From NCBI GenBank assembly GCA_036768485.1, contig JAVLUZ010000257.1, positions 563,143 to 627,142 of the forward strand: a stretch of DNA of 64,000 nucleotides. Direction: 5' to 3'. The position numbers and the translations under genes were made by a program. This stretch comes from Mermis nigrescens (lineage: Eukaryota > Nematoda > Enoplea > Mermithida > Mermithidae). Below the pieces are notes generated by a model that saw only the letters and a program-made list of their open reading frames with translations, had not been told where the DNA came from and did not search any database. Each line of letters opens with the position of its first letter. Positions within the stretch are counted from its first letter, which is position 1. Below are positions 1 through 64,000 of the stretch, in pieces.

Positions 1-339
1 AGTATTGTGTATACAATATGAGTATTTCTGGCAAATTTATGTGTGCTCAAGGTAACTTTGTCATACTCATTATCAATTAACAAGCAACATTTCAAGCACT
101 CTGTGCAATATCATGCTTACACCCAACCAATAAGACAGATAACGCAGTGTCACAAATACAAATTTCTGTACAGATGCTTAACAGTGTGTACACGTTATGC
201 TTTACTTGCCTTATTAACTTAGGCAATAGAAACAAGGATTTTTGGATGCAATATACCCCTTTAATTGTGGCTGCATTCGGATATTTGAACATTTATATAA
301 CTTTTTTCTGACTTTTACGAGTTTTGTTTTAAATTTTAC

Positions 340-715
340 AAGCTTTGTTCCAAACTTTACAAAAATGTTCCAAACTTTACAAAAAATGTTCCAAACTTTA
401 CAAAAAATGTTCCAAACTTTACAAAAATGTTCCAAACTTTACAAAAATGTTCCAAACTTTACAAAAAATGTTCAAAACTTTACAAAATTCCTATGTTATA
501 GCGTGTAAAATGTGTTCCAAACTTTACAAAAAATGTTCCAAACTTGACAAAAATATTCCAAACTTTACAAAAATGTTCCAAACTTTACAAAAATGTTCCA
601 AACTTTACAGAAAATGTTCCAAACTTTACAAAAAATGTTCCAAACTTTACAAAAAATGTTCCAAACTTTACAAAAATGTTCTAAACTTTACAAAAATGTT
701 CTAAACTTTACAAGC
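340..715. repeat. Tandem array, 20-21-bp unit TCCAAACTTTACAAAAAATG
   Basis: About 17 head-to-tail copies of a 20-21-bp unit, varying mainly in the length of the A run. The array is interrupted once near 485-512 by an insert containing CCTATGTTATAGCGTG. A closely similar insert interrupts the arrays at 1250-1636 and 33028-33385. The long open frames over it are products of the repeat period and are not genes. Confidence 0.95.
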
Positions 716-1245
716 ACTCTTATAAATTCAACAGACTTTGCATTCTGTACGTAGTATATTGTTTAAGACTACCTAACAGTATTGTGATCTTTATGTCTCT
801 AGTCCATGAAAATGCAATGTTTTCCTACATGTATGAAGGGTTGCAATAATGAATATTATAGCCAACAAACAGCCTGGACAGTTATGTAGCAAGTATGTAT
901 GCAAATAATACCTATCTCTATGAAAATTGGCTGACTGATAAATTACTTTACAGCCACACTACCCAAGTAGGCCACACTAAATGCTTATTCTTGTGTTTCT
1001 ATCTTGAAGACATGCCTACGGCATCAAATTGTTAAGTCTAATATACCTGTATAATCTATTTAAGAACTATGTCAAAGCAAAAAGTGTTTTTGACCAAATC
1101 ATTCTCGTCTGTCGCTCTTAGCCCTGAATAAGTGTTGAACTCAGGCCCACCCACTTAAACTACATGTCTCTATTATACTATAGTTGGCTGAATGATAATG
1201 ACATTTTAAATAATCCCAAAATATGTTTTAATATTCTCGGTATTT
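716..1245. other. Unannotated spacer
   Basis: AT-rich sequence between the two arrays. No coding, RNA or repeat feature was recognised. Confidence 0.5.
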
Positions 1246-1249
1246 TTCC

Positions 1250-1636
1250 AAACTCTGCACACTTTTTCCCAAACTCTGCACACTTTTTTCCAAACTCTGC
1301 ACACTTTTTTCCAAACTCTGCACACTTTTTTCGAAACTCTGCACACTTTTCTCGAAACTCTGCACACTTTTTTCGAAACTCTGCACACTTTTTTCGAAAC
1401 TCTGCACACTTTTTTCGAAACTCTGCACACTTCCTATGTTATAACGTGTGAAAAATGTTCCAAACTCTGCACACTTTTTTCTAAACTCTGCACACTTTTC
1501 CTGAAACTCTGCATACTTTTTCGAAACTCTACACACTTTTTTCCAAACTCTGCACACTTTTTTCTAAACTCTGCACACTTTTTCCAAAGTCTGCACACTT
1601 TTATCCAAACTCTGCACAACTCTGCACACTTTTTCT
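1250..1636. repeat. Tandem array, unit CCAAACTCTGCACACTTTTTT
   Basis: About 17 copies of a 20-21-bp unit related to the 340-715 array (CTTTACAA replaced by CTCTGCACAC). It is interrupted at about 1430-1455 by CCTATGTTATAACGTGTG. The same unit and the same interrupting sequence occur in reverse complement inside the complete Polinton at 33028-33385. Confidence 0.95.
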
Positions 1637-3120
1637 AAACTGCTCAATTTGCCTACACTTTCTTTCTAATTGTTCTAAAACCTATGAGCCATTTTCTATG
1701 CTCACATGTAATTGAATTAAGTGCACACTTTACTTTAAGTTACACAAATAAAAAAGAAGTGCATGAACCAAGTAAAGTTGATAATACATCTTAATTATGT
1801 TTCTGAGGCATTATTTGTATTGAAATGAAAGGTTTTGTTAAACTCCTCAGCATAGAAGAATAGCCTCGGAGACCTAACTAATCATAATAGTGTGAGTTGC
1901 TTTGTGCTCAGCTCTACAAATAGTACACACTTTGTTAAAGGTGTATGATCAGTATGTTAAATTCTGAATCAGTTTGAGCTATTCTTCCTCATGTATTCAG
2001 TTTTACAGTAGGTATATAAGTTGATTTTGATCTCCTTTGCAAGACACATGCAGAACCTACCATTGAGTTATTTGAGCCAAAAACAGTGTATTTTGATGTA
2101 AAAATAGCGAAAAACAGTAAAACTACTAGATTTTCTCGACCATGACCCATAATCAACAATCTCTACAGCATATGTTTGATTCAATCCAAAACCAAGATTT
2201 TAGCTCAATTGGTCCATTATTTGCAATGCACGGCATTTTCACAATACAATGAATAATTTTGAGGTTTTTGAACATTCCTAAACGAACTAGAAGGATTCAG
2301 AACATGAGACATAGCTCGTTAAGAACATTAAATTTTCTAGCTATTAACTGAATGAATTTTTGAAATATGTCAGAAACTCATAGAATAATAGCTGAAAACA
2401 TCAAAAGCTACAGTATGAGAGCCTTTCTGGCGGCCATATTGAAAAACTGGAATTCTTTAGTAAATCAGACAAATAGGCTATCATTCGAACGAGTTTTTTT
2501 AGGGGTTTTCTAAAATGTACTTAAACATTGAAAAATATGAAAAAATAGCGCGAGTAAAATTCACACCTTATGGGGGTAGCCATATTGGAAAAAATTCAAT
2601 TGAAATTGCAGGACGAACTATGCAGAAACACGAAAAACAAAAAAGAGTGAAATTTAGAGCACTAAAATATCTAACTATTTTGCTATTTTCCAAAATATGA
2701 AACTTAACCTGTATACTGTAGTGACTAAGCAAAGTTTGAGCACTTTTTCGAGTCTAGCATACTGTAGACATAGGCTAGCTTTACTTTTTTGGCAAAATAG
2801 TTTCATTCCAAGATTGAATATCTAAAACACTTTATTTCATCAAAATCTTGAATTCATCTCAAAAAACCTCACTCCTATGAAATGAGTTATTCAATGGTGA
2901 GCAGGTTCATCAACTTTGACCGACTGTCACACTGTAGGCATGTTATAACATAAAAGATGGACTATTTTTTGAGCAAGTTGAATGAATTGTGATCATTTAT
3001 TGTATTTATTTTATTAACAAATACCAGCTGATCGAAAGTTATACGCTTAAATGTACTAAAATTCTCAAATTGTGTGAAAAAAGTCGTCCTATCTTTTCTA
3101 CATGATGGTACCGTTTTCTG
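1637..3120. other. Spacer inside the partial Polinton, no gene seen
   Basis: AT-rich and without a convincing open frame. The ORF at 2515-2700 has no recognisable motif and is probably chance. No similarity to the Polinton polymerase exons was seen. Confidence 0.5.
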
Positions 3121-3124
3121 CGGC

Positions 3125-3235
3125 TCAAGCAAGGACCGGGAAGTCAAAGGACCGGGAATTCGAAGGACCGGGAAGTGACGAAGGACCGGGAATTCGAAGG
3201 GCCGGGAAGTGATGAAGGACCGGGAAGTCAAACCT
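3125..3235. repeat. Minisatellite AAGGACCGGGAAGT(CA/GA)
   Basis: Six imperfect units of about 17 bp alternating GGACCGGGAAGT and GGACCGGGAATTC. A related GGACCAGGAAGTC cluster sits just inside the right inverted repeat of the complete Polinton (41902-42030), so the minisatellite is a shared subterminal feature of the family. Confidence 0.85.
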
Positions 3236-3244
3236 ATATATACA

Positions 3245-3956
3245 CACTCCTTTTGTGCATAGGTCCACTTTAATACCTAGCGCAGCTAGGCTTACTTTAC
3301 ACTCACATCCAGTCCTTGGGCTTAGTTTTGTCTTACTTTGGCACATTTTAGATATATTTAAGACTGAGTGGCAGGGGTAGCAAGAGCGGACCCCTGCTAC
3401 ATGGTCCTTCTGCTTAGTTTTGCCATACTTTGGCACATTTAAGGCAAATTTTAGACTGAGTAGCAGTGGTAGCAAGAGCGGACCACTGCTTATAAGTATT
3501 GTAGGGAGATGCGTTGGGGGCTCCCCCTCCCCCAGGAAGTTGTAGCCATAGTTTAGCACAATAGTATGTACTTTACAACTATGCTCACTTTAATCTTAGT
3601 TTACACTAAATTCAGGTTTAGTCTAGTTTTAATCTTAGTTCGGGGTTTAGTCTTAGGTTACACTTAAGCCTAAGCTGGCACTGTGCCAATGTTGACCCTT
3701 CCACTCCTCAACTATGTCCTATCCTTAACCATTACCTATCCTTAACCATTGCCTATCTTAAACCATTGTCTATCCTTAACCATTGCTCCCTGACCCTTAT
3801 CCCAGGGAGCAAGGCTCCACCCCTCACCTATCCTTAACCATTGTATATGTTATAGCATTAGCCTATGTTATAACATAGGCTATTTTAAAGAATTGCCTAT
3901 GCTTAACCATTGCCTATGTTATAGCGTTGCCATCTAGGGAGCCAGGTATAACTACT
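3245..3956. repeat. Terminal inverted repeat of the partial Polinton
   Basis: Shares with the repeats at 32189-32879 and 42078-42760 the order of motifs: paired CAAGAGCGGACC..CTGCTA blocks, a CTTAGTTT/ACACTAA stretch, a proline-like GGCACTGTGCCAA segment, many CTTAACCATTG units, TATGTTATAACATAGG, and the terminal GGGAGCCAGGTATAACTACT. Similarity is clear at the terminus and looser inwards. Confidence 0.75.
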
Positions 3957-4111
3957 TCCAAGTTTTCTGATGGTTGGTAGGACATAATTGGGTAAAACAG
4001 GGTTCTGAAAAAGGATAAACGTTATTTAGGGGAACCGCATGATTGGATTTAGACATAACAAGTAAATGGACAGGAACGCATTCCTTTTTATGGCGTTCGC
4101 TAGCCGGTAAT

Positions 4112-5299
4112 TCAGAGAAATAGCACTATATCGCCTGGAATATATGCGCGTTTCTCCGAAATTAGATCGGAAAACGGCAATTTAGGCGATTGCAATAACC
4201 TATTTCGATGAACTAAGTGGGTCACAAGTGGATTGTGAATATAGACAATCCCAGCTGTTTCGGAAGTTGGCAATACGGTGATACAATATGGACCCACTTG
4301 CTTAGGAGCAACTTTGCCTTGGTTTGACGGAATAACGGCTTTGTTATTCAGATAAACAATATCGTTAACCGAAAAGGTTGTTTTGGAAACATTTTTATCA
4401 TATTGTCGCTTTTCGTAATGCACGCTTTCGCTAAATTAGTGGCTGCAGCCTCATGTAGGTCACGTAGGGAGTGAACTAGGCTGGCTAAGTACGCTTCAAC
4501 TTGGTTAGGCGATTCAGGGTCAAGGGTTAAATCATTCAAGATTTGAATATCTAATGGAAAAGATGGCTCTCGACCGTAAAGTAAGACAAATGGCGATAAA
4601 TTCGTCAAGGCGAGGCGTTGCTCGATAGGCAAACAACGCAAATGGGAGATACTGTTCCCAATCATATTGGTCATGAGCACTTAGCTTTGATAAACAGTCA
4701 ATCAACGTTCAATTATAACGCTCAACTAGACCATCACATTGGGGATGGTACGGTGTTGTAAAAATTTTCTGAATATGCAAGATTTTGCATATCTCAGAGA
4801 CTAACGTTGATGTAAAATTGGATCCTTGATCTGTCAAAAAACGTCTAGGCACTCCGTGTCTAGGTATGATTTCATGAAGCAAAAGATTTGCGATCATAGT
4901 AGCTTTTATGTCCGAAACAGGAAATGCTTCTACATATTTTGTGAAATAGTCCAAGAAAACTACAACTTGGTCATTTCCAGAGATAGATTTTGGCATGTGA
5001 AGACAGTCACATGTGATGAGATCAAAAGGAGCGTTAACTTCAATCAGTTTTAGGGATACCGATGCTGGGATTGACGAAATCTTACGTTGCAGACATGTAT
5101 GACAATTTTTACACCATGCAATGACATCGTTCTCCATTCTTGGCCACCAATATCTCATCTGGATATTGGGAAAAATTTTTCGGGCTGAGAAATGAGCACC
5201 AAAAATTGAATCATGAAATTTGGATAGGATAAAACGACGTAGGGATTTAGGTATGACAAGCTGATTGATGACTTGGGGGCTACGTTTGGGTTGAAAGCG
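4112..5299 (-). pseudogene. pol: pol C-terminal part: integrase
   Basis: It begins with a zinc-binding H2C2-like segment ending CKNCHTC and MRYWWPRM (about 5160-5090). The rve catalytic core follows with its three acidic residues visible: D in LITCDCLH, D in FLTDQGSNF and E in DGLVERYN (about 5040-4710). An in-frame TGA follows VERYN at about 4707. After that the frame shifts into SPFVLLYGREPSFPLDIQ (about 4600) and shifts again near 4425 into a C-terminal domain (VNDIVYLNN, KVAPKQVGPYCI, HRNRL). The last stop is at 4112. Integrase inserts the cDNA into chromosomes; this copy is inactive. Confidence 0.88.
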
Positions 5300-8154
5300 T
5301 CAAAAAAGTAGATCTTGGCTGATGAAAAATTCATCTCGATACTTCTTCTTGGAAAGATCATCGAGGGAGTCGCGAATTTTGACGATTTCAGGATCAAGTC
5401 GTTGCTCTACCAACAGTTTAGCTGGCGTTAGCATTTCTGCTTTTTCTGCATCTGTCAGCATATTTCTTTCATAATATACCGGTGGTACATTTCTATTCGC
5501 TTTTGACGTAGTTGGTATGTCGGGCGGATTATCATCCTCTTCCGATTCGGATTTCTCGGATTCTAGATTGGCTAAGTTCACAACTGCTTTTCTTTCAGCT
5601 TTGTTTTTTTGCTCATTTTCATCATATTTGGGGTGATGCGAAAGTAAATCGGCGGCACAATTATAAGCACCGGGGACATACACAATTTTATACGTGTATT
5701 CTTGAAGCTTGAGTCCCCATCTTCGAAGACGACTAGACGGGTCTTTGAAGTTGACGAGCCATTTTAAAGCTTGGTGGTCGGTTTCAACCACAAACTCGGT
5801 ACCGTAGAGATAGTGACGATAGCATTTAATCGCCCACACAACGGCTAGAGCTTCTTTCTCTGATGTGGCGTAATTGCACTCAGCTGAATTCAAGACTCGG
5901 CTTGCATAGCTGAGTATGAAGCGATTACCCGACAGCAGATGCTTTTAGGTGAGAATCGCACCTAAAGCATAGTTGCTGGCATCAGTTGTCAAGATAAACT
6001 GATGTTTGTCGTCAAACTTTGGCAATTGTAGGATTGGCGGAGAAGTGAAAACATTCTTGATTTTTTCAAAAGCATCTTGATGCTTTTCAGTCCAAACGAA
6101 AGGTATATCTTTTCGCAATAAGTTGAAAAGTGGCTTAGCTACTTTTGCGAGATCCTTTACAAACTTTTTGAACCAATGTACAAGGCCAAGGAATTTTTGT
6201 ACACCTTTGACATTTTTGGGAGTCGGAAAAATTTGTACATCTGCAACTTTCATTGGGTCTGGCGCGATCCCAAACAAAAAAACTAATTCTATGCCCTAAA
6301 AATTGCACTTTGTTGTGGGCAAAATGGCATTTGTCAGGCTTAATGCGCAGATCTGCGTCACTTAAAGCTTTAAAAACTTTCTCTAAGTCTTGAAGATGTT
6401 CTGGAAAAGTTCGAGAAAAAACTATGATGTTGTCGATGTAAACTAGGCACTTGTTCCAGTTTTCCTGCTAGAACTAGTTGCTGAAAATCTGCTGGCGCAT
6501 TTTTGAGACCAAAAGGTAACACATTGAATTCGTAGTAACCGACGGGGCAAATGAAAGCTGCTTTCTCCTGTGATTCTTTATCTAACGGGATTTGCCAATA
6601 ACCTGATTTGAGATCTAGCGTAGAAAAATATGCTGCCGATCCGAGAGCATCGAAATAATCTTCGATTTGAGGTAACGGATACACTTGGGTCTTGGTCACT
6701 TCATTTAGGCGACGATAGTCTACAACTGGACGTAAGGAACCATCCTTTTTACCGATTAGGAATAACGGACTAGCCCATGGGCTTGTAGTTGGACGAATCA
6801 CTTTATCAGCTAGCATTTCGTTGATAACTGCTTGCATCGCTTTTTGACACGAATGTTCGACGCGATATGTTTTTCCTGTGATAGGCGGACTATCACCTGT
6901 ATCGATATGATGCTTTAGGAGTGGCGTTCGGCCTAGGGGTTCTCCTTTCAAGGCAAAAATTGAGGAGTAACGCTGGCACAGATCACGAACCTGCGGTTCC
7001 TGATGGGCATTTATTGCCGAACCATTCAAGGCTTTGTTGATCAAAGCAAGAAGTTCTGGCGCTCTATCATCCGATAGGGCGACATGAGATATGATTTCAG
7101 CTTCGGTCGTTAGAGAGCCGATGCATTCTCCGATATCGATGGTGATAGGTGATTTAGACGTATTACAGATGCAAAGTGGGAAAACAGGAACTGATGTGTC
7201 AATGATAGCTGGTGCAACGAACAGTGATTTGCTTAGCATGAAATCATTATCATATTCAAAAAGAGCTATTTCAGCATTGAATTCACCACAACAAACAAAT
7301 CCAGGCGTCACAACTTCATGACGCGGTTGAATGACAATTGATTCGGTAACAGTTACACGAGCACAAACTGGACACGCAGTTTGTGTATCAGGGTTTACGC
7401 GTAAATGCTTTTTGTCATTTGCGGATAGTAATTTGACATGAAAGCCATTGGCAAAAGCACAATCTTCGACTGTGTTGACAAAAAGTAAGGCTTGTTTGCA
7501 AAAATCGAAGCCTAGAAGCAAATCTTCCGGTAAGTCATCGATAATTAAGACAACAGCCAGAGTTGTTTGTTCTGCGACTGTGATTTGCATGATATAGGTA
7601 AAACGCACAGTTGCTGTCATTTTTCCATTTCCGTGAACAACATGCGCTGCTTGCTTCGGTGGCAATTTGAAACCTAAGCGCAGAAAAGCGCTTGTGGTCA
7701 TCATTGTAACTTGTGATCCCATGTCAATTAACGCAGGGAGCTTTACTCCGTTGATTTCCGCTAATATTGTAGGCAAATTCGTAGATGCATGGCTAACAAC
7801 GGTTTTATTAGCTGCATCCTGAGTTTTGACCTGCGAATTTAGCTTTTTGTAGACTGCTAAACGTTTCTGTAAACGATGATATTCTTCGAGAAAAGCTTGA
7901 GATGCAAAAAGCAGTTCCGAATTTTTGGTAGTCGAGACAGATGAAGTTATGACGTTTTCATTATTAGATGATGATTGGGTCGGTTGCGGTGGGGGAAACG
8001 TAATGGTGGGTGTGGAAGATACTGAATACGTAAGTGCCGGGGTTAGAACGCATAGGTTGCTGAGGAGATTGTCGATTCGCGTTATTCTGCTGGCGATAAT
8101 TCTGAGAATGTTCTGCAAAACGATTGTTAGCATACATATTTCTATCATTGTCAT
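5300..8154 (-). pseudogene. pol: pol N-terminal part: protease, reverse transcriptase, RNase H
   Basis: The protease is recognised by ALIDMGSQVTMM at about 7720, where the aspartic protease triad D-T/S-G reads D-M-G. The reverse transcriptase runs from about 6990 to 6400, with SPWASPLFLIGKKDGSLRPVVDYRRL-type fingers and FSTLDLKSGYWQIPL (catalytic D). Its active-site box at 6429-6440 reads YIDN instead of YxDD, and this box lies in a different frame from the upstream part. The connection and RNase H domain (about 6000-5600) show KEALAVVWAIKCYRHYL, TDHQALKW and ADLLSH. It is cut by an in-frame TAA near 5947, where the wording suggests CAA, and by a TGA near 5300. Protease and RT lesions together make activity impossible. 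Confidence 0.88.
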
Positions 8155-8230
8155 AGTATTGCGTATTACCGTAGGGATTACAGTACTTCAGGCGATTACC
8201 ATAATTTTGCCAAAAACCATTGCTCAGACG

Positions 8231-10250
8231 TCAAAAATCTTGACGGGAGTTGTAATTTTGAGACGTAGATGGATACTGTGAGTTTTGAAACACACAAGAA
8301 TTATGCGGAGTACAGTAGTTCGAACGCAACGATGATGGGTTGTTTTGAAACATTGGCCTGGATTGGCTACGATATTGATTTGTATACTCACTGGAATTGT
8401 GAGTTTCGCTGTTGCAATAATTTCGGTTGTTCTTTTGCTGATGCCAAAAACATTCATCTCTGGTGTGGCCCATGTGTTTGCAATACACGCAATATCGTAG
8501 TGCTAAAGCATTAGATGTCCCTGGACGCGATTGACGAAAAGACATAGATTGACGGGGGTCTCATTTTGACTATACGATGAACGACAAAAATTATTTTTTG
8601 GCAACACGCTACTGGATGCTGCAGCGGCTGTTGCTGGTAAATACGGCGTAGGCTGCTTAGCTGAAGCATACTGTAGGTTCGCAAACTCTATGCAACGCGC
8701 AGCATGAAGAAAATCTTGAAGCGGTGCTTCAGGCGTTCTTTTGTAAGCTTTTCTCGTGATATCTGGATTCATCCCTTTTCTGAGCTGATGACGGAGCATT
8801 TTCTCAAAAGCTATCGAATCAACCTGAATTTCTGGTTGAGCTCAAATGAGATCTTTGCGTAATGCCAAAAAGTAAGCGTTCACAGACTCCAATGGGTGCT
8901 GTTTTCGCTCAAGAAATCTATCAAACAATGTATCTGAGTCGATAGGACAAAATTCTGCAATTAATGCTTGTTTCGTGAGTTCATAAGATTTGCGAACGTC
9001 GTTGGGTAGGGAGCGAAACAATCTAGTTGTATAGGTATCGAAAAAAGATGGCAACACATCTAAACACAATCTTTCATCACTTCTATAGCCATTTGCTAAT
9101 CGCTCAAGTTTGTGAAAAAATCCACGAATATCTGTTTTTTCACCTTGAAAAACTTCTTATTGGCTATCGTGAACTGAATTTGTTGCAAAAATGGACCTCT
9201 GTTCATAGAATTGGCTAGGTAGCAAATACCTGTATTCTCTGAGCTATCAGATGACGTGTCATGGTGACGACGTCGTGAATGTTTTGAAGAAGATCTATGA
9301 CACCTGGGACTTCCCGGCGGAGAGTCAGTAGCTTGATCCGGATAGTGAACTCTTCGGTTCTGCTGATTCTGAGGCGGAATCTGATCCATTGGGATCAATG
9401 CACCTGTATTTGGCACAAAAATTTGATTCTGCAGAATATGCATCACATGAAGTGGCGGTAATTCAGCATTTACGGGATTAGCTTGGTTCGCTGCCGGCGG
9501 AACGGCTGGTGAAACAATCTGTACTCGCGGAGACAGTTCAACATTTGCAAAACGAGCTAAATGTTGCTGTTCAGCGTTTACAGAGACAGTAGGACGCGAT
9601 AAACGCGATACGATTTGCTGATTAGGACGCACTGAGGCTGACAAATGACAGACGGGCGTTGACGTTGCAAGCTGCATGCGCAAATCCGAGTCAGCATTTG
9701 CAAAGCGAGCTAAATGCTGCTGGTCCGCGTTTGCAGTGACGTTGGGAACCGGTTGTGGCTCAACAGGCTGCAAATCATGGTTTGCAGAGTTTGAATTTTT
9801 GCATTGTGCATGCACATGTTCAACGGCTATACGTTCAAGACGATTTTCTAAATCTTGCATATGCGCAAACATCACATTCAAAAGATTATCTGAATTGCGA
9901 TTTTCAGTTATCCGATTCACATTTGTGTCGGAAACTGATTGTTGCGGATTAGGAATCGTCATTTCATTCAAAATTTGGTGAAGAGTGATATTGTCGTCAT
10001 TTGCAACTTGATTACTTTGCGGAGAGTCAACACTGTTGTCCTGATTTTGGACACCTAGCGTTTGATTTGTATTCACAATGCTGTCTGCGCTTGCACAATT
10101 TTGTGCACTAGCGCTATGATCGGAATCTGAGTCATTTGACACACTTCTAGATGATTTCGGAGTACTAGCCTGCTTAGGCGACTTATCTGGGGTTTTCCTC
10201 CCCGTTTTGATCATTTTTTCTGCTAGTTTCTTGCCTGGCATGACAGACAA
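8231..10250 (-). pseudogene. gag: gag of the Ty3/gypsy element, broken
   Basis: The frame opens at ATG 10248-10250 with a basic, Ser/Pro/Gln-rich N-terminal domain (to about 9110). It then shifts frame into a capsid-like segment (about 9110-8600, LPSFFDTYTTRLFRSLP, then a region rich in charged helices) that is cut by an in-frame TGA after DLI at about 8842. A third frame carries one CCHC zinc knuckle, CVYCKHMGHTRDEC (about 8440-8490), the nucleocapsid signature that binds the packaged RNA. Gag forms the intracellular particle in which reverse transcription occurs. At least two frameshifts and one nonsense codon make this a pseudogene. The gag/pol boundary cannot be set precisely. Confidence 0.8.
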
Positions 10251-10304
10251 ATGAGATTAAGATCAGGACAATAAATTTTTGTCACAACCCCAATCTCGAA
10301 TAAG

Positions 10305-10385
10305 AAAAAATATGCACACGAGCACAATAAAGTCAAAAATGCACACGAACAGTAAAATGTTAAGAATGCACACGAACACAAAATG
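10305..10385. repeat. Short tandem repeat with ATGCACACGAACA
   Basis: Three imperfect units of about 30 bp (ATATGCACACGAGCAC, ATGCACACGAACAG, ATGCACACGAACAC) lie upstream of the gypsy gag start, probably in its leader. Confidence 0.75.
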
Positions 10386-10500
10386 GTTACACAAAGTGGA
10401 AATATTTTTGAAATTTTTTGGCAGAAAATGAAGCAATGTTAGCTCGGCCGGTCGTCGTGAATGACCTCCAATGTAATTACAGCACGAATGCTGCACCCAC

Positions 10501-11782
10501 CTGCTTACTTATGCCGTAGCTTAAGCTTACGCGCTCGCACTGGCGGTAATCGCCCTTTTAGGGGGTCGAAAAACCAACCGGCGACTCGGGGGTAAGTGGC
10601 CCGGCCTATCAAGATAGCCTGGCCCTCTACGCACGCACCTAGTGAAACTTACTTACTTAACCCCTTTGAGATTAAGTACCTAAATAGTGCAAGTTCCCGG
10701 AAACCTAATTGAGGGCTCAAAAAGATTATTATTTTACTTGGTTTTGGACCGAATTTCGATGCTTGAAAATATTGAAGGTTCCTAAGTATAGTGTAGCACA
10801 AGAACAGAATTCAACAGCACGGAAATTCAACCGAGCCCAACATCGTTAATTAAATAATTAATTTTTACAATATTTTTGGACAGAACATTATGAAACAATG
10901 AAAAACGCGACAGCATGAAGATGCATGCTGCCGACTGTCATGTTACGCTAATCGGTTAAAACAAAACTATGTAATTACAAGGGCATGTAGCCCGCCAACG
11001 GCATACAACAAAATGGCGGTGTGGCACACAAATCAAATAAGAAATGCGTAGGGGCGAAAGAAACCTGCCCACTACGCGACGAGAAACGACGAGATTTCCC
11101 TGCAGCCACGCAGGGGAAAAACAACAGGGACAACGTGCGGAGACTACTCAATGCATGGAAAAGAAAAACGACGCACAGCGTACAAGCTGGCGTAAAAAGG
11201 GCTCAAAAGCTCAATGTAAAAAGAAAAGTCTTAAAGTGGAGGAATGATCGTCCAAACTGTGCTCGCACGCAGTTTTAAACGATACGAAAAAGAGGCATAT
11301 CAACGCGGACAAAGAAACGCGGAATGGATCTATGAGAATAACAATAGGCCTATGGGCAAAGCTTACGGTAAAGAATGTACAAACTGAATAGGCACAAATA
11401 TGAGACGCACATATATGACTTTAGGTACACGTAAAATATGATAGCACACGTACCAATTTGTACTCAAGTCGCATTAAGCCCGAGTGCCCATTTTCCTATC
11501 CCGGATTTTTATTGAAAATAAGTATGGGAAAGGAAATGAAGATATGATAATTTATGGAGGGAAGGTGGTCCCGGGCGACACACTATAGCGTTGCGCTTAG
11601 CGGTCGCGTACGTGCGAATGGAAATTAAGCACGAAAATGCACGGCTGGGTCAAACAGTCATCGAAATGTAGGTACAACGTAGCACAAAACGAATGGAATT
11701 TCGCGTTGAACCAACGCGGCGAAACAGGGTGTAGAGCGATCTCTATACTAATAACGCAATTTTGAGTGTATACCAAAAAATA
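10501..11782. other. GC-richer stretch upstream of gag; possible 5' leader/LTR, unproven
   Basis: Composition differs from the surroundings, with many CpG-containing words such as gcgacgagaaacgacgag and cgcgtacgtgcg. I looked for an LTR by seeking sequence shared with 3957-4112 and found none. No primer-binding site could be assigned with confidence. The short ORFs at 11021-11278 have no recognisable motif. Confidence 0.35.
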
Positions 11783-12654
11783 GGATCTGTAACACTACGG
11801 TCAGGGCACATTTTTAGCATAATTAGCAATATTGCTACCTATGTATAATATAATTGACCACCTTTTTTCTTATATGTTTATCACAGCGAGTGCGAATTTT
11901 CTGTCCCCCCTCACAGCAACAACGGCACACACCTGGGAGGTGCGCTTTTTTTAAACGATAGATAATTAAAAAACTCGATGTACTATTTTTTACTATTGTT
12001 AACACTGAATACTGACTTAGCAATGAGTGTGTAAAGTGCAAACCAAAAAATCAAAGAATTTGCGGAGGGACAATTCTTTTTCTAAGGTTCCCCGAGCTGT
12101 AGATTACGAATCTGACCATAAAATTTCTTTACACTGAATAGTTGTTGTACAAAAATGTAAAGTATACTGGTTTTTTCCCCTTTGCTTGTTTTCAGCTAAT
12201 CTAAATCAATTTTGGTTTCAGTGCAGTCCGATTGGTTTTATAATGTAGAGGGTTACAATATCTCAAGGACCAATTTTTTTATTCTATTTTAACGCAATAT
12301 TTCACGATCCGTGATCGTTTTAGTGTAAAGAGTTCGAGACGAAAATTGATATTTTTTCAGCTACTACGCTAAATAGGCGCAACACGCTAATTATGCTTAA
12401 AATGTGCCCTGACCACACCACACCTGGGCGTGGGGGGTTTTGGGGGTATGCACTCCCCCCGAGAAACCAAAATACCCCCCCCATTTTTTGGTACCAATGG
12501 ATAGTGCTCGATGAGAAACGTCGAAAAATGGTGTTTTTTCGCCATGCCACCATTTTTAAGGCCATTTTTTGACCTTAAAAAAATCTTGCATCCTCCCCCC
12601 AGAATTTTCTTGCTGCCCACATATGGCCCTGATCTTAGCGTTACAGATCCTAGT
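11783..12654. repeat. Foldback unit 1 of a triplicated repeat, interrupted by an M1 element
   Basis: The left end TAGGATCTGTAACACTACG plus GGGCACATTTTTAGCATAAT recurs inverted at the right end (ATTATGCTTAAAATGTGCCC, then TTAGCGTTACAGATCCTA after the M1 insertion at 12414-12625). The interior motifs GATTACGAATCTG, GTGTAAAGTATAC and CAGTCCGATTGGTTTTAT recur twice further right. Confidence 0.75.
12414..12625 (+). mobile_element. M1 short hAT-like element (MITE)
   Basis: Starts CACACCACACCTGGGCGTGG and ends GCTGCCCACATATG. Flanked by GCCCTGAC (12406-12413) and GCCCTGAT (12626-12633), a 7/8 target duplication. The uninterrupted paralogous site at about 13100-13112 reads GTGCCCTGACGTTAGCG, showing the empty site. 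G-runs lie near the left end and C-runs near the right. Confidence 0.85.
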
Positions 12655-13550
12655 TTATGTTGTTTCTATATACCCAATGTTGCGTTATAAGCACAAGTGT
12701 AAAGTTTACACTGGGAAGCACTTTTCCGCCCAGAGCGTTGGGTATCAAACAATTTGCGAAGGGCCAATTTTTTTGAAAAAAATGTTGCCTCTGAATTGCA
12801 GATTACGAATGCGACGTTAAAATTTGTTTACACTCAATGGTTGTTGCACGAAAGTGTAAAGTATATGGGTTTTTTACTGTTAGCGTGACCTAAAGCTTAT
12901 CTAGCTCAACTTTGGTTTCCGCGCAGTCCAATTGGTTTTATAGTGTAGAGGATTACAATATCTCAAAACTCTTTTTTTCTTCTCTTTTCACGCAAGATTT
13001 CTTAATATATAATCGTTTTAGTGTAGCGGGTTCGAGACGGAAAAATAACTTTCTTCAGCTAATCCGCTAAGTAGGCGTAACATGCTAATTATGCTTAAAA
13101 AGTGCCCTGACGTTAGCGTTACAGATCCTTTTTTGTATACAACCAACATTGCGTTATTGGCACAAGTGTAAAGTTTACACTGAGAAGCACTTTTCTGCCC
13201 AGAGCATTGAATGTCAAACAATTTAGGGAGGGTCAATTTTTTTAAAATGTTGCCCCTAAGTTGTAGATTACGAATCAGAACTTAAATTTCTTTACACTCA
13301 ATGGTTCTTGCACAAAAGTGTAAAGTATACGGGTTTTTTTACTGTTAGCGTGTCCTAAAGCTTATCTAACTCAATCTTGGTTCCTGTGCAGTCCAATTGG
13401 TTTTTCAATGTAGAGGGCTACAATTTCTCAAAAGTTAAATTTTTTTCTCTTCTAATGAAAATTTATTGATCTGTGATCATTTTAGTATAAAGGATTCGAG
13501 ACGAAAAAAGAAATTTTTTCAGCTACTTGCATCTCCCAGAATTTCGGCGC
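12655..13550. repeat. Foldback repeat units 2 and 3
   Basis: Two more copies of the unit that starts in 11783-12654, with a period of about 470-480 bp once the M1 insertion is discounted. Landmarks: GATTACGAAT at about 12100, 12800 and 13265, and TTTTAGTGTA..GGTTCGAGACG at about 12320, 13016 and 13482. No coding potential. Confidence 0.8.
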
Positions 13551-13597
13551 TGCCCACCTATGGATATGTGGCCTAAAATAATAAATAAAAGAAGGGA

Positions 13598-14259
13598 ACT
13601 AGCAAAGAAAAATGCTCCAATGGAATGGAACAAAAAAGGTAAATCTACTTGAATTTCTTCATTGTTAAGGATGTAAAAGAATGGGACTAGGGAAAATTTA
13701 CCTATATGCGCAGAAGCAAAAGGAATGTGCTAAACAGTTAGACTTCCCTAAATAACGCAAAAATCGAAGTATATTCTGCGGCCTATGCGCGTTTCTGCAG
13801 ATTTTCCGTCGTAATTTTCAAAATACGACGGCGCGTATTTTGACTACTTTATTTTGGAAAATTTAAAGAAATTTTTTGTGGTTTTTCATGCAACCTATTG
13901 AGTTGGCCATGTAGGTGTAAAGTTTACATTATGATCTTTCACGTTAGAGCGTTGTGGAAGGTCAAGATTTCATTAAATAAATAATACATTGATTATTTCA
14001 TAGTCATGGAAGTGTCTTCAATGCTCTTTCGCGAAACACTTTAGAACGTTTTGTGACTACACCCTCATTTTTCACAGGCCGTAGAATATACTTCGATTTT
14101 TGCGTCGTTTAGGGGAAGTCTAACTGTTTAGCACATTCCTATGGCTTCTGCGCTTATAGGGAAAGTTTCACTAGTCCCCTCCTTTTGCATCATTAACAAT
14201 GAAGAAATTCAAGTAATATTTACCTTCTTTGTTGCATCGGAGCATTTTTCTTTGCTAGT
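13598..14259. mobile_element. Foldback element, about 662 bp
   Basis: Long imperfect inverted repeats: left arm 13598-13795 (ACTAGCAAAGAAAAATGCTCC ... CAAAAATCGAAGTATATTCT), right arm about 14083-14259 (AGAATATACTTCGATTTTTG ... GGAGCATTTTTCTTTGCTAG). A loop of about 290 bp lies between. No target duplication was recognised. Confidence 0.8.
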
Positions 14260-14329
14260 ATACATATGGATGTATGTACTCGAACATACAACATACATGT
14301 AAGCGCCCGTTTCTCCTGCGCTAAAATGT

Positions 14330-14512
14330 GGCCCCACCGAAACGGCTGCGCCAAAAGGTCCCTATATGAGAAGAAGGCTGCTGCGCCAAAACAGCCGCGA
14401 CAAAACGGCGACGCCAAAATATCCATGCACTAAAACGGCTGCGCCAAAAAGATCGCGTCAAAATAGCAGCGCCCAACCGGCTGCGCCGAAACGTCCCATT
14501 CCGCCATTTTCA
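14330..14512. repeat. Minisatellite of CGCCAAAACGGCTG-type units
   Basis: About ten imperfect 14-18-bp units with the theme GCGCCAAAAcGGCtG. The theme resembles the ACAAAACGTCCCC arms of the foldback element at 46588-48501 but is not the same sequence. Confidence 0.75.
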
Positions 14513-14794
14513 TGCACCAGATTAAAAGAGACTATACGGTTAGACAGAATAATATAAGTAAAAATTGCTTGCAAGTTTTTACCTGTAGCAAAATCCTAAG
14601 TTTTTTTCTATTTACTGTAAGTAATGGCAGGTACGATCAGGGTTGCCAGCAGGGTTGCCAACTTGGCCGGAAACCTGACATTTATGTCCGCTTTTCAGGC
14701 TTGATGTCCGGTTTTGTCCGGTCGACAGTCATGTCCGGTTTTCGATGTCCGGTTTTTTAAGCTGTTGGTCCGCTTTTGTCCGGTTTCAAAATGC

Positions 14795-15065
14795 AAAAAT
14801 GCGTCTAAGAGAGGTAAAAAGTGAAAAATTTTTCGGCGCTTCGCGCCGAATTGATTTAAATCTTACTTGTTATTAATCTTTAAGCCATACCGCGCCACGC
14901 CAATTCCAGCATTTTTATCGACAATCTGGTCTAGAACTACGCTATGATTGAAAATCCTTATCTTCTGTACGGATTTGGATACTTTTTGTAATGCAAAAAT
15001 GCGTTTTAGAGAGCTAAAATTTCAGAATTTTCTGGCGCTTCGCGCCATTTGATAGATTATAGTTT
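14795..15065. repeat. Hairpin-containing repeat unit, two copies
   Basis: Two units each end in a palindrome (CGGCGCTTCGCGCCG near 14832, TGGCGCTTCGCGCCA near 15036) preceded by AATGCAAAAATGCGT(C/T)TAAGAGAG. The same unit, in two copies, forms the right end of the window (63595-63990). Confidence 0.75.
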
Positions 15066-15841
15066 TTATTGTCAAAAGCGACTTCAGAATTGGCTAAAAT
15101 GCTTTACTGGAGGAAGGAAATTCAAATTTCAACAGCAATTACGTATACTGATCGTGATATTTCTAGTAGAGCGCGAAATTTTTGGAGTTTTTGAAGAATA
15201 TGGTTTGAACTGATTTTGCGCCATTTCGGCAGAACTGCCATACAATTGCGCAAAAACGATACTTTATGTCACTAAAAGACGCGGAAAAAAGAAATAAACC
15301 AAATGCATACAAAATTCACGGAGTTACGTTTACATCAAACACCATCCTTGGACTTTCACCATTTTGAGCCACTTTAAGGAATTTTTGCAGTTTTTCAGAA
15401 GTTTCCAATTTTCATTAAAAACATATTTTTCTGCCATTTTAACGGTTGCAGATTACAAAAAATTAAGTTATACTGCGCGTGAAGCAAGATTAAAGAAAAT
15501 TTTTTTGTAATGTTTTGCATAAAGTTTTTAAGAAATTTTTTTGTAATTCTACTATTTTTATCGTTGTTTACATCCAGTTAAAGATTTCGGAGTAAATTAA
15601 GAATATGGTACATTCAGGATACTATGAAATAAGCTTCAGAAGAGCGGATTTTTTCGCTCAGTACTTAGAACACGTTGAAAGAAAGCGCGGAACAAAACAT
15701 TCATCCGTCTATAATCAATATTACAAAAGCTATGGGTTTCGTTAATTAGCCTCTTCTCGACCTACGCAAGCATTTACTCGACCTAAGTATTTGAAGATTC
15801 AAACAGCTGAATGCAGAATCACATGTAGATACCCAATTTAC

Positions 15842-15970
15842 GTTGATATAAGCATCTATACATCGACCTAAGCATTTATACATCTACCTAAGCATCTATA
15901 CATCGACCTAAGCATCTATACATCGACCTATGCATCTATACATCGACCTAAGCATCTATACATTGACCTG
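15842..15970. repeat. Minisatellite CGACCTAAGCATCTATACAT
   Basis: Six to seven 20-bp units inside the inner hAT element. Shorter versions occur at 16545-16610, at 18945-19040 in the outer hAT element and at 54850-54930. Confidence 0.9.
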
Positions 15971-17312
15971 AGCGGGAGCGACCTCGATCTAAGCAGCTTA
16001 AAACACCTTTTCGGATATACTAAGCCTAAGCCTAAGCATATTAGAAGCAAAAACTTAGATTTTCCTATATCTTATCAAGTAAAACCGAAAAAACATGCAG
16101 AAAAATGAAAATTTTTTAAAAGTTTTTTTTTAAATTTCAAACAGCTTTCCGTGCCTTTTTTCTTTTTTCTCTTTCATTGCTATGCTTCCTTCCATAATTT
16201 CAGCCCATATTATTCATTTCTGACAAATGTGTAAGTCCTTGGATCGAGTCGTTTAATCGTCCCACCCAGTACTCAAATCGACAGTTGCCTGCAACTTTGC
16301 AAGTATGGTGGCTCAGATTTTCACCAAATTTTTTTTCCGCGCTTAATTCTATCATGTTCTACCAGTTTGGCACAAAAATTTTGGCATTCTGTATTCATTT
16401 TGCTCCTTTTCTAAAAAGTACCATATTCTTAACTTTAGCCAAAGATTTCTACTCAAATACGATGTAAACAGCATTTTTGGATTATCTCAAAGTTCCAACC
16501 ATTTGAAGATTCAAACAGTGGAATGCAGAATAACGTACCCAATTTAGGTCGACCTAAGCATCTATATATCAACCTGAGCATCTATACAGTGACCTAAGCA
16601 TCTATACCTAGGTCAAAATCTATATATAGATTTTATCATCATCTATATATAGATTTTCCTATATCTTATCAAGTGAAACCGAAAAAACATGCAGAAAAAT
16701 GAAAATTTTTTAAAAGTTTTTTAAAATTTCAAACAGCTTTCCACGCCTTTTTTCTTTTTTCTCTTTCATTGCTATGCTTCCTTCCATAATTTCAGCCCAC
16801 ATTATTCATTTCTGACAAATGTGTAAGTCGTAGCTATATCCGGAGTAACTTGTTCAATCCTTTTTGCTCACATCGCCACAGACTTTTCCTGATGCCCTAG
16901 TTTTTGAAACACTCCAGATCCACATTTATATTCTCGCATACATTGCCTGCCATCTGGGTGCATTTATGACAAAGTAAAGTATATACTGTAACTCTATCTT
17001 CACCAATATTGGTCCGTTTTCCATGAAATTTCTTTTCCGCACTTTCTTTTTGTATGTCCTCCTCATTTCAACCAATACTGTTCCTTTATACATACATATG
17101 CAAATTTTCCATTCACACCATGAAGTAAAGTTTAGCCAAATTTTTATACAAAAAGTACATCAAGCACCGCTATTACATGAGCACATAGGATGTTCTACTT
17201 AAAAAACACTGATTTTTTAATACAGGGGGTCTATTTTAAACATTTTTAGACCTCTTAAAAAACGTGGAAAAAGGTTGGAAAAAGTGGGAAAAAATTTTGG
17301 GTCTGGTCTATA

Positions 17313-17771
17313 ATGTCAACCAAATTGCTGGGAAAAAACGGTCTTCGGGAACCAAATTCCAAATCGTGGCTAGTAGAAGGCTCAAAAGGTTCTGCTCACT
17401 GTAAATTATGTTCTGCTAATCTACCCCCAAAACACGATGCTCTTCTTAATCATATTAAAACGGCCAAGCACATTAAAGCCATTAGTTTTAAAGCCTCATT
17501 TGCATTGTCTGCTTTTAGTCTTCCCTTTTATAATGCTAGCGTTGAACGGGGTATTTCTGTATTAAGTTTGCTGAAGACCAAACTACTACGAAATCGCTTA
17601 GATGTCAAAACTACTGATGCCTTATTACGTGTTCGTTTTTTACTGTGTTGGAAGGGCGAGAATTGTTGCACCTTCACTGTTACTGATCCAATGCTTAAAT
17701 TGTTTAACACTAAAATGTACGGTCGTAGCATTTGTGATGATGATATCGTGTGCCTTAATGAATCGTTATAA
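17313..17771 (+). pseudogene. Short hAT transposase derivative (zinc finger plus dimerisation domain)
   Basis: This is a 152-codon frame from ATG 17313 to TAA. Residues 30-53 contain CKLCSANLPPKHDALLNHIK, a C-x2-C ... H zinc-finger-like segment of the BED type that hAT transposases use to bind terminal repeats. Residues about 70-110 (LPFYNASVERGISVLSLLKTKLLRNR) match the hAT C-terminal dimerisation domain (FYNxSVERxFS..K..KRNRL). The central several hundred residues with the DDE catalytic acids and the insertion domain are absent, so it cannot cut DNA. It may be an internally deleted relic, or it could make a DNA-binding repressor-like protein; the intact frame keeps the second option open but does not prove it. 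Confidence 0.75.
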
Positions 17772-18939
17772 TTTTCTGATGAAGCCTTGTTTAATGTGCA
17801 AAATGCGTTCAATGTGGTAGATATTTAAGTGCAATAGTTGATTTGAATAAATTTTAGCCGCTTTGTTATTTATCAAGTGTATACATCGTTTATCCGGTTT
17901 TGTCCGGAATTTAACTGTGTTCTTGTCCGGTTTTGTCCGGTTTTGAATGTTGGTATGTCCGGTTGGTCTTTTCAGAGTTGGCAACACTGGTTGATAGGTG
18001 CAGGAGAATTCTCCTGAATTCAGGAGAATCTAAAATTTTCAGGAGCAGGAGCAGGAGAATGGGCTTTTCAGGAGAAATTTCAGGAGAAGTTGTAAACATG
18101 CAGGAGAATGCAGGAGAATTTTAAAATGTCAGGAGATTTCAGTGGAATCCTGAAAATATAGGAGAATTCAGGAGAATTTTCAAAACTTGAACAGCAAGTT
18201 ATAATGATTATCATTTATTAACATTCATACTTACTGTAGTTAGTTAGTTGTATATAATTTTATACGTAGATCTTTCATATTAAGAATTTATTTCGTTCAT
18301 AGTTAAGACCTAAGTGTTAAGTTATAACTATATCCAAATAAGTTTCGTGCTTCCGTAGTAAATCATTCATTCATTCATTTGTTTATTCACTTAATATCAC
18401 GAAGTGCAGAAATACATAGCTTTAGACGGTGTGTAAAGCTATGTATTTCTGTGGAGTTTTTGAAGAATATGGTGTGAACCAATTTTGCGCCATTCCGGCA
18501 GAAATGCCATACAATTGCGCAAAAACGATACTTTGTGTCACTAAAAGACGCGGAAAAAAATAATAAACCAAGTCCATACAAAACTCACAGGTTCGGTACT
18601 CAAACATCATACTTCGACATTCACCATTTTGAGCCACTTTAAGGGATTTTAGCAGTTTATCAAAGGTTTCCAATTTTTACTAATTAATATTTTCCTGCCA
18701 TTTTCAAGGTCGCAGATTACAAAAAATTAAGTTATATGGTGTGGAAACCAAGATTAAAGAAAATTTTTGTATTTTTTTGCCCAAATTTTCAAGAAATTTT
18801 TTTTAATTTCACTATTTTTAGCATTGTTTACATCCAGTTAAAGATTTCTACTTAAATATGATTCAAACAGCGTTTTTGGATTATCTTAAAGTTCCAACCA
18901 TTTGAAGATTCAAACAGTGGAATGCAGAATAACATGTAC

Positions 18940-19045
18940 CCAGCTTAGGTCGACCTAAGCATCTATACATCGACCTGAGCATCTATACATCGACCTAAGC
19001 ATCTATACGTTGACCTAAGCATCTATACCTCGACCTAAGTGGGAG
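18940..19045. repeat. Minisatellite CGACCTAAGCATCTATAC, outer hAT
   Basis: Four to five units of the same 20-bp theme as 15842-15970, preceded by the same TTTGAAGATTCAAACAGTGG leader. Confidence 0.85.
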
Positions 19046-19883
19046 CGACCTCGACCTAAGCAGCCGAAAACACCTTCTCAGATAAATAAGCCTAAGCCTA
19101 AGCATCATTTAAGCAGAAACTTGCATTTTCACATTATCTAGACAGAAAGTACATGCAAAAAATTGTTTTTTCAAATTTAAAAATTTTCAAACAATTTTTT
19201 TCCCGTAAAATAAAAATTATTTTTTCGTAATCAGCGACCTTGAAAATGTCAGATACATATGTTTTCAGCCCAAATTCGGAACATCTTTTGGTAAACTGTA
19301 AAATACCTCACTTTAATGTAGCTATATCCTGAGTAACTATCTTCACCAATATTGGTCCGTTTTTCATAAAATTTTTTTCCGCACTTTCTTTATGCATATC
19401 CTCCTCATTTCAATCAATATCGTTCCTTTCCACGTACATCTGCAAGTTTTCCGTTCACACCATTTAGTAAAGTTTAGCCGTTTTTATCAGTTTCATAGAC
19501 GTTTGCAAAGCGCCTATAAACATTTTTTGATATATTTCAAAACGTAAGGATTTGCTTGCTACTGAAGTACATACATGCAATTAGTAATAAAGTATTATTT
19601 ATTTTTTCAAAAGACATTGCAAACAGGGCTCTTTTCAGAAATTTTTGATGATGTACATAAGTGCAACTGAAAATTGGCGGTCACTGTTTTAAGCACAGAA
19701 ACTGTTTTTTCGAATAATGTGTATTGTAAACAATGCGACCTCTTCAGCTTAGGCCCTTGAGCAGTATATGTAAAATTATCTGTTCTCTGTTCAGGATAGC
19801 CGATTAGTGCCTTTGTATAATATATTAGTGTAGATACATGTTATAATTTAAATTTCCTATGTCGAAAGAAACTGCCATTGTAA

Positions 19884-20102
19884 ATGTTAGCTCAGACGAA
19901 TCCAGCGGTGAAAATGGAACCACAGCTGAGCGCGTATTTTCAATCAATGAATATCGTTAAAAATAAGTTAAGAAATCGCTTATTGTGCCATTCAGTTGAT
20001 GCTGTGATCACTGTTCGTTACGCCTTTATCTTATGGAATATATCTCTTTCTAGCTTTAAGCCATCAAAACAGATGTTGTTGCGCTTTTCGGATTCTATTT
20101 AG
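19884..20102 (+). pseudogene. hAT transposase C-terminal relic
   Basis: The wording AERVFSINEYR is followed, one frame away, by KNKLRNRLLCHSVDAVITVRY. That is the hAT dimerisation motif split by a frameshift near 19960. No other transposase segment is seen. It lies in the outer hAT element. Confidence 0.65.
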
Positions 20103-20942
20103 ATGACCAAAAATGTAGCTCCTGATGAAGATCGGGAATCTGTTATTGAATGTTTGTCAGCTGTTGATGTTGAATAAAATTTTATACTTTGTGGTGCAGC
20201 ATTAGTCTTCCATTATTTTTGCATCTGCCTGTATAATGCAGATATGCTCCATGAGCTTTTTGTGAGAGAATTAATGTTCATTATTTAGCCTTGAGTGTCC
20301 TTAGGATTAACAGGCAAGAGATCAGAATAAAATAGTTGAGTGAACCAAGGTAAATTGGCCTGAGCATGCTTGATATGCATGTGTACATACAATTGTAGAT
20401 CTGCTGTACAACCTTTCCTGCAAAATATGAGCCAGGAGAATTTTCAGGAGAATCAAAATATTTTCAGGAGAATTGCAGGAGAATTTTTCCCCAATTTTAC
20501 CTCTGTGCAGGAGAATCTGAATTTTGGGACCTGGCAACACTGGTACAATTTATCATTCGACAATTGGCTCAAAAAAATAGGTAGTCGGGTCGGGTCTAAT
20601 CTGGTTTGAGAATTAGCCAGGCAGCTGGCGAAAATGTGCGTCCTTCACGACACGTTTCTTAAAGTTTTTGATGTTCAAAACGGAAAAGTTTCAGAATGCT
20701 TAATGCGAAGCCACATGAAGCGTTAAAATCCTTAGAGATGTCTGCAATAGGAAGGCTGCGTTTTGAAAACGGATTTCAAATTATTTATGGGTGTTAGTGA
20801 TGGACATTTAGAAAAAACAATTAAGTGAAGTGAAAAGTTTTCTTAATTTTAACGCTTAAAACAGAAGTCACTATTTTCCCAAGCTTAGTAATAATATAAT
20901 AACGGGCGAATTTTAGAACACATCCATTTTGCAAACTTCAAA

Positions 20943-21122
20943 AAATAGCGTTTTTATGCGATTTCAAGCAGGTATCTTTAACATAAAAGTTAAAAAAACA
21001 GACGGAAAAGCCTTTGATTGAAATGGACTTAAAAAATTTTATTTTCCAAGTTTCATTTCCGTCTGTTTTTTAACTTTTATAATAAAAAATCCTAATTGAA
21101 TTCGCATAAAAACGCTATTCTC
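20943..21122. repeat. Foldback sequence, about 180 bp
   Basis: AATAGCGTTTTTATGCGA and AAAAGTTAAAAAAACAGACGGA on the left recur inverted on the right as TCCGTCTGTTTTTTAACTTTTA and TCGCATAAAAACGCTATT. Probably a MITE; no target duplication was assigned. Confidence 0.75.
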
Positions 21123-21329
21123 ACCTTAATAACGTCTTCACTGTCGCTTAAATCGTATTCTGGTAATTGAACCTCTCGCAGTGGATCATATAAAATGTCG
21201 GCTCCACTGAAAAGTTGTTCAGATACGTGTCCAACTTATGCGAATTATGCTTTTTAAAAAAAAGAAGGGTCTACGTGCCAGTCTTTAGGTGCATCACTTT
21301 AACCACTCTAGCGTGCGTAGAGATATTAT

Positions 21330-22124
21330 GCAGCAAAACTTTGGACAATCATGTTCCAATGGACGTGGTTTATATTGATTTTTGTAAGGTATTCGATTCT
21401 GTTGTTCATTCAAAACTAATATTGAAATTAGAATCTTCAGGTATCTCGGGTATTTTGCTCAACTGGGTTAAAGCTTTTTTGATGGGTAGGTCACAAAAGG
21501 TGAAAATAAATGGTTTTCTTTCAGCCCCTATTCCGGTAATTAGTGGTGTTCCACAAGGTAGTGTGCTAGGGCCTACATTATTTTTGGTTTTCATTCACGA
21601 CCTGGTCGATAGTATCAAGCATAGTAATATCATGCTGTTTGCTGATGATTTGAAAATATTTAATTTTTCACGTGTATTCATATCCTTGCAAGCAGACCTT
21701 GATTCATTGCATGGGTGGACCGAAAAATGGCAACTGCAAATAACTTATGACAAATGTTCAACCTTGTATTTGGGATATGGCAACCCTAAAAACATCTATA
21801 ACCTTTTCTTAAAAGATCTAGCTGATGCAGAAGCTTCTATCAAGGATTTAGGAGTTTTTGTTAGTAATGACCTGTCCTCTAGCATTCGTTGTGTGAATAT
21901 TTGCATTTGACCTAGTACCTAATAGGGGCACTAGGTCAAATAACGACATAAAGTTGTATATTAGAAAATCTCATTTGGATTGTAGAAAGAACGATTTTGC
22001 AAACAGGGTGGCTAGAATTTGGAATACATTGCCACAATGTATTGCTGACTGCAGAAATTTTAAACAGTTCAGGGTTTTGGTTTCAAAGCTTAATTTATTA
22101 GAATTTCTTAAGGGGCGTATGTAA
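21330..22124 (+). pseudogene. Non-LTR reverse transcriptase, C-terminal part
   Basis: RT motifs are visible in order: VYIDFCKVFDSVVHSKLI (motif A region, catalytic D), ISGVPQGSVLGPTLFLVFIHDL (motif B), LFADDLKIF at about 21640 (motif C, the F-A-D-D box), LDSLHGWTEKWQLQITYDKC and LGVFVSNDLS. The frame stops at 21910. The usual element C-terminus continues in the region after it (NDFANRVARIWNTLPQCI to about 22124), apparently after an internal deletion. The upstream endonuclease and the fingers of the RT are missing. It would copy its own RNA at a nicked target, but this copy is dead. Confidence 0.85.
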
Positions 22125-22295
22125 GTGCACTGCCTGTACGCCTTGGCTTTACTTACATACCAACTCACTTATTTCGCGTTATTTTTTTGCATTTATTGAC
22201 AATTCCTTTCCTAAATTTGCTCATTTAATAATTCTTTGCATTATTGTATTGGTATTTGTTGTAACATGTCTTGTCCATGTAATTCAGCCAATAAA

Positions 22296-22296
<1 letters not shown>

Positions 22297-22376
<80 letters not shown>
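22297..22376. repeat. (ATT)n microsatellite
   Basis: About 26 uninterrupted ATT units forming the 3' tail of the non-LTR element. Confidence 0.97.
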
Positions 22377-22384
22377 AATGCACC

Positions 22385-22760
22385 ACACATACCCATAGTA
22401 GGGTGAGGGTGGTATTACCCTCACGTCAGGGTCCGAGACTTGAATCACTGTCGGACGATTTTGAGCTATCAAACATTTTCTCCATGATTTTTGGGTACAA
22501 ACGCAGCGAAAGATATTTTGATTTTTTTGGCGCTTCGCGCCGACTAATACATTTCTGTTTTGTTTACCCATAAAATACCTAGAATGAACTTTAAAATGAT
22601 CTTAAAAGTCAAAATTTTCGATGTATTCTTACATTTTTTACTTACAAGAGTGACAAAACTAGTAAGAATGGGACAAAAAGTAGTTAAAAATGCAGTTTTC
22701 CACATTAAAGCATGCTATATAGGATGTTTTAGCCATTTTTCATACTTGACCTGCAAAAAA
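22385..22760 (+). mobile_element. M6 dispersed repeat copy
   Basis: Shares CACATA..GGGTGAGGG..GGTATTACCC, CGGACGATTTTGAGC and the GGCGCTTCGCGCC palindrome with 26208-26635. The boundaries are approximate. Confidence 0.55.
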
Positions 22761-22789
22761 GGCTAGACTCTAAATTTAGTGGTTCTAAA

Positions 22790-24570
22790 TTTTGGGAATT
22801 CACCTACCCCTGAACTGAACTGATTTTTCGACATGGGAAACAATTTATTGTACACTGCTTTTTTAAGAAGAGAATGGCAACAACAAGTGACTAAACATTT
22901 TATTCTGCAAAGTGCAAATATATTACTCAATTTGATCAATGGTTCAATCATTGACAATTTACTTATCTTTGATCTGCAAATTTAATTCGTTGAGAGTGTA
23001 GTCTGCAAATAAAAAGACAATCAGCTTGAAGATTAATATTAATTTTACACACAGTAAATAATTGCATTAAGCGGACGAAAAAATGGAGCATTCTTAGCCT
23101 TATTTTCAGGATTTTTAATTTTTATTTTCAGATTTTTAACCCTCACTGCTAAAGCCGCCACTCGCCACCCGTACCCGCTATTTTTAAGGTGCGACTACCG
23201 CACCCGATAAAGCAGAATTTTGGCATTCGCACCCGCTGTATAAAAAATCTGCACCCGCTGCATCCCTAGTATTTGGTCATCAGCATATCGGAAATACACG
23301 AAAAATTATTTTTTTTATGAATTTTATGTACTGGTGCCAAATTACGGAAAACACGAATGTAGCGGTAAAATTAGGAATATTTCGGAAAAGAATTATCAGT
23401 ATTTAATCAAACTTGTTTTCCGCTCTTTATTTTATCAATTTCAGCACGTTTTGCAAAAAATCCGGACTTTCTAAACCCATTTTCATGGATTTCTGACCGA
23501 ACACATATTCTGCCATTACTTCGTTATTTCCGTCTGTTTTCCTTCAGTAGGTGCTTCAATAGGGTTTTTATGTATGTTTCGGAATTTTCGAAATTTTAGG
23601 GATTTTTGCTTAGATGTGCTGCAAACTGATATCGTTGTGTTATTCCACTTGATACGTACCTAATGGTTTTCTTTGATGTTTGTCTGGACGCTTGATCTGG
23701 ACTGGATTGCTGATTGTTTTCACAAAGTCTCGTTGTTGGGCTCCAGCTTGTGAAAATAAGGAGATTTTATTCTGAGCTATAAGATTTGCTTGAATTAAAT
23801 CCGTTTTATTTTTCTGAGTTCTATTCGATTTAATTATTTTCTCCCCTACACATTTTCCTCAGTTTTGCGTATATTTTTTATATCTTTGTATAATTTTTAT
23901 TTTTTATTCTTCAAATATTAGACGTTCAATTCACTTCAGTAATTTTTTCGTTTTCAATTTTTTGAATTAAATTTTGAATCTTATTTACTCGATCTTTGTA
24001 TGGTTTAGAGTGCTCTTTATGCCCATATTTTTAGGGTTGTTTTTAAGTAACATTTTTTCTGAGTCAGATCTTCGAATTTTTCAGGGCCTGTAAATTTTTT
24101 AAAATTCGTTTATAATAAATTATGTTATCAACAGGGTGCGTTTTTTGGGTTCAGAATGCTCGCTTTATCAATATTTTGAGCGCATGTTGGTAATCGTTTC
24201 TGAGTCGGGTCGGTTACTTAAATTTTTCTTATATCTAGATGTCAGAGTTTGGATGTAATGGTCAAAAGGCACTATGACGTATAAAATTATTTGTCATAAA
24301 TCATGTTTAGAAGCTGATAATGATGATTTTTTGTATTTATTCTCAATATTACCCGCGCGCAGCATTAATAGATTTGAAAACTACTCAAATTTGTCACTCA
24401 TTTTATTGTTTCTTCTCATAACTTAAACGTAAAAAGTAAAATCTAGGTTTCAAACTTTGATTTATCTACTGCTGTGTATTAGATTCTCTAATGGCTTGAA
24501 GGGACAAACACGAAAGGATTTAAAAGTTCCTCTCCGTTATTACACTTTAGCTATGCTATATAGTTGTGTA
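22790..24570. other. No gene recognised
   Basis: AT-rich sequence with short frames only. A stretch at 23170-23265 repeats CACCCGC-type words. Otherwise nothing was identified. Confidence 0.4.
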
Positions 24571-24578
24571 GTTGTGTA

Positions 24579-24871
24579 CAGACATGGACGTGAGGGAGGG
24601 TGTTTGCGAGTGTTTAGACCCTCGGAACAAAACAATGGAAAGTTTTCTTAGATAAATGAGGCAAAATGAAGGCCATAATGGATGAAAATCGAAAATTTTC
24701 TTCAAAAGTGCTTGAAACTGACCAGACATTGACGAATTATATAGTTTTAAATCCATTTTAGCAAATATACCAGTTTTTGATGCCACTTTGGCCCCGAAAA
24801 AGCTTAGCTTTTGCCCCACAGACCAGCTGACCCCCCACAGGTGGGCTACGCTATGCATGTGTATATAGATA
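24579..24871 (+). mobile_element. M3 short hAT-like element
   Basis: Starts CAGACATGGACGTGAGGG. Flanked by GTTGTGTA (24571-24578) and GTTGTGTG (24872-24879), 7/8. Its length of 293 bp matches the 294-bp copy at 47543-47836. Shared interior: ATGAGGCAAAATGAAGGCC, CCAGTTTTTGATGCCACTTTGGCCC. Confidence 0.75.
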
Positions 24872-24907
24872 GTTGTGTGAGTTCAATGGTTGCAGTATAG
24901 CTGCTGG

Positions 24908-25322
24908 CAGACATGCACAGCATGGGAATTCTAGGGGTGGTGGTGAAATCCTAAAGTAGGTACCGTTTTTGGGTCCAAAAATGGTGGGCACGCGTCGAAA
25001 ACATCGTTTTTTTATGTTTCTGACGATGGTCTATTTTTCTATAGCATAAAAATATAAATATATTTCGAAAAAATCGATAGAAGTCAAATAAAGTGAACAA
25101 TATATGGATTAAAACATGAGTATATGGCGCGAAGCGCCGAAAAGTTTGGCACTTTTGAACAAATAGGTAGCTAAAAACACTCAAAAAGGCACTTTTTCCT
25201 CTAATTTTCAAGAAAGTTTTGGAAACTTCTTAAAAATTACTTATTCTGGGTAGGGTGAAAAATTTTTTGCGGGGGGGGGTGAACATTTTTCTGGGGGCTG
25301 AATCCCACCAAAATCATGTATG
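24908..25322 (+). mobile_element. M4 short hAT-like element
   Basis: Starts CAGACATGCACAGCATGGG and ends ATCATGTATG. Flanks GCTGCTGG (24900-24907) and GTTGCTGG (25323-25330) match 7/8. Contains the GGCGCGAAGCGCC hairpin at about 25126. Confidence 0.85.
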
Positions 25323-26207
25323 GTTGCTGGATCCATTGATCAATATTTATTTGCATTCAGATGAAATCTACATTGCTTTCTTTGCCTGAATGTACTGGTC
25401 ATTTCATGCTCTCTGATTTGTTTTTATTGAACATCGACTGATATTACCGATTTGCTAGATATAAATATTTTGGCGTTCTACGTCTTAATCTCCACTTTAT
25501 GCTTATCACCGATTAATGTAAGCGACCAGCCAACTTGTTTCGGCTCAGCTAGACATTCTTTTCTCACTTTTCTCATATATGTATCGGGCTAATCTATTAT
25601 GCAAAGTGATTTTATATAATTCTGATATTTACAAGTAAATAAAATGATTTAAAATTTTTTCAGGAAACTATATTTTTTATTTTTTGTATATTTCCCTTTT
25701 TAATCTATGAATGTAATGCGTGACGCAACTAATTTTTTCACGCCTATCGGTTCGTCACTTTTAAATTATGAAAATTATGAAACCCATTTCTTTCTATCTT
25801 TATTTGCTTATATCAATTTGTCATATGCATACTTCTATGCATACGTGAACAGCAAGAAAATTCCGAGGGGTTCAAAATGGACGAAATTGCCAAAAATGTT
25901 ACTAAAAATATAATTCTGGGGTCTACAGTAATCTGGGATTAACTTTTGGGTGCGGATACAAACCTCCCACGCCCGTGTGTGCTCCTGTGCATGAATCGAC
26001 TCCAAATTTTCGAAAGGTTGACTGGAGTAATCATTTTTAACAGTTAATGGCCTATTTTGGGAAAAACGACAAAAGCGACTGAAAAGGCTCAAGGATGTAT
26101 GTTTCGCCCAAAAATTTTCATTTTTTGCGGTTGGCCCAACTTATATGCGACCCCGTGTTACACACAACGTGTTATAAATAAGCATGTAGCTGAGGGGCTA
26201 CGGGACC
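25323..26207. other. No gene recognised
   Basis: AT-rich sequence without recognised coding or repeat features. Confidence 0.4.
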
Positions 26208-26635
26208 CACACATGCACATAGGGGGGCTGAGGGGGGGGTATTACCCCCCTGAGGAGTCAGCTAGACCGGTATATACTGTCCGGCGATTTTGAGCAAATA
26301 GGTCTTGTTCTGCATCATTTTCGACATCAAAATCAGTAAAAATGTCAGAATTTTTCAGGCGCTTCGCGCCAGATTAGTACTTTTAAGTACTTTTTACTCA
26401 AAAAGTGCCCGAAATTGATAAATTTTTTGCATTTTTAGTGTTAAAAGTGATATAATGCAGTCAAAATGGACTAAAAATGCTTTTAAAATGTGTTATTAAC
26501 ACGAAAAAACGTTTTATAGGCTATTTTGACCATTTTGATCATTAAAACAGCAAAAAAAATCGTGAACGTTAAATTTACTGTTTTAGATTTTTGGCATTTC
26601 ACCCCCCTGCCGACTCTGCAAAAAAATCTAGCCGT
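26208..26635 (+). mobile_element. M6 dispersed repeat copy, abutting a coding exon
   Basis: Starts CACACATGCACATAGGGGGG and contains GGGGTATTACCCCCC and the GGCGCTTCGCGCC palindrome (26358). Its right side (CACCCCCCTGCCGACTCTGC) matches the terminus of the inverted copy at 43588-43945. The expected terminal GTATG coincides with the ATG at 26636, so the exon start next to it is uncertain. No target duplication was found. Confidence 0.55.
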
Positions 26636-26809
26636 ATGGACAAAGAATCGGGAGCAGCGAACAGCAGATCGCGAGTCCAGTGTAGTAAATCGACCCCGAA
26701 AAGATTTCTTTCCGATGGTGATGCTGAAGTAGATTCTACCGCACATAAGAGATCATTTTCACGCAGACAATCTGACATTCCCAAGCGACCGATCAATCTC
26801 GCAATCAAG
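26636..26809 (+). CDS. Probable first coding exon of an unrecognised coiled-coil gene
   Basis: ATG at 26636 opens a 58-codon frame rich in Ser, Arg and Lys (SRSRV, KRSFSRRQSDIPKRP). It ends AATCTCGCAATCAAG just before a GT donor (gtgaat). Codon content is far less AT-biased than the surroundings. It ends in phase 0, as does the start of the exon at 27918. The N-terminal part looks disordered and basic, possibly a phosphorylated or nuclear-targeting tail; that is inference. A TCTAG acceptor lies 4 bases upstream of the ATG, so this could instead be an internal exon. I do not recognise the family. Confidence 0.5.
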
Positions 26810-26910
26810 GTGAATTCGTTGCTGGGTTAAATGGCATGCACACAACGTGGGAGTTCCGGGGAAGAGAAGTTCTGGAGTGTTTTTTCGGGCTCGAAATTGG
26901 TGGTGGGTAC

Positions 26911-27340
26911 CATACATGATCTTGGGGGAGGTTTGGGGGGTTTCACCCCCCCCGCAAAAAACATTTTTCACCCCCCCCCCCGCAAAAAATTTTTCACCCC
27001 CTCCCAAAATTGGCGATTTTTCAGAAGTGACCGAAACTTACCTGAAAATCGGTAGAAAAAGTGTCTTTTTAAGGGTTTTTGGCTATCTATTTGCTCAAAA
27101 TCGCCAAATTTTCGGCGCTTCGCGCCATATATTCATGTTTTAAGCCAAATATTGGTCAATTTATTCAACTTGTTTTGATTTTTTTCGAAATTTTTTTCAT
27201 GATTTGATGCTCTAGAACGATAGAGCATCGTCAGAGACGCCAAAAAACGATGTTTTTATTGCGTACCGGCCATTTTTGGGCCCAAAAAAGGCAGCTTAGG
27301 TTTTCACCCCCCCCCAGAATTCCTATGCTGTGCATGTATG
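26911..27340 (-). mobile_element. M4 short hAT-like element with exact 8-bp duplication
   Basis: Ends are CATACATGATCTTGGGGG and CTGTGCATGTATG. Flanked by GTGGGTAC at 26903-26910 and 27341-27348, identical 8-mers. Carries the palindrome at about 27115. Lies in the intron between the two coiled-coil exons. Another repeat with a CAGACATGCGCAG start begins at 27349. Confidence 0.92.
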
Positions 27341-27917
27341 GTGGGTACCAGACATGCGCAGTATGGGAATTAGCGGGAGGTTGAATAGACCTCCAGTCCG
27401 GAGCATGGAAATTCTGGGGCAGGGGGAATTCGAAAATGCATTTTTGGGCCAAAAATGATAGGAAAGCTTATAAAAAATCGTTTCTTGGCGTTTCACGCGA
27501 TGCTCTATGTTTCTAGTTTCCCGAGGTCGAAAGTTGAGATGGGTGAAATCCCAAAATTTCGGATCAGCTAATTCAGAATTTTAGCCTTTTTTGCAGGTCA
27601 AATATTAAAAAAGGCTAAAATTCCATACCCAACTTGTTTTATTACAGGAAAACTGCATTTTTCAGTATTTCTTTTCCAATGCTGACTGCCCTTGTCACTT
27701 TTGTAAATGAAAAATATAAGAATTCATCGACAATTTTGATTTTCGAGATCATTTCATTTTAACTTCATTTTAGGCATTCTGTGGATAAACAAACCAATAT
27801 ATACTTTTTGGCGCGAAGCGCCGAGAATTTTCTTAGCATATTTGCTACTTTCATATTTTTTATCATATTTGCTGCTTTCATATATGTATGTAACCGTTTT
27901 AAATATTTGTTTTTAAG

Positions 27918-28010
27918 GAACTAACTACGATTCAGAAGGAATACATTAAAGACTTGCGGGACCAGTTGAGTTTTCTGCGCGATCAGCTCAAATTTTCACA
28001 GGAGCGCGAG
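27918..28010 (+). CDS. Internal coiled-coil exon of the same unrecognised gene
   Basis: A pyrimidine-rich TTTGTTTTTAAG acceptor precedes, and a GT donor (gtacat) follows, a 93-bp block. It encodes 31 residues (ELTTIQKEYIKDLRDQ and so on) with leucines and hydrophobics at heptad-like spacing and alternating acidic and basic residues, typical of a coiled coil. Phase 0 at both ends matches the exon at 26636-26809. No later exon was identified with certainty; the nested transposons from 29.4 kb would fall in the next intron. The frame at 49497-49988 also begins coiled-coil-like and could belong to the same gene, but nothing links them directly. Confidence 0.6.
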
Positions 28011-28046
28011 GTACATATTTACACTTCTGTAAAGTAGGGTTGGGAC

Positions 28047-28469
28047 CATACATGCACAGCATGGTAATTCTGAAGGGGGGGATGAAAACCTAAAGTGCCT
28101 TTTTTGGGCCCAAAAATGGCCGGTACGTGTTAAAAACATCGTTTTTTGGCGTTTCTGACGACGCTCTATCGTTCTAGAGCATAAAATCATGAAAAAAAAA
28201 TTTCGAAAAAAAGAAAGATGAATATATTTTTAAAAGATGATGAATAATATATTTTAAAAATAATATATTTTAAAAGATGAATATACGGCGGAAAATTTGG
28301 CCAATTTGAGCAAATAGAGAGCCAAAAACCCTTAAAGACTTTTTCTACCGATTTTCAGGTAAGTTTCGGAAACATTTGAAAAATTGCTAATTCTGGAGGC
28401 GTGAAAAAATTTTTTTGCGGGGGGATGAACCCCCCCCCCCCGAACCGCCGTTCCCCAAGATCATGTATG
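28047..28469 (+). mobile_element. M4 short hAT-like element
   Basis: Starts CATACATGCACAGCATGG and ends ATCATGTATG. Flanks GTTGGGAC and GTTGGGTT match 6/8, and a longer GGGTTGGGAC word occurs on both sides. The interior matches the copies at 24908 and 26911. Confidence 0.8.
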
Positions 28470-29396
28470 GTTGGGTTGGGACTAGCACCGGCCTCGGCGA
28501 CGGTTCGAAGGTACATATCTGGTGCTAGCTGAAAGTTCCAATTTTTCGCCGCTTCGTGCAAAGTAGCCGTTTCGTAACGATATTCATTTCAATTTCATGG
28601 ACTTTTTAAAATAATTTTATGTTTTTATATCAAGAAAGAACAATCATAATCCAAAGCGCCAAAAAATCTTGCCTTTGACGTGTAGTGTAGCAAAACAAAG
28701 CAATTTAGAAAAAAAACTTTAGTTAGGCTAGTGGCCTGCGCCACCTTAATTTCCAAGCTGAGAAGCATAGGTAAATATCGCATTACGACCAGTCCCGTAT
28801 TCAGGGGGTGGGGGCGGCCCCCGGATATGAAAAATAATTTTTAAAAACACAAGGGTCTCCCAAGGAAAAAATGAGAAATTCTCGAAGTTGGTCTGAAACA
28901 CCACCAAAACAGGTTTTTTAATTTTTCCTATTTCCTTAATGCTCATTTGTGCACATTAAATTCATGGCTTCTCACTCAATTATACATACCATTATTTTCA
29001 TCATTCATCTCTGCATATATAAAAAATTTTTAAATTATAACTTTTTAGGAGTCTTGAATGATTTTTCAATTTCGCGAATTTTTTCCAATGGTGACTAAGT
29101 TTGCACTCAGCATAACGCAGTTTTGGCTCGGGTTTATATTTTTGCCTTAGTTTCAAAAAGTCAATTACATGCTAGCGATTTTTTTCATAATGTATTACTT
29201 TCGATTCACGGAAAATGAATACTCTTTCATCCATACATGTATGGGTAGGGCTCCAAAATTTTGGGAGTACCGGGCCATACTCATGGGAGGGGGCGGGTAG
29301 GTGACCTATTCCAGGCCAAAAAACATCTAAGAGCGGACACAAATTCCGATTTTTCCCAAAATCCTAGACCGTGTCCAAACTTTTTTGGGCTTTGTG
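28470..29396. other. No gene recognised
   Basis: Contains fragments of hAT-like ends (ACTAGCACCGGCCTCGG at about 28491; CCCGTATTCAGGGGG at about 28795) but no intact element or coding region that I can delimit. Confidence 0.4.
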
Positions 29397-29943
29397 CATA
29401 CATGTAACAGGGGGATGGGGGATCCTCCACCCGAAGTCGGCTGTCCCCCCAAGCCAGAAAATCGTTGACCCCCCTCCCCCTATTTTTGGGGAAAAAATTG
29501 ATTTTTTGGCCATTTTTACGTGGCTTTTTAGCATTTTTGGGCAAAAGTTGAAAGTCACCTACCCCCCCCCCTAAAAATGGCCGGGGACCATACATGGGCA
29601 GCAACGAAATTCTGGGTGGTCGCTGGGGCAAAATCGCCAAAAATAGCTCTAAAAATGGCTAAAAATAGCATTCTGGGGGTAGTGATCGACCGGAGATCCG
29701 GCTCCGGCCTCCGGTAAATCCGGCCATTTTTCTCGCTCCGGTGCTCCGGCCGGAGCGACCTCAAAAATTGGCCGGAGCCGGAGAATTTTTCTTGATTAGT
29801 AATTAAACATATTCGTACCAGGTCTTTATTATCGTTACTAAATGTATTCAGAAGATAGCTCACAAGAAGATAAAACGACTATAATCAAATTAAAGTTTTG
29901 TGACAGTTATTTTTAAGAGTGGCTCGGCGTCTCCTACGATCAT

Positions 29944-30361
29944 CAGGCACGTAGCTGTGGGGGGACAGGGGGGACTAGTCCCCCCAAAATTTTGAAAATA
30001 TGAATATTTTTTACAAGGGTCCCCAAAGGAAAAAACTGAAAATTCAGGAAGTCTTATTTGAAATACATCCGGAATAGACTTTGGCACAGTTTTGAAGAAA
30101 TTTTCGGGCTTTTTGCGCCGAATGTATTGTTTTAGCAAAACTTTTGTCCTCTACAGCCAAACATTGTTTAAATATACTTTTTATAGACAATTAAAATTAA
30201 AATTTTCATTAATTTTTTCAAATTTTTTTTCAGCCAATATTATGAGCATGCTGAGAAATTCAAAAAAACGTCATTATTTTTGTCTATTTACCAGTATTTG
30301 TTGAGCTATCTGACTTCAAAATTTTAGTCCCCCCAAATTCAGAAGGCCAGCTACGTGCCTG
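29944..30361. mobile_element. M5 short hAT-like element with exact 8-bp duplication
   Basis: Perfect 12-bp terminal repeats CAGGCACGTAGC / GCTACGTGCCTG, followed by GGGGGGAC..AGTCCCCCC blocks. Exact duplication ACGATCAT at 29936-29943 and 30362-30369. A 5' fragment of the same family lies inverted at 48641-48754. Confidence 0.95.
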
Positions 30362-32131
30362 ACGATCATATCTTGATGAAAATCGATTAAGGCATGGGGG
30401 AGGATCTGGACTGAACCCATCGAGAATCTGGTTGACCCATACCTGGGCAATAGCCAAAGCTTCAGCCTGTCAAACTTCGGGCTCTCAACGTTAGGTTGGT
30501 CCCTAGTTGGGCTAAAAATGGGTCAAAAACAATTTTCTTTGATTTTCGCTATTTTCTCACGTTTTTTTCGAAATCAGTTCGTCCAAATGGACCCTTCAGC
30601 TCGTCCAGACGGGCTGGGATGGGACATTGCCCGTGTGGTGGACATCTTTTTCAAAATCGATAGATCACCACATCACTCCAGAATTGAATTTTGGCGCTAT
30701 TTTTTGAAATTTCGCTCCATAACGGACCTCAAAGTCCGTTTTTGGAGAATACATACCTGCAGAAGTTGACCGCTGCGCTGCCCATGCATGATACAATTCA
30801 CGTTTCAAGAACCCTTATTAAACTGAGATGAATCTTTGGCTATTGCCCTAATATGCTCAAATGGGTCATCTCATAATGCAACATAAGTTTGCTGAGAGCC
30901 ATAAAACTTATTCTATAGCCCAATTTTTACACATAATCTGTTGAACAAAATTTCGCTTCATGTCCAAACATCGTTTTTTTGGAAAACAATCTTTTTATTT
31001 GTTCGTTCACTTGTAAACGCCAGAAAACTTTTTGTGAAAAACTGTATACTTAAATGCTTGAAAAACATTCTCTTAGCCTTTGTAGATGAAAAATCTGAAA
31101 ATTTTGCTCAACTCAGTATTCAGTAATGCAAGTATTTTATCTAGGAACAGTAACAAACAAGCATCACATGAAGTGTTTGAGATAAATTGCGGAAAAATTG
31201 CTGAACTGCTTTTTGACTAAAAAAACTTTGGGTGCACCTTGAAAGCGATTAACGAATCTTCATGCTATGTATAATCTCTCCCTATATATAACAAAACTCG
31301 AATCAAAATTGATGAAAAGAAAATGATTACAACAGAGAAGTTTCTTAGCCTTCACAGCATTTGAAATCATGTTGAGTCAAAAGTGTTTTGCTCAGGGCAA
31401 CAACTTTTCTGGAGGGACAAAACAAAATCCCAATATGACTCCAGCATCAGCGACATTAGAAGCCAAAAAGCGTAATCACAGCAACTTTGGAAGGTCAATA
31501 TGATGCGTAATGAGCCGAGAACAAACCGAAATTGTCTTATTTTCTTGGTACGAGCGAGTTGACTCTAAAATCAATTTTAATGTCAAAATGGCTCAATTGT
31601 TATCCTATTTGACTAGGACAACAATTGTGCCAGAAAGGAACTTTGAAAAATTCTGCTTTTTTAATCTATTAGTCGTCTTGATTTTCAAGATACTCTCTGG
31701 GGTGCCACAATAGCTCGTTTGTTGGTGCACAAAATGTGAAGTGTGAAGGATAGACTTTCAAAGATCATAATTCGTAATCCGTTAAACCTATCACGAAAGA
31801 AACTGTTACGTTAAATTAGGACAGAAACCCTTAATTAACTTAAATCACGTTTTATAGATATTTTTAAGCAAATTCATGCGACAAATTGAATTATAATAAC
31901 TTTTTGCCCCTAATTTCTGCTCATTTTCATCACGAAATCAAATTTTTCGCATTCCGTTGACATTTACATCTAAAAATTAACACACGCGCAAGTGATCTAA
32001 CGATTTACCCATAATAAATAATAATCTGTGTTTGTTTACGATTAATTTTGCTCAAGTTCATTTTTAGATTAAATTCTTTTTATTAAATTAATCTGTTTTT
32101 CTTTCAGAAATAATTGATACACACATGAGAC
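30362..32131. other. Interior of the level-3 hAT-like element, no gene seen
   Basis: Contains an inverted pair (GGGCAATAGCCAAAG at about 30445, CTTTGGCTATTGCCC at about 30836) suggesting a further small element. The open frames at 30518, 30941 and 31510 show no recognised motif. Confidence 0.4.
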
Positions 32132-32188
32132 CGCACATGTAACAGGGGGATGGGGGATCCCCCTACCCAAAGTCAACAGGGGGATGAG

Positions 32189-32879
32189 AGTAGTTATGCC
32201 TGGCTCCCTGGATCTAATGATGAAGCATTTCACAATGGTTAAGAATAGGTGGAGGGGGAGGAGTTTGCGCCCTGAGGTATGGGTGAGGGCACAACAGTTA
32301 AGAATAGGAAACGTTATAACATACACAATGGTTAAGAATAGGCAATGATAAAGTATAGACAACGCTAAAACATGTGTAAACAATAGTTGAGGATTGTAAG
32401 CTAAGCCTAAACTAAGCTAAGGAGTGTAAGCTAAGCCTAACTACGCCTAAACAAAGCATAATGTTATAAGATACACAGTGGTTAATAGTGGATGAGTGGA
32501 AGGGGTAAAAGTTGGAACGGTGCCAGCTAGGCTCACGTGGTCCTGGTTTTGGCTCAGACACGCCGGCGCCCCTGGGGGAGTCCCACCCCCACCCTACGTC
32601 CGCTCTTGCTACCCCAGTCTTAAATACGCCTGTAAACATGTTTGGACGTGTAGCAGGGGTCCGCTCTTGCTACCCCTGCTACTCAGTATGTTGAACTAAG
32701 CCCAAGTTTAAAGTAAGCCTAGACTAAGCTAAGCCTAAGTGTAAATAATTCACTTCATGGCCCTATAGCCAAGCATATACCCGATCTGCTGGAAGGAGGG
32801 GAGTCCCACCCCCACCCCCACCCCAGCCTAGCCATGAACCCAAGCAGTGTGCACAAAAGTCAGACATTTATTTCTTATC
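32189..32879. repeat. Left terminal inverted repeat of the Polinton
   Basis: Matches 42078-42760 in inverse orientation over its whole length with modest divergence. Contains GGTTAAGAATAGG units, AAGCTAAGCCTAA units and paired GTCCGCTCTTGCTACCCC blocks. Confidence 0.95.
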
Positions 32880-32925
32880 TTTTTTTATATTTCTTATATT
32901 TTATTTATTTAGGAAATTTGAGCAT

Positions 32926-32966
32926 GTGTGGGTGCGCGTGTGTGTATGTGTGTGTGTGTGTGTGCT
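32926..32966. repeat. (GT)n microsatellite
   Basis: Near-perfect GT dinucleotide run just inside the left inverted repeat. Confidence 0.9.
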
Positions 32967-33027
32967 TACCTTATACGCAAATGTCAGAACTGAAAATGAC
33001 TTCTTACATAGACAAATTTAGCAAGTT

Positions 33028-33385
33028 GGAAAAAAAGTGTGCAGAGTTTGGAAAAAAGTGTGCAAAGTTTGGAAAAAGTGTGCAGAGTTTGGAAAAAGTG
33101 TGCAGAGTTAGTGTGCAGAGTTTGGAAAAAGTGTGCAGAGTTTGGAAAAAAGTGTGCAGAGTTTCGAACATTTTTCATGTGTTATAACATAGGAAGTTTG
33201 CAGAGTTTGGGAAAAAGTGTGCAGAGTTTGGAAAAAAGTGTGCAGAGTTTGGAAAAAAGTGTGCAGAGTTTGGAAAAAAGTGTACAGAGTTTGGAAAAAA
33301 GTGTGCGAGTTTGGAAAAAAGTGTGCAGAGTTTGGAAAAAGCGTGCAGAGTTTCGAAAAAAGTGTGCAGTGTCTTGAAAAAAGCT
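33028..33385. repeat. Polinton tandem array, unit GTGTGCAGAGTTTGGAAAAA
   Basis: About 17 units of 17-21 bp, the reverse complement of the array at 1250-1636, interrupted at about 33172-33200 by CATGTGTTATAACATAGGAAG. The same interruption occurs in both arrays of the partial Polinton. Confidence 0.95.
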
Positions 33386-33391
33386 ATGATT

Positions 33392-34051
33392 TTGAGTATT
33401 AAAATATGTTTTTGGGATCATTTAATTGTCAGCTTCGCTTGGCGTGGACACAGGTGCATAATGCGGACCTGGTGGCTCCCTGTAGTGGTAATTAGACCAA
33501 CCTGCAAGAGTTTTTGGGTAAAATTGTGTTTCTTGAAATTGACCCGCTTGGCGCACTTAGCCCACTCCCTTCTTGTATTACGTAAAAGATACCCAACCCA
33601 TGTACCTTTGTACGAATAGGAACACAGTTAAACATTGAAAAAAGGACTCACCTCCTGAAATATAATTAAGATGAAAAACAACCCACCTCCTGAAATAAAT
33701 AAGATTATATCAAATAAAACATGACACCTCCTGAAATAAATATGATTAATAAGTAAGAAAAGAGCAGCCACTTACGGGGCTGGATTTTCATTATTTTTTA
33801 TTTGCCGAGTTTTCTTTTTTCTTGACACCACCAACATGCGCTAAAAGTGAAAAAAACAAAAACGCTAAATAAAAAAAATACATTAAATACGATTTTACCC
33901 TAAAGCCGAAGGCATAAAAATGCTTAAATGAAAAACAAAAAAGTCCAAAGGAATGCTTAAATGGAAAAAACATGAAATACAAATAAAAAGCCCAAAGGCA
34001 AAAAGAAAATGCTTAACAAGAAAAGGAAAATGAAAAAAAAACGCAAAAAAA
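33392..34051. other. Polinton interior between array and polB stop
   Basis: On the minus strand, TTTCAGGAGGTG recurs three times (about 33645-33735), each resembling an acceptor-GAG-donor cassette. A stop-free stretch of about 65 codons lies at 33440-33630. No protein family was recognised. Confidence 0.35.
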
Positions 34052-35685
34052 TTAATAACCATATGGCAACATGACGAAATTAGGGCAAATTACGCGTTTG
34101 TCATAAACCATTTTATAATCTTTTTTACAAGTTTTGGTAACAACATTACGTTCGTGATCGTGCAAAATTCGTTTCTCAATGATAGTTTTCACAAAACAAT
34201 TGTCATTCGAACAATACTCAAAAACCATTTGTCACAAAATTTCGAAATTAACAGATTTTTTATTTTGGAAATTGAGGCTGATGCCTCGTACTTTGTTGAT
34301 CTCATCAACAATGTGACCGGTCGCATTGGCTACCCTGTAGCCGTAATTTTTCGGACCGCCAGCAACAAATTCGTCAATATAAGCGCCATCTCCATAGCTT
34401 TTGAGCTCGTTCGTCATCTCGCCTAGGTAGCAGCCAGTAGGCACGTGGTACGTATCGCCGGGTGTTGTCAAATAAATGATAGAGTCTGAAAATAATAATA
34501 AAACATCAAATTGGCGGACAAAACTCTCTGACGTCACAATATGCATATTTTAAGTATGACCCCTCAACACACATAATAATAAACATGCTATGAAGACTGA
34601 CCAGTGTTCATGTAGAGGACGCGCTCGTCGAGCTTCTCAAGGTAGGAATAGAGCTTGAGGCGCGCTTGCGCCATGACGAAGCTCGCGATGACTGGGTTGG
34701 TGTTCTTCAAAGGCTGGAGGAATTCGTCCTCCAGCTTGTACGTGACACAGGCGAGCGATTTGCCAAAAAATCGGATGCATCCTATTGCGTTTCGGTCGCT
34801 GAAGACGCAACTGTTGAAGGCTTCTGGGGTCTTGAAATTTTCCGTGTCCGAGAGGTTGTTTCATTGACCAAACTGGAAAAGCATGCAATGCATCGAAATA
34901 GCAAACAAGGAAAAGCGATTCAAAACAGATATGTTAATTAAATAAATTGATTCCAAATAAAAGGAGAGCACATATTATAATTCATCAAATTGAAACAAAA
35001 AAAACGAGAGCATATATTATTTTAAGAAATTTTAAATGTAGGGTCTAAGATAAATTGGAAATATGCAAATTCATTAAATTGAAGCAAAAAACGAGAGCAT
35101 ATATTATTTTAAAAGATAAATTGACGAAACATGCATAAATTCTCACTTAATATGTTAATCAAATAAATCGATTCCAAATAAAATGAGAGCAGGAATATCA
35201 TTGATTAAGTAAAATGCGAGCACATGATAATGACAGCATGTATTAAGATAAAAATTGACAAAAAAATATTCTCACTTTGCCCCAGAAGCTGTTCAGCATC
35301 AGCTTGGCAAGGGCGCGCATGCCAGGGTTGCATTCAATTTTGGTCGGATCGAGTTTGATACCTTCGACAGTATCGTAGTTTTGGACATACTGGAGCTTCT
35401 GCTCGTTGGTGGTAGCCATGGTCGGGTAGCCGTCAGCTTGCTGCTTCAGGCGAAGGAACGTGTTGATATACTGGGCGAAAAGTCCACCACTTTTTGTCTC
35501 TGGATCGTACTGATCCGTTTCAGGATAATGCCACACTTTGTGCAGCTCGACAACCTGAATCAATAATGCAAAAAAATTATAATTTTCGAGGAATTAAATA
35601 CTCTAAATACGTTTATATACATATACTTAATTAATGCAGAGGACTATAATTTTACAATTTTAATATAACAATAATTTTTGACAAC

Positions 35686-35688
35686 AAC

Positions 35689-35747
<59 letters not shown>

Positions 35748-35749
35748 GG
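35686..35749. repeat. (AAT)n microsatellite in a polB intron
   Basis: About 20 AAT units in the intron between exons 8 and 9. Confidence 0.95.
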
Positions 35750-37557
35750 AATTGAATAGATTAAACTCTAACTAAGCTTATACACATAAATTTAATACAT
35801 GCAGCAGGCCATTGGTGAAAAATTTTCGGAATATAATTAATTATGATACATAGAAATAATTCTCACTTTGTATCCCATATCCATTGCTTTGTAGAGCTCA
35901 AGGGTGACCCAGCACCCCTCGAGTTGCCGCTGCTCGTCAGTGTGATTGCAATGGTCAATCTGCTCAATTGCACAGGTGCGGCACAATGGGAACAGTAGCT
36001 TGTCGTTGGCTCGCAGGGGCAGCACCGGGTGGAAGAGGTGCTTGGGCAGCAAGACGGTGCACTTGATGATGCCTGTGTATGATCGATTGGCCAAATCTTC
36101 AAAGTTTTTGGTGATGATGGTCGGGTGGCCTAATGGGAAAACGCCCATTTTGCACACCCATGGGTAGAGCGAGCAAACGTCGACATAGTCGATTCGCTCG
36201 CCATCTTGGCACTTGTGGTAAAGCCTGATGGCGTTGGTTCGGCCACCGTAGAACGTGTCTCGGGGTCCGATTGGCTCGCAAATCACCGTTTGATCGAAAA
36301 AGGCCTTCATCTCAGCACACTGAAATTTCAAAAACAACACAAAGATTATATTATTTATTTATTTATTTATTTATCTATTCATTCATTTTTAAGCAAGAAC
36401 GATTCATAAAAGTGAATATATACACAAAATATGGGTACCCCCTCCAGTGGACTAAAAACACCCACCTCTTTGAGCTTGCGTCGCAAGTCACACTCCCACT
36501 TTTTGACGACAGTGTAGCCGAGGGATCAAAGATGAGCTGTTCGGGCAAGCGTCTGCTGGTACGATTTGTCAGCGGTTTGGTTCTGGTCGAGCGTGACATC
36601 TGTTCGCTTTGGGATGCATCGGGGACAGCTGTGCCACCTAAAAAAATCAATAATACATCAGTACATGCAAATTAAACGCGTGAAAGCTGAAATGAAAAAA
36701 TATTATTAGCATATGCACAATACACTTGCTATATTTTCTAGAAATTCGACTCACCAGCAGCCATGAAATTTGTAGAACGTTTGCTGGTACAGGCTGTCAA
36801 CGTGATAGGCGCCAATTTTGACTTTGCCGCCGTTGAGTTTGTGTCTGATTGGGATTCCTTCGGAGACAGCAAGCCACTTGAGCCATTTCAGCCCGATGAT
36901 CGACTGCTTCTCCTTGTTACGATAGCCGCCTTGAGGAATGATGCCAATGGCATTGTCGGTGAGGAAGTTCTGCCTGAACACGTAGTTGCAGGCTGCGGCG
37001 ATAGTCAGGCTCGTGAGGAAAGGGTCGATGCCAGTTTCGGTTAGGAAGATGTCGCAGAACTTGAGGGCACATTTGGCGAGTATGTGAACATTGCTTTCAC
37101 AATACGTTAGTAGCTCGTGCCGTAAATCAAATTCCTTGCCAGATTCCTGCTTGTGGGCATACCTGGAATATTTTGAGAACAAATAAATTTTATGTAATGC
37201 AAAAATAAACCTGAAATCACAAAAGTTATTTAGCATAAAAGAGCATGCAGGGGTGATCCCACCACCTCCTCTGGCCAAGAACGGATTTATTAAGAATTAG
37301 TGACTCACCATTGCAAGAAATCGGCTCGGGCTTCTTCCTTCATACCATCGGGGTTGTAAAATTTGGCGTTGGGAATTGGACCCTTGTAGTCAAAATTGGT
37401 GCGGGTGTTGAACAGGTGGGGGAAGTAGCCCTTCTTCAGCTCCTGTTCATTGAACGTTTTTGGGAATGCGCTGAGCGCCATTGGTAGAAAATTGAGCGTA
37501 TCGATGACGCGAACGCTGGCGGCTTCCAACATGATTATTTCGAGCCCTGAATCATAG

Positions 37558-37560
37558 TAT

Positions 37561-37600
<40 letters not shown>

Positions 37601-37658
37601 TGTATTAATTTATTTATTTATTTAATTATTTGTTTATTTATTTATTTATTTAATTAAT
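37558..37658. repeat. (ATTT)n-rich intron of polB
   Basis: Runs of TTTA/ATTT tetranucleotides in the intron between exons 4 and 5; similar runs occur at 36350-36380 and 38690-38950. Confidence 0.9.
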
Positions 37659-40600
37659 CTCTTGAATGAATTCATTGAAAAATCAGATATGCATAAATCA
37701 GTTGATTCTTAAGTATCAAAAATACATTATTCATTCACCTCTTAAATAAATTGATTGAATAATTAGATATTTCAGTAATAAAAATATATGGTAAAGATGC
37801 ACAGAATAAACATTAATTAAGCTAATATTACCTTTGGTGACCACTTTGGGCACAATGGTCCATTGCTCGTGGAGGTACTCGAGCAAAAACTGGGCGTCGA
37901 AGCTCCTGGCGTTGTGAGTGAGGGCCATTGCGCCTCTGTTCTTTGGAGAACAACCATTCCCCAAATTTGTGGAGAATGTTGTCCCCAAGGAACGTGTGGC
38001 GGTTTGCGCCGCCACACTGGACACAAGACCCAAGCTCATTGTTGCGGCAATGGCCGCAAAGACGATAGGCTACGCAGCAATTGGGCACATGTTTAAGGAC
38101 GGGCCCATCGTCCGTTTGGCACAATTCCTGATCTTGCTGCGTTTCAAAGTCGGAAAAGATGAAAATGGGCTTTTGCTTCTGTTTCCTATCGTCGGATGTC
38201 GTGTTAATGGCCTAAAATCACCCAGCATATAAGAATATGTAAAAGCAAAATATTCACTATTTATTTTTAAATATTGGGTAATAATGACAAAATTTTGTAA
38301 CTGCATAAAAATATGAGGCTAAGATTATTTGAACCACACCAATTCCTATGCATACAACTTTAAAAATATATATCCTAATCAATCAAAGAAAAACCCAAAA
38401 CCCCATGCATGAATAAACAAATTTGCTCACCCTTATGTAACACTGATGAGTGCGGGCATCATCTTTGATGCCACAAGTTTTGCAATATGTCTCGTAGCAT
38501 CGATGCTCCTTCTTATGAGCCGTTTGAATGAGGCCAGAGCATGTATGGCATCTCTTAAGATGGCTGCAAACCAAGGCGATTTGTTGAATCTTGCCATTAA
38601 GATTGAGCGATTGACCAACCTTATGGTTCTCAAAACAGGAGTGACTCAGCATCCGCCTGAATAATGTATACATTAGCAACGAATCTTATCATTTATTAAT
38701 TTATTTAATTAATTAATTAATTAATTTATTTTATTTTATTTTGTATTTAATATTTAATCCTTCAAATATATGCAGATTTTATTTATCTTATGTATTTCTC
38801 ATTTTTTATTTGATATTTATTTATTTTATTTATTATTATTTTATTTAATATTTAATTCTTAAAATATATATGCAAAATTTATTTATTTTTTTTGCTTTTG
38901 CTATCTATTTATTTGATTTATTGCTATTTATTCATTTATTTGTTTGATTCTTAAAATGTATATGCATATAATATGGGCATGTAGAATCAAGAGCACGTGA
39001 GGTTTGGGGGTATGCAACCCCAGTTTCATTGTTTTGAAAATCTTTTGGGTTTTTGAAGCCAAATGATAGAGTTTGACATGAAACGTTCAAAAATTATGTT
39101 TTTTCACAATACCACCTCCTTATGCCCAAAAATTCGACTTTTAAAAATTATGCACCCCCAGAACTTTGAAATTGTCCACCTAGGAGCGTACCTGTTACAC
39201 TGATCACAATAGAAGTCACCTCTTTCTATGGGGCAAGGCTCCTTGGCGTTGCACGCATGGCATCCGCCGCGGCTGCAATGGTGGTCCTCCTCCTTGCTGT
39301 AGCCCTTTTCACATTTGTCGCAATAGTAGCTTCGACCAACAAACGCCGGCATGCGAGTGATGACATCGTAGTGTCGGTCGTGTAGGTAAAGGTGCAGCAT
39401 CTGATCAGCAGGCGGCCCCTTGTAAATGAGAGCATTGAAGTGCTCCTTTGAATAAATTTTGAGCTGGCAGGTGGGCGTGAGGAGCTGCTAGATCTGCTTG
39501 GCTTCCTCAACGCCACATTCGCTGGCAAAATCCTCCAAACCGGCATTGTGCATCAGCTGCTGGGCAAGATGTCTCTGAACTTTTTTACCATTTTGATCGC
39601 CCAAACAAATCGTGTTCCATTGGGGGTGCTTCTCAATACGGGCTCGTGCGACAACAACAGCCCTCACGAGACAAATTGTCATCATTGTTTATCTGGAAAA
39701 TTAGTGAAATTAAATAAACCCCTCATTATTTTTTAAAAAATTCATATAGATAATTTTTCATATATGATTGGCTATATTCTAAATTATACATTCCTTCTGA
39801 TTACATGGAAAAATTAGATAAAAATCGATTTTTATTTGTTTCATACTTTTTGGCATGATTACTCTCTAATTTCAATTAAAAGCCCATTTTTTCATCATTA
39901 TTAAGCCAAAAATTTTATGTAGCCCTTGCAATACACAAATTGTCATCATTGATTATCTGGAAATGATTTAAATTACTGATTATTAATAAAAGCCTCACTT
40001 CTCTGATATGTATTTAGATATACACTATATTATACATTCCTTCTGATACACACGGAAAAATTGGAAAAAAACCAGTTTATATTTGTTTTGGCATAATTAT
40101 TTTCTAGTTTCTGATAAAATATATTAAGATGAACACGTTTATCACTATTAAGTCGGAAAAATGTATTCAAAGATTTTTATGAGATTATACTAATATATGA
40201 AAATTAGCAGAGTAAGCCTAGATATAATGGTAATATTTTTCACATACTCAAGTATTCAATTAACTTGATTAAATACGAATTACATATTTTTCTACAATAA
40301 ATTAGGGACACAAACAATATTCAAATGATTATGTTCTTTTTATCAATTTTGGATCAAATAATCTGAATTTTTCTTATCACTGGTATTGATTAAAAACCTT
40401 TAAATGATTTTTAAACACACTATTTTTAGAAAACTAAAATTTGAACAACTAATAAGACCACATAATAAACATTTATATAGAAATATCAAAGTATGAGCAG
40501 ACCTCATTATTATTTAAATATTTTTTCTTATCACTGAATAAAATCTACAAATTGATTACCATTTCTAAGTATTTTTAGCAGAAATGACTATTTTACATCT

Positions 40601-41445
40601 TGAATGACAACCCAAAATGCAAAATATAATATTTGTCTTCTCAAAATCAATTTAATGATAAAAATTCCAAGCTTTTTCCTCAACCCGCATTCCCCTTCTT
40701 TTTTTGCAAAAAATTTTAGTCATTGTCACTCACTCACCTGGAGGAAGCATCCTCCATGGCCACAGTGTTTCTTGAACCACTGGTTCCAATTGACGATTCG
40801 AGTGTTGGCATGCTCGTAGCGGGTTCTGCCTCCTCCACCACGCGGCGACTCGACAATAACTATCTTCATCGTCATCTGCTCATGGAACGCAAATGCTCGT
40901 TTCGACTGCTGAACCTTTTCAATGACGTTCAAAACACGGTCGGCGTTCATCGCTTCCACTTTGGTAAATGGCACCAGAATGCGGGTGTCGAGGCTGACGT
41001 GCTGGATCTCAACTCCAACACGGTCGCTGGGGTCGCGATTCGCAAGGACCGTCGAAAGAATACTATTTATAATCGCTGGGATCAACGGTCGGGTAATCTC
41101 TGCAATATGGTTGAACCGGATGTTGTAGCCAACCACTTCGGCGTTAAATCTTTTGACCCTTAGACAAGACTCCTCACCAATATCGTAAAATTCGCCAATG
41201 GGACGGTTGCCGCCGCCAATCTGGCATTCGTCAAAATCGCTGCTAAATATCGTATCCCAAAATTCAGGCAATCCAAAGTCGCGGGATGCTGCTCGGGTAA
41301 GTCGTAGGCTCAAAAACGCATTGAAAATAAACGTCGTTATTTGGCTGTCGTTGCGCCACAAGCCACTATCAATCAATAGCTGCAACGAATCAATGTTAAT
41401 CTCTGGTGCTGATAACATCTGCGAGCCATCTTCAATAGTAGTAGC

Positions 41446-41685
41446 CATACGTGGGCAGCAAGAAAATTCTGGGGGGTGCAAGATTTTTTTGAAGGTCGAA
41501 AAATGGCCTTAAAAATGGTGGTATGGCGATAAAAACACCATTTTTCGACGTTTCTCATCAAGCACTATCCATTGGCATCAAAAAATTGCGGAAAAAACGA
41601 AAAAAATTTTCAAAAATAGAATTCTGGGGGGGGGGTATTTTGGTTTCTGGGGGTGCATACCCCCAAACCCCCACGCCCAGGTGTG
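41446..41685 (-). mobile_element. M1 element inserted in polB exon 1 (nest level 6)
   Basis: Ends CATACGTGGGCAGCAAG and CGCCCAGGTGTG. Exact 8-bp duplication GTAGTAGC at 41438-41445 and 41686-41693. Removal of 248 bp restores an uninterrupted frame in that part of the exon. Similar to the M1 copy at 55422-55692 through most of its length. Confidence 0.95.
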
Positions 41686-41901
41686 GTAGTAGCCCACAAT
41701 TCAGGCGTAATCAGCTGCTCACGCTGGGCAGCATCATAGGCAATTATATGATTCCATATTACAGTAATGAGGCGCTGGTTGGCGACCCATATTTGTGAAT
41801 CAATAATGCGCTTGAGCGCATCAAACGACACAGCCATCATAGAAAAAAAATTTTCCAATAGAAGTGGGGCCCCACAAGTCCATCAAATTTATAGTCACAA
41901 A

Positions 41902-42030
41902 GGACCAGGAAGTGACTTCCTGGTTCTTCGACTTCCTGGTCCTTTGACTTCCTGGTCCTTCCCCAAACATGGTTAAATAAAGGACCAGGAAGTCGTCCAA
42001 TATATCAATCAGTGTGAAGGGCCAGGAAGT
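41902..42030. repeat. GGACCAGGAAGTC cluster, partly inverted
   Basis: Copies of AAAGGACCAGGAAGT and its inverse ACTTCCTGGTCCTTT are interleaved just inside the right inverted repeat, as in the partial Polinton at 3125-3235. Confidence 0.9.
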
Positions 42031-42077
42031 TGTAGGTTTAGCTTAGCGAGAATAACAGGGGACTTATCTGAAATGCA

Positions 42078-42760
42078 TAAGAAATAAATGTCTGACTTTT
42101 GTGCACACTGCTTGGGTTCATGGCTAGGCTGGGGTGGGGGTGGGACTCCCCTCCTTCCAGCAGATCGGGTATATGCTTGGCTATAGGGCCATGAAGTGAA
42201 TTATTTACACTTAGGCTTAGCTTAGTCTAGGCTTACTTTAAACTTCGTCTTAGTTCAACATACTGAGTAGCAGGGGTAGCAAGAGCGGACCCCTGCTACA
42301 CGTCCAATTATGTTTACAGACGTATTTAAGACTGGGGTAGCAAGAGCGGACGTAGGATGGGGGTGGGACTCCCCCAGGGATGCTGGCATGTCTGAGCCAA
42401 AACCAGGACCACGTGAACCTAGCTGGCACCGTTCCAACTTTTACCCCTTCCACTCCTCCACTATTAACCACTGTGTATCTTATAACATTAGTGCTTTGTT
42501 TAGTCTTAGTTAGGCTTAGCTTACACTCCTTAGCTTAGTTTAGGCTTAGCTTACAATCCTCAACTATTGTTTACACATGTTTTAGCGTTGTCTATACTTT
42601 ATCATTGCCTATTCTTAACCATTGTGTATGTTATAACGTTGCCTATTCTTAACTGTTGCGCCCTCACCCATACCTCAGGGCACAAACTCCTCCCCCTCCG
42701 CCTATTCTTAACCATTGTATATGCTTCATCATTAGATCCAGGGAGCCAGGCATAACTACT
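42078..42760. repeat. Right terminal inverted repeat of the Polinton
   Basis: Inverse of 32189-32879. Ends GGGAGCCAGGCATAACTACT. Confidence 0.95.
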
Positions 42761-43270
42761 GATGAGGGATCCCCCTACCCAAAGTCGGCTGTCCCCCCAT
42801 CCCCCTAAAGCCAGAAAATTTTTGACCCCCCGATTTTCGGTAAAACACTGGATTTTTTGGCCATTTTTATGTGATTTTTTAGCATTTTTGGGCAAAAATT
42901 GGAAGTCACTTAAACCCCCCCCCTAAAAAGTAGCCGGGGACCCCCTCCCAAAATTTTGAGCCGTCAGATCTCTGCATTAGGCACACACTAATAGGTGTTA
43001 ACATGATTGTGCACTATGCACTTAGTCATACTAATTCAGTTCCTAAGAATGTTCGATTAACATATGGGATTTCTCCGGTTCCTGCTCCGGCTCCGGCCGG
43101 AGCAACATGGACAAATCCGGCTCCTCCGGATCTCCGGCTCCGGCCATTTTGGCCGCTCCGGTCGATCACTATCTGGGGGGGTCCGCCAGATCCTAGGGGA
43201 ATCCAGCCAGACCCCCACGCCCATGTGTGCCGGGGTCCCCCTCCCAAAATTTGGAGCCATTACATCTCTG

Positions 43271-44048
43271 GCTTTGGGATATGAGATGATAGGGATTTCT
43301 ACTCCCCTGTTACACGTATGTTTTAACCATACGTTTGAAAATATTTACTTGGAGTTCAAAATATAAAATGCATAATTTCTAATTAATTTTTGATTTATTG
43401 ATTTCTAATTTCTAATCTTTATATTTTAATTTCCTAACTTATGATTTTAGCTTGCTCGTCATCCTCCTTGCTTAAAGAATAGCAAATGCAGCGAATTTAG
43501 TGATAGTCTAGGATATGTTCCAAACCAATACTGTTGAAACTCTGTGAAACTTGTCTAAACAGGCCTCATTTTGCCTCATGCTTCTGCATATGTAGGTGCA
43601 AAAGTTCAGGGTCGGCAAGGGGGGGTTAAATTTCTAAACTGCAAAACAGGAACCTTAGCGTTCGAAATTTTTTGTTGTCTTAATGACCGAAATGTTCAAA
43701 ATAGCCCTTATAATTTCTGTTGTTATTTCGCATTTTTAAACATTTTTGGTTCATTTTGGCTGTATTTTATCACTTTTAATATTAAGAAATACAGATATCG
43801 ATCAATTTTTGACGCTTTTTGAGTAAAAAATACAAGAAAGTACTAAATGCTTTTGACATCAAAACCGATGCAAAACACGTTCCGTCAGCTGGCTGACCCT
43901 TTAGCGGGGACTGATACCCTTTCCTCACCCCCATGTGCATTTATGTGTTTCCCAGATAATTCTCTTATCGTTCCATATCGGCAGGGGCTTAGAGCCCAAT
44001 GAAGCCCTAGTCACACATGGGCGTAGGAAAGAGTCGAGTGTCTGTAGC
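43271..44048. other. Right flank of the nest; contains an inverted M6 copy
   Basis: An M6-like repeat in reverse runs from about 43588 (CATATGTAGGTGC) to about 43945 (CACCCCCATGTGCATTTATG). The rest is AT-rich and unrecognised. Confidence 0.45.
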
Positions 44049-44335
44049 AGGTGCGCATGTAGAGAGGGGGATACGGGGGTCCTGCCTGACCTCCAGGATG
44101 GAAAAATGTAAAATTTTGTCGAGAAAATGAAGCAAAATGAAGGCCAAAACGGACAAAAATTGAAAATTTTGCTCAAAAGTGCTTTATTTGACCAGAAACT
44201 GTGTAATAGCGTACTTTTAGTGCTATTTTAGCGTCAATGCCAGTTTTTCAGGTCATTTTGGTCTAAAAAGCTCTACTTTTGACCCCACAGACCTGTTGAA
44301 CCCCCAGATTGGTTACGCTATGCATATTTGGTGTG
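44049..44335 (+). mobile_element. M3 short hAT-like element, diverged
   Basis: Shares AAAATGAAGGCCAAAACGGA, CCAGAAACTGTGTAATAGCG and CAGTTTTTCAGGTCATTTTGG with the copies at 24579 and 47543. Ends are eroded. Confidence 0.65.
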
Positions 44336-45764
44336 TCCTCCTCCCCGGTGAATTTGGTGGACCTGCAAAATCGATAGACCCCCATAATTGAATTTTTGTT
44401 GCTATTTTTGGCGATTTCGCTCCCGCGGACCCCCTCAGAATTTTGGTGTTGCCCATGTACATATATGGTTTCCCGCTCAGCTGTATCGATGGGGTCTATG
44501 ACAATTGGGTGAAAGTAGAGATGTGCTGGGGCCGCTCTTTTCGCCGGGACCGGGACCTGGCCGGGGCCTTTACAATACATATACCCTATACTTACAAAGG
44601 CATATCAAGCATCCACATTATCCCTATATAAACTTAGCATCTTAGTATTACAATTATGAGCAGAGCAATTACATTATGCTTCAATGAATCTAAGATGCAA
44701 AAATAAACAAATAAAAGAGAAATAAAGAGAAAAATTTAATAAATTATAATAAATATAGCTGTGTTAGCATAAAAAAGAGTAAGCTGAGCCAAAGTACGAA
44801 TTTTCTTGCAGATTTAAGCTTATTCGATGGAAGAAATAGACGAGCAAAACAGTACAAAACAAGAGATTACGATTACATTGAATGAGAAATAAGGAACCCA
44901 CAGAATTTCTGAAGTAAAAGATTTGAAGGCACACTGTTGTTTATAATAATAAAACTAAACGCATAAAAACTTATTTTTAGCATATTAAAAAAATTATGAA
45001 GGTGGAAAATGTTTTTATGACGAAAAGTCCCTTACCTAGAGCAGAAAACATGCATAATCAAATACACAACTGGGCAATTACTCATATCGGCCCATCACCA
45101 TGACGGGCCCAACCGAAAGTTGGACATGGCGAAGAGGTCATATGGACGGGGCTAAGTTTCATACTGTAAAGCCTGAAAATCCTACTTTTAAACGTGAACA
45201 AGGACATTTTAAAGTATATTTTTGAATCAAATCAAAATTTCGGACTCGGACAATCTTTTTCTGGGCCTAATCAACCACTTTTCAAGGCTGATTGACCATT
45301 TCTCTAACAAGGAAAATCGATTTTGGAAGTTGAACAGGCGATTTTCAACCCACCTCAGTGGACCCAGTTACCCACCCACCTTTTTCTCTGAAAGTTGGAC
45401 GGGCCGGACCATTGGCCATTGCCCAATGTCCAGGTATGAATTCAAATATAAATAATGTAAAAAGAATCAATTAAAACTACAAAAATGAAGACAGACCCTA
45501 TTATTTGGCGCACAGCGTCCAACATTAGTAAAAAATTGCATATAAGAGCAAACGAATTCTATAAAGTGTAAAATAACTTGCTGCACCCTAGCCTTTATGA
45601 AGGTAAATCCATCGATTTATAGAATATTTTTAGATGCTGGCGAGAGTCCCTAGCATTTTAATTGTTATTGGCTAAGAATAATGTAAAAAACGTGCTTATT
45701 TCTGCAATAAAAATCGTAAATTGAGCCAAGCTATTCAAAAATATAACAAATTATTTCTGAGTAC

Positions 45765-46413
45765 TAGGGATGGGACTAGCACCGGCACCGGCGCCGGTGC
45801 CAATTACTAATATAGAAGAAGATATTAGCTGATTATCTTGTTTTTATTTGCAAAATAATCTTTCTAATTCTACCTTTTACTCTACTGTTGAATTATATGC
45901 AGATACATACATTAATATTTGAGTAATCAACAATAATAATTGCATTTATGCAGTGATTGCTTTAGGATTTTGATTCATCCTGTAAAAAAAGTTGTAAAAT
46001 ATTGCGAAAGTATTGCAAAAAATGGAATTCTCTGACATGACAGAATGTTATCTATTTAATTATATAGTCTTTTTGAAAACAAAATCACGAATTTTAAATT
46101 GTAAATAAGCAAAGCCTTATCAGCAGCTGGAGTCGCCACGATACTGACCTGCATGGTTAAGTGTGAGAAAGAACTTTATTATAAATTATCGTTGAATTTC
46201 ATTGATCATTTTCGAAAATTGGCCGATTTTAGTTTTACATATTTTAAAGAGAATATGTGTGAGAAATGTAGTTAGAGCATAGTTACGTACCTACTCATTA
46301 CGTCTAACAAAACATGACTGCCATTTGACCCCCTTAAATCTTTTCTCATACACAAAGTATAGCGCTACATTGGCACCGGCACCGGCAAAAAAAGCGGCCC
46401 CAGTGCACCTCTA
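45765..46413. mobile_element. hAT-like MITE with exact 8-bp duplication
   Basis: Left end TAGGGATGGGACTAGCACCGG, right end GCGGCCCCAGTGCACCTCTA, with ACCGGCACCGGC at both ends. Exact duplication CTGAGTAC at 45757-45764 and 46414-46421. Confidence 0.9.
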
Positions 46414-46587
46414 CTGAGTACACTCGAATCTTGATTATTGGATTACCTGAAAGGGAATAAAATAGTAGACTAAGATTAATTTTAACGGTATTTAGCTTAT
46501 TTCGCGAATAAATTAATATTACGTTGCATAATTCGTCAAAAAAGATTAATTTTATCTGATTTTCCTTAATTTTTTCATGCTTTTTAC

Positions 46588-48501
46588 GGTGTCACGACAA
46601 AACGTCCCCAACAAAACGTCCCCGGACAAAACGTCCCCAACAAAACGTCCCCACAACAAAACGTCCCTATGACAAAACGTCCCCGGACGAAACGTCCCCA
46701 ACAAAACGTCCCCAACCAAACGTCCCCAACAAAACGTCCCCAACAAAACGTCCCCACGACAAAACGTCCCCAACAAAACGTCCCCAGCAAAACATCCCCG
46801 ATGACAAAAATCCCTAATAAAACGTCCCAATGGCAATAGATCCTCATATATTATTTTTATGTGTTAAAAAATCAAGGAAGTAAAAGATTTAGCCAATCAG
46901 TCACCATTTTTCTATTTTCTTATAGCTTGCTCGTTTGATATTTTTCTTTCTCAGCAACGTCACAGGCTATTTTTGGTTATTTTTGCTGTTCAACTTTATG
47001 CTAATGGAGTGCATTAACTCCGCGTCGCATTTTCATCCTGGCTGGTCGAGGCACAATGGATTTCAATTCTTCATTGTTCATTTGCGTCCTTTTAATTTTA
47101 AATTTTAATTTCTTAATACTTTTAATTTTCATCCTTTTAATCCTTTTAAACCTTTTATTCCTTTTAATTTTAATACAATTACAATCGTTTTTGATTCAGA
47201 ATCGCATGCAGAATCCGATTGAAATAAGCGAAAATTTTATAAAATTTAAAGGACACTTTTGTCTCGAGTGCTTTGCGCGTGTTTTCAATGGATTTATAAC
47301 GACTTTTATTCTCTAAATACTAATTTTATAGATATTTTTCGTCTGTTTTGTATTTTCCTATTTATTTTACACTTTCAAGTTTCCTAATTTGTGATTTCGA
47401 TTTTGGTAGTTCTTTGCACATGACCTTGTCTTTTTTTCCTAACCGGTCAACCCATGTGAAGCATGTAATGGAACACTATATGTTCCTTCAGGGGTTAGTT
47501 AAACTTAGAATGGCAGCTGATTGAGCGTTAAATGGCTGCAAGCAGACATGCATGTGGGGGTTTTGGGGGTCCCCTGACTGACCATCTAGAAAAGGAGAAT
47601 AAAAAATTTTGTCGGGAAAATGATCTAAAGTGAAGGCCGGAAACGGATAAAAATTGAAAATTTTCCCCAAAGATGCTCCGAATTGACCAGAAAGTTTGTA
47701 ACAACGTACATAACTTAAAAGCTATTTTAGTGTTTATGCCACTTTTTGAGGTCATTTTGGCCCGAAAAAGCTATATTTTTGACCCCTTCCTCATACCGAC
47801 TGACCCCTCTTAGATCGTCCATGCTGTGCGTGTAGGGCTGCAAGTGAGCCTCAAAATAGTGAAATTTGTAAAAACTACGCCATTTGAGCGTTCTTAGCCT
47901 ATATTTGGTTAGAAATTTCACTATAATTCCTATTAATTCGCTCGATTTTTTCAGTTTTTATTTTTATTGACTAAATCACAAGCAGTGTCCGCATTTTTTT
48001 GCATTGTGTTCATTTATTTAAAATCACTTTTGACGCAATGTTTTTCCGAAAAATTGTGAAATTTTCAAAATTTTGCGCTAAACATCAGCAGAAATCTGGC
48101 GCCAAAATTTACAAAATTCTGATTCAAAGCGATTATAGGCTTGGATGCTTTCAATCTTTTTGATATTTTTAGATTTCTAGCATTTTTTCTAAAGCAACTG
48201 CTGACTTGTTCTTAGCAGATGAAATTAACTGTACATCGCAAGATAATTATGTTATTATAGACGTTCTACTGAGGATGTTTTGTCATTGGGGACGTTTTGC
48301 TAGGGACTTTTTGTTGCGGACGTTTTGCCATGGGGACGTTTTGTCCAGGGACGTTTTGTTGCGGGCGTTTTGTCGTGGGGATCTTTTGTCGTGAGGACGT
48401 TTTGTTGGGGACGTTTTGTCCAGGGACGTTTTGCCGTGCGGACGTTTTGTCGGGGATGTTTTGTCCGGGGACGTTTTGTTGGGGACGTTTTGTCGTAGAC
48501 C
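46588..48501. mobile_element. Foldback element with minisatellite arms and exact 8-bp duplication
   Basis: Left arm 46588-46840: GGTGTCACGACAAAACGTCC followed by about 15 units of ACAAAACGTCCCC(A/G). Right arm about 48262-48501: the inverse, about 15 units of GGGGACGTTTTGT ending GTCGTAGACC. Exact duplication CTTTTTAC at 46580-46587 and 48502-48509. The core of about 1.4 kb contains an M3 element. Structure resembles Drosophila FB/Galileo foldback elements; no transposase was recognised. Confidence 0.92.
47543..47836 (+). mobile_element. M3 short hAT-like element with exact 8-bp duplication
   Basis: Starts CAGACATGCATGTGGGGG. Exact duplication GCTGCAAG at 47535-47542 and 47837-47844. Lies inside the foldback element. 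Confidence 0.9.
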
Positions 48502-48640
48502 CTTTTTACAGGCCCCGGGGTCGGGGCCTGGCACATCTCTAGTCCAGAGTTATGCTAAAAAAAGCAAAACATCCGGCGCGAAGCGCCCAAAAATTTTGCG
48601 TCCATTAGCCTAAAAGTAAGCCAAAATCTATTCTGGATGT

Positions 48641-48890
48641 ATTTCAAATCAAAATTTAAGAATTTTCATTCTTTTCCTTTAGGGGACCCTTGTGAAAAAT
48701 ATTCGTATTTTCAAAATTTTGGGGGGACTAGTCCCCCCACAGCTACGTGCCTGATTTTCACTGATTTCGGTGTCAAAAATGATGCAGCACAAGACCTGCT
48801 TGCTCAAAATTGCCGGACAGTACCGGTCTAGCTGACCCCTCAGCGGGGGGGGGGGTAATACTCTCTCATCCCCCTATGTGCATGTGTGGT
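48641..48890 (-). mobile_element. M5 fragment joined to an M6 fragment, both inverted
   Basis: 48641-48754 ends GGACTAGTCCCCCCACAGCTACGTGCCTG-like sequence, the inverse of the M5 start. 48755-48890 carries the M6 words GCTCAAAATTGCCGGACAGT and CATCCCCCTATGTGCATGTG. Confidence 0.6.
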
Positions 48891-49097
48891 ACTATGGCGT
48901 CCTTTAAAAACTTTGGCTTACATATATTATCGTTTATCGCCAATTTTAATTAATTCTGAAGAAAATTTTAATTTTTGTCCATTGTAGGCCCTCGTTTTGC
49001 GCCATTTTTCCCACATTATTCTCCATCTTTTCGTATCGAGGAGGTAGTTAATTAGAGCTTAACATATTTGCTTCGCTAGCACGTGTCCACTGTTGAG

Positions 49098-49315
49098 TGC
49101 GGTTTGAGGTTCTGAGTCTGACCTCCCGGAATGGAATGTTGGGAAATGAAGGCGAAAATTAAACATTCCTTCAAATCAGAAACTGTGTAAAAACGTGTTT
49201 TAACGCTATTTTAGCATTTATACCAGTTTTCCAGGTCATTTCGGCCCAAAATAGCTTCATTTTTGGCTTTTTCCTGTCCGGCTGACTCCATCCAATTTGG
49301 TCACACAGTGCATCT
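49098..49315 (+). mobile_element. M3 relic
   Basis: Retains GAAATGAAGGCGAAAA, CAGAAACTGTGTAAAAACG and TACCAGTTTTCCAGGTCATTT of the M3 family; the ends are lost. Confidence 0.5.
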
Positions 49316-49496
49316 ATTCCCATGGCTACCCTCAGAGACCCTACGCAACATCCGTTGAATTTTTCGTTTTTTGCAAATTGTTTTGAAATCGAAAAGATTC
49401 AACTCTTTGTCACAGGAAACCATTTTTAAATCCGAATAACTTTTCCTTAATTTAATAATGTTATGAAACAATTTCCATTCGTCTCCATTCGCATAA

Positions 49497-49988
49497 ATGC
49501 GTCCGCTATTCACAACAACACGTTTTATTAAGAAACTGACAATCCAACGATTTGAGTCCAGAAAAACTGAATTGGAGACCCAGGTAAAACGTTTCAAAAT
49601 TCAATGCCTGATTGACTCTGGCAAGTTGAACGCTAGAACCCTGATCGAAACCTTTGAAACTGATGTTTTGAAGAAACAATGGACCGATCAGGATCGAATG
49701 AAATTTTGGCGTAATTTGAGCTCAAAACAGCCGTTAATCGTTGAATTGTCGAAGCAACGTTCATGGGTACGCACCAAGGTGGCGGAAATTGTTGGGAATT
49801 TGTACGACAAACTTTCGGGCGAAATCCACCTGCATACAATTAAGCCGGACCGACAGCTCCTGCTTAATAAGGATCAATTATCGGACGACGAACTGACAGT
49901 GTTGTCTAACATTGGACTACTGATGCCTTTGAAAATTATCGTTATACCGGTCAGCAAAAAAGAAATTCAGGACGGCGAAGGTGATTGA
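49497..49988 (+). CDS. Unrecognised 163-codon ORF, possible gene or terminal exon
   Basis: Opens at ATG 49497, directly after an in-frame TAA, and ends TGA at 49986-49988. Base composition is distinctly more balanced than the flanks, and the product reads like a real soluble protein. Residues 11-35 (KKLTIQRFESRKTELETQ) suggest a basic coiled coil; the middle is mixed charged (KQWTDQDRMKFWRNLSS); the end (SDDELTVLSNIGLLMPLKI) is followed by an acidic tail. No family was recognised. A possible acceptor (ttttattaag) at about 49531 is in phase 0 with the frame, so it could be the last exon of a larger gene, perhaps the coiled-coil gene at 26.6-28.0 kb. It could also be a domesticated or viral fragment; I cannot decide. 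Confidence 0.5.
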   Translation: MRPLFTTTRFIKKLTIQRFESRKTELETQVKRFKIQCLIDSGKLNARTLIETFETDVLKKQWTDQDRMKFWRNLSSKQPLIVELSKQRSWVRTKVAEIVGNLYDKLSGEIHLHTIKPDRQLLLNKDQLSDDELTVLSNIGLLMPLKIIVIPVSKKEIQDGEGD

Positions 49989-50127
49989 TTGTTTATTCTT
50001 TTTGGCAATTCGGTCACGTTGCTGCCATAGCTGGGCGTGGGGGGTTTGGAGCAGTGGCGGATTTAGAGGAGGCGGCCCTCGCACCCCCAGACCTTAGGCT
50101 GAGGAGCCGCCCACCTGTGGTCGCTGC

Positions 50128-50301
50128 CGTACATGTAACGGCTTAATATTTTGGGAGCGAAGTCCGCAGCCATTTTTACCGTTAGGGGTAAATCAACTCC
50201 AATTTTCGGTTAAAAATGCCGAAGGGGGTCAAAAATTTTCTGGCTCGGGGAGGATGGGGGACAGCCGACTTTGGGTGGGGGATCCCCCTGTCACGAGTAT
50301 G
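50128..50301 (-). mobile_element. M2 element, inverted, short copy
   Basis: Starts CGTACATGTAACGGC and ends CCCCCTGTCACGAGTATG. Flanks GTCGCTGC (50120-50127) and GTCGCCGC (50302-50309) match 7/8. Confidence 0.8.
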
Positions 50302-50408
50302 GTCGCCGCTGCCCCCGTAATGTGTACGACCCAGCCTGGAATCGATACAACCCGACATCGAATTTTCGGCATGTTTTTGGCATTTACGCTATTTGAATGC
50401 TACCGAAA

Positions 50409-50665
50409 CAGAGGTGGGCAGCATCAAAGTTCTGGAGGGTGCGAAAATTTTTAAAAGTCAAATTTTTGTCCTCAAAAACGATGCTATGGCGGAAAAAACA
50501 CCATTTTTGAACGTATCTCGCCAAGCTCTATCGATTTGCATCAGAAAACCCTTAAAAAGCTTAAAAAATGAAATTCTGGGGGGGGTACTGTCGGAAATTT
50601 GCCATTTCTTGTCGGGTATTTTGTCTTCTGGGGGTGCATACCCCTAACCCCCACGTCCAGGTATG
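50409..50665 (-). mobile_element. M1 element with exact 8-bp duplication
   Basis: Starts CAGAGGTGGGCAGC and ends CACGTCCAGGTATG. Exact duplication TACCGAAA at 50401-50408 and 50666-50673. Confidence 0.94.
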
Positions 50666-50673
50666 TACCGAAA

Positions 50674-51380
50674 CTGTATTCACGTGTAACGGCTCAAAAT
50701 TTGGGGTCCGACGGGGCCACCCACTCATTTTAAGTTACATTAATGGTAAGCGACCTTTAATTTTTCGCCAAATGCGAAATTTGTTTTCAAAACTCAAGAG
50801 CTCAAGAATTTCCTGGATTGGCGTGCAAGGGGAGCAACAAACTTCAGGTAGGGGGCATAGATGGAATTTTGAGCAATTAGATAGCTTAAACGCTTTAAAA
50901 GACATTTTCCCCAGTTTTCATAAAACTTTTGAAATCTTTTGAAAAATCGTTAATTCTGGGGGTTTCGAGCCATTACATGTATCTATAAGGGTTTAAACTT
51001 TAAAGCGAATTTTTTCGCCTCGACATAATACGCAACTAGAACATCTTTTTCTGTTTCTGACGATGTTCTACTGAAGCATAAAGAAAATAAAAAAGATGTG
51101 ATAAAATCAACAAATCGCAGAGAACATGATTAAAAAACGAGTATATTCTGCGAACTGTGAAGCGCTGAAAATTTTATCCTTTAAAGCAATGATGAGGTAT
51201 TAAATAAAAACGCTTAAAACTACACCTTTTGTGCGAATTTTGGGAAATTGCAAAACGCGTCCCTGGGGGAGAGAAAACTTTCTGGGGACCCAACCCAGTC
51301 CCGTCGTGTATTGCTATTTCTACTGAATACATGCAAACACGGTAGGCAGGCCCGTAGCCAGGATCCGGCCAAGGGGGGAC
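50674..51380. other. No gene recognised
   Basis: AT-rich sequence. A stretch near 51040-51165 resembles the GACGATGTTCTA..AAGCATAAA portion of M4 but cannot be delimited. Confidence 0.4.
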
Positions 51381-51652
51381 CATACCTGGGCGTGGGGGAG
51401 GGGGTTTGGGGGTGTACACCCCCTCCCCCGAGAAGGCAAAATACCCAACAAGAAATGGCAAATTTTGGACTATACCCCCCAGAATTTTATTTTTTTAAAA
51501 TTTTTTGCTTTTTTGATGCCAATCGATAGAGCTCAACAAGATACATTAAAAAATGATGTTTTTTTCGCCATAGCACCATTTTTAAGGCCAAAAATTTGAC
51601 TTTTAAAAATTTTCGCACCCCTTCCCCCAGAATCTTGGTGCTGCCCAGGTAT
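51381..51652 (+). mobile_element. M1 element
   Basis: Starts CATACCTGGGCGTGGGGG and ends GGTGCTGCCCAGGTAT. The interior matches the other M1 copies. The target duplication is not clean because the flanks are G-rich (AAGGGGGGAC / AAGGGGCGGAC). Confidence 0.8.
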
Positions 51653-52688
51653 TAAGGGGCGGACCCAACATAAAATGGTCTATATCTCGGGAAATTCGCC
51701 GGGATAGCTCGCAAAAAGCGCATTTTTCGACGTTTCTCAACACGCTCTATCAACTAGCATAAAACAATTCAAACTTTAAAAAAAATTTTTTTACTGAAAA
51801 AAGCTATGTAAAAATTGTCAATTTTTGGCCGCGCTCGAGCCAAAATGATGGAAAATAGTCCATAAAAATTGAAGATTTCAAGGCAAAGACGTTCAATTTT
51901 TCCATCTTTCCGTGCATTATCTTACCTTTCAAAAATTTCTTTTCGGCCAAGAGGGGGCGGCCGCCCCCCGCCCCCCTTAAATACGGCCCTGATGGTAGGG
52001 TATGGTGGAGGCATCCCCTAATAGGACTTTTTGGATATTTTTCTTATTATACAAGATACACCCCCTCAGGCGTTTTTGGACCAAGAGCAATTGCATGAAA
52101 ACCATGAGACATTTTTCTATAATTATTTTGCATAAATTTAACTTTAGTTTTTGTATAGATGCGCAATGTCAGGTTGGTCAGGGATGGGTAAAATCGAGAT
52201 TTTGGAGACAGGTAGGGGTAAAATCCGGTACCTACCTTAATTACAACAAATTGAGTTTTTGGCAATTTTTAGGTCGAAATTGTTTGAAAATATTCAGTTT
52301 TTTGCTCAGATTGTTCGACAGTACCCAAGTTTCGGATCCTTCAGCAGGTTGATTCATACCCGCCGCTCACCCTTGCCCCCTTATATACTTTCAAGAGTAT
52401 ACCCCTCTGTTCTTATTTTTTTGCGTCGTTTGTCTAAAGTTATCGGATTACATTTTTTATGCGTCATACCAGCGTCATTGAATTAACTTCGTTATTTTAG
52501 ACGACGAAACGTGGTACGCGTGACTTCTTATTTGCAATGTGTTATTTGGCGTTTACGTAGTAAAATTATTTTACCGCGCGTGGATGGATATTTTTTGAGC
52601 GCGAATCTACCCATTGTGGTCTCACAGCTCCTAAAAGCGAGGCTGACACAGACTGCTCGAGCTCAAATTTGAAACCCTCATGACGTGC
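51653..52688. other. No gene recognised
   Basis: Contains an M1-like interior stretch near 51700-51800 (CGACGTTTCTCAACACGCTC) and otherwise unrecognised sequence. Confidence 0.4.
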
Positions 52689-52988
52689 GATATGTACAGT
52701 ACCAAACACAACTAACGACCACAACCCGCAACTCTTCCACCGGTTGTTTGGTTGCCAACCGGATGGGCACCCGGTTGCTTATTTCCATGTAACACAACTT
52801 CCCACACCCAGTTGGCGGATGATCAAAAGAAGAATTTCATTGAGCGATGTGCCGACCCAACCAGTTGCCTGGCAACCGGGTGTGAACAGATGTCTAGCCG
52901 GTTGCGCCCAGACCTAAAAAATGGTTGGCAACTGGATGCGTTCCAACCGAACGTTTATCGTTAGTTGTGTTCTTGACTGTATGTACAT
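52689..52988. mobile_element. MITE with AACACAACTAACGA terminal repeats
   Basis: The inner terminal repeat AACACAACTAACGA (52705) and its inverse (52958-52971) are perfect; outer ATATGTACA words extend the pairing imperfectly. The interior is rich in CCGGTTG/CAACCGG words in both orientations. No target duplication was assigned. Confidence 0.7.
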
Positions 52989-53327
52989 ATAGCCAATCGG
53001 ATAAACGCCCTTTAACGATTTCATACTACTTGTTATCACCTTACTGTAGAAAATTCTTATTTATTTCGAAACAGACTACATATAGGTATGTCTTGCGCAT
53101 TCCTTACTTGTCGAAATTTCTCTATTGCAAGACAGGGCTGTCTAAACTACAGAATAGAATAGAAACTTTTGAGATTAGATTAACAGGCTATTCTCTTGCA
53201 AGCCTAGAGGAATACCTGGTTCTCGTATAAGTTACTTACTGTAACATTGAAAATAGACATAATGCAGTGTGAATTCATCACTCCCTAGTTTTGCTATTTC
53301 ATCGATCGCTAATTAGGGCCAGCCAAC

Positions 53328-53333
53328 ATGAAG
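53328..53333 (+). CDS. RPS6: Candidate RPS6 first coding exon (ATG AAG)
   Basis: The RPS6 exon at 59640 begins at residue 3, so an upstream exon must supply Met-Lys. CCAACATGAAG followed by GTCTGA at 53334 would do so with a reasonable start context and phase 0, and it lies in a short gap between transposons. The donor is weak and the implied intron is 6.3 kb, so this is only a candidate. Confidence 0.25.
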
Positions 53334-53810
53334 GTCTGATTTAAATCTCATATTTTTCGTTTATCGTTTTAGTCTAAGATTTTAGTTATATCTAAATCTA
53401 AGTAATTATCCTTTTTCTTCCGACCGAATTTACATGGGTAGGAGGAGTAGAGATGAAAATCGGGTTGGATCTTTCGACGCGAACCCGACCCGCGTAGCCA
53501 AAAGGTTTATTCCGCCCAACCCAACTTGCAAACTTAAGCATCTGCCCGACCTGATCCGCAAAAACCCGCATATCTTTTGTGTAGCTAATCTAGGCGGATG
53601 CGACCCGCAACCCGATGATTTGCCCGACCCGACTCACACTGGCGTGCATAGACAGTGGGGTATTAGTGTAGCTGGTTGACACCTACCCTTAAGCATTGGA
53701 CGTGTTATAAGATATACCAAGGTATAGCGTTTGATCACACTTTTTTCCTAGGTTTTCGCATGCGCTGATTTCATTGGTAACATTTAAAATAACTTTCGGT
53801 CACTAGAATT

Positions 53811-53868
53811 CGACCCTTAGACCTCTCGCTCTTCAGCGCAACGCGTTCACCACTCGACTACGCCGCCT
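53811..53868 (-). other. tRNA-derived segment (pseudo-tRNA or SINE head)
   Basis: Read on the minus strand: GGCGGCGTAGTCGAGTGGTG..CGCGTTGCGCTGAAGAGC, then GGGTCGAATTC. These resemble a tRNA acceptor 5' strand, an A box (TAGTCGAGTGGT) and a B box (GGTTCGAATCC with changes). The 3' acceptor strand does not pair well, so it is not called a functional tRNA. Confidence 0.55.
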
Positions 53869-53971
53869 GATTATGAGAAAAAGTAACGAAGTTATAAGTG
53901 AACCATTTATGTTTACCACGTCTCATAAGCAACGGATTAGGGATGTTCCGTGGACTGCTTGAGGATTCAGA

Positions 53972-54084
53972 TTGGTGCCAGACATGGGCTAAGCCTAAGG
54001 CAGAAATGGGGCAAAAATTGCTCTCGCTCGCTCCGCAATTTTTGCCCCATTTAACCTCAGGCTTAGCCCATGCGCTGGCACCAA
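53972..54084. repeat. Inner palindrome of the foldback element
   Basis: TTGGTGCCAG..ATGGGCTAAGCCT..ATGGGGCAAAAATTG on the left is mirrored by CAATTTTTGCCCCAT..AGGCTTAGCCCAT..CTGGCACCAA on the right, with a loop of about 12 bp. Confidence 0.9.
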
Positions 54085-54469
54085 TTTGAATGCACATGCT
54101 AAGCCTAAGCCTAAAATATTGGTGAGATGAGCTAATGTAAAAGCTACGGCATCAGAATTAACCCAAGAGAAAACTCTCACCTTATCATGCTTAGGTGTAG
54201 GTATTTTACTCGCTTATCCGCGTATATTCGCTGTCTAAAAATGTCACCAATGAAATCAGCACATGCGAAAACCTAAGAGTGCCATGACCAAGCGCTATTG
54301 TGCACCTCGGTATATCTTATAACATGTCCAATGGTTAAGGGTAGGTGTCAACCAGCTACACTAATACCATGGGGAATTTCCCCCCTGGGAAAAATTGTGA
54401 CATGTTTAAAAAAACTGAGCAATATGGTTGCTTGATGCAGTTCTGCATCGCAAAATTGGAAAATTCGGC

Positions 54470-55200
54470 GCTTCAGCGCCGATTTCTTCCATTATTTTGT
54501 AGTTTCTATCATTTTATTGCTGAAAAAGTCAAAAAATTGGAGCGGGATTCATGGAGCTTTCTCACATTTTTCATTTTTACCAAAAACCCTGTTTTTTCCA
54601 TGTTTTGAGTCAAAATCTTCAACTCTGATGTTGAAAAAAGGCGCGGAAACATGATAAAAATTTTCAAAAAATTTAAAAAAATTTTCATCTTTTTATGTGT
54701 TTTTTCTGTTATTTTTCAACATTTTCTTGAAAATTCATTCCTAAAATAGACTTAAACAACTTTTTTGCATTGCCTCTACCTTAAGTTACATACAACTATT
54801 TGAAGATTCAAACAGCGGAATGCAGAATCACATTTAGATAACCCAATTTACGTCGACCTAAGCATCTAAACATCGACCTAAGCAACTATACATCGACCTA
54901 AGCATCTAAACACCGACCTAAGCGGGAGCGACCTTGACCTAAGCAGCCTAAAACACCTTCTCCAATATACTAAGCCTAAGCCTAAACCTAATATAAGCAG
55001 AAACTTAAATTTTCATGTATCTTATCGAATTAAACGAAGAAATGCAAAAAATTTAAATTTTTTCAGATTAGGTTTAAACAGCTTTCCGCGCCTTTTTTCC
55101 AACTTTCTACATCCATCTGAACCTCCTAGCATCATTTTCAAGTCTTATTGTTCAACTTCTCCAGATGTGAGAAATCTCCAATCGTGCCATTGGAGCTTTG
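54470..55200. repeat. hAT-associated repeat block
   Basis: Shares with 15.0-16.2 kb and 18.4-19.2 kb the order: hairpin (CGGCGCTTCAGCGCCG at 54468), TTTGAAGATTCAAACAGCGG, CGACCTAAGCATCTAAACAT minisatellite (54855-54925), ACTAAGCCTAAGCCTAA, CTTTCCGCGCCTTTTTTC. A third copy of the same internal module. Confidence 0.75.
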
Positions 55201-55421
55201 CGAGCAGAAGGATCAATTTATTCGTCAAAAAGGTAGAAAATTTTTATAAAAAAATTAATTTTTTAATGGCTTAAATCGTGCAGAATGATGTGAAAAGCTC
55301 AAAAAACACGTTATTTAACGGCCCGCCCGTTTTTTACGTGTTTTTAGGGCGAAAAAATTTTTTGGGAATTCCCTCCCCTGGCGAAAATCCTGGCTACGCT
55401 TATGCCGACTCGGGTTGGGTT

Positions 55422-55692
55422 CACACCTGGGCGTGGGGGGGGTTTGGGGGGTATGCACCCCCCCAGAAACCAAAATACCCCTTCCCCCAGAAATCAAAAT
55501 ACCCCCCCCCAGAATTCAATTTTTGAAAATTTTTTTCGTCTTTTTCGCAATTTTTTGATGCCAATGGATAGTGCTTGATGAGAAACGTCGAAAAATGGTG
55601 TTTTTATCGCCATACCACCATTTTTAAGGCCATTTTTCGACCTTCAAAAAAATCTTGCACCCCCCCTAGAATTTTCTTGCTGCACACGTATG
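55422..55692 (+). mobile_element. M1 element with exact 8-bp duplication
   Basis: Starts CACACCTGGGCGTGGGG and ends CTGCACACGTATG. Exact duplication GTTGGGTT at 55414-55421 and 55693-55700. Confidence 0.95.
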
Positions 55693-55728
55693 GTTGGGTT
55701 GTTGTCGGGCCCCGACTTTTCATCTCTA

Positions 55729-55860
55729 GGTAGGAGGCAACGTTTTTTCCCAGTGATTTGGTTGACAAAATGGACATTGTACCAGACCCAAAAATTTTTT
55801 CCACTTTTTCCATCTATTTTCCACCTTTTTGGGAGGTCTAAAACGTCAAAAATACAGCGC
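55729..55860 (-). pseudogene. hAT transposase 5' fragment, inverted
   Basis: The inverse of 17225-17345: the same GACCTC..AAAACGT..TTTTTCCA upstream stretch, GTCTGGT..AATGTC and a start resembling the 17313 protein (LSTKSLGKN versus MSTKLLGKNG). Cut off by the element ending at 55728. Confidence 0.6.
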
Positions 55861-56400
55861 CTGTGATGAAAAATCGGTCTTTTTAAGCTCAAAATCTTCG
55901 AATAGCGGTGTTTAATGCCCTTTTTGTAAAAAATTTCGCGCTCTACTTGAAATTTATCACGATCAGAATACGTTCTCTGTTGAAATTTGAATTCCCTTCC
56001 TTCAGAAAAGCTTTTTCTCAGTTCTGAAGTTGTTGACAGTAAAAGCTCCATACTTAATTTGTCTTTATGTGGCGCGAAGCACCAGAAAATGCTGGAATTT
56101 TATTTATTTAAAGCGCATTTTTTCGCATTATAAAAATAGGGCACTTCTGGAGTTTAGGTGGTACGGAAAAAATTTTTTCAAATCTTCTTGTAATTTGATG
56201 AAACATAGTCAATTCACACACGCTGATCACGAATATGACATCCATTTTTAAAGCAGACTAGTAAGTTTCGAAAAATTTGAATTATATTTTTTTCGGAATC
56301 TTTGATTTTTTTTCAGTTTTACCTATCATTTTTTAAGAGTAAAGGTCAATTTTTATGCTTTGATCAGAAATACCTATCACATCCACTTAGGATAAAGATT
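55861..56400. other. No gene recognised
   Basis: AT-rich sequence with a degenerate palindrome TGGCGCGAAGCACCA at about 56069. Confidence 0.4.
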
Positions 56401-58471
56401 GGTACCGTCATCTGGGGTAACTTGGAACGCCGGGGTAACTTGGGACAATTCCCAGTAAAATTATTGGTTCATGCATTATATTTTTGTGAATCATCATTGC
56501 CTGTGCAATTAAGTAATTTTTTAGCAAGTCGATAATGCTCTTTGCACCTGTGATATTATTTTTAATTATCGGTGAGGTGCAGGAACAGCAAGGCCTATGG
56601 TTTGCAAACTGTCACATATTTTGCTACTTGCAAACTTCTAATTGCCACAGCATAACTAGAAATAACATCTTAAAAATTATTGGCATAATTGATAGATGAA
56701 AAGTCGGGCTTTCATATTTGCTATGTTTTATATTAATGCGCTTGCTTACAGTATACTGACAGTATGCGTCTCAAGTTACCCCAGGGTTTACTGACAAAAC
56801 GGGGTAACTTAGAAATGACTATTTTTCACTTTAAACACTATTTAGAAACCTCTGATAGCATGTATAAATTATGTTACAATTCTTTTTGAAATACTTTTTC
56901 TGTGCATCGTATTTTTACATGAAAAAACTTCTTTGCTATTTATTTGTCAATTTATATCTACGATGTCTCGCTTTTTTAATGATTAATAGTAAAAGTCAAA
57001 AAGTTCTTAAATATTTTTAATTTAATCTGTTTAATTAATTGAAGTTTTGTTGGAAAGGTAGCCAATCTGACCACTGTTTTTTGTACGGGCCTCTTTGTAC
57101 ATGTACAAAGATCTACGGAAAAGTCTTTGTACGAGCGAAAAATTTTTTGTACACATAATATATAGGTATACTATTGAATATACACATTTTTACATACTAC
57201 TAGTCTGTTATCCGTGACCAGCACGCTTCAAAAAAGCGTTACTTTGTTCTAAATTCAGCTGATTACATTAGTTCGGCGCGAAGCGCCGAAATTTTCAGGA
57301 GTTTAGGGTTCAATTTATACATAAAACTCGACTCAGAAAGCTAGAATCACATGTATTAAACAATCAGAAATGCTACAGCGATTGCAATATGCTGACTGAT
57401 TCTCATAATAGACACCACTTTCTTATGATTTCAATGCAACAAAAAGATAATTACGCCGATTTTATCTTCGAATGACTGAAAACAGTGCAAAATTGTAAAA
57501 TAGTTATCAATTTCTGCAAAAATTCTTTATAAAACAGTCGAGATATATGTAAAAGATGCTTAAATGTGTAGAAAGATGGTTAAAGATAAATTTTGGAGAG
57601 TTTAATGCCCGCGCCTGGAGCTAAAAAGAAGGTAATTATGATATTCGGCGCCAAGCGCCGAAAATTTCTTGAAATTTTGCTCAAAAATACTTAAAAAAGC
57701 ATGAAAATTACTATTACTTTGCCTCAAAAAGCCTTTGTACATTGTACAAAAATGGCTCCGAAAATCTTTGTACGAGCCTTAAAATCTTTGTCTCGTACAA
57801 AAAAAACAGTGAATCTGACCAATCATTTAGAAAAAGTGTGCAGAATTGGAATCAGACCTTGAAAAGTAGTTTATCACGGCCTTCCTCAATAATTCTTTTT
57901 TGTTGATATTTTCAAAGTCAAATACAGTAAAAATCCGAGTCTTTTACGAATTTTCCTGACCTTATTCGGCGTGGTTTTTAGTTAATCTCACAACATTACC
58001 TAAACTTATTGTTTACATGTCTTTTGATTGAATATCAGTGCTTTCTATTGAAGAAAATAATTTGCATGAAAAGCAGACACAATTTTCAACCTTTATTGCC
58101 CTTAAATCCCATGTTACCTCGAGTTTTCACTATATATTGCTCTTTTTCTTTGTCAATTTTTTTAAAAACCTCCCATGTGTCCCAAGTTTCCGAAATGAAG
58201 GCTAACAAGGTTCTATCCTGCCCAAAGAAGTGCCGATATTATGTGTGTCCCATGTTACCCCTAGCCCCGGGGTATTTGGGACACACATTAAATTTAAAAA
58301 AATCATTCTGGGAAAACCTAAGTCTACCAAACTTTTCATACATAAACTAGGAGTATCCTAGCGTCCAGTAAAAAAAGAATTGGCTTACAGTGTTAAAGTG
58401 GGAGAAAATGTAATACAAAGTAGCGGATGAAACACCTCATTTTGTCCCAAGTTACCCCTGATGACGGTACC
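56401..58471. mobile_element. TIR element with GGTACCGTCATCTGGGGTAAC ends
   Basis: The left end GGTACCGTCATCTGGGGTAA is mirrored by CAAGTTACCCCTGATGACGGTACC-type sequence on the right. Copies of the (G)GGGTAACTT word recur internally in both orientations (56776, 56800, 58110, 58247, 58262). Interrupted by the hAT-like element 57072-57811. No coding region and no clear target duplication. Confidence 0.8.
57072..57811. mobile_element. hAT-like MITE with exact 8-bp duplication
   Basis: Ends CACTGTTTTTTGTACGGG and CTCGTACAAAAAAAACAGTG. Exact duplication AATCTGAC at 57064-57071 and 57812-57819. CTTTGTACATGTACAAAG palindromes lie near both ends, and two GCGC hairpins (57275, 57645) are inside. Confidence 0.95.
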
Positions 58472-58568
58472 TATTCCACTTTTTAAATTCTAGTGGTTTA
58501 TGGAAATGCATGTAACAAGCCTAGTTTTGTTTGAGAAATAGAATAGATGATTATAGGTAAGGTAAGGT

Positions 58569-59317
58569 GGGGTGACTTTGATGGAAAATCGATATAATTT
58601 GACTTTGATCAATTATACTGCGAAGCTCGTTCATAATTACGCTTCCTAAAATGTGTCATATGGAAGTAGAACTTTCCAATAACGTGTCCAGTATCATAAT
58701 TTCTTCTGAAATCAAATATTTTAGCAGCTACAACCGATTCAAAAAACCCATTTTTCCTATCAAAGTCACCCATCATGTGGGTCACTTTGACAACAATGCA
58801 AATTGCAATGATATTTATCTTTTTTGAAGACTATTGAAATAAAAAGTTCTTAATGTTCGATTAGATTGAATAAACAATACTAAATGATCGTGCGTAGGAT
58901 AATTTTTGCTAAACCGAATATTCAAAGATGTGAAGGTGGGTGACATTGATAACGTCCTGATTTTTAAGTTTAATGAGCAGTAGATGAAAAAGGCGACAAA
59001 GAGAATGATAATTACAGTTGCATAAATCTAGAGAAATCGATAGTTTTCATTTTCGAGCTCTAGCATTGGAATTGTTTAAAATTCAAAAAATTATCAAAGT
59101 CACCCTCCTAGGCTGGGTGACTTTGACAGGTCAAAAATAAATTATGCTGATTACAATGTTTAGCTCCAAAGCTGAAGCACAAATGAGCACAGAACCGTAG
59201 GCAAATGAGAAAAATGACTGCTAATCGATTTTTTGCAGTCAAGAGGTTAGGTCAGACATTCCTATCAATGTCCCCCTCATCTATCAAAGTCACCCACCTA
59301 CCTATCAAAGTCACCCC
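58569..59317. mobile_element. TIR element with GGGGTGACTTTGAT ends
   Basis: The left end GGGGTGACTTTGATGG is mirrored by CTATCAAAGTCACCCC on the right. The motif recurs internally in both orientations (58757, 58785, 58935, 59093, 59110, 59283). No coding region. Confidence 0.75.
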
Positions 59318-59639
59318 AAAATTCATTCTGTTTTGTGGCATTATGTATTATTATTTATTTTATTGCAAGAAGTTAAAAAATAGCGCTTCGAACGCTTAAT
59401 ATTCATTTTTTCGTTAAAAACTTGAAAAAGTCGGAAAATGATTTTTTCATTGCTTAAGTAAAGAGCTAGGGTTGCCTTGAAAAGCTAAAAAAGACGTTAT
59501 TCAACGGCCCGCCCGTTCTTATGGTTTTCACACTGAATAGGTACCTGAAAAATTTTTCCCTGTCCTTCTGGCGAAAATTAACTACGCACGTCTATGCTCA
59601 AAATTGCAGTAAATATTAAATCCTTGTTTTTATACTTAG

Positions 59640-59771
59640 CTAAACATTGCATACCCGGCAACTGGCTGCCAAAAGCTGCTCGATGTTGATGATGAGAAGA
59701 AAGTTAGAATTTTTTACGATAAAAGAATGTCGCAGGAAGTTGATGCGTCATCTTTGGGCGATGAATGGAAA
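59640..59771 (+). CDS. RPS6: 40S ribosomal protein S6, second coding exon (residues 3-46)
   Basis: Preceded by a TTTATACTTAG acceptor and followed by a GTGAGC donor, phase 0 at both ends, 44 codons. The product reads [12 protein letters not shown].. ..DDEKKVR.. [19 protein letters not shown], the N-terminal part of ribosomal protein S6e. S6 is a component of the small ribosomal subunit and the main S6-kinase substrate; the phosphorylated C-terminus is not in this window. Only Met-Lys is missing from the N-terminus, presumably in a tiny first exon as in other animals. MSQEV and GDEWK resemble nematode S6. Confidence 0.95.
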
Positions 59772-59870
59772 GTGAGCGATACAAAATTTAATCAGATATA
59801 AAAAAAGTTCTTACGAATCGCTTACTAATCCCAAAAAAGGTGCTAAATTGATCTCAAAAATAGGTACATA

Positions 59871-60284
59871 CAGTGCTCGCCACAAAACTTGAACAATAAG
59901 TAAGCGATTGCAGTTGACTTAGGTTCACGTTTCGTAGTCTAATCGCCAAGAAGTGAAGCAGTAGGCAAACGGTACGTTAGGTTAAGAAAACGCGACCCAA
60001 GCAACTTTTAAACGGTTTGCCATGCCATTTATGGCTCAGCGTGCGTACGCATTGTGAAAGTGCGCATTATGCGCAACGATGTTCATAGTGAGCACACGCG
60101 CGCTTTCATGATGCGTATGTGGCACACGCTGAGTCATAAACGGTTTGCTTGGGTCGCGTTTTCTTAACCTAATGTAATGTTTGCATACTGCTTCATATTC
60201 TTGGCGATTGGGCTGCAAAACGTGAACCCAAGTCAACTGCAATCGCTTAGGTACTTATTGTTCAAAGTTTCGTGGTGAGCAATG
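59871..60284. mobile_element. Tc1/mariner-like MITE in RPS6 intron 2
   Basis: Starts CAGTGCTCGCCACAAAACTT and ends GTTTCGTGGTGAGCAATG, flanked by TA on both sides (59869-59870, 60285-60286). Long imperfect inverted repeats cover the element: AAGCGATTGCAGTTGACTT and GGTTAAGAAAACGCGACCC with their inverses. Ends resemble Tc1 termini (CAGTGCT..CC). Confidence 0.9.
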
Positions 60285-60440
60285 TAGTGTCAAATTTTCA
60301 GTTTTGTAATCTGAAATCGTTTCTGAACGCGGCAATATTTACTCTCGGTTGCAAATCCTTTAGCTCATAATTTAGGAGCAATTCAAAATCCATTGATTGA
60401 GTTTAAATAATGTATATATACCTCGGCTTTTTTTGCTTAG

Positions 60441-60651
60441 GGTTACGTGTTTCGGATAATGGGCGGAAACGATAAGCAGGGATTCCCAATGAAGCAAGGC
60501 GTTCTGACCAATCAGCGCACTCGCCTATTGCTGTCCAAGGGTCACAGCTGTTATCGCCCGAGGCGCGACGGCGAACGTCAATGGAAATCCGTCCGCGGAT
60601 GCATCGTCGATGCTAATTTATCCGTGCTCAGCTTAATCATCATTAAAAAAG
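60441..60651 (+). CDS. RPS6: 40S ribosomal protein S6, third coding exon (residues 47-116)
   Basis: Preceded by a TTTTTTTGCTTAG acceptor. It encodes [20 protein letters not shown], then [33 protein letters not shown] and IIIKKG. These are among the most conserved stretches of ribosomal protein S6e. It ends with one base of a Gly codon before GTGCAT (60652), a phase-1 intron. No fourth exon was found before 64000, so the rest of the gene lies to the right. Oddity: QW where the family has KR just before KSVRGC. The uninterrupted frame and intron signals argue for a real, intron-bearing copy. Confidence 0.95.
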
Positions 60652-60801
60652 GTGCATTTCATGGCTCTTTTGGATTTAGGGGCGTAGCGGAGTTTTTCTT
60701 ACAATTTTTGAAAATTTGATGTATTACGCTCATTCATAGATGCACACAGTCAAAAGCTCTGGGAGGGGTAAACCGAGTTTCCTTGGAGGGGGGGGTAAAT
60801 G

Positions 60802-60889
60802 CAGTGTTTTTTGTACAAGGTCCATTTGTACATGTACAAAGATGGTCCCCGAAAGTCTTTGTACATGATGTACATGCAAATTTTTGCGT
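60802..60889. mobile_element. Fragment of the 57072-57811 MITE family
   Basis: CAGTGTTTTTTGTACAAGG, then TTTGTACATGTACAAAGAT and AAGTCTTTGTACATG match the left end of the 57072 element. The right end is missing, apparently cut by the mariner-like MITE at 60894. Confidence 0.75.
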
Positions 60890-60893
60890 GCTA

Positions 60894-61106
60894 CAGTGCT
60901 CGCCATGAATGTTGTCGCGTAAACTAGCGCTAACCTTTATTAGCGCTGTGACCTCTGAATATTTAATGAGCTCCGACCTTGTCCGCCTTTGATGTCACCG
61001 GCAAGATCAAAGGCGGACAAACTCGGAGCTCATTAAATATTCAGAGGTCACGTGCGCTAATAAAGGTTAGCGCTAGTTTACGCGACAACATTCATGGCGA
61101 GCACTG
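60894..61106. mobile_element. Hairpin Tc1/mariner-like MITE in RPS6 intron 3
   Basis: 213 bp, nearly a perfect palindrome: left arm CAGTGCTCGCCATGAATGTT, right arm AACATTCATGGCGAGCACTG, with arms of about 100 bp around a 12-bp loop (GTCACCGGCAAG). TA flanks both ends (60892-60893, 61107-61108). Confidence 0.95.
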
Positions 61107-61365
61107 TATAATATGGTATACAAGCGTTTTTAGTGTGATAAAACAGCGTTTTACGACCTTTCCTTTTGTAATGAATTTTAGCCGATTTTTGGGTTTCCGA
61201 CGGCAAAAAACACTGAAAATTGCCTCCAAACGGCGCGGAGCGCCGAAAAATTTGACATTTTTGCTTTCTAAATGCAAATTTTGCCATTATAAAGACATAT
61301 AAAACAGTTAGTTACTCATTTCGGCGCGAAGCGCCGGAAATTTTAGCGAATTTTGCTCTATTTGA

Positions 61366-61457
61366 GGCGTTTTTGGTCCAAAATCGCCTGAGGGGGTATG
61401 CCTTCAAAAAGTTGTGGTAGGGGGGATACCCCCCATACCCCCCAGTGTGCATGTATG
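61366..61457 (-). mobile_element. M7 short repeat, inverted copy
   Basis: Inverse of 62265-62322 plus 62559-62610: TTGGTCCAAAATCGCCTGAG, GGTATGCCTTCAA, TGTGGTAGGGGGGATACC, ending CAGTGTGCATGTATG. Supplies the empty-site version of the M2 insertion at 62323. Confidence 0.8.
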
Positions 61458-62264
61458 CGCTCATTTCCTTTGCATTGATCACGGATGTTAATATGTAACA
61501 TTTTTTATCGATGCTTAGAGTTTTCGGCTATTTAGATTTAAAAATGAAATTGGAACATTTCCCAGTTTTTTTAGAATTTTTAGGATGCTATGCAACTTGA
61601 GTCGCCCTCTTCGCTCACTTTTGCACCTTGCATCCTTTTCATCAGGCTTAATTTATCTGCTAGTTCCATTATAAATGCATATAATTAAGCCTGAGCTTGA
61701 GTTGTGTTTTGTTCTCTGACTAAACAAGACTTTGATCTACTTTGGCCTAGGCTCAGGATTAGGTTTAGTCGTTTTCATTCATAATGGTGCGGTGCCAGTT
61801 ATCATAACTTAAGCTGACATTGAAGGGATACAGCAGGACAGACGACGCGAGTGCATTCCTATGCTTAGGATTAGTTACATGTCTAGTAGCATTGAGAATT
61901 CTCGAACAAGCTGGCGCCACGGATTAGCTGAAGCTTAAACAGCTTAAATTCTAGTTATGCATTCTAATTTTTTATTTATATTTCTACTCATTATACCTAA
62001 ATTTAAAACAGCCCAAAGCAGTTAAAATTTAATGATTGAAAATCCTATAAAACAGTGTCATATTCTCGATCATTGTAGAAGAACTTATCATATTCCATTA
62101 AATTTACTAAACGTTTAAATAAATTTCCAGTTCCTACATAAATGCGCTGGTGAAACTACTTTATAATTTCTTTAATTCATTTTGCGCGTTTTGTTATTAA
62201 GTTTAAATTTGAAGTTTTAGCTTCAATTTTAAGATTCGTACTTCGTTCCGCAAGTCGATCCTAT
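61458..62264. other. No gene recognised
   Basis: RPS6 intronic sequence by position; AT-rich, no exon-like block recognised. Confidence 0.4.
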
Positions 62265-62610
62265 CATACATGCACACTGGGGGGTATGGGGGTATCCTCC
62301 TACCACAATTTATCCAAGGCATCATGCATGTAACAGGGGGGATGGGGGATCCCCCCACCCGAAATCGGCTGTCCCCCTATCCCCCCCAAAGCCAGAAATT
62401 TTTGACTCCCCCCCCCCGATTTTTAGGAAAAAATTTGATTTTTTTGGCCATTTTTACGTGATTTTTTTGCATTTTTGGGCAAAAATTGGAAGTCATTAAC
62501 CCCCCCCTAAAAATGGCCGGGGACCCCCCTCCCAAAATTTTGAGCTGTTACATGTATGCAAGGCATACCCGCTCAGAGCGATTTTGGACCAAAAACCGAA
62601 CGTTTGAACT
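62265..62610 (+). mobile_element. M7 repeat, split by an M2 element
   Basis: CATACATGCACACTGGGGGG to CAAGGCAT, then after the M2 insertion ACCCGCTCAGAGCGATTTTGG. The order is proven by the uninterrupted inverse copy at 61366-61457. Confidence 0.8.
62323..62558 (+). mobile_element. M2 element with exact 8-bp duplication
   Basis: Ends CATGCATGTAACAGGGGGG and GAGCTGTTACATGTATG. Exact duplication CAAGGCAT at 62315-62322 and 62559-62566. Intact reference copy for the family. Confidence 0.95.
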
Positions 62611-63594
62611 ATGAAAAAGCGTCCACGTTGTTTTCACACTATTTCACGAATCCACTGCTCTAGCACATCTAGTTTGTTTCAGGTTTTTCGTAGTTTGTTG
62701 AGTAATAGCTTGTTTGAAAGAAAATTCAATTTACTTTCGAATGATATGTACTTTGTTCTATTTTGTTCGGTATGTGAAGATGTAACAGCCAATTAATCTA
62801 AAACTATACAGTGTTCACTAATGACGTTCACATTATAAATATGGTTTTTTGAGTTAATCTCAATAACCGCTGGTCCGATTTTAAAAATTCAAAGTGTTCT
62901 GAATAGAGAACAAAAAGACGCAACTATTTTGCAAAAAAAGTTTCAAATTTATGCACATACAGTACGCTTTGCCTCAAAAAGTGCCTAAATTTGAACAAGG
63001 CCGCATTCAGGCTGACAAGGACTTGATATTTTGAATAGTATCAAAATAGTTGCATTATAAAATTATCTAAAATGTTCATCGGTTTGTTTTTCCAATAATG
63101 TCCCCGTTCTGGATATTAACGCGTTATAAAATACATAGTAAGTTCGTTGCGAGACCTAAATGATCGGCAGGCTAATCAATGTACATTCGTTTTAGTGGCT
63201 TTATACGAATTATACTATCTAATTACGTGTTATGTATCGAAATGGGATGGAATGGGTATGGGATCCTGGTTTGGATCGCAGAGAGGATTTGCCAAGTCGT
63301 TGTGTTGTGCTACGATGCAATAATAAAATCGAAGGAATAGCCAGAGGGGATCATTGTGGCCAGCTTTGCTGGAAACCAGCGAAAGTGTGCGGGTTCTGGC
63401 CAGCCGGTCAAAAATTTAATTTAGGTAGGTATAGGTACTTACTTAGTGGGCCTTTTCGTTTTGTCAGTTTTCAGCTTTTGACTTGATGATGGTGGTGACA
63501 ACACCGTTTTTTCCACATTTGAGGGTTTTTGTGAATCGAATTCTCGCGATGTAGAAAACAATTTTGGGCTTGGTTCACATAGTGGAAAATTTCT
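62611..63594. other. No gene recognised
   Basis: The frame at 63232-63486 includes a less AT-biased, Cys-containing stretch (RCVVLRCNN, CGQLCWKPAKVCG) that could be an exon, but no splice-bounded match to RPS6 or another family was seen. Confidence 0.35.
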
Positions 63595-64000
63595 GTAATG
63601 CAAAATTGCGTTTTAGAAGGGTAAAAATCCACAATTTTCCGGCGCTTCGCGCCGCATTGATTCATTTTTATGTTGTTTATTGTTTTTCCCGGCGCGGCGC
63701 GCCAATCGCGTTATTTTTTCGAAGACCTGCTCTAGAATTTCGCAATAACTCAATCCTCATCTTCTGAACGGATTTTGACGTTTTTTATAAGTAATGAGGA
63801 AAATAGAAATGCGTTTTAAAGCGCCGAAATTTCGAAATTTTCCGGCGCGGCGCCGGATAAATTTTATTTTGTATTTATCATAGATGTTAAGCCCGCACCT
63901 TGACGATTACAGCAGTTTTATCGACAGCTTGCCCTAAATTAATCCTATAATTGAAAGTTCTTAATCTTCTGCATGGACTTTCGGACAATTTTTATAGTGC
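63595..64000. repeat. Hairpin-containing repeat units, two copies, running off the window
   Basis: Same module as 14795-15065: AATGCAAAATTGCGTTTTAGA followed by CCGGCGCTTCGCGCCG (63640), and AATGCGTTTTAAAG with CCGGCGCGGCGCCGG (63841), then TCTTCTGnACGGATTTnGAC. Possibly the left part of another hAT-related element. Confidence 0.7.

Follow-up and report, generated by a model that had tools for sequence, protein, structure and literature searches.

The 64,000-nucleotide stretch of Mermis nigrescens DNA analysed here (the window) contains, at positions 32189-42760, an element of 10,572 bp in which the only recognizable gene, on the minus strand, is that of a family B DNA polymerase (polB). Polintons/Mavericks are usually about 15-20 kb long and have genes for a retroviral-like integrase, an ATPase, a protease and a capsid protein. 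The locus raises the question of whether an element below this size range, with a polymerase gene interrupted by introns, belongs to the Polinton/Maverick lineage, and how it could have come to carry polB alone.

Termini and insertion of the element

The structures that delimit the element, and a related terminus elsewhere in the window, are listed below.

32183-32188, no strand: left 6-bp target duplication, GATGAG (see empty sites)
32189-32878, plus: left terminal inverted repeat (TIR), 690 bp, starting AGTAGT
33009-33425, plus: minisatellite of ~21-bp units, with a second copy at 1206-1655 in the second element
42077-42760, minus: right TIR, 684 bp, terminating ACTACT
42761-42766, no strand: right 6-bp target duplication, GATGAG (see empty sites)
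1-3956 (visible part), minus: diverged second element of this type, with its terminus at 3956 and crossing the window start

An earlier note on this DNA had described AG...CT ends, inverted repeats of 0.69 kb and an exact GATGAG duplication, and all three were recovered: the ends lie at 32189 and 42760, both copies of the duplication are present, and the TIRs were aligned by blastn (96.1% identity, 691 columns) as well as globally (683 aligned columns with 19 mismatches and three gap events). The DNA flanking the element is part of a dispersed repeat, and two paralogous copies of this flanking repeat, at 62332-62568 (84%) and 29406-29589 (81%), represent empty sites. The insertion is supported because these copies are uninterrupted across the insertion point, and we conclude that the termini are genuine and that the element is a real insertion. 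Long TIRs with AG...CT ends and a 6-bp target site duplication are characteristic of Polintons/Mavericks; for vertebrate Mavericks, excerpts of one study give the end motif (AGT)2//(ACT)2 together with 6-bp duplications (PMC8097293).

The terminus at 3956 was 75-77% identical over 145 columns and is accompanied by similar subterminal repeats and, further in, by the shared minisatellite. No polB was found in the approximately 4 kb of this second element that are visible when the polB of five relatives was searched for.

The termini also bear on the notion that the element is autonomous with polB alone and does not need an integrase. It would explain why polB alone is recognizable, and we nevertheless regard it as very improbable. 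To our knowledge, no polymerase creates a 6-bp duplication and an end motif of this kind. Both are instead typical of integrase-bearing Mavericks, as far as the available part of the vertebrate study describes them (PMC8097293).

A polymerase gene split by introns

Pfam DNA_pol_B_2 matched four separate exon ORFs in the order of the profile, one with 58.1 bits (cut-off 25.8) and three just under the cut-off (25.1, 25.5 and 17.2 bits); the ORF enclosing exon 8 matched at E 9.7e-16. When proteins were searched with the motif A exon, 135 of 196 candidates had E <= 1e-3, and all 120 of them that were listed carry PF03175. The named sources among the matches listed are sea urchins, sea cucumbers, oysters, insects, a fish, a tardigrade, Caenorhabditis remanei and two bacterial metagenome bins. 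Six full-length relatives were colinear with the element, exon after exon, as far as 34055, with relative P0007 aligned from 41190 on and P0008 from 39739 on. Judged by this homology, the Polinton type extends along the polymerase, its N- and C-terminal parts included, and the gene is broken in this copy. In other searches, the exonuclease exon gave zero protein matches, two polymerase pieces searched against PDB gave none at E <= 0.1 in one case and nothing better than E 0.26 in the other, eight pieces searched against NCBIfam gave two weak matches only (E 0.11 and 0.67), and six scans of viral contigs (with two alignments, a terminus pattern, P0008, P0002 and an internal repeat pattern) detected no relative. 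The layout of the gene, in the direction of transcription, is as follows.

41691-41837, minus: probable coding start, 31% similar to the beginning of the piece beyond the repeat
41445-41687, minus: inserted dispersed repeat that interrupts the N-terminal coding sequence and is bordered by a 9-bp direct repeat
40738-41442, minus: exon 1, main part, its second half resembling the N-terminal region of relatives
39693-40737, minus: intron 1; a local duplication gives an alternative possible acceptor at 39956
39192-39692, minus: exon 2, Cys/His-rich, with premature TAG at 39490 and a frame difference near its start
38657-39191, minus: intron 2, phase 2, containing a piece of the dispersed repeat
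38431-38656, minus: exon 3, Cys/His-rich
38212-38430, minus: intron 3, phase 0
37832-38211, minus: exon 4, 3'-5' exonuclease motifs, with a frame change near 37940
37547-37831, minus: intron 4, phase 1
37309-37546, minus: exon 5, by homology
37163-37308, minus: intron 5, phase 2
36755-37162, minus: exon 6, by homology
36638-36754, minus: intron 6, phase 2, at a site read through by P0001 and P0002
36466-36637, minus: exon 7, with premature TGA at 36528
36320-36465, minus: intron 7, phase 0
35867-36319, minus: exon 8 (P0004), polymerase motif A, Pfam DNA_pol_B_2
35555-35866, minus: intron 8, phase 0
35276-35554, minus: exon 9, polymerase motif B
34873-35275, minus: intron 9, phase 0
34602-34872, minus: exon 10, with premature TGA at 34863
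34486-34601, minus: intron 10, phase 1, within motif C
34052-34485, minus: exon 11, C-terminal, with premature TGA at 34234 and homology to ~34055

Together with the 147-nt piece upstream (41691-41837), the 4067 nt of exons make up about 1405 codons. The 11-exon, 1405-codon polymerase of the earlier note was therefore about right in length and in having ten introns; its reading frame is broken. The N-terminal part (41691-41837 and 40738-41442) comprises two diverged copies of a unit of ~48 aa (31% identical, E ~2e-5), for which no match was obtained among 123 relatives, bar one at E 0.51. The repeat of ~0.2-0.3 kb at 41445-41687 is dispersed in the window, with further copies at 55422-55693, 12417-12627, 51381-51652 and 50414-50665; the copies are 67-96% identical to that at 41445-41687, and related sequence is found in intron 2 of the polymerase gene.

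Several features indicate that the interruptions of the homology are introns. GT...AG was present at all ten homology joints, and in shuffled introns, allowed ±6 nt around the chosen joint, it arose with a frequency of 0.001-0.049 per intron. As the joints had been picked at GT/AG, multiplying these frequencies gives no more than an indication. With the frame of each exon taken separately, nine introns were in phase, the exception being intron 1, where a frame difference occurs at the acceptor (~39690) inside the local duplication. The GC content was 49% in exons and 24% in introns. These features support the assignment of ten spliceosomal-type introns to polB, and of the ten in-phase introns claimed earlier, all stand with their GT...AG borders and all except intron 1 with their phase. 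A suspected additional frame change where exon 4 begins was dropped, intron 3 being in phase. Mobile introns of the introner type were likewise dropped: the introns are mutually unlike, except for internal repeats and the repeat piece in intron 2.

Random insertions or pseudogene decay could in principle have produced such interruptions, all the more as this copy is decayed and as gene predictors read insertions in dead Mavericks as introns, according to excerpts of the vertebrate study (PMC8097293). Set against this are the GT...AG borders at ten of ten joints, the phase kept in nine of ten cases and the difference in GC content between exons (49%) and introns (24%), in view of which we consider decay the least credible of all explanations. 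Nor are the interruptions general in the family: there are relatives with hardly any break, such as one of 1291 aa on a contig of 4383 bp and another of 1384 aa on a contig of 4516 bp.

In the available part of the vertebrate study, intact Mavericks are described as free of introns, a finding stated there to be consistent with Kapitonov and Jurka 2006 (PMC8097293), and a survey of protists relied on the absence of introns in endogenous viruses (PMC10120064). The lack of introns in intact vertebrate Mavericks fits a virus-like life. With its ten introns the element departs from them in this respect, and an intron-split polB is unusual for a kind of element that is normally described as intronless.

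The most similar matches to exon 6 were P0002 (66% over 93 aa) and P0001 (58% over 138 aa), two metagenome relatives. In the exon 6 tree, in which 118 of the 123 relatives passed the coverage filter and which had 135 columns, few for the number of rows, the element grouped with P0002 (SH-aLRT 82) and these two with P0001 (92), neither grouping being starred; in the motif A tree (120 relatives) no starred set included the element. The departure of P0002 from homology lies no more than about one codon from intron 7, that of P0001 at a site where the element has no intron; both departures may be introns as well. As both relatives are without one intron of the element, introns seem to turn over within this clade. 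Ten polB introns, of which two close relatives lack at least one, would mean that a Polinton clade has been a nuclear passenger for long enough to gain introns.

The same relatives help to judge whether an intron-bearing polB, of the host or of foreign origin, was taken up by a Polinton-derived non-autonomous element and came to lie between its ends. Introns are common in host genes and rare in Polinton-type elements, which would suit a capture. We consider it improbable, however, given that the polymerase resembles the Polinton type over its length, both terminal parts included, and that its closest kin, P0001 and P0002, have homology breaks of their own.

Decay of the copy and its age

In comparison with full-length relatives, premature stops were found at ~39490 (TAG) and at 36528, 34863 and 34234 (all three TGA), and the frame is altered in two places, near 37940, between two exonuclease motifs, and at ~39690, at the acceptor of intron 1. 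The repeat of ~240 bp inserted in the N-terminal part is 96% identical to 55484-55693 over 211 columns. The apparent end of the gene at 34232 is due to a premature stop, as conserved C-terminal residues continue to ~34055. Recoding of TGA and TAG was rejected, the relatives having unlike residues opposite the stops. On the evidence of its sequence, this copy is a dead pseudogene. The assertion that it had been maintained as a nuclear gene accordingly fails for the copy itself and could at most be upheld for its source.

Motif C of the element reads NTDS. DTDS was found in 98 of the 120 relatives, none of these 98 having NTDS, and the remaining 22 were unmatched by the pattern for either form. 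A change of this kind in motif C is tolerated in other active polymerases, as noted in the accessible portion of PMC11071308; it need not inactivate the enzyme, and we did not retain the idea that the polymerase is dead on account of motif C alone.

On the assumption that the TIRs were identical at insertion, each has diverged by ~1.4% since then. This divergence predicts 2.1 ± 1.4 stops in the 1342 codons examined, and four were observed (Poisson chance of at least four, ~0.17); a count of five (chance 0.046) is too high by one, an artefact that stems from the frame taken at the acceptor of intron 1. Since the number of stops is roughly what ageing after insertion predicts, polB may still have been intact at the time of insertion.

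Possible reduction to a polymerase, and its origin

Pfam scans covered every ORF of at least 60 aa within the element that overlaps exons by less than 30%, 26 in total, and no integrase, ATPase, protease or capsid match came up, though decayed or very divergent remnants could escape such scans. The result leaves polB as the only recognizable gene; it sets the element, as does its length, apart from Polintons/Mavericks of ~15-20 kb with a retroviral-like integrase, ATPase, protease and capsid. One match among these ORFs exceeded the cut-off, to the coiled-coil family DASH_Spc19 on a frame of the minisatellite, and was taken as a repeat artefact. As a control, the integrase core (rve) was detected in the Gypsy-like ORF at 4712-5299 of the window. 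Scans of the 64-kb window for tRNAs and Rfam families were empty.

We give an even chance to the explanation that this is a decayed copy of the Polinton/Maverick lineage, reduced to termini and a family B polymerase of the protein-primed type, whose source was mobilized in trans. The source element would have been replicated by its own PolB, expressed from a spliced nuclear mRNA, with the long inverted repeats acting as replication origins, and would have been inserted by a Polinton-type integrase provided in trans by fuller relatives. In this scheme we infer replication by the element's own PolB, help in trans and a source with polB only, and protein-primed replication from the TIRs and insertion by a Polinton integrase are presumed by analogy with the family. 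The end motif, the duplication, the empty sites, the colinearity of PolB, the introns with their low GC content, the lack of another recognizable gene, a stop count that fits decay since insertion and the second terminus speak in favour of this explanation. Against it stand the single copy seen in full, which may have undergone a later deletion, the lack of a polB match in the visible 4 kb of the second element and NTDS in motif C, and an integrase-bearing helper that shares these termini was not found.

Next to it in probability stands a real, if less probable, competitor, a full-size Polinton with an intron-bearing polB, whose block of integrase and capsid genes was removed by an internal deletion, either in this copy or in the one it directly derives from. 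Degradation is common in such elements, 96% of vertebrate Maverick loci being degraded in the account given by excerpts of PMC8097293. This copy is decayed itself, and an internal deletion would preserve termini and duplication just as they are seen. On the other hand, remnants of other genes were lacking in all 26 leftover ORFs, and the space outside gene and repeats is limited to ~1.2 kb plus 0.24 kb.

Whatever the origin, the core of the earlier description is supported: termini, duplication and empty sites, together with homology and intron structure, point to a Polinton-type element that has polB as its one recognizable gene, split by introns of the spliceosomal type. Going beyond the reduced copy, we tentatively suggest that a Polinton lineage without virions or an integrase of its own became an intron-rich, polymerase-only nuclear transposon that uses the integrase of relatives and whose introns turn over. 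If polB-only copies form a family, replication would be separated from integration and packaging, and mobilization in trans of a self-replicating element would become testable.

With the Polintons/Mavericks (adintoviruses) of animals the element shares the type of PolB, the inverted repeats, the AGTAGT...ACTACT ends and the 6-bp duplication; it differs in its size (~10.6 kb rather than 15-20 kb), in having no recognizable integrase, ATPase, protease or capsid, and in its ten polB introns. Linear mitochondrial and cytoplasmic plasmids are small, with inverted repeats and PolB, and are extrachromosomal, whereas the element is an insertion flanked by a target duplication, with introns of the spliceosomal type. 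The PolB of these plasmids is protein-primed, and its relation is treated in PMC11071308. Polinton-derived family B2 polymerases of Entamoeba histolytica likewise occur in a genome in which other Polinton genes were not found; the available text of that report mentions neither inverted repeats nor introns (PMC3511435), and the element described here retains ends and target duplication. In the literature, judged mostly by titles and abstracts and with Repbase and most subscription papers aside, we found no description of an intron-bearing or polB-only integrated Polinton, and the term 'non-autonomous polinton' had zero matches.

Other features of the window include an ORF of 163 aa at 49497-49985 (plus strand), of ordinary composition and with no Pfam match. 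The coding region of a Gypsy-like LTR retrotransposon occupies 4115-10256 on the minus strand, with Pfam matches to aspartyl protease, reverse transcriptase, RNase H and integrase core. At 21194-21907 on the plus strand lies a fragment of a reverse transcriptase (Pfam RVT_1), which by its look we take to be of the non-LTR kind.
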